64,000 nt of DNA from Owenia fusiformis. Its lineage: Eukaryota > Annelida > Polychaeta > Sabellida > Oweniidae. Under the pieces are notes generated by a model. The model was not told the origin of the DNA. It did not search any database and saw only the letters and a program-made list of their open reading frames with translations. The DNA lies in NCBI GenBank assembly GCA_903813345.2, contig CAIIXF020000010.1, positions 21,401,181 to 21,465,180 of the forward strand, read 5' to 3'. Below, one piece after another: positions 1 to 64,000 of the stretch (its first letter is position 1; the number at the start of each line of letters is the position of its first letter). The translations under genes and the position numbers were made by a program.

Positions 1-72
1 GATTCAACCATCGATTCACCATACTTTCCAAACCACTCATACAGGCTGCATACAGAAGCACTTTCAAGTTCT
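1..72 (-). CDS. Ankyrin gene coding exon 3 (partial)
   Basis: After acceptor ttccacaatag the phase-1 frame reads a further ankyrin repeat (LLYAACMSGLESMVNRWLN). The other two frames give no repeat, so phase and motif confirm each other. The exon runs off the window. Confidence 0.75.
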
Positions 73-3000
73 CTATTGTGGAAATCAAACCTACAATAAT
101 TAATCAGTATGTAACATGAGAAATTTAAACATTCTCAGGGGTAAACACATTATTTACATGCTCACTGTGAATGGTAGTGTACCTATATATACTGATCAAT
201 ACAATGATAAAACTGGACATTGACTTTTTAGAAAATAGGCCAACGTGGAATGAGTATAATTATTGTAAAATTGTGACTATTTTTGAATCTCCATCACAAT
301 TTCACTCCATTTAATAACATCTGACTTTAGCTTTAATCCAATGTAATCTTACTCACTTGCAGCATGGTCCATTAAAATATCCAGGACATGGGCATGTCCA
401 AATAAGGTCGCAACATAAAATGGTGAATCAAGATCTTTGGAAGGTTCAGCAACATATGCTCCCTGACTCAAGAGTATATCCGTTATCTCAACATGGCCAT
501 TTGCAGCAGCAAGTTTGAGGGGGGAACCCTGAAACATATCAGTCAAATAGACTAGATGCGAGTAGAAATAATCTTGATTTACTCTGAAACACACCAGTCA
601 AATAGACTAGATGCGAGTAGAAATAATCTTGATTTACCCTGAAACATATCAGTCAAATAGACTAGATGCGAGTAGAAATAATCTTGATTTACTCTGAAAC
701 ACACCAGTCAAATAGACTAGATGCGAGTAGAAATAATCTTGATTTACCCTGAAACATATCAGTCAAATAGACTAGATGCGAGTAGAAATAATCTTAATTT
801 ACCCTGAAACATATTAGTCAAATAGACTAGATGCGAGTAGAAATAATCTTGATTTACCCTGAAACATATCAGTCAAATTAGACTAGATGCGAATAGAAAT
901 AATCTTGATTTACCCTGGAACATATTTGTCAAATAGACTAGATGCGAATAGAAATAATCTTCGATTTACCCTGAAACATATCAGTCAAATAGACTAGATG
1001 CGAGTAGAAATAATCTTGATTTACCCTGGAACATATCAGTCAAATAGACTAGATGCGAGTAGAAATAATCTTGATTTACCCTGAAACATATCAGTCAAAT
1101 AGACTAGATGCAAGTAGAAATCATTTTGATTTACCCTGAAACATATCAGTCAAATAGACTAGATGCGAGTAGAAATAATCTTGATTTACCCTGGAACATA
1201 TCAGTCAAATAGACTAGATGAGAGTAGAAATAATCTTGATTTACCCTGAAACATATCAGTCAAATAGACTAGATGCAAGTAGAAATAATTTTGATTTACC
1301 CTGAAACATATCAGTCAAATAGACTAGATGTGAGTGGAAATAATCTTGATTTACCCTGAAACATATCAGTCAAATAGACTACAAGTAGATGCGAGTGGAA
1401 ATAATCTTGATTTACCCTGAAACATATCAGTCAAATAGACTAGATGCGAGTGGAAATAATCTTGATTTACCCTGAAACATATCAGTCAAATAGACTAGAT
1501 GCAAGTAGAAATAATTTTGATTTACCCTGGAACATATTAGTCAAATAGACTAAATGTGAGTAGAAATAATTTTGATTTACCCTGAAACATATCAGTCAAA
1601 TAGACTAGATGCAAGTAGAAATAATCTTGATTTACCCTGAAACATATCAATCAAATAGACTAGATGCGAGTAGAAATAATCTTCGATTTACCCTGAAACA
1701 TATCAGTCAAATAGACTAGATGCGAGTAGAAATAATCTTCGATTTACCCTGAGACATATCAGTCAAATAGACTAGATGCGAGTAGAAATAATCTTCGATT
1801 TACCCTGGAACATATCAGTCAATTGGACTAGATGTGAGTAGAAATAATCTTGATTTACTCTGGAACACATAAGTCAAATTGAAATGTATCAGGTTGGCCA
1901 CTATACATTCTCAAAACAAAATTTTCTAAAAAATTAATTGTCATGAAAATATGTATATCTAATATTCAATACATATAGTTTTTGTGATTTATGGGCATAG
2001 TTACAGACACAATTTCAATTTGTTTTATTTAAATTTCTAACTAATGGCAATAATAATATTCTAATATCTTTAACTTAAAAAAACTAAGAAAAGCTTGTCA
2101 ATTTAAAAAAAACAAACTCAGAGGGTCAATTACTTTCAAGTGATGCAAAGGTAACAAAATTCTTAAAAACATGTTTTTCAGATGCTCTCTAAAATCATGT
2201 TTGCCTATCCTAAAATTTAATTCCATGTCATCATAGCCTTTTTGATCTGAGTTACAACTGAATGTTATCTTGGTAACTTAGTTTTTTAAAACGTGATACT
2301 CCACTATACATTTATTGTAGATATTCATGGCCTTACTAATCATAAGCATGTAAGTGGAAGTAGATTTAAAATTGATTGCATTACAATATATGCAAACAAT
2401 TTTAAGTGTCCTGCACAACTGACAGTATATTTTGCAATGTGTGAAAAGAATTGAAGCCCAAGACTTGATGCATTGTGACTGATTAACACAAAAGAAGATG
2501 AAGAGAAGTGCCATAGTTCCAAGCGGACTTCTTCCCCCCACCTACACCATTCTTTTCAAACAAAGTTCTAGTGTATCAATGCAAGCCTACACTGCATGCA
2601 TTAATCCTCATAAACAGCATATTTCTTACAATGGGTCAGTATAACCCATAGACCCCCTAAAACTTCACTTGATGTATAATAGATTTAGCATAAATCAGTG
2701 AACACGCATCTTACTAGAAAACTTGATAACAAAAAATGGGGGTTAAGGAGTTGCTCTCGACCTTATTGGCCTTTAAGTAACATCTTGACAATAAAGATAT
2801 TCTTTGCTTTGATAAAATTGACATTTTACAATGATCATAATCATGTCTTCGTTGCAATAATTAGATAAAACATGGCAATCACTTCATAGAACAATCAATC
2901 CCTTTAGAGAAATGTACATAATAAGATAATCTGAATGCATTTTTAGAATCTATGTAACAGTTTTAATTAGGAAAACAAAACATATTTCATCACTTCACAA

Positions 3001-3363
3001 TCATATGCACAAATTTTAGGCAAAAAAATCTTGTTGATTTTGCTAATTCTGATTACAATTATTTCAAAAATAGAAAGTACATACAATTACTAAATTTTCC
3101 AAGATAATTTTCCTAATACTAACCTCCCCTTCTTTTTCCATATCTATATCATCCCAGTATCCCATTAGTAGAATGACAACATCTTCATGGCCAAGCTTGC
3201 ATGCCTCGTGGAAGGGATAATACCCTGTCTTTAAAGGATTCAACAAATCATCAATCCTAGCATGCGTCTTGTGCTCATTGAGTACTTCTAATAATTTATG
3301 TTTGTCCCCTTTAGTTACAGCACCACGTAATTTAGCCAGTGTCTCCTTGTGATTTTCATCCAT
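1..3363 (-). CDS. Ankyrin-repeat protein, 5' part (three coding exons, continues beyond left edge)
   Basis: Spliced gene read right to left: coding exons 3363-3124, 528-357 and 72-1. Donors are GAG|gttagt and GCAA|gtgagt; acceptors are tttcag and cacaatag. Junctions are phase 0 and then phase 1, and only these joins keep one frame. The start is the ATG at 3363-3361 (MDENHKETL); a tttcag acceptor about 40 nt upstream suggests a spliced 5' UTR. The product opens with a helical charged segment, then has ankyrin-type repeats: a divergent one (YPFHEACKLGHEDVVILLM), a clear one (SPLKLAAANGHVEITDILL), another (SPFYVATLFGHAHVLDILM) and a fourth (LLYAACMSGLESMVNRWL). Ankyrin repeats bind proteins; partner and pathway cannot be read from this 5' fragment (about 160 residues). 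The gene diverges from PDCD7, with 3.1 kb between start codons. The exon chain is well supported; a specific orthologue is not. Confidence 0.8.
357..528 (-). CDS. Ankyrin gene coding exon 2
   Basis: 172 nt encoding two ankyrin repeats (SPLKLAAANGHVEI and SPFYVATLFGHAHV). The acceptor gatatgtttcag is the same sequence found in every unit of the adjacent 55-bp minisatellite, so the array has copied this splice site. The donor is gtgagtaag (phase 1). Confidence 0.8.
529..1885. repeat. 55-bp minisatellite, about 25 copies, in ankyrin-gene intron 1
   Basis: Tandem copies of a 55-bp unit (core GAAACATATCAGTCAAATAG, then ACTAGATGCGAGTAGAAATA). Units are mostly 90-98% alike. The first four alternate two variants (CCCTGAAACATATC and CTCTGAAACACACC), giving a 110-bp higher-order period. 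On the minus strand each unit contains ATGTTTCAG|GGTAAATC, that is, a copy of the exon 2 acceptor followed by a donor-like GGTAAAT. Confidence 0.97.
1886..3117. other. Rest of ankyrin-gene intron 1
   Basis: AT-rich sequence with no supported exon. A segment at about 2427-2490 recurs, diverged, at about 43567-43627 (shared GAATTGAAGCCCAAGACTTG), so it is part of a dispersed repeat. Confidence 0.6.
3124..3363 (-). CDS. Ankyrin gene coding exon 1
   Basis: 80 codons from the ATG at 3363 to GAG, followed by donor gttagt (phase 0). It encodes the charged N-terminus and the first ankyrin-like helix pair, ending in an acidic stretch (DDIDMEKEGE). The frame stays open past the donor into the intron, so the exon end rests on the donor plus the in-phase match to exon 2. 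Confidence 0.75.
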
Positions 3364-3442
3364 TGTTCTTATGTCAGAGGGGAACTACATCATTCTTAAT
3401 CCCTGAAATAATATGGATTTTCAGGTATCACAATAAACATAA

Positions 3443-4128
3443 AGGAGGAGGGAAAGTATCGCAACAGATTTCGGACAGTCATATCTTGGATTGTGGCTAT
3501 TCTCTGAGGATTTAAACAGGTGCATATGTTAGATCAATATGCATTGTGATAAAATAATTTCAACTTTGAGACAGGGTAGGTGCAAGCAACCCACCCACAT
3601 GATTTTTCTGAAATGTTCTGATTTTCAACCCCTTCCACCCCTGCTTTTTCAATTTTTGTTGTATGAATATGTTGCGTTTTGACACACATTGAACCACTTT
3701 AAAGGAATACTAGTAAGTGATTCCTTCAAGGGTTTTAAAGTGACCAAAATTATTCCCTATGGGAAAATAACATGAGAAATATTGTTTTCCACTTTATCGA
3801 AAAGGAATCACCTATTCCTTTAAAGGGGTTAACTGTGTGTCAAAACGCAACATATTGATGCAAGGAAAATTTAAAAAAGCAGGGATGGAAGGGTTAGGAA
3901 AACATTTCAGAAAAAACATGTGGTTGGATTGTTTGCATCTGCCCTGTCTCAAAGTCGAAATTATTTTATCATCATTAGAAGTGCTTTTCCTGGAGGCATG
4001 GGCTTCTAGTTGAAAGCCCATGCTGGAGGTAATGCATTGGCCTAACATATACACCTGTTTAAATCCTCAGAAAATGGCCAAAATCCAATATGACTGTCCA
4101 AAATCTGTTGCGCTAATTTCCCTCCTCT
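3443..4128. mobile_element. Foldback element, about 690 bp, with long inverted arms
   Basis: Arms of about 320 bp are inverted copies around a centre near 3775. The left arm starts GGAGGAGGGAAAGTATCGCA and the right arm ends with its imperfect complement TTGCGCTAATTTCCCTCC. Inner landmarks such as TTTGACACACA and its complement are also mirrored. There is no coding capacity, so it is probably a non-autonomous foldback or MITE-type element. It lies upstream of the ankyrin start codon, in its promoter or 5' UTR intron. Confidence 0.85.
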
Positions 4129-5666
4129 TTTCCTTTTGTCATTAATCTTTATCTTAATACAAAAATAATCAAGTGGGTTATCATTAATCAACCCAGAGAG
4201 CCTGGGCAAAATGGCTTTGTATAAAAAATCTCCTACCTCGTACCTACCTACCCACATAGGCATGAGACATGATAGTCTATGAAGGGTTCAATTTTAAAGA
4301 AGTTATTAAATCTTACTTTATGATGAATTATAGATGAATTAATGCACCCATATGCCTTTATTTATGTCATATCTGTCTAGTCATAAAATAAAGCCGGAAT
4401 TGCAGAAATGTAATTTAAGCTATTTTGATATGCTTATTTCTCGAAATGATTTTTGTTGATCGGGCAGTCTGGCTTTGTAGAAAAAACCTTGTACCCATGT
4501 ATGTGGGTCTTGACACATTAAAGTCATTACTAATAGAAATCATAGTAAGCATTAGAAGAACATTTAGAATCAAAATCGAATAGTAGGTACGAAATATTTC
4601 GAGGTGAGATATACAGTATCCGCATGGAAAGTCTGAACGAAATGCGTTCGTTTTTTTGGCGTTCAGCATTTTGCAGTATCGGCGATCTCTTTTTTGAAGT
4701 TTTTCAACAGAAGTATTTTTGCTTGACAATAATCGGGTAAAATGCTATATTCTGTCAGGCCAAAAAACTAGCATGACTTCAAAATTTCCAGCAAATGCGT
4801 GACAAATACGCAACAAATGCGGGACAGTTGGACGGCCTGTAAAAGTCATCCACTACAGTCAGATCCATAAATAATTACTATCCATTTCAAAAAGACATTC
4901 TGTCGCACATATAATAAATTCTTACCTCAGGGAATTAAGTACTATATTTTCTCCATTCTGGAAAATACAAATATAGTGGAATTTGTGTCCATAATGACCA
5001 TTTGGATCTCAAAAATTTGAAGTGATTTCCACATGTTAAATGTCCACCGTTTTTGAAAATAATTGTGCATAGTCTCAAAAACAATTCTGCAACATTCCAT
5101 TTCAAAATAACATTTCACCACTTACACAACTGTTATACCATACTTTATATGTCTTTATCAATCAATTGATACAATAACATTACCAGATATACAAATTGAA
5201 CAATTTTCATTTTGGTTTGAGACTACAAAAACAATGGCTGCCATCTGAAAAGTAGATTCACATGTTTACAAACTATCCACCATACGCCTTGACCATACGC
5301 TGATATAAAGCCTTGGAGACATTTATTCTGCTAATAATCATTAACAGGAGTATATATTCTAGCAATGGAGGAGTGTTTGGCACATTAAATGTTCAAATTC
5401 AGCAAACTGTGCCAAAAATTTCAGGTGTCTTTTATTTTTGGATCAGACTGTAGATCTAACATAGTTGGCCTCTGAATTCTCATTTTTGGAAATCCTCACT
5501 TCAGCATAACAAACCTGAATTTATGTCAATATTGCAATGAATGATTGGTTAGGATCCCCCACCTGCGAAAAATAAAAACGAAACAGAACTCAGACTTCGT
5601 ACTTCCTCAAGTTCTCGGGGAATCCCCTAAAAACTAAATAATTCGTTAGTCTGAGTTTCGGGTGTT
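4129..5666. other. Intergenic or ankyrin 5'-UTR-intron sequence, nothing recognised
   Basis: No ORF with coding character and no repeat beyond short AT-rich tracts. The 104-codon minus-strand ORF near 4415-4729 resembles no known family and has no splice or start context. Confidence 0.5.
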
Positions 5667-6244
5667 ACTAAATACCACCTAGGTGTCCCCTTGGGCACCT
5701 GGATTTCTAATTTCATTTTAAAATACGTACACATTTTAGATATAGTATTATTTCCTTTGTCATATTAACTTGACAATTAATAGGCTTGAAATAATAATTT
5801 GTGGTCGAGAATATTGCAAAGAAGATTCGAAAATAAAATGTTAAAAGTTTTATTGTTAGAAAAATGGGCACCTGGAATTTTGCTCATGTATGGTCACTTA
5901 TTTGTAGTAATAAAACACTGTTTATGGTAAAGTGTGCATTTACATTTGAAATATATAGATTGGTCTTACTTTAGTTGCTAAAATAGTGAATTTGTAGCAT
6001 TTAATAGTGAGAAAATTATGAAATATTATCCTAACAAATGACTTTTCGACATCGATCAAAATTTTTTAAGAAATTAAAAATATCATAACCAGACAGAAAT
6101 ATTTACACAAGCTCCATGAAAATCCTTTATTTTGTACCTTATTAACACTTGGAAAAATGTTAGTTTAAAATAAAGTAGTAAAATATGCCAATAAGGCATT
6201 TCAATGGGGACACCTAGGTGTGGGGCACCTAGGTGGTATTTAGT
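5667..6244. mobile_element. MITE-like element, about 578 bp
   Basis: Bounded by inverted ends: TACTAAATACCACCTAGG on the left and its complement CCTAGGTGGTATTTAGTA on the right. The motif CACCTAGGTG is repeated inside each end. The interior is AT-rich and non-coding. Confidence 0.85.
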
Positions 6245-6369
6245 ACAACCCTGAGTTTCTGCTTTATACAATCGTTTATCTTTGCTAAAAAGTTGCGAAA
6301 CTGACAATATTATAAAATAACAAAGTTAAAAACGGAAACATATACGTCCAAGACAGAAATTTAGTTATA

Positions 6370-6481
6370 AATGAATAACAAACCTTGGAAAACTTTTCTT
6401 ATTAGCGGATCTCGTGTTGTCTCGTTTCTAAGGACCCCGTTTCTAATCTCGAGACACATGACCACCACGTGATCGAACAAA
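6370..6481 (+). promoter_or_regulatory. Putative PDCD7 promoter and 5' UTR
   Basis: The 110 bp before the PDCD7 ATG are more GC-rich than the surroundings. They contain a CACGTG E-box at 6466-6471, 11 bp before the ATG, and the start codon lies in AAAATGGCGG, a YY1-like motif of a kind often found at housekeeping-gene starts. The TSS cannot be placed by eye. The region may also drive the divergent ankyrin gene. Confidence 0.4.
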
Positions 6482-6488
6482 ATGGCGG
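6482..6488 (+). CDS. PDCD7: PDCD7 exon 1 (coding part, 7 nt)
   Basis: ATGGCGG followed by the strong donor gtaagt. The phase-1 G joins GT of exon 2 to give Met-Ala-Gly-Gln-Pro-Trp. It is chosen because exon 2 is open upstream of its first internal Met and needs a phase-1 start exon. The tiny length keeps confidence moderate. Confidence 0.65.
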
Positions 6489-9400
6489 GTAAGTGTGTTT
6501 GTAAATTCCAGTAAATTCCTTACAATCAGTCTATAAAAGCTGATTTTATGATCCTTTCAACATAGGGACGTAAATTCTTATGTATGGATACTGTAATCCC
6601 ATAATATAACAGACAGAAAGTATAGGTATCAGCGCCAGTTTGAATAGATCTACCCCCTTTATAAAATTGAAGCTCATTTTGATTTTTCATTTTGGAACTT
6701 TTCACAGGCACCACAATCCCACAGTGATCAATCTTCAGCATTCTATTATATTTGATGGTGCTGACTATGCTGTATCCCCAAACTGAAAGCAAAGCAGATG
6801 TTCATGAACTCAAACAGACACACACATGCGCCAATATCCCAACCTTTTGGTCACTGAAAGCAAAGCCTTGTATTAGCTCCTACTATTTTTTTCATGGCCT
6901 GAGTTCGTCGCTAACATGCTAAATATAAGAGTTAGCTGACGTTTGGGAGTCTGACTTACCTTCTAAAGGTTAGAACCCGAATCTTAATGAAACCATATCA
7001 CCTTTGTTCCGTCAACCATGGAGCATTTGCCACAACATCCAAGAGGTAAATCATTGACCGTGAAAATGAATGATTTCCTTGTAATTTCCGGAAGTTACAA
7101 TACGAAAAATTACCGAACATATGTGAAAACCGAATATTTGTTCGTTGTTTTCACGATTTACAGGTTCGTTTGTTCTCCAATGTTTTGGTCTAAATTATAA
7201 AGCATCACCAACAGGTCTTACTCTATTAATCGACTAATACAGCAGACGGCTCATATTTCTACGTAGCATTTCGTTCAGACCAATAGTGGGAGTGTAGATC
7301 ACGCAGTTTTGTTCGTTGCGTACTTCACTTGAAATTGGTAATTTTAAATATTGGCTACTTCACTTAGCTTGGCGGATGTAGAACATTGCTTAAATATTCT
7401 TTTAATTTTCACACCAGACATGCTTGGTTGACACGTCAACAAAGTAAAGTTCAAGGGTCAATGCGTTATTTCATGATAACTACAACGCCTTCCCGGAAGT
7501 CAACATTGATGAAAAAGTCGGAAAAGCATTTACACTAATTTCTATCAAATGCTGTGTTTATGCATCATCATCGACGCAACAAAGGTGATATGGTTTCATT
7601 AAGATTCGGGTTCTAACCTTTAGAAGGTAAGTCAGACTCCCAAACATCAGCTAACTCTTATATTTAGCATGTTAGCGACGAACTCAGGCCATGAAAAAAA
7701 TAGTAGTCCTTCAAGAAAGCCTTATATTAGACAGAACATCTGCTTTGCTTTCAGTGTGGGGATACTGGCGCCTGTGTATAGGCTTTCTTGACTAACATAA
7801 GGCTTTTAGTAGTGTTGGGACTCGTGTGAATTATATTACTCGAGTAGAGGCTCTTGAACACTCGATTTATTCGTGATTAAAATAAATTATTTTGGAAAAA
7901 AGTTCAGAAAAACTTTCTTTGGAAAGTTTCAAACTTTCACTTCTGGTAGCAATGTTTTCAAGTGTTCTCAGCTCAACCTACATGTACCTTGAATAACTCC
8001 AACATGCTCATCAAATTATTCAAATAGAATAACTCAACACACTTAATATGTTCTTGTTTTGCATTGAAAAGTAAAAAATCTAGAAATTTATGCTAATTGG
8101 TTTGACTTACTTAAAGCTGGACATCGCTCCAAAACGCAATATGTTGACATATATTGTTTTTACATTTTTAAGCTCTAATATAAAGTTTATGTAAATAAAA
8201 ATTGTTTTTTTCTGCGTTATATCAAAGAACAATCATTTAGTTAAAAAAAATAAAAAGGCGATTGCGGGATTCGAACCCGTGCCTCCCGCGTGCTAAGCGA
8301 GAATTGTACCCCTAGACCACCGTCTTCTAATGAATGTTGGAAGTAATTAAACGCTACTTATTTTGAATGCTATGATTCGGAAGTGACGTCACGTTCTTCA
8401 TTTAGAAACTTTTCCAAAATCATATCGTCGGCGCCGATCGAAGCAATTCAATGAATAATCTTTGAAATGACACATTTATCGTAAGTATTTCTACACAAGA
8501 TTTGCCCCATTTGTTCATCATTCTATTATCTTTCATTAGGCTCAAAATGATAAAGTTCACCCCCGAAACAACCCAAGATTGTGTTTCGGAGCGCAGTCCA
8601 GCTTTAAACATTGCTTTGCACATGCGCAACCAGATGTAATAAATAAAAACAAACATGCATGAGAAAGCTTATTGTATTTGATTTATCCAAACTTAAGGTA
8701 TCAAACTATAATACTATATATTAGGAAGGCATCATTGATAAACATTGTACAGAAATGTTGTACATTGGATCTGTTTTTTTTTACGTAAATTGCGTTTGAA
8801 AGGTGGGTAAATCACATGTTCTTCATACTTTTTTTCATTTTTTTCAATTTGAATAAGAATTTACCAATCGATGAATCATATTTACAGGGTTTGGCGAGTA
8901 GTATTCGAGTCCACGAGTCAATCGTTGCTCCACTAGCTTTAAGTGACCACAAGGTGGGGAAGCTGGCGCCTATGGAACTTTCTTCCAGTTTTCATTCCAT
9001 TTAATTTTCAGTTCTATTGATTGGACAATGTATGAGTTTGTCAAAACAGGAAAATGCATCCTCATTTACGAGATCTCCAGAAAGTTAACTTTTCATGGCC
9101 TGGGCCCTTATACAATCGATGATCCTGATTGTGACGTTTGTCCGAATCCCAATAGTCCGAATCACAATCTTAATCCCAATCGTAATCCAAATCCCATTGG
9201 TCATACTATACGCCTTGTATTTTTCGCTTGCGATTTAGTTTCGCGCTTTTCGCGACTGTGTTAAAATCGCGAAAATTAATCGTCGCGAATTTCGCCAATT
9301 AAAGGCTGAGGTGCAACATGCCGTTGACTAAGACCTAGAAATTGTAAATCTTATCAAAATATGACATTGGATAGGTCTTATTACTGTAGATAAGGTAAAT

Positions 9401-12400
9401 TAGTTTATAGATCTTGAGGATCCAGAGAATAATGGAATTTAAAACTTTGAAATCCGCGAAATTTAATGGCCGCGAAATTGGTATTTCTCAAAATTCGCGA
9501 AATTAAAACTCGCGGAAAATACCGGGCGTACAGTAATTCAAATCATCTGAGTCCCAATGGTCGGAAGCCCAATTGTCCTAACACCATTAGTCATATAGTC
9601 CTGCCCAATTATGCTTTAATTTAAATATCACTATAAAACTGCAAGAAATTGTGAACATGGAATTATCGCAAAATACACAAAAATAGATGGTTTTGAAGTT
9701 TTGCGAATTTGATATTAATGGATGGACCAATGAAAATTTGTCCTTGCCATATGCATTTCGTGAATGGGAGATGTTAATAACCATGTTTTCATCTATCACG
9801 CATTAGTCTAGTAGCGCATATAATCATTGAAATTGAGACAACCGAATTATTTTAGTATTTGTTGTTGCATAACTTGCATTTGATAAATTTTCAGGTCAAC
9901 CATGGAGATACCCAGGACAAAGAAATGCAGATTTAAACAATGGCATGCCATATGGTGGGAGAGGGGCTCATGGGACTCATCGACCCAGACTACAAGTGAA
10001 TCATGACCAATATCAAATGCCTCATCATCAAGAACTTCAACATGAACCATATCAGTCTCCACATTTTCAACTTAGAGGATCATTTATGAGACAGCGTCCA
10101 CCATCACAAATGCCCCCATTTCAAGGACCACCACCTCGTTTTCAATATTCTAATCCACCACCTCCTCCAGTTTTGAATTCACAAAATTACCAACAGTTCA
10201 CTCCTGATAGTAATGGACCAAACCAGCCAACAGGGATGATAGCACCCAATCGTATGAATGTTGAGCCAGAGAAGCAGGTTGAGAAGACTCAAAGGGACAC
10301 AGATGAAGAGTGGGTGAAAGTATGGCTGAATGACAAATCAAGAGAGTCAAATGAAACAATACAAAAGCCAAAAGTGACAGTAAGTTGACAAACAGAATGA
10401 ATGAAGCTTCTAAATCAGCTTGTCTAGAGGTCCATTCTTAAAGCTTCACTAGTTATTAATATTTTATAATTTTTTACTTAATTCATTTTGCTGTGGTTTT
10501 ATAATATTGATTGGCAAATAAGCTTCATAGATGTCAATTCAAGATATTTTAAAAATGGTAAATACTGCGCTGGTAAAACCTAGAGACAGACATTTTTTTA
10601 AACTTTTTCTATTACATGTATAGTGAAAATATTTTCGAGAAGCAAGGATTTCTAATATGTGTATAGTGTATATTACAATGTACTTTACTGTAGACGATGT
10701 ACATGTATTTGTGTGTACATGCAACATGTTTGAATTGAAATGTTCCATGGAGGTGCATGAGGGATCCTTCAAAAACTCTCAACCAAACAGTTCCTTTTAT
10801 AAGACCACCCCATTTATTTTCAGATCTCTCAATTCCACAGCCTTATACAGGAATACAGGGATCTCATAAAGTCCATGAAACAGAAATGTGATGATTTAAA
10901 AACTATAACAAATGAAGAACTTTGGAACATAGTCTTCAAAGAGATAGAATTGATGAAGGTAGAATATCTTTAGTTCAGTAGTGCAATTATAAAGCTTGGT
11001 TTGATTCAAAATTTAGGCAATCAAATCTGTAGTGAACATTGTGTTCAACTTTTATTATCTTAAATTATTTGTTAGAGAATAGGCCAGGTGTATACATGTA
11101 CAGTACTTCATATATGTATACATTTTAGGTTAGCTATGTATCTACATGTACCTCATATATTTATGTATTTCAGGTACGGCTAGGTGAGCTCCAGGTAACG
11201 CTAAATGATAAAGATCTCCTGAAAGAAGTGCAGCAAAAGATGAAATGGAGACAGAACAAAAGGGTAAAGTACACTGTCTATTCTTTTGTCCATATTATTG
11301 TTATGTCACCACCAGCAACTTTTTGTGGATAGTGTTTGGCGGTTGTTGTTTGGAGTCTATAACAGCCTCTGTAACAAATGGTTGTTGGTGTATGTAACAA
11401 ATGGCAGGTGGTGAAATTTTGCATGTTAATTCCTTGTTTGAACTTATTTTGTCTATATTTATAAGTAACATTGTAGTTTCTCTAACACCCTACATATATT
11501 CTTTTTAAAAAGGAACGCCTCCGGAGAAAAAGGAGAGAAGAATATCTTGCTGAATGTAAGTTACAAGAAGAACGAAATCTTGTACACCAGCAGATAGATA
11601 GATGGCAGCAAATTATTATCCAGAAAAATAAAGACGTCGAAAAAGTATGTTATTGCCTATTTTTGTCTTTATTTCCTAGTTCATAGCATACACACACGGA
11701 AAATGCCCTGAATAACAAGATATCAAAAAGTATACATATTAAGTGAAAATCATTTGTTGAATTATCCAATATGAGATACATGTAGGGGTTGGATGTTGGT
11801 AAAAGAGGTCTGAATTGTCGGTAAAATGAGGTAACGTTATGTATATAATTTATGTGATCAGATATTGTTATATTTAATGATTCAATACAGGCTGACACAG
11901 TTTACCAATTTATACTTAAAATAGTTTAATTTTGATGTTCTTTCTTTTACTTATGTTTGTTACTGTTAATCCAGGAGAAGGAATTAAAGGCGACTGCAGA
12001 CAAAATATTAAATGAGGTCAGACGAAAGATAAATGATGTCACAAAATGTCTTGATATTCTGAAAGCTTTAAACACACTGAGAACTGTGAGGCAAGACAGT
12101 GCATCTAGGCGAGGTATGTTGTTATTAAATGAGACAATGAATGTAGGTGTCAAATGTCTATTGAATATTAAAATCAATATTAGGTATGAGATAGATAAGA
12201 GTGACTTTTGGGATACACTTTTTACATTTTCTTGAATATTGAAAGGAAATTCTAAATGAAAAATTGTGAAAAAATCAGATGAAATGCTTTGTCAGACCTG
12301 CATTAAAGCTAAGAGAGGCTTGATATCTATCTCTATTCTTGGATTGAGAGATATTTCTGAAGGATTAACACCAGATATAAAATAATTGCCTGTTGGGTGA

Positions 12401-15400
12401 TACATGCAACAGTAGCTTTGTTTGAAAATTGATTTTATTCATATTTGAATAACAGATCTTAGATTAATCAACTTCTCTTTTCCAGGCCAAAATATCAGTT
12501 CAAGTAAAAGTAGGGACAAAGAGTTTGCCTCTGCTTCTAGTGAGCTCACAACAATGCTGAATCAGCAGAAAGCCATGTACAATGAGGAGAAAAAGACATT
12601 GGAGGTAATATACTTCTTGATCATTGTAACAATAACTGATGAGATAAGTTTTGTCCTAAGCCTTGACATAACCTTAACTTTATTTTTCAAGCCAAATGTT
12701 CAATAATACCAATCACCACACAAAAGGCATACAATCACAATAAAATACATGTATTCACTGTACAATGTACATATTTCTTGAAAATTAATAAATTTTTCCC
12801 TACTTTTTACTTTCAAAAAGTTTTAACATTACATTACACAAATCCACATGTTTAATTTAAAATTGCAATTTTATCCTAAATTAGAATGCAGGTTAACTAA
12901 TTTTTTTTATCAGAAAATACAGCATTATCAGATTTAGCAATATGCTTCAATATTATAATGACCCTACAACGATAAATCAATGTACATGAAGGTGATGCTA
13001 GAGACAGAACAAGAAGAAACCAAGGAAAGAGAGAAGGCTGAGAAACAACTGAAGATGGACAATATCAGGAAGAAACATGAGAAGCGGATTCTAGAGTGGC
13101 TTTTTGGAAAAGGATGTGAGTATATATGTTCTGTCATATCAAATTCAACTTATAGAAAACATGTAGCATAATCAGTAAAAATTCTTTTACTTTTAGAACA
13201 GTCGTATATTTCGCATATTTCCACACAAAGGTTATGATAATGATAATTCGCTACATGAACATATTTTATTTTCAGATAAATTGGAATCTCACCCAGAAAA
13301 ATTAAAGAAGCATTTTAGAAAGCATGTTGCTCCTACAATTATTGAGAATGTTCCGTTGCTAGATATGCTTCCATGTATAACATGCCTCTCAGCAAATGAT
13401 AAGGTTAGTCTCAAAATTGTTCTCATGTGTAATCTGTTTTATTTGAAGTATAATATCAATATTTCTGTGATAATATCAAATGCAAAAGCAAAGCTTTCAT
13501 GAAGGCCAAGAAAATGTTATTAGGCTGGAGCTGTGTGAGGTGAACACCTAATGGTGTTCATTTGCTTACTCCAATGGTGCTTCTAGAATAATGTACAGAA
13601 ACGTGTAACTTAGAAATATGTTAAAAAGAGAAAATCTGGCATAGAAACATTTACTGATTGTCCATCCAATATGGCTCTTTGGCAAAGCCCAGGACACCAT
13701 TGCTTGGCCCAATTGATATTGTTGCTGACTTTTGTATTTAGGAACAACTGAAATCCATCTATTGGCAGAATGGGCAGGCTGAGGCCATGGTCCTTTTCTT
13801 CGACATGCTTTTACAGCGATATGATTGGATGGACCAGCTGGGAGCAGCTTTAAGATATCCTGCTGTTAATCAGACATATCTAGCTGACATGCTTAACCCA
13901 AGTGGACAGGGTGAGACAATAAACATTTTATTTATTTAGGAAAGTATTATATACAATTATTGACCTCTCCAGAGGTTTACTGTCAAAATTATATCCCGAG
14001 ACTGTAAACCGAGACCGTCGGTTTACAGTCTCGGGATATAATTTTGACAGTAAACCTCTGGAGAGGTCTATAATTGTTTTGTTAGTCCGAAGAATATCTT
14101 ATATTTTTCTGACCCTTGAAGTTGACTTGAAGTTGGATCCAGACCCTCGAGACGTTCATGTTGTATTTCAGTATATCGGCAGTAAGTTCACTCAATGGAG
14201 TCAAATTACTCTCCTGGGCGAAGTCCACTAAAAGCTTTGTACAAAGTTTTAGATTTTTCTTCGTATTTTGACTGTCTTTACTCTCTAAGAGACTAATAAT
14301 ATCCTCATCTTCAACATTTTTGGAACGGCTAGTGCTAGCGGCGGCCATTTTATCGTCTGATAATGACGTCATTTTAGTGGAATGCTGGGAATATTATTCA
14401 CCGGCAATGCATTGCGCGGTGTACAGTTAAAATTATTCACCGCTCGTTGACCAATCAAAATCGAGTATTTCAACTGAGGTACTAACTATAAATATTGTAA
14501 TGTATGTGACTCAGTAGTCTAATGTATTAGGACTTAGTCCTACCAAATTATCGCATCTTACTTCAAGACATGTACAGTATACGAGTATTATATGTTTTCA
14601 CTTGACATTCTGTTAGTTATCACCATCCATTGTCAAAAACCATGCTTAGTTACCTGACTACAAGTCTCTTGTAAATATCTTTCTATCTGGTTACAGGTTG
14701 GGATCCTATGTTATCGTTCCAAGCATTCTATGACCAGGCTGACAATAGTGTGGAAGACCTTGTGCGCATAAGGTATAACCTACATACAGTATTTTATGTT
14801 ACAATCATTATCCCATCGAACGAAGTTCGGAGGGATATAGGGAACGCCTCCGTCCGTCCGTCCGTCCGTCCGTCTGCATAACGCCCCATCATAATATCGA
14901 AACGGGGATATATCAGTATTTTAAACAGTTTAAATACTAATATGAATATTACATTTTTATGTAAAAAATTTTTTAAGTGAACATTCCTTCCAAAAGATTT
15001 TTTCATTTCCTCTGAATGTTTAACTACACGATCACGGAGACCCTTCTCATACTTTATTTCCCTGGTGTTGGTGGTTTGGAGTGACTAGATAGTTTGCACT
15101 TTTAATGCTCTACTTGCTTTTCCTGCTTTTCCTCCTTTTCCTCTTTGCATGCTTAATCCCCTTTGTGGTTTGCACTTTCACCTTTTATTGACTTTGTGTA
15201 CCAATATTGATGTGGCTGAGTTGGAGTAATTTGGTAAGTGGTCCGAAAATGACTTTAAACTATACAAAATTTTTCCGGTTTATACACATGGTGTATAGTC
15301 TAAATAGTCCATTAATCCCATACCCTAACAGGTTAAACAATAATTTTTTTAAATAAAATAAATATACATATGATTTTTATCCCATCGAACGAAGTTCGGA

Positions 15401-18400
15401 GGGATATAGGGAACGCCTCCGTCCGTAATGAACTAAAGACCAAGAATAGGAAAAAGAAACCAACAAAATTCTGTAAAATACTATTTGAAAACAAAGCAGT
15501 AGAAGTAATCAACATTGCAAATATCTTAAGAGATGAAGAAGTGATCAAGACAATACCTTCAAGTATCAAAAATAAGGAACCACCAGGGATTGTCTATATA
15601 TACACAAAACCAATAAGGAATAAATTTTTCAACTATAGTGAGATTACAGAAAGTATCGACGAAGGCAACAATACAGGAGAATGTGATTGTAATACATCTG
15701 AATTTAAGGATGAAGACCATGGTCACGTCATAACAGGAAATCTGAAGATTATACAAAATTCAAAATTGAGAAAGCTATTTAGTAAAGGTCCTGGCTATAG
15801 AGAAAAACGAAACATTAACTTCAGGAAAGCAAAAGAAGAAATAAAGAAAGGAATAGATGAATATGCAATAAGTTGGACAAAAAATGAAAAAGTTTCAAAA
15901 GTATACTTAAATGAATGGAAAAATACTGTAATGGAAAAGGTTAAACAAAAGATTGAGTTACTTCAAAATACAAAATTTAGACATATTAAAAATCCAAAGC
16001 AGACACTAAAGGACCATAATGCTATGGACGAACTCAATCAACTCAAGGAAAAATATGCCATTGTACCTATTGATAAGGCAGCAAATAATATTGGGTTTAT
16101 GTGCAAACAATACTACATAAAGAAGATTAAAGAGGAAATTGGGAGTGACACCTATCAAAGGATAGAAGATAAAGGAGAAGAAGATATAGTGGAGGAAATC
16201 AAAGAGACAATGAAAACAAAATTCAAGATTGAACCGGGAGAAGAACAAAATATTATACCAAGGATTCATCTTACAATTAAAATGCATAAACAGCCAATTA
16301 AATTTAGATATATCATTGGCTCTAAGAAAAGTTCTGTAAAACCAGCTGCCAAAAAACTGACCAAAATTCTTAAACTAGTGCAATATACTAACAAAAGATA
16401 CTGTGAGAAGATTAAGGATTATACAGGTGCCAATAGGATGTGGATCAGTGACAATAACCAAAATATGTTAGATAACATTAAAAGTGTAAAAGAGAACCCC
16501 CGATAAGGAGAGCTTTTTAGAAGGACATTGCTTTTTTATTCTGGACGTGATCATCATGGAAATTTGACACCTTTTTAGAAATGAGGTGAATTTTGACATC
16601 CTGAAATATTATATCTGGATGATTAAAACTTCCGTTTCTAGAACGTTTTTTGTAAAACGATGAAATTCAATGTTCTATTTTGACCGTTACTTTCGATAAA
16701 GTGCAATACGTTTCCTTCAACTGTACATGCGAAATAAAATATGTCTAAGAAGGATTGTGATGCAAAGTCTTAGTTTCGTAAAGGAATTGAGGGGCGTGGT
16801 ACCAGAAGTATGCTTAAAGAATTTTCTAAGAAGTTGTTCCACTATGGTCGTCATTCTCATTAGAAGAGTCTCGGAATTTTATACAAGTCATAGATAGAGG
16901 GCGTTTCACAGATCAAATAAGTTCATCTTTGGATAAAACTTGGTCATTTTTGAAAATCATTCAAATGCCCAAAATTAGATGTCTCTCCTGGACAATCAGT
17001 AATGTCACAGTAAAAGATTATCCTGTGCTATTTTGGTTTCAGGTACATAACAGCTGGATATAGAACTGATGTCTTAGAGGAGTGGGACACATATATCTCC
17101 CGCTGTATATTCCCCGGAAATGTTTTTTGTTCAGTGTTGAAATAGTAAAGACTGTCCGAATATCTTGCTATAGAATGAATGCAGCAGACGTAGAATATTT
17201 CATTGCCAAATGTTTATGAATTTTTCGAAAATAATGAAAATGAGAACACTGAAATCTTCACTTATGAAACCGAATGCTCGTTTTTGAATATGGGGTATAC
17301 CCCTAGGGAAATATGATATCCTTTATCATATTTCCCGAGGGATATACCCCATATACAAAACCTCCCATGACATAACCCTTATGCATTGTGGTTAAAAAAT
17401 AAATAATGATAGTCAGGGTCGGGATTTGAACACGAACCTTTCAGAAAATTAAAGGGAAGACAATTTCCAACGCGCTATCATATGCGCCAAACGATCATTG
17501 TATTATGATTTATGTCTTTAACTATTCACGTTTGAATTAGGTACACGATTGAAAAGCGTATGAAGTCTACATTTTTAAAATCAAAGAATTCGAGCGTTCC
17601 TACTTTAACCTCAAGACTGTTGGCATCAGGCTTCTTATCTTAGCAATTCAACCAGTTGTTAGAGTAGATAGTCCAGGGTGTAAAGCAAAACTAGAGCGTT
17701 CTCAAATCTAGTAGAAACATATAGTTTTTCAATACATACAAACATTGATTGGTTGTTGTATTTTTCTTCTTTGAAAAAGTATATTTCAAGATAAATTAAT
17801 TATTTATTTTGATATATTTATTTGCCAAAAATTAACGTTGGCACATGTTTTATTATCCAATGCGTCGACATGCATTGTATAAAATATGAATGAAATAAAA
17901 AAAATCATAAATAATTTCTTGAAAACAACGTTACATACAAATAATCATAATCATGATTTTCGGGGCTGGTACAATTTGGTTAAAAAGCGTTTCAAATAAT
18001 ATAAAATAGTCTTGCCCCATTATCACTCGGGATCAGCTCGATTACGCTGATGACCGTTTCGGTAACATAATGTCGGAACCTCGAAGGAACGATTTTTCTT
18101 TTTTCCTTATTCCACGCGTTGTTGGCAAAATTCCCATGATATTTTTTATAAAAAACGTGCGTTAGTATCATATGTTTAAAAAATGTACATGTTTGCGAAC
18201 AGATAGTTAGTTCAGAGGACAACAGAACCATGATTCAATACCTCATTTAAGTTACTTAAACGGGATGGGTTAGATATGCAGATCCGTTTACGTAACTTAA
18301 GTGGTGTTTTAAATCGACGATTCTGTAGTCTTCTGAACTAATTGTTCGCAAAGGTGTACATTTTCTTAAAGACACACATTTTTTATAAAAATATCATGGG

Positions 18401-21400
18401 AATTTTGCCTACAACGCCTGGAATAGGAAAAAAGAAAACTCGACCTTCGAGCCTGCGATATTTTGTTGCAAGCGTAATCGAGCGGATCACCAGTTATATT
18501 AAAAAATCTCATCGCGAGCATTAATGTCAAGTCATCAGTTAGATTAATAGAAATATAACGTTGAGAACATTAAACGCATCGTTGAGAAATCAAACATATA
18601 TACTTCAATAATAATTGACGATTTATAAATAACATTGCAAACAAATGTAGATTATAACTTACATGATGTATAAAGTCATACAACGATTTCCATAAAACAA
18701 AAGAATAGATAAAATAACCTATACTTTTGCTTGAGGCGCGTATGATGCTTATCATACATATTGTAGAAAGTGGTATTCGAAGCCATCCCTGGGGGGTATC
18801 TCACATATGTACACGTGGTTCTGATAAGACAGACGAATGAGCCAAGTAGCCTCCTTGATAGAAAAGGGTTGATGAAGCAACGGACTCCCAACCAATCGAC
18901 CATACTTGGACTAATAGCGAAAAGCTTGACTCCAAGACGAACATTTTGGTTGTGGAATATTTAAATCTAAAATATCTCAAGTGCTCCACTGTTGAATGCA
19001 TGTTAGCATACATGTATATATAAGAAAAAACTATGAGCTTTGTTTAGAACACTAGGAGCAGACGCTCATATTGTATTAACATTTTTGAATCTTAGATAGC
19101 TTTCGCGAATTCAACTACCAGCCGCTATCGGATCAACCTCCTATTGTATGACTCATTTGACATATTCAAATGAGTCGAAATAGTTTGTTACGCCGTCATC
19201 TGATAGGTAGCATTTTACTGTGACATGCTAGTGCTAGGTAAAATATGGATTCAAAGTGATTCACAATTCTCCTTTAAATATTTGGAAAGAGGGTTAGCAT
19301 ATGATAACTTGATCAGAGAAGTTAAAAAAGAATATTCATTTTACATATAAAGTCAGAAAAGCCATTTTTCGGTATGTTAGAATTCCCGTTTAAAGTTAAC
19401 CTGTTCATAATGGTGCAGAATTATGGTCCACCAAGTAATGGTTGTAACATACGTCGTATTTATTTGTCAGATGCAGTGTAAAGGTAACAGATATGTAATT
19501 AGGTCCCTATCAAAACCAAGAGAGGGAGGACCCTTAGGGTTATTATAGTACACGATCCTGTACAGTTCCCTTTAAATACGTGAACTTGATAATAAGGCAG
19601 CTTTATGGTAAAACTCTTTATCGTATGATCTGTAGAATGAAGCCTTCTGATTGGTCAGTTTTTGTGCTGTACCAATCTGTATTGTTACTGAGATTGTCAG
19701 CATTGATCATCTCCGTCGCAATACAGAAAACATTGGTACGGAGGGGACATTCTCAGATGCAATACAGATGATCACACGATAAAAACGTTATAGAATGATT
19801 TGAAGTGCAATACAGGATATATTCTGTCTCGATATTCTGTATTGGCACTCGACTTCGTCTCGTTCCAATACGTAATTTCTCGAGCAGAATATATCCTGTA
19901 TTGCACTTCAAATCATATGATAACTTATAGTATTTGTACGTATAGTATTACTAAAAGTTAACACAGTTACAGGTACTTGTAAAGTAGGCTCTCTGATATT
20001 AAATAATTTATTGATGATATTTCAGGTTTCATCGACGAACATAACTATTTTAAAACATACGCATTCCCATTTAATGGTACCAACTACATGATGCTATGTT
20101 ATTTATGAGTCATGGGATGCACAATGTGAAATGCAAATTCAGAATTGCATAAATATGTTTCAAAAAGTACAGGGTATTCTGAAGCGTATCGCATCTTTAT
20201 GTACTGCAATAATGCCTGGGTCACATTTGCACATTGTATTCAATTTTGAACAAATTACTCAATCGCCCGGGCGCCGTAGCGAAAATCGGAGCAAATGTGA
20301 CCAGGGCATAAGTAAACGATAGTACACTACAATGTTATATGGGTCAATGTCCTGCAAATTGATGAGCAGAATGGGATTTTCCAGATTCTTTGTGGATTTT
20401 CTATTTTCAAGAATATTTTTAAAGTAATTGTACTTAAATACTTATATAGACCATTTTCTCATAATTTCAGTCATGATCCACTTCAAATGGGAAATAACCC
20501 ATTTACTGAGGAAATGTAAAGAAAATCTAAATATGATCTGTCATATCTGAAAATATATCCTATCGCTAAGATATTGAAACATAGCCTATATAACTGAAAT
20601 AAGTATACCACTGTAGAAGTGCATTCTGGGAACTAATAAATATAAACCGAAGAACAAGGTTTATTTTTTGTTACACAGACTGTTGTGTTCCTCGAATGAG
20701 CGGAGCGAATGAGGAGTTCCGACACTTCAAAATGTTCATGATTTCCTTGAATCAAGTGACGTCATAAATGGTTCCGGCATGATTTGCTAGAATCAAGCCA
20801 CGCCATAAATGGTTTGAGATCAACATCGGCATCTTTGAGTTGGCTATGGGATATTTTTATGGTTTTTAATTGTTATGATTGTGTTCGAATCAACTGTAAT
20901 TGAACTTAGAGTGGCATAATAAGATTATATAATGGTTCATTCTGTATATCGTGCATTTTATACTCTCGTGAGAATATAATATATTTACTCGTTCGCTACG
21001 CTCACTTCTGAATATATCATATACTCACTCGAATATAAACACGATATACAGAAAGACCCATTATATAACCTCGTAATATACAATATGGACACACCTTTTT
21101 TAAAACTCGTAATTGAACGTGTACAATAATGGTCCTCTGTGGATAATTTGTACTGTTTATTTGGCCAACTGAGTATAACGGTTCATGGGAAATGATTTTT
21201 ATAAGGTCCCTTAAAAAGTTTATTCAGAGAGAGGCAGTAATTACTAATCACGTAGGCCGAAATGTTTCACGTAAAGGTTCTCAAAACGTGTAACTAAACT
21301 TCTGTAATATCCTCGAGAATCGTAAAGATAGCCATGAGGTTTTATTTTATTTTTATCATTGGCTAGGCAAAGGTTGACTTTTTGACCCGGCTTTGAACTG

Positions 21401-24400
21401 CAACACGCATTAGTGAATACGTGTCTTTATATAATTCATTACATAATAAAACTAAGAGTAATCCCCAGAGTGAATAATGAATGTGAAAGCGTAGGTACAG
21501 GTTCACGGTGTTATAGCATGACGGTTACGCCACCTCTGAAAACGATGTTGGACAGCTACGTTCACTGATTTATCCAATAAAATGGCCGCGATGGAAGAGA
21601 AAAGTAAGGTTGGTGCATTATTTTCTACTACTGTGTATCAATGAAAAGAAGAACGATTTATGTAAGCATCGCATTCGGTGATACATTCGGTAATGTATAT
21701 TTTGAATGTAGTCTTTGCAAATTCATGCCCGGGGATAACATGAAATAAGAGAAAAACTGTCGAGTTTGAAATTCAAAACTACACAAAATTTTAGTAATTT
21801 GTTTATTTTTGTTGTTAGGGCATGGTCTACACTGCCTAAAAACCCTGTGGTATATATGTTGATGTACGGTTACGCGAACCTGATTCAAATATGAAACCCC
21901 GATTCATTGTTGTTAATTTTGTCATCTTGATCCTAAATCTTCTTTTGCCTCTTCATTGCTATCTTTTACACTTTCATCGGTTTCATAAATAAAGCAAGCA
22001 ACAGTTTTTTCCTTGCCATATAGAGGCTGAAACAAGAGCGTCTCTTGCGAGTCCTGAGAACAAATATTGAAAATTCAATATTCTATTTCTTACCCATTAT
22101 AACAATAACATGGATAGAGGCTATCAGATCTAGCAACCTTGACTTGACAGATGTGCATGCACGTTACCGTCCGCTAAATATCTTATGTACAACTAATACA
22201 ATACGTTACCGTCGAATTCGATAGAAGTCATACGTAGTCGTCTAACGACATTGCGTTTGAAACCTTATTATTTACGTTATACACCACGTTCCCGTTCTGG
22301 GTTTGTCATTTTATGCCTTGTTTATACACAGTTTACCTACAATTAATATTCAGTGGCTCTGAGGCACATGTACTGAGAAAACACGAGAATGGACCAAAAA
22401 TTATAAACTTGGATATCTCAGTCGGTAGGTTTACAGCTTATATTCTGTTCCTTGTAGACCACCTGGCAGATTTGACCCAGTCTTTATAACCATCCATATA
22501 TACGTCACCGAATGGAACTAGTTTAAAAGGAAATCTTATCTGTGAATATTGCCTACAGGCGAGAAAGAGTACATGCTGCCTTTCCAATCCGCCATTTTTT
22601 GTTATCGTTACAGCAAAATTTTGCAAATCGCCTTGACGTAACCGTCATGCTATAACACCGTGAGGTAGAGGTATTCAACGCTTTTGCGAGGATCATTTGT
22701 ACCGTTGGGTTTGGTGAATATACACTGACAGAAACTAGAATGCAGTGCGCCAGGTGTGATTGTTCGTTGAAGAAAGTGGCAAGAAACAAAGATTTGACCT
22801 TCGATGACTTTCTCAAGATAAAAAAGTCAAAAAGGTATTTTTCAACTTGCTTCAAAAATGGGATCTTTCAAAATCTTCTACAAGTTCTCAGAAGTTCGAA
22901 TCTGAATTTACAGTCTGTTAAACTGCTTCAAATACAATAGTCCATGGTATGACTTCCGAATATGAGGGATCCGTGGCACACTATAGCGCAGCAACATTTG
23001 AAGCAATATTTATGAAGATGTATATGTCTTCATTCTTATGAAATAACATTTGATGGAAAAACTTCCGGCTTTCGGGTCGAAAAATGTCTCATAACAAACG
23101 TAAAAAAATTGATTCTAACTTTTATACATCTTATAAGACACAGACCGTTATTCTAAGCATACGAACAAAAATAGACTATCACAATGTTAAAATATACTAT
23201 AATTTTACTCTAATTGTCGGTGCTTAATAATTGTTAATTACGCAAGTGTGTTTTTCAGATTCTGTTTGATTTTTCAAATATGAGCCAAGCCAATTCAACA
23301 AAATTGTGTTTATCTCAAAACGTATTGAGACCCATTTTGGGAAAAACTAGCATAATTTAAGCATTTGTCATTCTAATATAAAAGTGATTCATTTGTAGCA
23401 TTTATCTTTTTAATACCTGAGAAACAATACAAAACGTCGATACACTGATTACATAATTTTTGGGCATTGATAATAACCTCAAACTCATGGCCTAGAAACC
23501 TAAAATCATATATTTAAAATCATTTTGTATTATTTTCCGTTGCATTGTGTACTCCAAATTGTGTTTCTTTTTCAGTAATTTTTGACCTCTGTTAATGGCA
23601 GGCATAATTCAGCCTAAAAGCCGGAAGTATATTAAACGGTTATAATAACAATTATTCGGGAACATATGTAGGTATGTCAATGTTAGGTCAAATATCGCTG
23701 CGCTATAGTGTGCTACCAGCTCCTTTATTAGACGTCCTAGAGATTTCATACCATAGACTACAAGCGGTTTAACCTGAGAAATAACAAATCTAGAGGTGCA
23801 TACCAATGACATTTCGTCCAATTATTTCCAAATTGTTACAATTGCATTTTCGCTGATATTAAGAAATCAGAGGTTGAAGTTTAGGTCTTCATAACTTTTG
23901 AGTAGTAATTTTTAAAAACTCATTTTTTCGTACAGGTAATCATGTGTATATGAACGCCTTACAGAGCAAAAATCACTAATTAACAATAAATACTTTTGAA
24001 CAAAATACTCAATCGGCCGGGCGCCGTAGAGAAAATCAGAGCAAATGTGACCAGGGCATAAGTAAAAATATATATGATTGATGATGCTGACTTGGCATGA
24101 AAAGCATTTGCAAAGATAAAAACAGAATCATAACATGAGAGTGGAGATATTTTATTAGCATGGACAAGGAGTGAAAATTAACATCTATAGAAACCTATTA
24201 CTTCAAAAAGAACATGACATGAAGGTGGAATAAGCATTTGAAGAAAATGAGGAATAAATTAAATGTATCATTATGATTTGTTGAATTAGCATTTGTAGAA
24301 AGTAAAGATTTAGCAATTTGGCATGAAGGGGAAACAAGCAAATATATATATCATCAAATATACAGGAAATAAACATTAAAATAAGCAGTAAAAGGGTATT

Positions 24401-27400
24401 AGCATTTGTAAAAAATAAGTAATAAACGAAATATGCTATGAAATAAAGTTGACATGAGCTGTTTAGAAGTAAAAAGTAAATCAAAAATATGTAAATCATG
24501 CTTTCCATATAGATGTTATTCGCATTTGTAAAAGGAAATGAATGAAAAATGCCATGACACGACGCTTAAAGAGGGTCAACATTTGTTGAAAATCAGACAT
24601 GAACAAAGTATACCAATGCATTTGTAAAAACTGGGGTATGAAAAAATAAGCAAAAAAATGAAGAAGGAATTGGCTTTTTTATAAAATGAAATTAACAAAA
24701 TATATCCTCCATAACATTTGAGAGGAATTAGCATTTGTAGAAAATAAGGAATGAAAAATACCATTTATAAGATGAAGGAATAAACAAAATATATCATGTA
24801 TAACATTTGAGTGTAATTGGCACTTGTAGAAAATAAGGATTGAAAAATACTATTTATAAAATGAAGGAATTAACGAAATAAATCATGTACAACATTTGAG
24901 TGGAATTAGCATTTGTAGAAAATAAGGAATAAGAAATACCTTTTATAAAATGGAGGCCGGAATAAACAAAACATACCATGTATAACATTTGAGTGGAATT
25001 AGCATTTGTAGAAAATAAGGAATCAAAATTATCATTTATGAAATGGAGGAATAAACAAAATATATATTGTATATCATTTGAATGGAATAAGCGTTTGTCG
25101 AAAAACAGGAATTAAAAATACCATTTACAAAATAAAGGAATAAACAAAATACATCATGTATAACATGTGAGTGGAATTAGCATTTGTAAAAAAGGAATGA
25201 AAAATATCATATATAAAAATGAAGGAATAAAAAAATACATCATGTAAAACATTTGAGTGGAATTAGCATTTGTAGAAAAAAGGAATAAAAATACCATTTA
25301 TAAAATGAAGGAACAAACAAAATATATAATGTACAACATTTGAGTGGAATTAGCATTTGTAGAAAATAAGGAATGAAAATACCATTTATAAAATGAAGGA
25401 ATAAACAAAACATATCATGTATAACATTTAAGTGGGATTAGCTTTTGTAGAAATAAGGAATTAAAAATACCATTCATAAAATGAAGAAATAAACAAAATA
25501 TATCATGTATAACATTTGAGTGGAATAAGCATTTTTATAAAATAAGGAATGAAAAATACCATTTATAAAATGAAGAAATAAACAAAATATATCATGTATA
25601 ACATTTGAGTGGAATTAGCACTTATAGAAAATAAGGAATGAAAATACCATTTATAAAATGAAGGAATAAACAAAATATAACATGTACAACATTTGAGTGG
25701 AATTAGCATTTGTAGAAAATAAGGATAAAAAAATCCCATTCATTGAATGAAGGAATAAACAAAATATATCACGTATAACATTAAAGTGGAATTAGCATTC
25801 GTAGAAAATAATGATTAAAAAATAATGTAGAATACCAAATTACTGGGATTAGCATAAGTAGAATATAAGGGTTGTTAAAAGTATGTGAAGTGTATATATG
25901 AAAACTGTTGGATCTACTGTAAAAAAGTTTGCCCGAAAGTAAGTATGAATTTTATGACATGTTAAATATCTAGTTTGATCCTGTCAATTTGATCCAAAAA
26001 TATCTTCATGTGATTGGAACTTGTATGTTTCGTGTGTCCTACATGGAAGAAAGATCAGTATTTAAATTCATATATTAATCAGTATGCTCAGAATTAAGAT
26101 AATGTGATTATAAGTTTTGATTGTGCATCACAATTTGCAGTACAAGTTCAATGTCTTGAGATACATTTTGTTATACTGATATGCAATTTCTAAAAAGATA
26201 ATAGGAAATCCTTTCAAGGATAATATACTGGTAACATCAATGGTGTCAGAGTCTTCTATTGTATGTTAATAAAATAAGGAGAGCGAATTAAATCATGTAT
26301 TATTGACAATTTTGACAGATCAACACTGGTGTCATCACTGATAGTGATAGTGATGGGGATAGCGATGACAATACGCTGCCACCAATAGACATGGACGCAC
26401 TCGGTGAATCCAGCAGTAGTGGCAGTAACCAAGACGACTCGTTCGAGGTGTGTAGACTTAGCATAAGCATTTAATATGAAGGAATACACAAAATATTATA
26501 TCATGTATAACATTTGAGTGGAATTAGCATTTGTAGAAAATAAGGAATGAAAAATACCATTCATAAAATGAAGGAATAAACAAAATATATCATGTATAAC
26601 ATTTGAGTGGAATTAGCATTTGTAGAAAATAAGGAATGAAAAATACCATTTATAAAATGAAGGAATAAACAAAACATATCATGTATAACATTTGAGTGGA
26701 ATTAGCATTTGTAGAAAATAAGGAATGAAAAATACCATTTATAAAATGAAGGAATAAACAAAATATTTCATGTAGAACGATTAAGTGGAATAAGCACTTG
26801 TAGAAAATAAAGAAAGAAAAATACCATTTATAAAATGGGAGAATAAACAAGATATACCATGTATAACATTTGAGTGGAATTAGCATTTGTAGAAACTAAG
26901 GAATGAAAAATACCATTTATAAAATGAAGGAATAAACAAAACATAATCATGTATAACATTTAAGTGGAATTAGCATTTGTAGGAGATAAGGAATGTAAAA
27001 TACCACTTATAAAATGAAGGAATAAACAAAATATATCATGTATAACAGTTGAGTGGAATTAGCACTTATAGAAAATAAGGAATGAAAAATACCATTTATA
27101 AAATGAAGGAATAAACAAATATTTCATGTAGAACAATTGAGTGGAATTAGCACTTGTAGAAAATAAGGAACGGAAAATACCATTTATAAAATGAAGGAAT
27201 AAACAAAATATATCATGTAGAACAATTAAGTGGAATTAGCACTTGTATATAATAAGGAATGAAAATACCATTTATAAAATGAAGGAATAAACAAAATATA
27301 TCATGAAGAACAAATAAGTGGAATTAGCACTTGTAGAAAATAAAGAAAAAAAAACATTTATAAAATGTTGGAACGCTAGACCACTTGGTTGTGGAGGAAC

Positions 27401-30400
27401 CACACACGGTGAGTCAAAGTAAACCCAAATCTGTGAGAATACATAATCCCCAAAAGGGGATTAATTAGATCCGAATTAGATTAACGATTTGTGATATAAT
27501 ACTTTAATATGACACATTTAACGCCAAGTCCATATTTTCGTATTTTCAACTGAGAAACAGATTGTACATAAATATATTATCTAATGACACAGAACAGAAG
27601 ATTCCACAATTACAAATATTTTCATTAGATAGGAATCCAATCAATCCATGTGCTTAAGGTCGTATAATAAATATAAATCGAAATGTGGACCTAATTATTC
27701 TATCCAAAAAAGCGTCGGTCTATGCATCAATCCATTTATCCAAATCCTTTTATTCGGGAAGTAGTATAAAAAGAGGACACATGGGTTCATCCAAAAGTGA
27801 TTGGAATTTCGACATTCAAAACTGCTACATCACAACCTATCCAAGTGATCCGTAGCATCATGTTTTTATATTACTACAGAATAACACTGATTAACCTGAA
27901 CTTACCGCAAAGAAATGGAGATAATGTTTCACAGATAGTTTGGCAGAGACCGCCCTAATTGCAAGAGAAATTCTTGCACAACAATGGCAATGTTAAGATC
28001 TAAACTATAATATTGTATTATTTATTCTTTCTCGGCTATTTTCTGCCACAACCGCGGGAATTCAGTTTTATCAATATCTTGCTTTTACACAGTTTATATA
28101 ATACTCATCATTGTCTCTTCAACCGCAGATAATACAGCTATATTTAGTACGCTGTTTTTATTCAACTTGACTTTCACACCCAATCGTTTTCAATGTTTAT
28201 GTTACGATACTGCGAAGCACTATTGGATTATGTTAAAAGTTAAGTTTTGCATTAATTTTTTCAAGATACAGACTATCGCACAGACACTCGCACAGACATT
28301 CACACAAATACTCACATAGATAATCACACAGACACTCACATATACACAGAAACGCACATACTCACTCTTACAGACACTCATACATACACACACGCACACA
28401 GAAACGCACACAGATACTCGCATGGGCACTTCTAATCAGAGACGCACTTAGACACTCGCACAGACACTCACACTGACATTCACACAGATACTCACACAGA
28501 CTCTCACACATACACAGAAACGCAAACAAACACTCTCATATACACAGAAAATAGAAATATTACTCATTATATCTTCCAGATTGGACCCGAGTATCTTGGG
28601 CCGAGGTGCGGCATATGTGGACGGACCAGACGAACGGGGGATCCAATGGTCAAACTGGTGTGTGAGGTCCAGTTGAACATGGCGCGACTTCATCATATCA
28701 TACTGGATCCACGTGTCAAGATTTGCCAGTCACACCTTTTAAATAATGACACTGTTCCAATGAAACACTTCAATTTTGCCACAGGTGGAATTGAAGTTCT
28801 TCCTCAAAGCAGGGCAACCCCGATAATCAATGAGTTGTGTGGCGTTGTTATATGACATTGCTAGGTAACAGAGCCCCGTTTGACTTCACTAGAATGTCTG
28901 ACAACACTTGTCTTATACAGACGGGTTTTGACAAGGTCACCCTGTCCATCATGTCGAAATACCTACCACATGTTAGGAACACAAAAAAAACGTTCCAAAA
29001 TGAACGCTTTGTTAATATTCTGGATGAAGGTGAAAAGTAACGACCCCTACCCCAATATTGCAAGTTTATTTAACATTACCGAGAAGTTGCTAAGCAGAAC
29101 AGAAAATTCAGTAATGGATGACCTTTTCAAATACTTTGTACCTAACTACCTTGGGTTTAACCATCTTTCAAGGAATGGCGCCAAAATCCATATGACAGAC
29201 TTTGGCACAACTTTTTTCGGAAATGATTCAATAGCGTTAATTTTAGGCCTAGCTAGCGTATCTCTTCCTTGCAACGATATGTCATCCATTCGCATGGGAT
29301 AATGCTTGGTCGAATGATCATATTTTGCAAAGTGGGCAAAATCGACAATCGCCTCGCGGACAACTTTAAAATTCACTGAAGTCGGTGCATGGGACCAGCT
29401 GCTATTGAAAGAAAGTTTTGATACCATGCTCAACATGCAAGATTGCATCCCATGCATTCAATTATCCATATGACCACCATTTCTATACTGCTTCGCTCTT
29501 GTGGAGTAAACTTTTCGTGGAATATTTCTTGTGATAATTCATAGTATATCATCTCCATCATCCAGAAATGATCAACATCCAAAAATTATTTGACAATTCA
29601 TTCATACTAAAGGGTTGAGAATAAATTGAATTCATAACTGATTATACTTGCCATCAAAAATGGTTGCAGTGTATCGACACACGATTCAAGTGCATTTAGT
29701 CCCAAATTATGTTGAACAGTCCAATCCCAAACTCCATTATACAGCATTTACTTGCGAGACAATAATATCAATAGCTCGTATTTTGCATATTTTCACCTGG
29801 TGATTCCAGATTGAAACAGACATGTAATCATTTTAATGTTTTATTTTCGTCATTAAAACCTATAAAATAAGATACCAAAAGACAACTATGCTGTATTTTA
29901 TGAAAAATGTATCTACACTATACTCGAATGACATTTGTATATAGCTGGTTGCATTTGTTTTGGATAATCAAATGTGTAGGCTCTTATATTTAGATGTTTT
30001 TCTGCCATGTTATTTTCCAAAAAAATAACATGGTTGGAACATGACGTCACAGGTTTATTGCACATCAATAAATGAATGTGAAATATACAAAATGTTGTAG
30101 GTGTACAATGGAATATTTTTCCATATATAAGGATTCTGTGGTCTTTTGATTCCCTATTTTTGTTTGATTTATAGACGAAAATGAAACATTTACTGTAATC
30201 CAGCTGTAGGTACGTATATTCACTGGTGATCCACTCGATTACGCTGGTTACCGAAACGGTTCGTTTTGGTGAAAAAATGTCGGAACGTCGAAGGTACGAT
30301 TTTTCTCTTTTGCTTATTTCGCTCGTTGTAGGCAGAATCCCCACGACATTTTTCTAACAAACGTGTTTCAGTATCGTTACGTTGTTTTATGAAAGACAAC

Positions 30401-33400
30401 ATTGTAGTTGCTGTTATTCATTGTAGTTGAAGTCACGGGCGTTCTAATGTTTTAAGAAATGTTTTCTACGTTTTCGTACTTCTTGTAATGTCATCTCTCC
30501 TATGAACTTTAAGTCAGTGTTGACTTGTACATGCAATCACAAAACCAAAGACGTCAACTGTCTCTCAATATCAGGAAGAGAACATGTGGGTGTAACAAGG
30601 TATTCATACAATAGTGCAAACTACCTTGTACCACTTGAAGTAGTTTCCCGTGTCATGATTTTTCATTCAGTAGAACCATGAGCTCTATCAGAGGTGGTAG
30701 AGCCCATGGTAGAACACTGGAAAATATAGGACATCGACGATTACTGAGACATGGCGTTACTTTGTTACCCCTTATCACACCAAACTAGTTCTTACCCGTT
30801 CTTGCCAGTCCTACGAAAACTTCGTAAAACGGGCTCAATCTGGCTGTGGTCGGAATTATGTCTAAAATAATTAGCTACTTCGTTCATAAACAGTCTTCAA
30901 TACGTCCATCTCATTCACAGTTCGTTCAGGTCGCACCAGGTTGGTGTACAACGTCGTATAACGCGTCCCTTAGTCTAGAAGGTCATCATGACCTGATTAC
31001 AGAACGGTATGGTCGCCATCGAATTTTGAATCGATTCAAAATTCTAAAATCACCTTTCCGTCTGAGAGCGTTCGTGAAGTTCGTAAATAGACCTTAGAAA
31101 GTTGCAGCTACGTTCATTCCGTTCGCACACATTGTAAAACCAGTTTTGAAAAACGCACTGGCAACTTGTTTGGTGTAATAGCTATATTTTTGCTACCTCG
31201 TTCATAAGCAGTTTAAACCCGTTTGCAATTAGTTCTACCTCGTTCTCAATACGTCCTCAGACAGTTCAACTCGTTGTTAAAACGTCCCTAGTAGGATTGA
31301 AGTACGACGGCTCCGTTCGTAGTACGCCCAGCTCGTCGTTAGTAGGTTGTCACTCGTTCTAGTTGTAGAACGTATCGACCACGAGAACATTTTGAGCATG
31401 TTCTAAGTTCTAGGGGACCTATCCGTTCGAGTACGTTCGATGAAGTTTGTAAATAGACTCCAAACGGTTTTAAGTACGTCCATTCCGTTCGTACACAGCT
31501 GAACCCCGTTTTCGAGAACGTAGTGAAAACTAGTTTGGTGTGATAGTAGGGTTATGCAAATCCCACGCAGGTGATAAATACAGCATGCAACGAGACAGCA
31601 AAATTGTAGAAGTTTATGTATGTTGTTGATTCATGTATCCAATGAGTCCTCATTACGTACACGTTTGTCTGCGGAAAACATGCACCGAAGTATGTAACCA
31701 AAGGGTTTTTCCTACGATGGTATGCTGAATATCTCTAGTCACTAATTGAGATTCAATAGATTTTCATTCAATGTTGATGATTTTCCCTATAGACATGGCT
31801 TCATATGAAAGCACATATAGTATACTATGTGGTTGTTCTGCAAGCTGTTAATTAACTTTATGTTCACCATTTATTGTTATTATCACAATGTAATTTTTTA
31901 TTGGTTACTCAAGAGATCGTTTTACAAGATAAAGCAATTCACTCAGGACAATCAAGTATTTCATTTCCCAGTTACATATATGTATGGGAACCGGATGAGA
32001 ACCAATAATAACACGGCGCACATTTTGCAGGTTGATTGACTTTATAATTAGCTCCATGCAAACTGCAATCAGACTCCAATTGTTGCTACAATTAACATAA
32101 TTAACTAGCTGCATAATAACAATTGTAACCAATAAGAGCCAGTCATTAACTTGAAGTATGGTTGCATAGTCTTGCTCAAAGACTGTATCCACCCCCCCCC
32201 CCTCCCTGTCACCTTCACTCTCTTTAGCTGGCAATGTATAGAGAAGGATAAAGGGGGGGGGTACATGGTCTTTTAAGCAAGACTAATGGTTGCAGTTTCA
32301 ATAGATTAAGCGATAGCCGCATTGTGGGATCCACAGCCTTTACTATCCTTTTGGAATAGTTCTCTCAAAAGCGTTAGGTAAAGAGGGGCTCTGATAAATC
32401 AAGCGGTAGCCGTCATTTGAAATAAATGTACAGGTTTCATCATCATGGAATTCGAATAAAATATCTTTAAATGATTTGTCATAGTTGCCATTACTGTATT
32501 TTGACAAATATCAGAAAATATTAGCTGCCATATATAGTATGAATTATAAAATGTTGTACTAGATCCTTACATTTTTCAAATAGTTGCCTAAAATGTCCAC
32601 TTGACTCTATCTGTATATTGTTTCGATTTATCAACAGCGAACTCATCGTATTTTATATATTAGTTTTACTTAAAATGTGATCATTTAACATACGGTAATT
32701 CTTTTGAACGTTTTCAACAAATTGTACACTCCTTTCTCCAGTTCTAATGTTTGGGAATGTTTCATTTTCGTTTGCGTTGTCTTCAAAAGTGATGATTTTC
32801 ATGGCTCTCATTCATGTGCGCACATGTATTGTTATATTGTTGTATTTGTTATTGTTATCGAAAATTAGTTTTAGATTATGTAAGAAAATGTTCAATTTGG
32901 ATAATATGTAATTATCATGTACAGGATGGCAATTGACAAACTCTCACACGTTAAACTACTGCACTCTTCAAACAACATGTAGTTACTGAAAAGTACTCGT
33001 TTGTGCCTTGGTCACATTTCTTCCGATTTTCACTACGGCGCCCGGCCGATTGAGTATTTTGTTCAAAATTAAATACAATATTGAACAAAACACTCAATGA
33101 TCCAGGCTTTTAGTGACAATATGTGGGAGCATCGAAGATTTAATGATGTTTATTTTGCCTTATTTCACGATCTGTAGATAGTTTTCATGACATTTTTAGC
33201 AAAAACGTGTGTGTCAGAGTATGTTTAAGGGAATATGCAAGTTTGTGATGAACGATCGTTCAAAAGACGACAGTTTCATCAATATAATATCTCACTAGTA
33301 TTACATAAACGGTAGGATGATTCTATTGTCTTATTGTCATATGAAACTGACAAACGTTCGTAATAAAAATGTCCTCGAAATAATTCGTGAAATAAGGAAA

Positions 33401-36400
33401 AAGGAAATCTTAACTTCGAGATGACATGACGATATTTTGTTACCGAAACGGATCCTAGTTTGAAGAGTACAGTGTAGTTCGATTGAAGTAGCTGCGATGA
33501 GGCTACACAGATAATTAATTGTTGCAGAATATCATGAACATAACTAAATGACATGTAGTATTGTCCGGATGTAATTAAATAACAGTTGTAGTATATGTAG
33601 AATAGAATTTTGAATAAAAAGATATTATATATGATAGTTGATAAATCTGAATGTGCATTTTGTTTGTTCAATTAAGTAAGCTTTAGATTTATTTTATTTG
33701 AGATAGAATGCAAAAACAGCATAGTACGAGAGATGAGCAATCCGGTTTGGTGAATGGATTCTCGTATTGGAAATGATTATTAGCAATTGTTATATTCAAT
33801 TATACTCAAAAATGGAAACCGACCTTTATATGACTCATATAACGGATGATCACACTTGACAATTGTCATATCCGATATGCATGGCTTATGTTTAATACTT
33901 ACTTTATCCAACGATTATTGTGGAATCTGTACAATAACACCCATTGATGTTTCTGATATTCTCGTGTGCTACTCATACGGCTGATATCGTATATGTACAG
34001 CCATTTTGTAAACTTGAATGAAATGTTTTAATTTTATGAATTATTGAAAATCAACGTGTGATCAAAACCTACTACCAGATCATTTTGCCTCTTAGGTATG
34101 AAATATTTAATATCAACTCGGGAATACAAACATATCACTCAAAACAATCTGGGTTTTGTATTAAATCATCTTTGTGAAAAGCTGTATTTCATTTAGAGAG
34201 AATATTTTAATGCATTTTATGAATGGATTTTGGCAGTATTTAATTTTTGTTTTAAGTTTTATTTCCATTTTCATCTCCCATAAGGATCCTAATTCCCCTT
34301 ATCCTCTAGTAGTCACTCCCGAAACTAATCAAAATATTGTTCTTAAAAACCTTTTGTTATCGAAACATAAATCGATATCTTAAACAAATCAAAAATGCCA
34401 ATCAATAAAAAGAACCAATGGAATAATTAATAAAGCAGGCATCACTAACGGCTTTTCGAGGAGGGAAAATATGAATATGAATTCGGGTATATGAGCTGGT
34501 ATATGAGGTTCTGGTTGTTTAGATTATCCCAAAGTCAATATAATGACGGGTCGCAAAAAGCTCGCGCACGCATTGTTACACATTTTGTGGCGTAATCCAG
34601 AGGATCCTCGCTTTTAACATGATAGAATGTGACGTTTTTGAGAAAAATGTACACACATGAAAATCCTTTCGTCCTCCACATTTACCTCTATATCTCAAAA
34701 CATTTTAGACGAATAACTCTGATATCATATATATATTGTTAATGGGCTAGGAGCATCATAAAACACGAATCAATTGATATTTTAGGTGAAATAAATATAC
34801 GTGTTGCTGTGCTTGAAAATAGGCGAATGGCGTAAATTAGCCCTATTTTAATGAATTTTGAAAACCTTTCGTCCTCCACTTTTCCACAAACAACAGAAAA
34901 CACATACTTTTGTGAACAAAATCAACTAATTATTAATAAACTAGAGTTTAGGAGCAAAATAATCATGTATGATTTATTAAAAATTGATCTCGTATTTTTT
35001 GTTTAATGTACACCTGAAAAGTTGAAGGTACCAAAAAATGAGCAAAAAAGGTCGCTGTCAACAGATTCTTTTTTTCAGACTCTATGACGTCACAATATGG
35101 GACGCTTACTAAAATTCATCCTTTGAAATAAAACTTCCATCTACCTTTATCAAGACGAAAAATAAGTATAATAGTCATATATTGTTTGAGTTATGAGCGT
35201 TTAAAGACGAAAAATAATTCAAAATGTAACGTGTCAACATGGGATATTTGCCAGATGTTTTGGTAAAAAACTCTTTTTTAAAAACGAACGCGCAAAAAAT
35301 GTGAACGGAGTGTAGTTGATCTAAAATCTTCATCGAAAGAGCTTTAAAATGATATATAACTTTAATTAGAATATAATCTTATATTCCGGGGAATCAAAGT
35401 TACATTCACGCGATACCCTTAAAAAACAAATGCGCCACATTTTTGCGACACGTCAATACATTTCCCCAAGAACTCGAGGCATGGGTTTCAAGGACAGATA
35501 TAGAATGGAACCGACTACAGATTGGTATTTTTATCCCATACCACTCTGATGGCGACGATTAACACTGATGGCGAGCGGCGGAGATTCTGTAAGAGACAGA
35601 ATCAAAACATCTGCCCGCTTAGCAAGAAAGTAAAGATTCCTGCCACATGTCGAAAGTACATAGAAATGATCCTATATAAGGTTCGATATATTTGGATTAT
35701 CTCGAGGCCAATATACACTTCTATAATGAGGGTAGACACATTATATTGGCCCAGGGATAATCCCAATATCCTTAACTGACTATAAGATGATCTGTTTATT
35801 CCCCCCAACAATCTTGCTCAACTAGTTACATTGTTCAATTGGCCGAGTTCAGAAAAAATCAACCGTAGGAATTTTTTTAGAATAGTCATGTCAAGTTTTG
35901 TTTTCTTGACCGTAGTAGGATTTTCCTGTTCTTTCAATCAGATATTATCCACATTTACATTTTCGTATCTTTGATCATTTACAGGGAAGAGTACAGTATA
36001 TTCCTTCCCTTGTTTCAATCAGCAAACAGATCGCGATCGTCTTCATTTTTCGCCATTCCACCAACATACGAACGGCGATTGTAACGTAGCGGGCAGATAT
36101 CGGGGCAGATATAAAATACCCGCTCAGGCCGAGACGTTAAGCTATATCTGGCCGCTGACCGTGAACTGTGATTAAATTAAAACGGATGTTTGAGGTGTGT
36201 AAACGAGCCAGGATACGCAAATAACACATATGAAGCTACATTTTGATCAATCCGCAACACGAGACTGGACTCCGATTATAATATGTTGAATTTAATTCAT
36301 TCGTTTTACTATCTACACATTCCCTTTTGACTTGAAAACAATGAAACAGTGCTTCCCTCTTTAAAATAATTAATCATTAAAAGCGTAGAAAACTTGAAAT

Positions 36401-39400
36401 ATAACTAGTCAATCCCCGGGAATCTGAGCCTCCTATATTTTAACATGGGAAAAGTGGAAAAAGGTCTCAAAAACACATTTCTAGGGACGCGCCTCTCATT
36501 TATTTTCGTTTTCTAAGATTTCTGATAACTAGGTATCTTCCAACTGTGACACTTTGCTTCTATCTTATAAGGCATTGCAATGATTGAATCACAAGTGAAG
36601 GGTCTAACCTTAAAAAATGAGTTCATGGCTTTGCTAAATATGTTCTTAAGAAAAAAAAAATTTTATTACACATGTTGTCTTTTGGTATATCAAAATCCAC
36701 CTCATTTCTAAAAAAGTGTCAAAATTCCATGATGATAACTTATAGAATAAAAGAGTTGCAGCATTCTAAAAAGCTCTCCTTATCGGGGGTAGACCTTTAA
36801 GGAACGGGGCAAGAAACATAGCCTCGTATGATTTCTCTACACTATACACAAAGATTAATCTAACTGACATAAAGGAAAAACTGAAATGGGTGATAGATAA
36901 AGCCTTCAGAGGAGGAACTAACCAAAAGATAACAGTAGGTGGAGATGAAGCCAAATGGGGTGGAAAGGCGGATAATAAAAAGGCATATACCAAAGGAGAG
37001 TGCAATGATCTAGTGGATTTCATCGTGGATACAGCCTACTTTAAAGCAGGGAAATCAATTCTAAGACAGAAAATTGGAATACCGATGGGAATCGATCCGG
37101 CGCCATATATGGCAAACCTATACTTATACAGTTATGAATTTCAAGCCATTGAGAAAATGTATAGGGAAGACTACTCCAAAGTACTAAAATATGCTAAAAC
37201 TACAAGATTCATCGATGATTTATGTACTATAAACAACGACGGAGAAATGGAGACTGATATGAAGAACATCTATCCTGAAGAACTAGTGTTAAACAAGGAA
37301 AATGAGAAGGATACAGAAACAACTTTTCTGGACATACAAATGAAAATAGTAAATAAACAAATCACTACAAAACTATACGACAAAAGGGAAAACTTCAATT
37401 TCCAAATAGTCTCATATCCTGATCTATCTGGAAATATTCCTAGAAACCAATCTTATGGAATATTTATATCACAAATAATAAGGATTTCAAGAATCTGCAG
37501 TCAACTGGAAGATGCAACAAACAGAGTTACCAGCCTGGGAAATAAACTACAATGTCAAGGCTACAGGAGCAACATACTAAATTTGTATACTAAGAAAGCT
37601 ATAACAAGAAATAAATGGATATGTACTAAATACAATATGCAGGAGAATATCATCATGAAGGACTGGAAAATTAATGAGAGAAGAGAACATTTACAAATGA
37701 ATATGAAACAGTATCTTCTCCGCAAAGAGGGTAAACTAAGATGACAAATCAGCATAAGACCAACAGTAAGGGGAAGGGGAGAGTTTTCCGGCCGGATCAA
37801 AACGTTTAACCCACCTATGCGCAGTCTCAAGTCTGTGGACCCTGAAGAAAGATAAGTAACATCGCAATCAAATCAAGACAAAGAAAGAAGAAAATGAATG
37901 AAGAAACCAATGCAGCAACAACAAATGACGTCCGTCCGTACGTACGTACGTCCGTCCGTCCGGGCAATAACTCAAATACCGTTGGCCCGATTTTGTTCAT
38001 ATTTTGTACACATATAACCTATGGGGGTAGAAGTTCTGCTCGAAAGCCGATTTTCAAAATGGCCGCTCATTTCAAAATGGCGGCCATTTTAGGGCCGATT
38101 TTACAGTAATTTAGGTGCAATATGTAAAACTGTAATAGCAATATGTTTTAAATGTAAAAAAAATTATAAGGGGCATTAATAATGCTACAAATGTAGATAT
38201 TAAAGAAGCACATGGCAGCCATCTTGAAAAATGGCATCCTTTACTCGTCATTTTACGATTTTTGCTGTAACTCAAAAAATAGTGGAGCGATTTTGTTCAT
38301 ATTTGGTATGTGAATACTATAAGCATTGCACACTGTCTAAAGACACTTTTGTTAGAAGGCGGCCATTTTGAAAAATGGCCGCCATTTTAACGTATTTTAC
38401 TATAACTGAAAAATGGCCGCCATTTTAACGTATTTTACTATAACTCGAAAAGTAGTGGAGCGATTTTTTCATAATTGGTATGTGAATACTATGAGCATGG
38501 CACACTGTCCTATGACACCTTTGGTAGAAGGCAGCCATTTTGAAAAAAATTTTGAAAAATGGCCGCCATTTTAACGGATTTTACTATGACTCGAAAAGTA
38601 GTGGACTGATTTTGTTCATATTTGGTATGTGAATACTATTTATAAGCATGGCACACTGTCCCATGACACTTTTGGTAGAAGGCGGCCATTTTGAAAAAAA
38701 TTTTGAAAAATGGCTGCCATTTTAACGTATTTTACTATAACTCGAAAAGTCGTGGAGCGATTTTGTTCATATTTGGTATGTGAATACTATAAGCATGGCA
38801 CACTGTCTATTTCTAATGACACTTTTGGTCGAAGGTGGCTATTTTGAAAAATGGCCGCCATTTTAACGTATTTTAAGCATTTAGTTTTGAAAAATGGCCA
38901 CCATTTTTATGTGTGTTATTTTACAAGTACATGTATGATTTTTCAAAGATTTTAGAGGTGGCTACTTAAAAGCATATTATTTCTTCAGATGACATCTTGG
39001 CTAGTGAGCAACCATTTTGAAAATGGTGGCCTTTCTGGTGTGTTGTTTTATGATATTTGCTATTCGTTTGTAAAAATGCCAGCCATTTCTGTTCGATGGG
39101 ATTCGCTACGCTTTGGCGTTGCCGTTGTTCTGGTTTTAAATAGTTTAAAATACTGAGTAAATGGTATAGATATATGAATAGAAAAATAAAAAATGAAATA
39201 AATAAAAATGTTAACTATAAAAATGGAAAACAAATGAAAAATGTTTAATATAAAAATGGAAAACAAATTAAAAATGTTAACTATAAAAATACACCGTACA
39301 CTGAAGCGTTCATGGACTTGTTAATATAGTCCAGGGACCCAGTTACATGTATGTCTTATTTATTGAATCCATGCAGGGAAGGGGAGTGTTTCCATGGACT

Positions 39401-41540
39401 AAAACGTTAAACCCACCTATGCCCAGTCACAAGCCTGAGGAACCTGCTTTTATATCTAATGTGGATTTTTATCTTACCAATCATGACTTAAATATTAATA
39501 TGGGTATTTCCTATAATTAATATATACTGGATTTTAACTTACCAAATATGACTTCAATATTAATATGGGTTTAAACCTATAATGTATTAAATACTGGATA
39601 TGACAAGTAAATAAAATCAATTATAATCTACCTATATGATGTAGATATCCAAATGTTGGTCTGAATTTATCTTTGTGGAAAGATTGTATGCTTCAGTTGC
39701 TCTTTAACAAAACATGTGGGACAGTGTATCTATATATTACAAGATGTCCGTCCGTCCGTCCGTCCGTCCGTCCGTCCGTCCGGGCAATAACTCAAATACC
39801 GTTGGCCCGATTTTGTTCATATTTTGTACACATATTCCCTATGGGAGTAGAAGTTCTGCTAAAAAGCCGATTTTCAAAATGGCCACTCATTTCAAAATGG
39901 CGGCCATTTTAGTGCCGATTTTACAGTAATTTAGGTGCACTATGTAAAACTGTGATAGCATTATGTTTTAAATGTAAAAAAATTATATAGGACATTGATA
40001 AAGCTAGAAATGTAGAAATTAAAATAGCACATGGCAGCCATCTTGAAAAATGGCGGCCTTTACTCGTTATTTTACGATTTTTGCTGTAACTCAAGAAGTA
40101 TTGGAGCGATTTTGTTCATATTTGGTATGTGAATACTATAAGCATGGCTCACTGTCTAATGACACTTTTGGTTGGAGGAGGCCATTTTGAAAATTTGCCG
40201 CCATTTTGAAAAATGGTCGCCATTTTAACATATTTTACTTTAACTCAAAAAGTAGTGGAGCGATTTTGTTCATATTTGGTTTGTGAATACTATAAGCATG
40301 GCACACTGTCTAATGACATTTTTGGTAAAAGGCGTCCATTTTGAAAAATGGCCGCCATTCTAACGTATTTTACTATAACTTGAAAAGTAGTGGAGCGATT
40401 TTGTTCATATTTGGTATGTGAATAATATAAGCATGGCACACTGTCTCATGACACTTTTGGTAGAAGGCAGCCATTTTGAAAAATGGCCACCATTTTAAAG
40501 TATTTTACTGTAACTCGAAAAGTAGTGGAGCGATTTTGTTCATATTTGGCATGTGAATACTATAAAAAAGCATATTACTTCTTCTGATGACAACTTTCTT
40601 ATGTGTGTTATTTTATGATATTTGCTATATATTTCGTTTGTAAAAATGCCAGCTATTTCTGTTCGATGGGATTCGCTACGCTAATACTATAAAAAAAGCA
40701 TATTACTTCTTCTGATGACAAAAAATGGAATTTGAAAAATGGCCGCCATTTAAATGTATTTTACTCGGCCTTTACTCGTTATTTTACGATTTTTGCTGTA
40801 ACTTGAAAAGTAGTGGAGCGATTTTGTTCATGTTTGGTATTCGAATACTATTAGCATGCCACACTGTCTTATGACACTTTTGGTAGAAGGCGGCCATTTT
40901 GAAAAATGGCCACCATTTTAAAGTATTTTACTATAACTCGAAAAGTAGTGGAGCGATTTTGTTCATATTTGGCATGTGAATACTATAAAAAAGCATATTA
41001 CTTCTTCTGATGACAACTTTCTTATGTGTGCATGTTATTTTATGATATTTGCTATATATTTCGTTTGTAAAAATGCCAGCTATTTCTGTTCGATGGGATT
41101 CGCTACGCTTTGGCGTTGCCGTTGTTCTGGTTTACTCTAAAGTTGTCATCAACTTTTTTGTGGACAGTGGTCGATGGTTGGTGTTCGGTGGTCACAGTAT
41201 GTACATGGAAGTGCAGGTGGTGACATTTCGCATGTCAACGCCTTGTTCATATTGATAGAATATATAACTTTTCCAGAAAAAATGTGATCATGTTTGGTGA
41301 GAAACTTTGAGGAACCAAGTGATACACGCCCTGTACGTTTCGTTCACCAACAGTATATGTTATAATGTGCTGTTCTTTTCAGCATATACGAGGTATATAT
41401 GTTTTATTTGCAGGAGGGAGTGGGACATGTACATTGTTGATGGTGCTCGTGTCTCTGGATCAGGAATTCCTTCATCATGGGTTAATCCAGAGGAACCATC
41501 TTCCAATATATGGGCCTCTGCATTGATGGACTCTAAATAA
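6482..41540 (+). CDS. PDCD7: PDCD7 orthologue (U11/U12 di-snRNP 59-kDa protein) carrying an inserted CARD-like domain; 12 exons
   Basis: A component of the minor (U12-type) spliceosome: in vertebrates this nuclear protein sits in the U11/U12 di-snRNP and contacts U11/U12-65K. Exons: 6482-6488, 9895-10379, 10824-10958, 11174-11263, 11513-11644, 11975-12113, 12486-12604, 12992-13115, 13276-13403, 13742-13910, 14697-14772, 41414-41540. All introns are GT-AG and all junctions keep frame, giving about 576 aa. Visible parts are a Pro/Gln/His-rich N-terminus (residues 1 to about 130), a charged coiled-coil core (about 165-410) containing EIDRW-like and ELKA.AD..L.EVR.K signatures, a CARD-like insert (about 411-509), and the conserved C-terminus (WDMYIV ... 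W...NIWASAL). Removing the insert gives about 477 aa, near the human length of 485. Family identification rests on matching several separate conserved blocks in order. Intron 11 is swollen to 26.6 kb by transposons. Confidence 0.9.
6771..7765. mobile_element. Non-autonomous TIR element, about 1.0 kb, in PDCD7 intron 1
   Basis: Inverted ends of about 230 bp: TGTATCCCCAAACTGAAAGC on the left and CTTTCAGTGTGGGGATA on the right. Inner mirrored blocks include TTTTTTTCATGGCCTGAG and GGTTAGAACCCGAATCTTAA. No ORF of note, so it is probably a MITE-scale DNA transposon. Confidence 0.85.
8257..8328 (-). tRNA. tRNA-like gene or pseudogene (Pro-type body, anticodon loop reads AGC)
   Basis: The minus strand shows an A-box-like TGGTCTAGGGGTA, an anticodon arm (CTCGC / GCGGG) with loop TTAGCAC, and a B box GGTTCGAATCC. 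It is followed at once by TTTTT, a Pol III terminator. D and T arms look like tRNA-Pro while the loop would read Ala codons. The acceptor stem does not pair well, so it may be a pseudogene or SINE head rather than a working tRNA. Confidence 0.5.
9204..9535. mobile_element. CGCGAAA-rich MITE in PDCD7 intron 1
   Basis: Imperfect inverted ends (TACTATACGCCTTGTATTTT on the left; AAAATACCGGGCGTACAGTA on the right). The interior is rich in CGCGAAA/TTTCGCG motifs. This resembles a MITE type common in marine invertebrate genomes. The family name is not asserted. Confidence 0.75.
9895..10379 (+). CDS. PDCD7: PDCD7 exon 2, Pro/Gln-rich N-terminus
   Basis: Acceptor ttttcag, donor ACA|gtaagt, entering in phase 1 and leaving in phase 0. 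It encodes about 160 residues of low complexity, rich in Pro, Gln, His and Asn (PSQMPPFQGPPPRFQ, PPPPP), then a more charged end (DTDEEWVKVWL). A proline-rich N-terminus is typical of PDCD7. Confidence 0.9.
10824..10958 (+). CDS. PDCD7: PDCD7 exon 3
   Basis: 45 codons, phase 0 at both ends (acceptor ttttcag, donor ATGAAG|gtagaa). Helical, with FHSLIQEYRDLIKSMKQK and ELWNIVFKEIELMK. This corresponds to the start of the family's helical domain. Confidence 0.88.
11174..11263 (+). CDS. PDCD7: PDCD7 exon 4
   Basis: 30 codons, phase 0 at both ends (acceptor gtatttcag, donor AGG|gtaaag). Encodes VRLGELQVTL followed by a basic helix (KMKWRQNKR). Confidence 0.87.
11300..11460. repeat. Diverged dispersed-repeat fragment in PDCD7 intron 4
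   Basis: Shares interrupted similarity with 41140-41255: CAACTTTTTGTGGA, GCAGGTGGTGAAATTTTGCA, then TTCCTTGTTTGAA. That sequence is the tail of the large intron 11 retroelement. It is therefore probably an old 3' fragment of the same family. Confidence 0.5.
11513..11644 (+). CDS. PDCD7: PDCD7 exon 5, Arg/Glu-rich coiled coil
   Basis: 44 codons, phase 0 at both ends (acceptor ctttttaaaaag, donor AAA|gtatgt). Encodes ERLRRKRREEYL and HQQIDRWQQ. The basic run followed by a Q/E-IDRW block is a recognisable PDCD7 signature. Confidence 0.9.
11975..12113 (+). CDS. PDCD7: PDCD7 exon 6, most conserved core block
   Basis: Acceptor ttaatccag, donor CGAG|gtatgt, phase 0 to 1. Encodes ELKATADKILNEVRRK, then CLDILKALNTLRTVR. 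This is the strongest match to vertebrate PDCD7, where the same positions read as an ELKAAAD/EVRKK/DILRALEKLR pattern. Confidence 0.93.
12486..12604 (+). CDS. PDCD7: PDCD7 exon 7
   Basis: Acceptor cttttccag, donor GAG|gtaata, phase 1 to 0. A Ser-rich linker (ISSSKSRDKEF) is followed by a helix (LNQQKAMYNEEKKTLE) that leads into the VMLE block of exon 8. Confidence 0.88.
12992..13115 (+). CDS. PDCD7: PDCD7 exon 8 (VMLE-EQEE block)
   Basis: Encodes VMLETEQEETKEREK through ILEWLFGKG, matching the family's VMLEGEQEEE ... KLFG stretch. It ends GGAT|gtgagt in phase 1, where the CARD cassette begins. The acceptor acatgaag is weak, with no pyrimidine tract. It is nevertheless forced: an in-frame TGA lies at 12959-12961 and this is the only AG between that stop and the conserved block. 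Confidence 0.8.
13276..13403 (+). CDS. PDCD7: PDCD7 exon 9, first half of the inserted CARD-like domain
   Basis: Acceptor ttttcag, donor AAG|gttagt, phase 1 to 0. Encodes helices 1-3 of a death-fold domain: LKKHFRKHVAPTII, then VPLLDMLPCITCLSANDK. The pattern L.DMLPCI.CLS..DK is typical of CARDs of the RIG-I/MDA5/MAVS kind and has no counterpart in human PDCD7. Confidence 0.82.
13742..13910 (+). CDS. PDCD7: PDCD7 exon 10, second half of the inserted CARD-like domain
   Basis: Acceptor gtatttag, donor CAGG|gtgaga, phase 0 to 1. Encodes EQLKSIYWQNG, AEAMVLFFDMLLQRYDW, then LGAALRYP and a closing LADML. The order (an E.L....NG turn, a long hydrophobic helix ending in a W/Y, a short ALR helix, a final L-A-D-L helix) matches CARD helices 4-6. 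With exon 9 it forms a symmetric phase 1-1 module of 297 nt. Confidence 0.82.
13954..14077. mobile_element. Near-perfect palindrome of about 124 bp in PDCD7 intron 10
   Basis: The left arm (CAATTATTGACCTCTCCAGA…) is mirrored almost base for base by …GGAGAGGTCTATAATTG, with a few-base centre at GAGACCGTCGG. Cruciform-prone, probably a small foldback or the end of a larger mobile element that includes the adjacent recombinase fragment. Confidence 0.9.
14082..14372 (-). pseudogene. N-terminal fragment resembling a Crypton-type tyrosine recombinase
   Basis: A 96-codon ORF beginning MTSLSDDKMAAASTSRSKN, then DEDIISLLESKDSQNTKK and LLVDFAQESNLTPL. The pattern (acidic start, ESKDSQNTKK, an F-A helix) resembles the N-terminal DNA-binding part of Crypton/DUF3504-like recombinase proteins in invertebrates. 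No catalytic region (Arg...His-x-x-Arg...Tyr) follows, so at most it is a fragment or first exon. Inserted in intron 10 beside a palindrome. Confidence 0.35.
14697..14772 (+). CDS. PDCD7: PDCD7 exon 11
   Basis: Acceptor gttacag, donor ATAAG|gtataa, phase 1 to 2. Encodes GWDPMLSFQAFYDQA and VEDLVRIR. This aligns with the segment of vertebrate PDCD7 that follows directly after the LFG motif (…LLEPFRQYY… ALIQIR), so the CARD is an insertion between two adjacent ancestral blocks. Confidence 0.88.
14811..16496 (+). mobile_element. Retroelement, 5' segment (interrupted by the 20-kb element)
   Basis: Begins with two copies of a terminal motif, ATCCCATCGAACGAAGTTCG, at about 14814 and 15379. Each leads into AGGGAACGCCTCCGTCCG. 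The first is followed by a (TCCG)n run and about 500 bp of non-coding sequence; the second runs straight into the ORF. The arrangement resembles the pseudo-LTR or tandem-copy structure of Penelope-like elements, but the class is uncertain. Confidence 0.7.
14848..14875. repeat. (TCCG)n microsatellite
   Basis: About six to seven perfect CCGT units at the 5' terminal motif of the retroelement; shorter or longer runs recur at 37930-37962 and 39746-39783. Confidence 0.95.
15370..16506 (+). pseudogene. Reverse-transcriptase protein, N-terminal half, interrupted
   Basis: 378 codons without a stop, ending six bases past the left border of the 20-kb insertion. Highly basic. It has the conserved RT 'fingers' features of a family abundant in corals and molluscs: IVPIDKAANNIGFMCKQYYI, then RIHLTIKMHKQPIKFRYII and KPAAKKLTKIL. 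The catalytic motifs are in the other half at 36791-37744. The first codons cover the repeated terminal motif, so the true start may lie at or after about 15430. It works through reverse transcription for element mobility; this copy is split and cannot make one protein unless the insertion is removed. Confidence 0.8.
16497..16610 (+). repeat. Left terminal inverted repeat of the 20-kb element
   Basis: Starts CCCCCGATAAGGAGAGCTTT and continues through GATCATCATGGAAATTTGAC and TTTTTAGAAATGAGGTGAAT. Pairs with 36677-36789. Confidence 0.85.
17043..17145 (+). other. Candidate alternative or decayed PDCD7 terminal exon inside the 20-kb element
   Basis: Acceptor ttttggtttcag is followed by a segment that, in the phase 2 needed after PDCD7 exon 11, reads YITAGYRTDVLEEWDTYIS, then a 14-residue tail and TAG. 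The EEWDTYI string resembles the REWDMYI start of the genuine last exon, and the DNA similarity is local (GAGTGGGACA). No AATAAA is obvious close by. It could be a captured and decayed exon copy, a usable alternative 3' end, or chance. Confidence 0.3.
17286..17355. repeat. Inverted repeat / hairpin, 70 bp
   Basis: GAATATGGGGTATACCCCTA is mirrored by GAGGGATATACCCCATATAC, with AATATGATATCCTTTATCATATT between. A foldback remnant. Confidence 0.85.
17400..17492 (-). repeat. tRNA-like / SINE-head sequence
   Basis: The minus strand reads TGGCGCATATGATAGCGCGT (A-box-like), then GGTTCGTGTTCAAATCCCG (B-box-like) about 45 nt later. Box spacing fits a tRNA-derived sequence, but the anticodon arm is degraded. 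Probably a tRNA pseudogene or SINE relic. Confidence 0.45.
18023..18493. mobile_element. Foldback MITE, about 470 bp
   Basis: Inverted arms: AGCTCGATTACGCTGATGAC on the left and AGCGTAATCGAGCGGATCAC on the right. Mirrored inner blocks include the AACGATTTTTC / TTCCATGATATTTTTTATAA region. Related sequence occurs at 30225-30390 and 33120-33460. The short ORFs here (MGILPTT…) are by-products of the repeat. Confidence 0.85.
19795..19918. repeat. Inverted repeat, about 124 bp
   Basis: ATGATTTGAAGTGCAATACA is mirrored by TGTATTGCACTTCAAATCAT, and inner GGATATATTCTG is mirrored too. A foldback element with non-coding interior. Confidence 0.85.
20212..20310. mobile_element. Short palindromic element, about 100 bp (copy 1 of a family)
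   Basis: ATGCCTGGGTCACATTTGC at the left is mirrored by GCAAATGTGACCAGGGCAT at the right, with GGGCGCCGTAGCGAAAATCG inside. Half-copies recur at 23997-24060 and, inverted, at 33003-33067. Confidence 0.8.
20926..21067. repeat. Inverted repeat, about 140 bp
   Basis: TATATAATGGTTCATTCTGT is mirrored by ACAGAAAGACCCATTATATA, with the mirrored inner core CTCGTTCGCTACGCTCACT. A foldback remnant. Confidence 0.8.
21504..22662. mobile_element. Non-autonomous TIR element, about 1.16 kb
   Basis: Terminal inverted repeat CACGGTGTTATAGCATGACG (26 bp matching) at both ends, with a non-coding interior. Nested in the 20-kb element. Confidence 0.85.
22938..23760. mobile_element. Non-autonomous TIR element, about 0.82 kb
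   Basis: Ends TAGTCCATGGTATGA and, inverted, TAGTCTATGGTATGA, with a further mirrored block GCACACTATAGCGCAGC about 40 bp in. No coding capacity. Confidence 0.85.
23997..24060 (+). repeat. Half copy of the GGGCGCCGTAG short element
   Basis: Nearly identical to 20244-20310: TGAACAAAATACTCAATCGG, then GGGCGCCGTAGAGAAAATC and GCAAATGTGACCAGGGCATA. Confidence 0.8.
24200..25830. repeat. 88-bp minisatellite, block A
   Basis: About 18 units, diverged before 24700 and regular after it. Consensus pieces: AACATTTGAGTGGAATTAGC, ATTTGTAGAAAATAAGGAAT, ACCATTTATAAAATGAAGGA, ATAAACAAAATATATCATGT. Block B (26480-27365) resumes the same unit after a 0.65-kb gap that holds a transposase exon. Confidence 0.95.
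26480..27365. repeat. 88-bp minisatellite, block B
   Basis: About ten units of the block A repeat, same orientation. Several units share the variant AACAATTAAGTGGAATTAGCAC, showing local homogenisation. Confidence 0.95.
28262..28556. repeat. CACACA/ACACTC-rich simple-sequence region
   Basis: Imperfect runs of CACAGACACTCACA type over about 300 bp directly upstream of the zinc-finger exon. The minus-strand ORFs over it (VCVSVCVCVC) are simple-sequence translations. Confidence 0.85.
30225..30390. repeat. Half copy of the 18.0-kb foldback MITE
   Basis: Carries GATCCACTCGATTACGCTGG, ATGTCGGAACGTCGAAGGTA and CCCACGACATTTTTCTAACA in the same order as the left arm of 18023-18493. The 143-codon minus-strand ORF over it comes from the repeat. 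Confidence 0.75.
30772..31547. mobile_element. TIR element, about 776 bp, rich in CGTTC/GTACG motifs
   Basis: Ends TTATCACACCAAACTAGTT and, inverted, AACTAGTTTGGTGTGATAG. The interior is packed with diverged CGTTCGT, GTACGTCC and TTCGTAA words on both strands. Non-coding. Confidence 0.8.
32168..32283. repeat. Hairpin with poly-C and poly-G tracts
   Basis: GTCTTGCTCAAAGAC … GTCTTTTAAGCAAGAC flank a C-run (12 C at 32191-32202) and a G-run (about 32252-32261) that can pair. G-quadruplex or hairpin potential. Probably a foldback remnant. Confidence 0.7.
33003..33067 (-). repeat. Inverted half copy of the GGGCGCCGTAG short element
   Basis: The minus strand reads GAACAAAATACTCAATCGGC, GGGCGCCGTAGTGAAAATCG and AAATGTGACCAAGGCA, matching 20244-20310. 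Confidence 0.8.
33120..33460. repeat. Diverged full copy of the 18.0-kb foldback MITE
   Basis: Left arm words (CATCGAAGATTTAATGATG, GACATTTTTAGCAAAAACGT) are mirrored in the right arm (ACGTTCGTAATAAAAATGTC, ATATTTTGTTACCGAAACGG). More decayed than 18023-18493. Confidence 0.6.
33470..35660. other. Non-coding interior of the 20-kb element
   Basis: No supported gene. Two diverged blocks share CCTTTCGTCCTCCAC followed by about 100 similar bases (34660-34790 and 34850-34980), suggesting an old local duplication. Confidence 0.5.
35665..35835. mobile_element. Foldback element (family copy also at 62285-62405)
   Basis: ATTTGGATTATCTCGAGGCCAATATA is mirrored by TATATTGGCCCAGGGATAAT in the 20-base cores, and the element ends near TTGTTCAATTGG. 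The 62.3-kb copy shares GGATTATGCCGAGGCCAATA and TTGTTCAATTG. Confidence 0.65.
36677..36789 (-). repeat. Right terminal inverted repeat of the 20-kb element
   Basis: Read on the minus strand: CCCCCGATAAGGAGAGCTTT, then ATCATCATGGAATTTTGAC and TTTTTTAGAAATGAGGTGGA. Same order and spacing as the left end, with scattered differences. Confidence 0.85.
36791..37744 (+). pseudogene. Reverse-transcriptase protein, C-terminal catalytic half
   Basis: Open from the insertion border to TGA at 37742-37744 (317 codons). Contains RT motif A (YDFSTLYT, about 36827-36850), motif B-like GIPMG (37076-37090) and motif C FIDDL (37208-37222), so the catalytic aspartates are present. Then come family-typical TTFLDIQMKI, TTKLYDKRENFNF and GIFISQIIR. 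No endonuclease domain (GIY-YIG or APE type) is visible. The protein would copy element RNA into DNA; here it is parted from its N-terminal half by 20.3 kb. Relationship to Penelope-like elements is plausible but unproven. Confidence 0.82.
38240..38900. repeat. Tandem array of about 130-bp units, block 1 (GCCGCCATTTT-rich)
   Basis: About five units with GAAAAATGGCCGCCATTTTA, ACTCGAAAAGTAGTGGAGCG, TTTGTTCATATTTGGTATGT and GCATGGCACACTGTC. The first element is a palindrome around GGCC. Confidence 0.92.
39746..39783. repeat. (TCCG)n microsatellite, longest copy
   Basis: About nine GTCC units directly before GGGCAATAACTCAAATACC. Confidence 0.95.
40075..41000. repeat. Tandem array of about 130-bp units, block 2
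   Basis: About six to seven units of the same repeat as block 1, interrupted near 40600-40780 by a copy of the element end motif. Confidence 0.92.
41414..41540 (+). CDS. PDCD7: PDCD7 exon 12, conserved C-terminus and stop
   Basis: Acceptor ttatttgcag, entered in phase 2. Encodes REWDMYIV, a loop, SSWVNPEEP and NIWASALMDSK, then TAA at 41538-41540. It matches the family end (DWDQYLV ... GWVLPPLPSNDIWATAVK). It lies 26.6 kb from exon 11, which is unusual next to the compact other introns downstream of exon 2. Confidence 0.92.
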
Positions 41541-41553
41541 ACACCGAAATAAA
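41536..41553 (+). terminator. PDCD7 polyadenylation signals
   Basis: Two AATAAA hexamers, at 41536-41541 (overlapping the stop codon) and 41548-41553. A very short 3' UTR is implied unless later signals are used. Confidence 0.5.
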
Positions 41554-41854
41554 CATTATAGGTCATAATAGGATCCCCCACTGTAGAATCCATTGACACA
41601 ATGGAATTCTCATGATTCAAAATGAACAATCTATGATATTCCATTGGACTTACAGCTAGACAAACAAATTCCTGTAGAATTGAATATGTCAAAGATAAGA
41701 TAAATGCATTGGAAACAGATTAAATACTTATTCATTGATTTAAAATACATATGTAGAGAATTGCGTCAAGCTCTGGAGAAGCACATCTTTTTTCAAAATA
41801 CGTAGTTTAGTGTAATGATTCATCGCCAAATCGCCAAAATTGATTATATACAAT

Positions 41855-41933
41855 CCAGTTGTTTAGCTCAGCGGTAGCGCGTGAAGCTCTTACATAACGC
41901 AATAGGTCCGGGATTCGATCCCCTGTTCAGGCA
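41855..41933 (+). repeat. tRNA-like sequence (tRNA pseudogene or SINE head)
   Basis: TTTAGCTCAGCGGTAGCGCG (A box) and GGTCCGGGATTCGATCCCC (B box) about 30 nt apart, ending TTCAGGCA. The 5' acceptor half does not pair with the 3' half and no T-run follows closely. It lies about 300 bp after the PDCD7 stop. Confidence 0.55.
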
Positions 41934-41939
41934 ATACTA

Positions 41940-44900
41940 TAATTTGGCTGTTTGCGTAAAGTACTTCAGGGTGTTTGACTGAGTTGTCGACAACTCGTAA
42001 AAAGGTCGTAGTGTGTACTTGTATGACTATATATGAGTGCACATAAAAGAACACAGTGCTCCTTTGAGGAGGAGTTTCTGGGTCTATCTCCCAGTCGAAT
42101 TACGTTAATTACTACCGTATATATACTGGATATACCCAAGAGGTATTGCTCACCTTCATTTGTGGTAAACAACATACAATACAATACAATATTGAGAACT
42201 GTACAGTACAGTGACCTTTTGCGCGATCATAGAAATGACTATTAGAAACAATCACACGTAATTGACAATACATAGCTCTGTTTAATATCAATGCTAATCC
42301 AATAGGCGGACAACAAAAATCAGTCAAATTATCTCACTGGCGTTTCCATAGAAACCTAATTATAGCTAAATTCAGTCAATTGTATATTCCATAGAACAAA
42401 AAGGAACCAACGTTAAAACTGTATTGACCCATCTATACATGTGACAGTGTATTTTGAGAAATAAGTCAAAGTGACTTAACCGAATGATCTTTGAGTTCCA
42501 AGAAAATCCCTGAGATGGATTCGCTAATTTAAGATCATTGTATTTTATTTGATTGGCTTTACTTAACTAATCAACGGAATGTCTTTTACTCGGAGTACTT
42601 CCTTTCTTCAAGGATGAAGATGTTACCAAGCATTACTTTGAAGAACGATGAACCCGGGTTTATGTAAAGGTAAGTTGAGTTCTCATGTTCTTCGGTAATT
42701 AATCACTCAATAATGACAGAGATAATTTTGATCATGGAAAACACGTTGCTATAGTAACTAAACGGTTTGTCATTCATCGAGGCTCAAACTCAAGATCAGG
42801 ATTGAACTTCAAAAATGCAGATATTCTTGACAAGATTAACTGCTCGCATAACTAATAAATTGAGTCTCGTTTCCCATTATATAAACCTTGGTCACCTATG
42901 AGTAAGTAAGGCTGGCTAAAGAGGAGGGGACGTGAGTCGTTTGCGAAATGTTACCCCTTTTCGTTGAAAAACACTCAAGTATGTATCAGTCTCACTGCTT
43001 CTTCTAATAAAAATGCGAAAAAGGGTGAACAATTATTCGATTATACCTGCAGTCCCCCAGCCACTAATATATAGTTATATTCCAATTTGCTTGAGTGGGT
43101 AAAGGTAATGATTTACGGTATGGTAACTTGTAGAAACGTCCTGCATGCATCCCATATCTTACATCTGCCTAGTTACCTGTCATAATATCTAATGGTCTAG
43201 ATCATTAAATGGACATCTGTGATACGCTTGATCTGTGATACATGGGGGTGCACGTTATTTGCAGAACGGCAAATATGAAATCGGTTGATGAATCGCTTCA
43301 TCGTTTATGAACAATAATTCACATATAGCTACTGGCAAGATGGTTCCGATTCCAGTCAATCTGAACACAGTATTTCATATAACTACACTGCATTCTATAA
43401 CCTGCAACTAGCCACCCAAGATTTATTCCTTGGATGGTTGTCAAGGTGACAACTTGACCCTACAGATTGAAATTGATGCTTTGCCAACTTGACCATATCT
43501 CTAGCAAAAGGTTTCATTGAAAATATGTTCTTTCAGTGATCGTATATTTTAGGTGATTTCGTTGATAATATTTTGCAATGTTTGAAAAGAATTAAACCCA
43601 AGACTTGATGAATTGTGGCTGATTCATTCCACTCGGGGTTATTTTATAACTTTACACTCAATGCTGCGCATTTCATGCAAAGGTTGAAATAACACATTTT
43701 TGACTAATGATTCAGTCCACAATGCAGTGAGTCCAGAGCTATAATTAATAGTTCTTTTCAACAATTAACTGCGAGGGTGCCCATTCTGTACAACTAAATG
43801 GCAAAGACTAGAGACGAATTGATCTGATGTTTATGTTTACTTAAAATAAATCACAGTTAATGAATTGTTTGATGAACATTTGATGTCAGACTGTTGAAAA
43901 ACTTCAACAGTCAATTCTATTTTTTGAAAATTGGCCGGCCTTTTATTAATTCTGATAAGGGTATTGCTGAAATTTTATCTTCAATATTTGATCATATATG
44001 TTATATTCTTTTTGGATGATAAAATGATTTAAATGGCAACGTTTGTATGCATTTTCAAAGATGATACCTATATTTTACACCCTCCGTTGTTTGTTGTCAC
44101 TTTAATTTATTCTGAAACCTTAATTGTAGCAAGTAGAAAACAAGTAGCAAGTGTTATTTTACACCGTACGTAACCTGGACTATAATTACAAGTATAGAAG
44201 TAAGAACATTTCTGCTTCCAATAACTAAGGTATCTTGTTATTGGAATAAAATATATCAGAACTTCACTAGAACTATATCAAGTATGATACAATAACGAAT
44301 ATATGATATCCTATTTTATTATGGACACAACCTAAGAAATTAGCCTATTCTAACGAATAGAGTACTGCTCCCTGAACTTGCATTTAGGTAGATAAGGATA
44401 CAGTTTAGAATCATTTCCTTTACACATGTTTAGTACTGGTAACTGAAACTACAGATCGATAGCATAACCAGATTGAAGTACTAATCCCCATCCACCTGTA
44501 ACTGATTGAAATGTTTTGACCGATAATTAACAGATAGATGGGAAGAAGATATGCTTCTGCTCTTAAATATTAGCTCATTTCTAAAGGTAGAGATTCTATG
44601 AAGGAATCAATGCTACCGAAAAAGAAATCATATTAATTCCAAGGGGTAATTGTGTTACGTTTTTGCATCATTCTTCGTTTGTTCATTGCCTGTTGATTGC
44701 CAAGTGGTGAGATCAAGAAATCATCGCATACCAGGTCGTTCATTCGGAACACTGGCTATATTGTTCTCAGATTTTCTAAATTTGCAGCCGTTTCAGTTTA
44801 TGATCTTTAATCACGCAAGCGTGTCTATTCCCATGATGCGAAGCAGTACCACGAGCTATGAATTAACCAATGGGATTTGTCTTATTTGAATAACCGTTCC

Positions 44901-46040
44901 TCTAAATTATTGATCCATCCCCTAAGACAAGATCTGAGATTTGAGCAATATACAGATGCGTTGCTTTCTGAGTAATCATGGGTTACTTCGAATTTCTGGC
45001 TTGGAATGGAAAATCGTGATTCCGACCTGCAGAATGTTGTAATCAACGCCGAGGGAGAAATGAAAATAGTTGGACACGAACGCTGTTGTAATTGACATTC
45101 CAATTAATGGTTAAAGAAGTATGGATATATAGATACAATACTAGTAGATTAGGTAAGTGATCCAATACATCATATCCTAGTTAATCAAGCTCAAGGCGTA
45201 AGTAGCTGCCCTCAATGATTATAATGATAAGTATTTCAGAAAAAATTAGAAAAAAAACAGTTTAGAAAGGCGGAAGATGATTCAAAAGGTAAGGATGGTC
45301 AATCTCAATATTTGGATAGTCATATGTCAATGCTAAATATAATATTCACTCCTTACAACTAAACTATGTGTTTAGAAGACAGAACTACATGTGGAAGATT
45401 GGAGAAATGTTGTTATCGCCTGTGGCATGCAAATGTAACGTCATATGTAAATGTTGAGCTGCATTTTCATTTTATCATAAACAAGTTGTGACATAACGAA
45501 ATCCATTTCTAAGGGAAAGTGAATGTAGAAATCTTTAATCATTACTTTGCAAGAAAATGTAATGGCGTTTGGTCTTCAGGTAGAAGTTCTTAAATTGATA
45601 TGGATATAAGCCATATTTATTACCCGACTTTTATTTAACTTGAGGGGATTATTGTTTTTCGTTTTGCGAATATGATTGTTCTCAAATTACAAGAAAGTTA
45701 TCAAAAAAAGTTTTACCAGAATCTTTTACCAGAATATTTTACCAGAATATTTTACCGTTGAAAAGTTTCAGAAAAACCAAAGGAAAGTTTGAAAATTAAA
45801 ATATTTCTGTGTATATCTGCCTCTAACATGAATACTAAATTACCTTTCAACGACTACGCTGCGCTGTTAAGATGTACACTTAACATGGCAGGTACTAGAA
45901 TAGCAATCCAACGGCGTCTCCCTCAGAAAACTACAGAGCTTGCCCTAGATCTATATCTACAAATCCAAGTCTAGTCCCGTCTTTCCCTTTCAAGAAGTAT
46001 TTGGGAATATTTCTTTTACATATAGGTTATTTACTGGGAA
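41940..46040. other. Intergenic, no supported gene
   Basis: Only scattered short ORFs. Noted: a good donor (AAAG|gtaagttgag at 42669) after a short ATG ORF that stops 18 codons in, and a dispersed repeat piece at 43567-43627 shared with 2427-2490. Also a 15-bp near-triplicate TTTTACCAGAATATT at 45710-45756. Confidence 0.5.
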
Positions 46041-46045
46041 GAATT

Positions 46046-46329
46046 GAATATGGGTTTTATTCCGAGGGACAATATGATATTGACCTAAGGGTAATATGAT
46101 ATTGACCGAGGGAGCACAGCGACCAAGTGTCTCATTTTTCCGAGGAATAAAATCCGTATTCAACCCCGACCAGAAATAATCTATTTATTCCATAATACAT
46201 CCCTCTAAAATGTTATATTTGGATAATGCAAACATTATATTAATAAATACACATTGTTTGCGCTCCCTCGGTCAATATCATATTGCCCAAGGTCAATATA
46301 ATATTTTCCGAGGAATAAAACCCATATTC
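46046..46329. mobile_element. Foldback MITE, about 285 bp
   Basis: GAATATGGGTTTTATTCCGA is mirrored by TCCGAGGAATAAAACCCATATTC in its 20-base core. CAATATGATATTGACC words repeat inside, and an internal inverted copy lies at 46135-46170. Confidence 0.85.
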
Positions 46330-46371
46330 ATTTATGTCAAGGTAAAAAATAACCGGTAAACCAAAAATAGG

Positions 46372-46497
46372 TTAATACGCTCCAATACGATTCTTCCTGG
46401 GGATAATACGATTTTTTCATGTAATACGCTCCAATACGATTTTTCCAGGGGACAATGCGATTTTTTCATGTAATACGATTCAATACGATTTTTATTC
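46372..46497. repeat. Short tandem repeat, about 55-bp unit, 2.3 copies
   Basis: Units contain TAATACGCTCCAATACGATT, a CCAGGGGA or CCTGGGGA segment and GCGATTTTTTCATG. Confidence 0.85.
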
Positions 46498-47733
46498 TTT
46501 CATATTTCCCTGGGAAAACGGTAGTATTGTGGAATAATAACATGCTCCAATGTTGCACCTTTAATTTGTAGCTTTGCTCGTTTTAAATGATGTACCGACA
46601 TGTACCTGATTTGTTTTCTGATAATATCTCTTAATATAAGTTTTCCGGTTTCCAGAATTATCCTTTGGTGTCCGGCATGTACGAGCGTTTTTTTATTACG
46701 GTTTCTTCGACTTAACCCCATGGTGGATGTTAATGATAGCTGCATGGGGAGGGGGTGGGGCTAGAGAATAATTTAAACTTATTATTTTCGATTCAAAGAA
46801 GTCATTCCTTCCCAAAGTCAGCTCTCACTTCGCATATTATTGACTTTTGATTTGATTATTTGTTACGTTTATCTTTTGATTTGGGCTATTTTTGTCAAGT
46901 AATAATCATTGGAATCAGAAGTTTAAGTTAGTTTTAAAGTAAGACTAATATTGGTTGTTCCAGAACATGATGAACATGCAATATACAGACGCCTAAAACT
47001 AATATTAATAGCTTAAAATTAAATCAAAGCAAGCAGAAAAACGCTAGACTGAATATGTCTTGGGATGTCAATAATATTAGGAGTGGGGTGAATTATGGCC
47101 ATCACACTCCACATATTTTTGATAGGGAGAAATTGCAAAATTGTCAACATGGCCGGCAATTTCTTTGGATGGCATGTTGTAATTTCACATTCCGCCAACT
47201 CCTAATGTGTTTGGGAATCATTTTGACCTCTTTGGTAAGTTGTCTACCAAGCCGCAGAGACATCAAGGGCATTAGGCTGAGTCAATCTAATGGAATTATT
47301 TCATCGAAACTGGCATTTCGATCCTCTGTGCCACTCTATTTTCCAGCCATTTCCCTGGCAGATATTTGCTTAATACAACTTTAAGACATGACTTCTTCCA
47401 TCGGAATACCGTAAAGGGGGATTGCACACGCAGATCTGATTACTAATATGGTAAAAACATAAGCTTTTCAACTTGTTCTCTTTGTATTTTATTACTTTGA
47501 TAGTGAGCTGAAGGCTTGGATGTTCTTCCATAGCTGACTGAACAGCAAGATATGCACGCCTCTTTTATGTACATGGTATCATCTTCACTAATTGCTTTGT
47601 CATGAAATACAGGTCATGCTCTATAAAAAGAGAAAACACGTATGTTGAGACACGTTTGGCGTGTAAATTGATGTAGAAAACACGTTATCCGTCAGTTGGA
47701 AAGTGGGAACACAAATACCATTTGCAGAACATA

Positions 47734-50700
47734 ATAGTGTGTGCCAAAACTCCAGAAAATCACAAAAACCTATGTTGTGGTAGCTTACTATGAAGTGACC
47801 CATTATCATCATAGATTGGTCCATCAACTATTCATTTTTACTTGTCTGCACTCAAAAAGGTGACACGAATGGGCTAAACGGCTTGCCACAAGGTGCAACC
47901 ATCAAAAAGATGAGTTTGAAAAAAAATATTTTTTTCAAATAATAGCAATGAGTTTACAATATAGGAGGCAAATTTGATATTGATAAGTATGATAGTCCAT
48001 TTGCGTGTGGCCATTTTTATAAAAAACAATAATGTGAAGAATTATATATTTCTGACCTGAAAATGCCATCTTAATTCAAAAGTCATGGTTGTTAATGATA
48101 ATATTCCTATTTTACCTATTCAATGTTTTCAAAATATTTTAATTACCATTATATTCATTTTTGGCAAAGTAAATAAATATAGGGCTCACACAAGGATCAA
48201 CTTTATTTGCAATCTTTTCATATTTAGTGATGTTTTGAAAAAATATAAGGTTAAACACAATTTTATTTGTTAAATGTTTAACAAAATAAACATAGTGTGT
48301 TTATTTCATTGTTTCGACTGAAAAATAGCAATTCATTGCTCTTCCTCTTAGAACGGCAGGGGATATACAAGTACATAAACAGTCTTAAAAAATTGATCCT
48401 TGTGTAAGCCCTACACTTATTTACTTTGCCAGAAACTGATATAATGGTTATTCGGTGGTATGAAAATCATTTCAAAGGTAAAATAGGAAGAATGTCATTG
48501 AACTTGGAATAAAAAGCATTATATGGTTAGAAATACCCAATTTTTACCATAATTGTTTTTAAAAATATAACCTATACCCCAATGGACTATCTTTACATTT
48601 CAATAACCAATGTGCATTCTATTTTGCATGTTTTACTGCAATTATTTGAATTTGGGAAACACATCCGCTTACTGATCCAATTCAGAACTACTAGAGAAAG
48701 TAACTCTCGTGAAAAACTTGGTCAACATGACCGTTGATTACTGATTGCAGTCAATAAAATAATGACCTCATATTTGGATATCCTCTCTTCCGTTATGATT
48801 TTACAATTTACTTCAAATTGGTAAAGTACCAGATATAGTATGGCAAGTGATATCTGACAGTCAAATATTTTACCATGACTACTTTCTCAATATAAATATG
48901 ACATTTCTCAAAAACACAATATGTTATCTTTGAAGAAAATTCAATTCTCAATGATAATAAAAATATCATTCGAACAATCTATAAAACTATGAATAGGGAA
49001 CCCATCTCAACATTTTTTTGACATATTTACTCAACAGAGGTTCTTCTTTTTTATTTGAATTGCATGAAAATATTATTCAACAAGTGGTCTAAAACCTCTT
49101 CATTAGTAGAATTGTGATGAAAGTCTAGTTTTGGAGATATCAATTTTCAATGACCAAAATTATGCTGAAAACAATGGATAGTTTGAGTTTTCCCAATGGA
49201 AAATAACATGGAATTTGTGGTTTTTAACTTTATCGCATTTCAATACCTGTCCCCTTTTCAGAATTTGTTAATTCATTAACGTAGAAGAACTTTTGATATA
49301 TTCAAATTAAAGAAAAAATACTTTAGAAAATAAGCCTAATATTTTTCAAAAAGTATTTTTCAAGCATTGTGTTTACAAATATTATTAATAACAGGTGGCA
49401 CCACAGGTGATGCTTATACCCGTACATATAGTAATATCATGTAGTGTATCATTAAGTTGTCAAGGAATCAAACCAGAATGAAATCGTCATAAAAAATAAA
49501 TTGAAAAATAAAGGTTGAGGGGGATTCGTGATGTTTTTTTTTTCTTTTCAAGTGAAGAAGTTGGATGATATCATTTTTATCACGGGGACTTTACATTAGA
49601 AAAATCATATTGTTTTCACAAAAGCACGTTCAGCCCCAAAACGCCAAATACTAATTAGATATTGAGCTATGACCTTGAAATGATCTTGATCCATAAACAC
49701 TGACATGGATCTCTGGTCACTTTATCATTGGTCATTAAATAAGACTGTAGCCTCACAGTAGCCAACTACCTAGATATTGACCTTTGACCTTGAAATGACC
49801 TTGACATCAGGTCACCTAATCATTGGTCGCCAAAAGTCACAGTTGTTCTCAATTGCCTTTAAACTCCAAATTGCTAGATATTGACCTTGAAAGTCACCCT
49901 ATCATGAGTCGCTAGGGGCCACAGCAGATCCCAGGGCCTTAATACACCACATACTTAGATACTGATATTTGACCTTGGAATAACCTTGACCTCGGGTCAC
50001 ACATTCATGATTCACAAAGGGTAACCTCAGCCCAAAAACGCCAAATACTTAGATATTGATGACCTTGAAATGATCTTGACCTGTAGACCTTGACCTTGAC
50101 AACAGGTCACCTAATAATCGGTTGTCAAAGGTCAGAATTATTCTCAATTGCCTTAAAACATCAAATTGCTGGATATTGACCTTGAAATTACCTACACCCA
50201 TTCAGTTGATCTTTACCTCAGGTCACATAATCATTGCTTGGGAAGGGTCACACCATCGGCTAAATGTCTTAAAATGCCAACTACCCTAAATATTGATATT
50301 TTAAACTTGAAATGACCCTTACTTTTGACCTATGTTAAATACACATTTTATGAACAAAACATACGAAGTTGAAAACTGATCTTTTTGAAATGAAATTGCT
50401 GCTAATGTTTCAAAAGTAAGGTATCTGTATTGCAAACGTAATATTTAAATTGAATAAACCAAAAGAGATAGACTTAAATTATCTAATTTTCCATCAGATT
50501 AAGAAAAATTATAACTCTTAAGTAAATGTTGCGATGAATGCTCACACATATCTTGTTGTATATCAATCTAGTGCAACTGCTACAGGTATCACTCTCAAAC
50601 GTATCTGTGAACAAATCAAACTTCTTTGATGTTGATGAAATGTAAGTTGGTATCTTTTAATATGACGTCCGTAAGATAAACCATCAATACTCATCACTGT

Positions 50701-51624
50701 CACACCCATTACTACAAGATGATGTCACTGTCTGCAAGCTATAAACTAAAAAGAATCAACTTCACTATCTGCTGCATCACTATAAATATAGAGGGTTGTC
50801 CTGGAAGTAATGCGCTATATGCTCTTAATACTTTTTTATTCAAAATCAAAAGTCAATGATACTATTCCTATTTTACCTATTAAATGATTTTTATATATCC
50901 GAATAACCATTATATAAGTTTTTGGCAAAGTAAATAATTGTAGGGCTGACACAAGGATCAACTTTTTGAAGACTTTTTCGTACTGGTGTAGACTCTCCTG
51001 CTTGCAAAGCAAGGGCCATGAATTTTCAGTCGAAACAAGGAAACAAACATAAAATTATTTTTTCTTCAACAAATAAAATATACAATTGGGTTTACATTCG
51101 TATTTTTTCAAAACATCACTTAAAATGAAAATGCTGTGAACAAAGTTGATCCTTGTGTGAGCCCTATAATTATTTACTTTGTCAAAAACTAATGAAATGG
51201 TTATTAGTATATTTAAAATACATTGACTATATAAAATAGGAATAATATCCTTGACAACAGTAACTTTTTAATTGAAAAAGCATTTTAGGGTCATAAATAT
51301 CCAATTTTTTACCATAATTGTTTTTCATAAAATTACCACACCCGGATGGACTATCATCACACATCAATATCAAATTTGCATCCTATTTTGTATACTTACA
51401 AGTATTATTTAAAAAAATGTATATTTTTCAAACTCATCTTTTTGACGGTCGCACCTTGGTGCAAGCCGTTTAGCCCTTTCGTGTCACTATTTTGAATGCA
51501 GACAAGTAAAAATGAATAGATAATAGATTAATCTAAAATGACTATGGGTCAATTCATAGTAAGCTACTACAACATAGGTTTAGCCTAACTAAGCCACTTA
51601 GAAAGCAATTTGGCACACACTATA
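47734..51624. mobile_element. 3.9-kb inverted-repeat structure containing two nested palindromes
   Basis: Outer arms begin TAGTGTGTGCCAAA (47735) and end TTTGGCACACACTATA (51609-51624). They share long mirrored blocks (TTTTTACTTGTCTGCA, AGTGACACGAA-like, GATGAGTTTGAAAAA). Two internal palindromes of about 450 bp (48070-48540 and 50850-51270) are built on AGGGCTCACACAAGGATCAA and its inverse and resemble each other. The interior holds the half-site array at 49.6-50.3 kb. No protein-coding capacity seen. Confidence 0.75.
49625..50310. repeat. Diverged tandem repeat, about 110-bp units, rich in TGACCTTGA / AGGTCA
   Basis: About six units with TTAGATATTGACCTTGAAATGACC-like cores (20-base pieces), TCAGGTCACCTAATCATTGG and CAATTGCCTTAAAA. 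Exact TGACCTTGA occurs at 49670, 49785, 49796, 49880, 50060 and 50091, and AGGTCA at 49809. TGACCTTTGACCT, a perfect DR1 on the other strand, is at 49778-49790. Confidence 0.85.
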
Positions 51625-52363
51625 AGTAAAAATTAAGTAAGAGAAGATGGAATATAGTCGAGCTAAGTAAGTTTAAAAAATTCTTTTTGATTTCCTGTAA
51701 AATTTTCATTTTAGCTTAGCAGATCTGAATTCACCAAAACGAATGCTACATCTGTTCTATTTATTTTTAGTGGTTATACTATTTTTGAGTTTCTTTCGAG
51801 TCCCTTCTTATTGCATACCATAAATGTCATCGTCCATGGCCATTCACTACCTCGGCCCCGCTTTCTCCATAATGAAGTTTATTTTGGCATTTTCACGTTC
51901 CTTGTCCCTTAAAGGGAAGAAGTGAAGGAATTCCTTCCTGTGGCTACCACAGGTCCACCATTTCCTTATCAGTTTATGCCCAATTAGGGCACAGAAAAAG
52001 AGAAGTTAGTTACTGTATTTCCAGGGAAGAGTTTTTAAATCCAGCATCACCACTGTACTTTACGTGTGAATATCGACGTTAAACTGTGGACGTACTGACT
52101 TGTAGAATTAATATCTCGAAAATGAAGTTTAATTTAAACAATTTTAGCTGAACAATAAGGCAATTTAGTTATAACTTTCTCAACGACTTGAACCTTATGA
52201 TCTCTGTTAATAAAAGCCTCGTGAACAGTAAACTCTTAGTCAATACGACACTGGAATTCTCGACCATGGTGCATCCATCCGAATAAAGAAAATTAGGGAA
52301 ATATCGATCAAATTATTTTTGTTTCTGATTTACTAGAACGCTGTCGTATAATTTGATTTACAG

Positions 52364-52591
52364 GACTCGTCTTTGTGTTCTAAGACCTACATATTACAGG
52401 AATACGCCATTTCGGGATCCACAGTCTTTACCATCTATAGGGGTACAGGCTGTCGGATAACGACTGCAGAAAATGCCTCTTCCAAACCCAAAGCCGTCCT
52501 TCAAGATCGGTCCTTCACTGCTTTCACAACAGATCATGATAATTACTCTTGGGCCAAGGATGGCTCAAAACTGAAAGACCAATTAGATTAA
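52364..52591 (+). CDS. Candidate terminal exon of an unknown gene
   Basis: Acceptor gatttacag is followed by 75 open codons and TAA (frame 0 from the splice site): SSLCSKTYILQEYAISGS, YRGTGCRITTAENASSK, FTAFTTDHDNYSWAKDGS. It is more GC-rich than its surroundings and of balanced composition, as real exons are here. The family is not recognised, no upstream partner exon was found, and no AATAAA lies close by. It could be an exon of a gene with distant exons or part of a mobile element. Confidence 0.35.
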   Translation, partial: DSSLCSKTYILQEYAISGSTVFTIYRGTGCRITTAENASSKPKAVLQDRSFTAFTTDHDNYSWAKDGSKLKDQLD

Positions 52592-53175
52592 TTACAGAGA
52601 AATAATGGACAACATGTTCTTTTGGAAGGCATAAACTACAATGGCACGATTTACACTACAATACAAAGCTGAACAAGTTACCATTGAAGACATCACAAAT
52701 AATCAAAATGTAAAGTTTGGTGAGGTAATTTTTGAAGGTTTATACTCGTTTGGCGTTAGTTATCAAGACAGTTGGTTTAAGAACATGTATACTTAACGCA
52801 GGACTCATAATTCATTCTGTCATTTTCAATCCATACGGTCATGTATATCACCATACTAGTACGTACGCTATATTTGATATGCTTAGCTTACTATTAATAA
52901 TTTGTTCCTTGTGACCATTCTATGTACACGTTTTGTTAAATAACTCAGACACATTTATGGTGATTTAGCTTCAGTTTAAATCACATATATTGGCCATAAC
53001 TAAAATGTAATGACTATACCATTTGTATTTATACTAAAGTACCACGATTAAACAACAATATAAGAGAGAGGGGAATCGTATCCGACTGGATGCAATTAAG
53101 CAGATGAGTTGGGTTCGACTTCTTTGAAAATTGTCAAAATGTACAATTAGATTATTTGTCAAACATTCTTTAGGC

Positions 53176-53265
53176 CTACCATTTGCATTCTTTCGACTTC
53201 ACTTCTTAAAAGAGAGCTTCGCCGTAGTTTATAACCAGACTCTGCTCGCAGAGTAGCATTCTTCG
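53176..53265 (+). repeat. Dispersed repeat of about 90 bp, copy 1 of 3
   Basis: Contains ACCATTTGCATTCTTTCGAC, AAAAGAGAGCTTCGCCGTAG and CCAGACTCTGCTCGCAG. Other copies in the same orientation at 56293-56385 and 59895-59972. Confidence 0.75.
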
Positions 53266-53760
53266 TCAAACTTTTTTGCATAACACGTATTTCTACAATT
53301 GCTTTCCAGTTTAAGATTTAGTATGGCAAGGTACAAATATGGACTTGCATCTTAAAATAAATCAAATAAATCATATTTTATAATTCTATTTATGGTACTT
53401 TAATTTAACGAAGAGACGATGTAAAGATGCCGGGAAAGATGCTTCCTTTTTACCTGCGATCTACATCTAACGTACCATCATAGTGCGCTGCAGTACAGTG
53501 TGTAAGAAACACCCATCTGGAAGAAGAGTTCGATCATGTATCACTCACTACTTCAGTATTTGATGATTACATTATGATACAGACGATATATTATTGATTT
53601 TCATGTCCTTCAGATGTTTAAGATGTGTGCTCTAATGGTAATCGTCTTTAAGATCGAATATGTGGTTCTTATCACGGTCCATTTTATTTGTATTGCATCT
53701 TGTTTACATAACATATCCTATACAATAGACTACTGTAACATGACTGGCACCATTTTGGCA

Positions 53761-53889
53761 TCATGAGAAATCATGGCCTTCTATTAGCTTCACACTAGTA
53801 TGATCATGAGAAATCATGGCCTTCTATTAGCTTCACACTAGTATGATCATGAGAAATCATGGCCTTCTATTAGCTTCATACTAGTATGC
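53761..53889. repeat. 43-bp unit tandemly repeated three times
   Basis: TCATGAGAAATCATGGCCTT, then CTATTAGCTTCACACTAGTA, TGA; copies nearly identical. Confidence 0.95.
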
Positions 53890-54149
53890 CATGAGACAGT
53901 TAAAGCCTACCTTTGATCTAGGCCCGTACAGTTTTCTTGAAAATGCTGAGGGCCAATCAAATCAATTATAGAGATCAACTAACCAATGAGATCATTTTAG
54001 ATGAACATCTTGATGGACATCCTTATCTCACCCTAATTGTGGTCATAAAACTAAATGAGTTAATATCACTTGAGACACTAAGAAAGTGACACTACAATAT
54101 TCTGTAACACTTGTAATGTTTCAACATTAATGGACCTCACATTAGATGT

Positions 54150-55805
54150 GATGAGCATCAGAATGCCATTTAGGCATCGTGGGAAATGGTCTTCAGTATT
54201 ATCATCGTTCAATTCTAGTTGAAGGCAGAACGATGTGATAAGTATCAGAATGCCATTTAGGCATCGTGGGAAATGGTCTTCAGTATTATCATCGTTCAAT
54301 TCTAGTTGAAGGCAGAACGATGTGATGAGTATCAGAATGCCATTTAGGCATCGTGGGAAATGGTCTTCAGTATTATCATCGTTCAATTCTAGTTGAAGGC
54401 AGAACGATGTAATGAGTATCAGAATGCCATTTAGGCATCGTGGGAAATGGTCTTCAGTATTATTATCGTTCAATTCTAGTTGAAGGCAGAACGATGTGAT
54501 GAGTATCAGAATGCCATTTAGGCATCGTGGGAAATGGTCTTCAGTATTATTATCGTTCAATTCTAGTTGAAGGTTGAACGGTGTAATGAGTATCAGAATG
54601 CCATTTAGGCATCGTGGGAAATGGTCTTCAGTATTATTATCGTTCAATTCTAGTTGAAGGCAGAACGATGTGATGAGTATCAGAATGCCATTTAGGCATC
54701 GTGGGAAATGGTCTTCAGTATCATCATGTTCAATTCTAGTTGAAGGAACGATGTGATGAGTATCAGAATGTCATTTAGGCATCGTGGGAAATGGTCTTCA
54801 GTATTATTATCGTTCAATTCTAGTTGAAGGCAGAACGATGTGATGAGTATCAGAATGCCATTTAGGCATCGTGGGAAATGGTCTTCAGTATTATTATCGT
54901 TCAATTCTAGTTGAAGGTTGAACGGTGTAATGAGTATCAGAATGCCATTTAGGCATCGTGGGAAATGGTCTTCAGTATCAACATGTTCAATTCTAGTTGA
55001 AGGAACGATGTGATGAGTATCAGAAGGCCATTTAGGCATCGTGGGAAATGGTCTTCAGTATCATCATGTTCAATTCTAGTTGAAGGAACGATGTGATGAG
55101 TATCAGAATGCCATTTAGGCATCGTGGGAAATGGTCTTCGGTATCATCATGTTCAATTCTAGTTGAAGGAACGATGTGATGAGTATCAGAAGGCCATTTA
55201 GGCATCATTGAAAATGGTCTTCAGTATTATCATCGTTCAATTCTGGTTGAAGGCAGAACGATATGATGAGTATCAGAATGCCATTTAGGCATCGTGGAAA
55301 ATGGTCTTCAGTATTATCATCGTTCAATTCTAGTTGAAGGAACGATGTGATGAGTATCAGAATGCCATTTAGGCATCGTGGGAAATGGTCTTCAGTATTA
55401 TCATCGTTCAATTCTAGTTGAAGGCAGAACGAAGTAATGAGGATCAGAATGCCATTTAGGCATCGTGGAAAATGGTCTTCAGTATTATCATCGTTCAATT
55501 CTAGTTGAAGGCAGAACGATGTAATGAGGATCAGAATGCCATTTAGGCATCGTGGGAAATGGTCTTCAGTATTATCATCGTTCAATTCTAGTTGAAGGCA
55601 GAACGATGTAATGAGGATCAGAATGCCATTTAGGCATCGTGGGAAATGGTCTTCAACTATTATCATCGTTCAATTCTAGTTGAAGGCAGAACGATGTGTT
55701 GAGTATCAGAATGCCATTTAGGCATCGTGGGAAATGGTTTTCAGTATTATCATCGTTCAATTCTAGTTGAAGGAACGATGTGATGAGTATCAGAATGCCA
55801 TTTGA
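54150..55805. repeat. 87-bp minisatellite, about 19 copies
   Basis: Unit pieces: AGTATCAGAATGCCATTTAG, GCATCGTGGGAAATGGTCTT, CAGTATTATCATCGTTCAAT, TCTAGTTGAAGGCAGAACGA. At 87 bp (29 codons) the minus strand stays open across many units (TEDHFPRCLNGILILITSF). Units with the shorter GAAGGAACGATG variant break the frame. ATCATCGTT and AACGATGTGAT can pair, giving each unit a hairpin. Confidence 0.97.
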
Positions 55806-58800
55806 GAGACATTTAGCTGGCGAGATCTGAATAACCTTCGGGGGGGATATCGAAATACGTGATGTGTATTTCTGATAATTTCTTCATGGACCAAAAGTGC
55901 CATATGACATTCTTACTGAGCTCCCAAGTTGGCATTTTGAATGAAAATATGTCAATATAACATATATTAATAGTTTGATCATTTTCACAATCACACAATT
56001 CTTATAATTGCATTAAACATACATAATTCAAAATATATATCTCCTGCTACTCCTAGCATGAAATCCTTAGAGATTGAACAGTACATCTAACGGCCCTTCA
56101 TATCCATGACTATGTGAACCATTCTTTTTAAAAGAATCCATTTGCGCGTCATGAATCAATTTAAAGGTAAACACCTATTATCGAGTATTATGTATTAATG
56201 AAAATAACCCTGAAAATATCTTCATATGCCGTCAAAAAAGGCTAGTCTTAGCGACCTTTCTTGCCCCGATTTCCCCTAGCATTAATAAATAGTTTACCAT
56301 TTGCATTCGTTTACCCTTTGCATACTTCTTAAAGAGAGCTTCGTCTTTAGTGTATAACTAGACTCAGCGCACAGGGTGATGGGAATAGCTTAAGACAAGA
56401 TATTTACAGGCTTAATAACCTCGAATAAGTATAAATCAAGAAACCTATAATTGCAAGTGAAATCACAAGTCCTTAAATAGAATCCGTACAATTGCGTTTC
56501 TTCCAACTGAATGTTAATCGCATTTAGATTATCAAAAAGCGTTATTACCGTTTGTCAAAGGAGTTTCCACCTCTATCTATTACAGATGTGTCGATATCTT
56601 GATATAAGGAAATTGAAATGTGCTCTTTTCTGACAGCCAATGTTCATGAATGTCGATTTCAATTATTCCTGTATTACTTTTGGATCATAAAGAGGAAGAA
56701 TGCATCAAAGTCTATACAGATTTGATGCTCTTTCCGACCGAAGTGCGGTGGTCGACATGTTTTATAAGTAGCTCCAAATCAGGATAAGTATGCGCATAGG
56801 ACTAAATGACTACTCGTATCTAATCGATGTCTATACTGATTAAGTTATGTTTGGTTAGCTTGGTACAATAAGTAAGCCAACACGAGGATAAGTCCACTAA
56901 TGAAATATGAATGACGCAATTCGTCCAAAGCCTCCAATACACAATTGGAAAGGTGAGAGCGGCAGCTTTAATGATCGGCATGCTCACGAAATAATCATTT
57001 TTTCACCAATGAGTTAATTTTGGTGAATTATCGTAAAGTACATTTTCTAAAGAATTACAAAAGGTGTGATTTCAAAGTTAAGTAGTGCAAGTAGTATAAA
57101 TAAAAAATAGTGTCATACCAAATGTCTATGGAAAATACACGTTTTGCATTGTCACCTAAAATATTTACATTTATCGCATGTGATAGAGATACCGGGTAGA
57201 GAAATGTGCAAGGCATTAAAGTGAAAGGTTGTATTATTTTCAGATATAACGTCTTATTCCACATTTGATTATTTGATTTCCCTCACTTATTTGACATTAG
57301 ACATTACTGAGCTAGTGTAAACGAAGGATGCTGGTTGAAAAAGTGTTACACGTTAGTTTAGGTCAAATGTCAAAATCTGTCTTTTTGTCATTACGTTGTA
57401 ATATCCCATTATTACTAACTTGGTAACAATTGATAATAAACATATTTTACACGCCTTGCATTTATACTTTATGGAAGTCAAAATTGAAGCTACATTGATT
57501 TTCTGTGTAAAGATCATTTGAGATTAAAAGTCATCTTGAAAAATATTTAACCTCTTTAAAATCCATTTAATGGAAAAACTCTTGAGCAAAACTATGATTA
57601 TTCTACCGTAAGATTTTTGAACAATGGAGAAATCTCAAAATCCCCTTAATTTGTTCCTGAAGTAACTAATTCACCAACCCTAAAGAGACCCGTAATGTTA
57701 TCATCGTTCCCGTCACATTCCCATTTCTAAAGGTATATCATGGAACCCTGCGACAAATAGCGTCATTATTCTGATTAGACTACTTCTCGTGCTTTTACAT
57801 TTATTCTCACTCTGGGATTTAATTCCAACCAGTCGGTCGTAGCGAGGAAGAAAAAATGGCAGCTGCTTAACCCAGCCAGAAATATAAACCTAAAGTTAGG
57901 TAAAACACTATTAAAGTATGAACTTAGTTCGATGATGGCAATCAAAGAACACAATGATAAACCTTCTGTTATGAGATTGTGGAACTGATAACAAGTGTAC
58001 ATTGATAAAGGAATATTTCTCAGAGTATGCTAAAATGCGACGAGGCAAGCGCCTGGGCTGCCTCATCATGGCTACGCTAGAGCCAACGTAATGAAAATGC
58101 AATTTTGCGGACTAATATCTCCTATGATTATTACACTGGGATATAATTTGAATTTACCATCATTTAATTCCAGTCTTCCACAGCTTACAATGTCACTGGT
58201 ACCATAAATATATCTGTTTAGAAAAGCTCGACCATCGATTTTTATAATTTGCCTTCGATATTGGAAGATGTTTCAAGATTACTCCTCAATTATTATCCCA
58301 TGTTAGGGAATATAAACGTAAGTGAATTTGCTGTTATGTTTGGTTGATAGCGATTTGAATGCTTCGACATTAGATTTGTGTCCCCTTTCATTTTTCTTAT
58401 CCAATGTTCGAATAGTTTATCATGGCACATAGTCAATACATAATACATCACTGTTGCGATGGGATTAGGTGCCACCCCTACCTAGTTTCATGCATTTTAA
58501 ACATTTGAAAGCCAATCAATTCTTCAAGTAATCATATGATTGTTAGATCAAACTATATCGTTGAAGGAGGAGAATGTTACCGTTTTTGTAACACTTCCCC
58601 ATTTAAAGAAATGTGTGTTGCCCTCTGTCTTGGAGAGTTATATAGAATTCGTCAATACTAAGTAGAACAGGTGCAATAACAAAACAAGCACGAGGTTTCA
58701 AATATAATTATCTTTTCATAGTTGACAAAAAGTCACATTATAAGATTAAGTCAAGAAAAACCAACGGATTATTACTAGACGCCCTATTAGTTACGCCAGA

Positions 58801-58916
58801 GATGGGATGATGATTGGCAAATTATACATTGCGCACATTGATTATACATTTAAGCATCACTTATTTCTAATTATACATCGCTTACGGCAGAATATGAAAG
58901 AGCGTTTAAACTTTTC
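55806..58916. other. Intergenic, no supported gene
   Basis: AT-rich, with short ORFs lacking splice or codon support. Contains dispersed-repeat copy 2 (56293-56385). Confidence 0.5.
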
Positions 58917-58917
58917 A

Positions 58918-58951
<34 letters not shown>

Positions 58952-58972
58952 TAGAGAGAGAGATAGTGAGAG
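58918..58972. repeat. (GA)n microsatellite
   Basis: About 55 bp of GA repeats with two ATAG interruptions and one GGAG. Confidence 0.97.
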
Positions 58973-59894
58973 TTTAAATAAATGAACTCTCATTTGCAAA
59001 TAACATTTAATTGCTATATTAAAGCAAGAGGAACAGAGTTATCTCAACCCCAGGGAATCGTTAAAAGTGTTATTGGCATAAAATATGAGATGTCTAGTAC
59101 AGATAGTGAACAATGAATTAGCTCAGATTTAGTTTATGAAATATTGGAATATTTAAAGCTGAATTATGAGCAAGTTTATCTTGAACTCTATAAGTCGAAT
59201 TGAACACAGAAATTTAATCACAATTCATTTTAATATATAATTCATATAGAATTCAAAAAGAAGTCCCTTCTCTCTTTCAAGATATATATTTGGGGGAAAT
59301 ATTTCCTATGAAACAATAACAAATAATAACAATAATGTGAGTTGATTTCAGGACGATTACAAATTCACAGATTTGTTAAAATACAATATCGAGCAATATG
59401 TTTCAATTAGGAACATATCTGTGTTGTTTAAAAATGTATTCGTATGTAAAATACAAATTGTTTTCAGTCGTATTATTTATTTGCATAGATAAATTGAAAG
59501 AACTGACGATCTATCAGGGGTATCTGAAACATCCATCCATTGCATCAATCAGATCTAATCTGTAGCATAAACAGACCAGAACATTCAATGTTTCCGTTTA
59601 TCTGATTTATCAAGGATTTCCCTCAATAAAAATTGTCTAATGACTTTTTTAAACATGATTTCAAATCACATCACTTAACGCCAAGAAGAGTCAATATTGA
59701 GTAAGTGAAATGTACAAATAAAATAAATACACTTTGGCAACACGAGGCAATTCTGGCATAATTCATTTAAATATGGACTAATCACGAAAGCAACACAACT
59801 CAACAGATTAATGCAATAAAATATTGGCGAGGATGTGAAAGTGACCGACATTTTTATAAATCTTTATTTAAAATACATTTCAAAAAGTTCAAAT

Positions 59895-59972
59895 ATTACC
59901 CTTTGCATTCGTTTGACTTCACCTCTTAAAAGAGAGCTTCGTCTTCTGTAGTTTACTAGACTCGCAGGGTAT
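59895..59972 (+). repeat. Dispersed repeat of about 90 bp, copy 3 of 3
   Basis: ACCCTTTGCATTCGTTTGAC, TTAAAAGAGAGCTTCGTCTT and TAGACTCGCAGGGTAT; same order as copies at 53.2 and 56.3 kb. Confidence 0.75.
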
Positions 59973-60568
59973 TCAAATATAATTGTAATTATATTCAAAA
60001 TCCATAAATGATATTATAAAAGATTATGTTTAGAGTGCTTAAAGGGACCCAACACCATGGTCACATGATCAGTCGTGTGGAGGTAAGCTCCCAGTTGAAA
60101 TAAAATCACTGTCCTCCTTTGGTTTCTGTGAAAAGTAGCTAATACCCTCATGTATTGGTCAGTTTGTGTGTCACACGACTAATCCCCACCATATGCTTCA
60201 TTCAACATATTTTATGCTATTGAGCTGCATATATAAACAGTACTTTGCAACTAAGGTCATACAGTATACTTACCCCTTGCAAATTGTAATTTATTGAATT
60301 CACAGTAAACCCATCAATTTTTAAGTAAACAAAGAATATTGTTCTCATGGATCTATTATTTATGTTAGACTAACTATGAAAATATAAATATGAAATAATA
60401 TGTTAGCTTGAAGTCATATATAAGATGAAAATATATGTTCATGCATTTGCATTTTTCCAAAGGGAATATTCCCATGTAAGTAAATACAGGTGCAATATAT
60501 AATTTATATGTATATCTATGTCATCTGTCTATACATGCGCGTATAGCCTAGTGTTACATGTGAACAAG

Positions 60569-60644
60569 ATGGTTCTGGAAAGAAATGAGCGTGGCAGATT
60601 TGCTAAAATGCCACATACACCACAAAAGCAAGACCAATTTGAAA
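60569..60644 (+). CDS. Candidate first coding exon of an unknown (possibly transposon) gene
   Basis: ATG in a good Kozak context (aagATGG) opens MVLERNERGRFAKMPHTP, 25 codons, to a strong donor (GAAA|gtaagttc, phase 1). Short basic starts with RNERGRF are seen at the N-termini of several transposase-derived proteins. No second exon was recognised downstream in the window. Confidence 0.3.
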
Positions 60645-62284
60645 GTAAGTTCATTATTCTCAAGGGTACACTTCAAGTGAAAGCTACATTGCTACAGGGT
60701 GGCCTATCATTCTGAGACAAATGTATTATCCAACGATTGTGATTTTCGAAGCTAAAATATGATATCTTGAGCAGATGGAAATACATTCCCATGAGATATG
60801 TATATATAGTCAAAAGTGATAACTATTTATTGAGTGTAATGAAATGTATCCTTCGCTAACTGCTTTTGTTTGAGATAATTATCATGAAATGTTTTTAAAT
60901 CAATTTTTATGTGTGTCATTGATCCTAATCCACCCTGTAGTCTGGTGTTTGTAGAGCATTGCGACTCGTACAACTTATTCTCACAAATATCAAACCTCAT
61001 TTACTAATTAATTTTTTGTGTGAATATGAAGAGTCCAAGCATTGCTTTTTTATGTTTATTGTATAGCTATATTTAGCCTTGATATCCATGATTTTTTAAA
61101 ACAAAATCTCACCGTTAGATTTCGGGCTATTCATGTTTACTCATTTGTCTAATTGGAAAACAATGCAAATCTCATTTTTTCAAAGGAAAAAAATTGAAAT
61201 TATAAGACGGTGAAAAATCATTAAAAAATACACAGATTCAGAATCCGACAAGCATTTTCCCTTATTCCTCTCCGTTAAGAAGTTTTGCAAGGTGTTGGAT
61301 TCCTTTAAACTGGTGTCAATCATTCTCTAACACACTGTATGTTTACTTTAATACAGATTCAATGTAATGGAGAATTTCTGTAAAAATGGTGACCTTATTC
61401 TACAGAAATAAAAATTGTTCATAGGACGATACAATAATTAGAAACCCTAATTGTTGGGACAATTTCAGTTGTCGGCGACGGGTAATTTAGTCCTAAACAG
61501 TTTTCATATAGCTTTTGAAATCTCGTTTTCGTGAGATTTTAAGAGATTTGCATATTAGACCTCTAATGACTTACTTTGCCTTCTCTTAAATGGCATATTT
61601 GAATCCAGTGAACTGTTTTCTACAAGCATAACTTCATACAGTTATGTTATTTAAAAAATAATTGGGCCAAATCTCAATTGATGCAATTCTCTAAAAACCG
61701 TGGTTTATTAGTTTAGCAACACAAGTTTTGATGATAAATCAGAAACCGTATGTTAAAAAGGCTATCACATGATATATCAATCAAGTTCTAAACAGATTCA
61801 ACCAACACATTTTGATAAATCATGAAATAAAGTCACTTTTCGAAGATCTTAATATGTAAGTCAATGGAAGTCTAGCCCAAGAAAAATCTAAATTAAAAAT
61901 TAAAGAGGCCAGCACTGGTTTTCCTTTATTTTACAGCTCTTATTGAACAGGATAGTCCCATCCGTGATATATCCAAACAACCGATTTCACAAGTTGAAGA
62001 CATGATCTATATACTCCGTTTGTATATAAACATTAAATTGATTAAATTTGCATACACTATCAAACTGAAACGATGGATATAGGTATGAAAATGTCATACT
62101 TTACTGAGCAAATTCAATAAACAACTTGTAAGATTATTTGGCATCTTTATGCATCATAACTAAATTTCCCCAAGACGTTACATTAATCTAGCCGTTCACC
62201 CTTTGAACGGTATATGCAATTTAGGGACACATTACCTCATTTGTTTCGCTTTGATCAGCTGCGATGAAATGTATTTGTGTAAAA

Positions 62285-62405
62285 CGATTATCCTATATGA
62301 GGTTCAGGATATTGGGATTATGCCGAGGCCAATATAATATATTTGCCCGAGGGCCGTAGTCGTAGATATGTAATATTGGCCAAGGAATTCTGGTTCACAT
62401 TGTTC
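62285..62405. repeat. Copy of the 35.7-kb foldback element
   Basis: TATATGAGGTTCAGGATATT, GATTATGCCGAGGCCAATAT and TAATATTGGCCAAGGAATTC, ending CATTGTTCAATTG. Confidence 0.65.
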
Positions 62406-63694
62406 AATTGTCCACAGTGCAGAAAATTTCAAACCAATCGTTGAAATATTTTAGAATATACAGATCCAGTTTCGTGCCTGCTGACGAAAATATAATTTTT
62501 TACAAACCTGCTTTATTTACTTTAAGTCCAAGTATGGGATAAAAAGCATACCTTCCCAAGCTCTTACAACTGTCAGAAAGCCTGTACATTCAAAGGGATT
62601 TCAAACACCAATGAATTGTACAAATATTGGTGTTTATATTGTCCTTTTATTTGTAACAAATCTCTAGGACACCTCGTAGTATATTCTTTGAGATGCAAAC
62701 AATAATATTGCCCCCGTTGATTTAATCAAAAAGGGTATATGACAGTAAACGGTAAGGGATATTAATGGAATTGGGTGCTCGATTTACGGTTCAAATAAAC
62801 GAATGGAAAACACATCCTATATTTCGAGAGGATAAGAAACTAAATATAGCGTGGGAAATAATCCCTTGTATTTCAATTAGGGATCATTAGCTTACTAAAT
62901 GTAATTATAACATGTAAGTCATTTGGCTGTGTCGATCCACTAGGGAAATTCAATTAGGTTAATGTAATCTCTCTGATCATGTACCAATTGTCAAGTAATT
63001 TAGCCAATGTAATCTATAAATTATATATGCGAAAGGAAATCACTGCTGTTAAAATCAGATCAGAACTGCGTTTATAGAATTTAAAAGTACAACACGGTAC
63101 AGTTTCAAATTCAAATCGTATTTGAGGACAAACATGATTTATTTAGTGGGAGCGATGTAACGTCTATGTTATGTTCCAATACACTTACCCCCTCTTGTAA
63201 AGGTAGTTTGTCCTCATCTGCTAGTAAACATGCATTGCACATGTGTACGTTTTGGGGGTTTAGAGAATATTTAAATTAACATAACACAAAAGATAAATCA
63301 TTCAACGATATACATTAGACATGATGGTTTATGTAAATGTGTCCTCCGTTAGAATCAGATATGACAGCCATTATATACTAATTCAGTTTTCCAAGAACTA
63401 GACTAGAAAAGGCCAGCTGATGCTAGTTATTTAGAACGGCACATCTCAGGGTACAACTCATAATTATCAAGATAGATACAAAATATGACAGCATTATGTA
63501 TTGCTAATTCGATAAATAACACACGCTGGTAGTTTGCATTGTTTACGAATATTTAATTGATTTCCGAAATGTCAGACAATAAAACATAGTCAGCCCATAA
63601 CGATCTACTCAATGTTTAAGTAAATTTACACACATGGGTCAATGGACGTTTTGTTATATTGAACGAATCCTCTATGACTATTTATTATTTACCA

Positions 63695-63911
63695 TAAGAG
63701 TGGCCACATGCCGTTTGGGTCGATGATCAATCGTAGCCACAAGCAGGTTTTATCTACCCGTGGTTTTGTTCTAATTAGGAAGGACTTCAATAATATTGAC
63801 TACTTTCCTGGTAAGTATGATTTACTTCAATTCATACCCTTGACTAACTGCTCGTGGAGGAACAACTTGAAGAGCTTGATACACAACTATCCGAGTTTTC
63901 TGGGAATGCCC
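63695..63911 (+). CDS. Candidate internal exon, unknown product
   Basis: After acceptor accataag an open frame reads GHMPFGSMINRSHKQVLS, FVLIRKDFNNIDYFPG. It can end at donor CCTG|gtaagtatg (63811) or run on in the same frame through YDLLQFIPLTNCSWRNNL to ATGCCC|gtgagtat (about 63911). Composition is exon-like, but the acceptor has a poor pyrimidine tract and no homologous family is recognised. Near the right edge, so any partner exon may lie outside. Confidence 0.3.
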
Positions 63912-64000
63912 GTGAGTATATATTGTAAGCCGCTTGTATTTTGTTAGACAAGCTATGCATTTTGTATTTTGGAAATTTCATTAAAAAAACGTTGAATAGC

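Follow-up and report, generated by a model that had tools for sequence, protein, structure and literature searches.

We found that the PDCD7 gene of the annelid Owenia fusiformis very probably encodes a CARD domain, which is carried by two adjacent exons within the coding sequence of an otherwise recognizable PDCD7 protein. (PDCD7 is the U11-59K protein of the U11/U12 di-snRNP, and its name refers to apoptosis.) The gene lies in a window of 64,000 nt (G000:C10:21401181-21465180), by which we mean the whole stretch of DNA that we analysed. Contig C10 has a length of 37,456,424 bases and the contig of the deposited protein (P0001, see below) one of 37,473,021, so they may come from different versions of the assembly. 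We will describe the gene and the evidence that the inserted segment is a CARD, and then consider how the domain might have arrived in PDCD7 and what it might do there.

The 12-exon chain (Table 1) translates to a protein that is identical, at 576 of 576 residues, to a deposited O. fusiformis protein (P0001). The record for this 576-aa protein is titled "unnamed protein product", and its database labels are PF16021 (PDCD7) and PF16739 (CARD_2), so the combination of PDCD7 with CARD_2 was already visible in public data. We assume that P0001 derives from the published Owenia annotation, which, according to an excerpt of its description, used Portcullis splice junctions (from RNA-seq) together with Mikado, Augustus, and PASA (PMC9977687). 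The coordinates of exons 9 and 10 in the original prediction were exact: both exons have AG/GT borders, are flanked in frame by PDCD7 exons, and together code for residues 411-509. The same prediction had put PDCD7 without its 99-residue insert at 477 aa, and the 576-aa total bears this out. Exon 11 starts with (G)WDPMLSFQAFYDQ, directly after the CARD exons, and is separated from exon 12 by an intron of 26.6 kb. Another exon (17043-17145) was considered as the last exon of PDCD7 and is ruled out by P0001; the true last exon is given in Table 1. Pfam scores of the full protein were computed with the chain that ends in 17043-17145, and the insert is unaffected by this.

Table 1. Exons of PDCD7 in the window (positions counted within the window) and of a second Owenia CARD_2 gene (positions on contig C10)
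Feature	Coordinates	Strand	Evidence
PDCD7 exon 1, coding part, with start codon, 7 nt, phase out 1	6482..6488	+	12-exon translation identical to P0001
PDCD7 exon 2, proline-rich N-terminus, phase 1 to 0	9895..10379	+	12-exon translation identical to P0001
PDCD7 exon 3	10824..10958	+	12-exon translation; PF16021 match starts at residue 163
PDCD7 exon 4	11174..11263	+	12-exon translation identical to P0001
PDCD7 exon 5	11513..11644	+	12-exon translation identical to P0001
PDCD7 exon 6	11975..12113	+	12-exon translation; PF16021 match in whole-genome search
PDCD7 exon 7	12486..12604	+	12-exon translation identical to P0001
PDCD7 exon 8, C-terminal EWLFGKG, phase out 1	12992..13115	+	12-exon translation identical to P0001
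PDCD7 exon 9, first half of probable CARD, residues 411-453 (...LPCITCLSANDK), phase 1 to 0	13276..13403	+	Translation, Pfam, PDB search
PDCD7 exon 10, second half of probable CARD, residues 454-509 (EQLKSIYWQNGQ...LADMLNPSGQ), phase 0 to 1	13742..13910	+	Translation, Pfam
PDCD7 exon 11, (G)WDPMLSFQAFYDQADNSVEDLVRI, phase 1 to 2	14697..14772	+	Match to human PDCD7 (426 onwards) from residue 516
PDCD7 exon 12, last, with stop, RREWDMYIVDGARVSGSGIPSSWVNPEEPSSNIWASALMDSK	41414..41540	+	12-exon translation; PF16021 positions 267-306
Second Owenia CARD_2 gene (L001/L006/L007)	G000:C10:18157573-18157458 + 18155339-18155186	-	Exons joined

The original prediction described the insert as a CARD of about 99 residues in the style of RIG-I, MDA5, and MAVS, and two kinds of sequence comparison support this. 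First, the insert passes the gathering score of the Pfam family CARD_2 (28.2 bits): the domain scores 32.0 bits within the whole protein, and 33.5 bits when the insert is searched by itself. Further Pfam matches of the insert were far under their cut-offs (DUF1744 at 13.7 bits and DNA_pol3_alpha at 13.3 bits), and the reversed insert matched 0 Pfam families at E <= 10. The CARD_2 assignment depends on the two exons being joined, since exon 10 alone reached 18.8 bits, which is under the 28.2-bit cut-off, and exon 9 alone had no Pfam match. Second, when the insert was compared to the PDB with phmmer, nine MAVS sequences came out on top (E from 9.8e-6 to 4.2e-4), followed by one further row at E 1.4. 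Residues 435-492 of P0001 align without gaps to residues 21-78 of MAVS. The CARD of MAVS is N-terminal, whereas the Owenia CARD is internal (411-509 of 576) and is followed by a C-terminus that aligns to PDCD7. Among 29 candidates that were scored as relatives of the insert, only P0001 itself was found at E <= 1.

AlphaFold placed helices at residues 417-434, 442-445, 450-462, 466-490, and 497-503 of the insert, with low pLDDT (ten-residue block means of 39-64), and these tentatively placed helices would fit the six-helix fold of a CARD if two of the helices have run together. The alignment used by AlphaFold had 21 sequences, just one of which includes the insert, and we attribute the low confidence to the lack of any alignable relative among the sequences found. 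Structure comparisons of the full model (Foldseek, VIA-align), in which the insert is of low confidence, gave listed rows that were taken up by the coiled coil, with no CARD among them. The low-confidence model and the structural rows are what might be expected if the insert were not a death fold at all, and were instead a chance helical segment that mimics CARD_2. This seems exceedingly improbable, however, as the Pfam cut-off was passed, MAVS was matched in an independent search, the reversed control was empty, and the position of the intron within the insert is common to two other CARD_2 genes of Owenia (see below).

Against PF16021, the Owenia protein scores 129.3 bits (gathering cut-off 27). 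In a search for relatives of PDCD7, in which the 8000 candidates that share the most words were scored, 21 proteins were returned, including the one from Owenia. In each of the 20 others, just 14-21 residues separate LFG from a conserved Y, versus 112 in Owenia. In other words, PDCD7 elsewhere has a short linker, whereas the Owenia protein is longer by about 95 residues between LFG and F..YY, a stretch that corresponds to CARD_2 and is seen in 1 of the 21 proteins. This agrees with the original prediction that the insert lies between the LFG block and the C-terminal block, at a joint that all 20 of the other returned proteins bridge with a short linker. That prediction had pointed to bivalves, gastropods, and brachiopods, and the host is an annelid; among the 21 rows there is no annelid name besides Owenia, and P0004, P0012, P0016, P0018, and P0021 have no usable organism name.

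The helical part and the C-terminal block of the Owenia protein both align to human PDCD7 (8r7n_D) in two stretches (E 2.6e-28). Residues 426-482 of the human protein align to residues 516-572 of the Owenia protein, and the conserved C-terminal block is kept. A search of the whole 498-Mb assembly with PF16021 gave 2 matches, both at this locus (in exons 6 and 12), so the gene appears to be the sole copy of PDCD7 in the Owenia genome. This search treats exons one at a time and overlooked most of those in PDCD7 itself, so its failure to detect a second copy falls short of proof that there is none.

Helminth annotations are known to contain artefactual fusions of gene models (PMC12964723), and exons 9 and 10 could conceivably be a separate CARD gene that is nested in PDCD7 and was merged with it by gene predictors. 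We consider this to be highly unlikely. The CARD exons share the strand of the PDCD7 exons on either side of them, their phases match at both ends, and the introns before and between them (introns 8 and 9) are just 160 and 338 bp long. Furthermore, the frame at 13197-13502, which is open from intron 8 through into exon 9, contains no Met before residue 441 (LLDML), which is within the CARD, so a CARD-only gene would require an extra, unseen start exon.

How might a CARD have been placed into PDCD7? The phases of the CARD exons are 1-0-1, with phase 1 at both outer ends and phase 0 between exons 9 and 10; because both outer phases are 1, the two-exon cassette fits the frame and can be removed without a frameshift. 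A search of the whole genome with CARD_2 gave 5 matches at E <= 0.001 (L001-L005); this search also runs exon by exon and is incomplete, as it missed the CARD in our window and another one on contig C259. The best match (L001) is the second half of a split CARD on contig C10, the chromosome that also carries PDCD7, at a distance of 3.26 Mb, with the first half 2.1 kb upstream. Once the halves are joined (Table 1), this CARD scores 79 bits against CARD_2 and matches MDA5, MAVS, and RIG-I in the PDB. Its internal intron lies at DK/EQ in phase 0, like that of PDCD7 (...CLTKTDK/EQITAEQ versus ...CLSANDK/EQLKSIY), and its outer phases, from splice sites read by eye, are 1 and 1, again like those of the CARD exons in PDCD7. 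The two CARDs are identical at 25 of 91 aligned positions (27%, 43.9 bits); in a shuffle control, 237 of 500 comparisons gave any match, the best at 20.0 bits. In contrast to the gene in our window, no part of PDCD7 was seen in the gene on C10.

A weak match of exon 10 to contig C259 (E 0.12) was the only one in its own genome besides itself. With the exons on C259 joined by eye, the gene there scores 53.2 bits against CARD_2 and has the same phase-0 intron as PDCD7 along with one more. In the phmmer alignment, the equivalent of the DK/EQ intron point in MAVS is between residues 39 and 40, which we take to be where the human MAVS gene has an intron. The remaining matches (L002-L005) are unsplit, with the matched part of the CARD in one open frame, and L002 is better matched by the classical CARD profile (55.8 bits) than by CARD_2 (32.6 bits).

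Several of these other CARD genes have features of their own. Downstream of the CARD exons on C10 is a long frame (L006 6892-8757 on the minus strand, or 18151891-18153756) that by eye looks partly TIR-like; it had no significant match in Pfam or the PDB, and we take it to be the next exon of the split CARD_2 gene. L002 (1471-2694, plus strand) has an N-terminal CARD and then a Ras-family GTPase domain in one Owenia frame, a combination that seems unusual. L003, L004, and L005, all on contig C3, have CARD-like starts followed by what by eye are NHL-like repeats, and perhaps form a small Owenia family.

The common phase-0 intron site and the matching outer phases in the C10 gene point to exon shuffling, which is the simplest reading of the origin of the CARD in PDCD7. 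A two-exon CARD of the MAVS/RLR type with phase-1 ends would have entered a phase-1 intron of PDCD7, and so would have come to lie where the long helical part meets the conserved C-terminal block. We also considered transposition as the carrier of the CARD exons and set it aside: there are no flanking direct repeats (the only direct pair is 14 nt long and both copies are in intron 10), and base composition is no different (GC3 of 0.39 in the insert and 0.37 in exons 1-8). Grafts of death-fold domains are described, in part of PMC8998645, for RIG-I-like receptors of lophotrochozoans, the same animal group as Owenia. The recipients in that account are immune receptors, whereas the recipient in Owenia is a subunit of the minor spliceosome.

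Exons 9 and 10 might also be used as an optional in-frame pair, so that PDCD7 is made with or without the CARD depending on tissue or state. Omitting them (297 nt) keeps the frame and, by arithmetic, leaves 477 residues, and the alignment to PF16021 reaches profile position 270 without these exons versus 245 with them. However, phase symmetry alone is already expected from shuffling, and a single deposited form was returned (P0001, with 1 member sequence). On balance we think that regulated skipping is unlikely; it is compatible with a docking role for the CARD, and both can hold together.

The top Foldseek row for the Owenia model was human PDCD7 in the U11 snRNP (E 3.3e-4). The human chains cover residues 171-391 (221 residues, 8r7n_D) and 169-378 (210 residues, 8y6o_Z), as derived from the aligned range and the chain length, and in the alignment the CARD is inserted at the equivalent of human 413/426. 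Because the modelled part of human PDCD7 ends before this point, the CARD is probably attached through a flexible tail, and because the joint is outside of the modelled part, PDCD7 is probably still able to build the U11 snRNP. The CARD would then be exposed on this tail, where it would probably be free to dock.

We compared the insert to MAVS at nine positions that we take to be interface positions of the MAVS CARD, using the phmmer alignment. Four of the nine are kept or similar (E26, R43, R65, and W68 of MAVS are D440, K457, R479, and W482 in Owenia) and five are altered (D23, R37, R41, W56, and R64 are P437, N451, Q455, V470, and Q478). Such a pattern would be compatible with a CARD that binds without building filaments, or with a passenger. 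By the latter we mean a real, folded CARD that is tolerated in the flexible tail of PDCD7 and has no role in signalling. The five altered positions agree with this, as does the rarity of the insert (no other PDCD7 protein among the 20 returned has a CARD), and an insertion outside of the modelled part of PDCD7 may cost little. A passenger is nevertheless somewhat unlikely, since the CARD scores above the family cut-off, its frame is open, and its splice sites are intact, whereas an unselected domain of 99 residues should decay; this argument is drawn from one sequence.

The window has other features besides the CARD exons. The first half of the CARD has an antisense tblastn match at 12165-12076 (minus strand, E 1e-4; 0 of 200 shuffles fell below 1e-3), which spans the last part of PDCD7 exon 6, a stretch conserved in the sense direction, and part of intron 6. 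For this reason we set it aside as chance. Within intron 11, 15337-16503 and 36770-37741 (both on the plus strand) look by eye like two halves of one Penelope-like reverse transcriptase, about 20 kb apart. The second half matches RVT_1 at 16.8 bits, which is below the cut-off, and the first half did not match it; Penelope-like insertions in this intron could explain why the last exon of PDCD7 is so distant. The same intron has arrays of an 89-bp satellite at 24678-25824 (13.0 copies) and 26472-27367 (10.1 copies). Intron 10 has a MITE-like inverted repeat at 13953-14077, 42 bp past exon 10, with 60-bp arms that are 98% complementary and a 5-nt spacer. Beside it is a 103-aa frame (14082-14393, minus strand) that by eye resembles the beginning of a protein from a Crypton-type element and had only sub-threshold matches in Pfam, including a phage-integrase SAM-like domain at 13.8 bits. 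A tRNA-Ala (AGC) is predicted in intron 1 (8255-8325, minus strand), and a search with Rfam at gathering scores found nothing in the 64,000-nt window. Finally, frames at 54081-54770 and 55208-55669 (minus strand) are built from a repeated unit of about 29 residues (TEDHFPRCLNGILILITSFCLQLELNDDN) and are probably a translated tandem repeat.

As for minor splicing in Owenia, its genome encodes two U12 snRNAs (127.9 and 126.4 bits). A U12-type intron within the PDCD7 gene itself was rejected: all 11 introns have GT-AG borders, and by eye none of them has a 5' splice site that resembles the U12 consensus. In human cell lines, PDCD7 co-precipitates U2AF1, U2AF2, and SF3B1, and an excerpt of the same study presents it as a partner of U2AF in exon bridging, with more exon skipping near minor introns upon knock-down (PMC8034651). 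A passage in a study of a virus protein refers to PDCD7 as a mediator of apoptosis (PMC8045253). In oyster, according to part of another study, the CARDs of RIG-I bind a MAVS-like protein (PMC5557890), so the docking of CARDs exists in the wider group.

From the probable exposure of the CARD, these reports on PDCD7 in splicing and apoptosis, and CARD docking in oyster, we infer that docking to a CARD partner is the likeliest role of the domain. PDCD7 would keep building the U11 snRNP while the CARD, hanging outside on the flexible tail, would most likely serve as the docking site for another CARD protein of the worm, such as an adaptor or receptor of the MAVS/RLR type. CARD signalling might then recruit or sequester the minor spliceosome, or else PDCD7 from a free pool. 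Both CARD-CARD binding and any effect on splicing or cell death are predictions from sequence. We would give the account as a whole, with a CARD in PDCD7 that has a docking role, about an even chance of being correct. A more specific version is that an activated CARD of the MAVS/RLR type captures PDCD7, so that signals of infection or death would directly switch U12-type splicing, or else the spliceosome would gate the signal; this strikes us as quite unlikely.

Among the matches listed in a search of the PDCD7 literature, mostly outside subscription papers, none described an immune docking domain within a subunit of the minor spliceosome. We classify the CARD-containing PDCD7 of Owenia as a new combination of known domains and not as a new kind of system. 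Even without any signalling, it would be a clean case of a two-exon domain that was shuffled into an snRNP protein, in which the match between the intron phases can still be seen. More broadly, a CARD in PDCD7 hints at a possible connection of splicing with the signalling of virus infection or cell death, as the original prediction had proposed for U12-type splicing. If the CARD binds, then antiviral or death signals in Owenia would be able to act, by a direct physical route, on how a defined set of genes is spliced, and partners of PDCD7 elsewhere could be predicted from this natural fusion.
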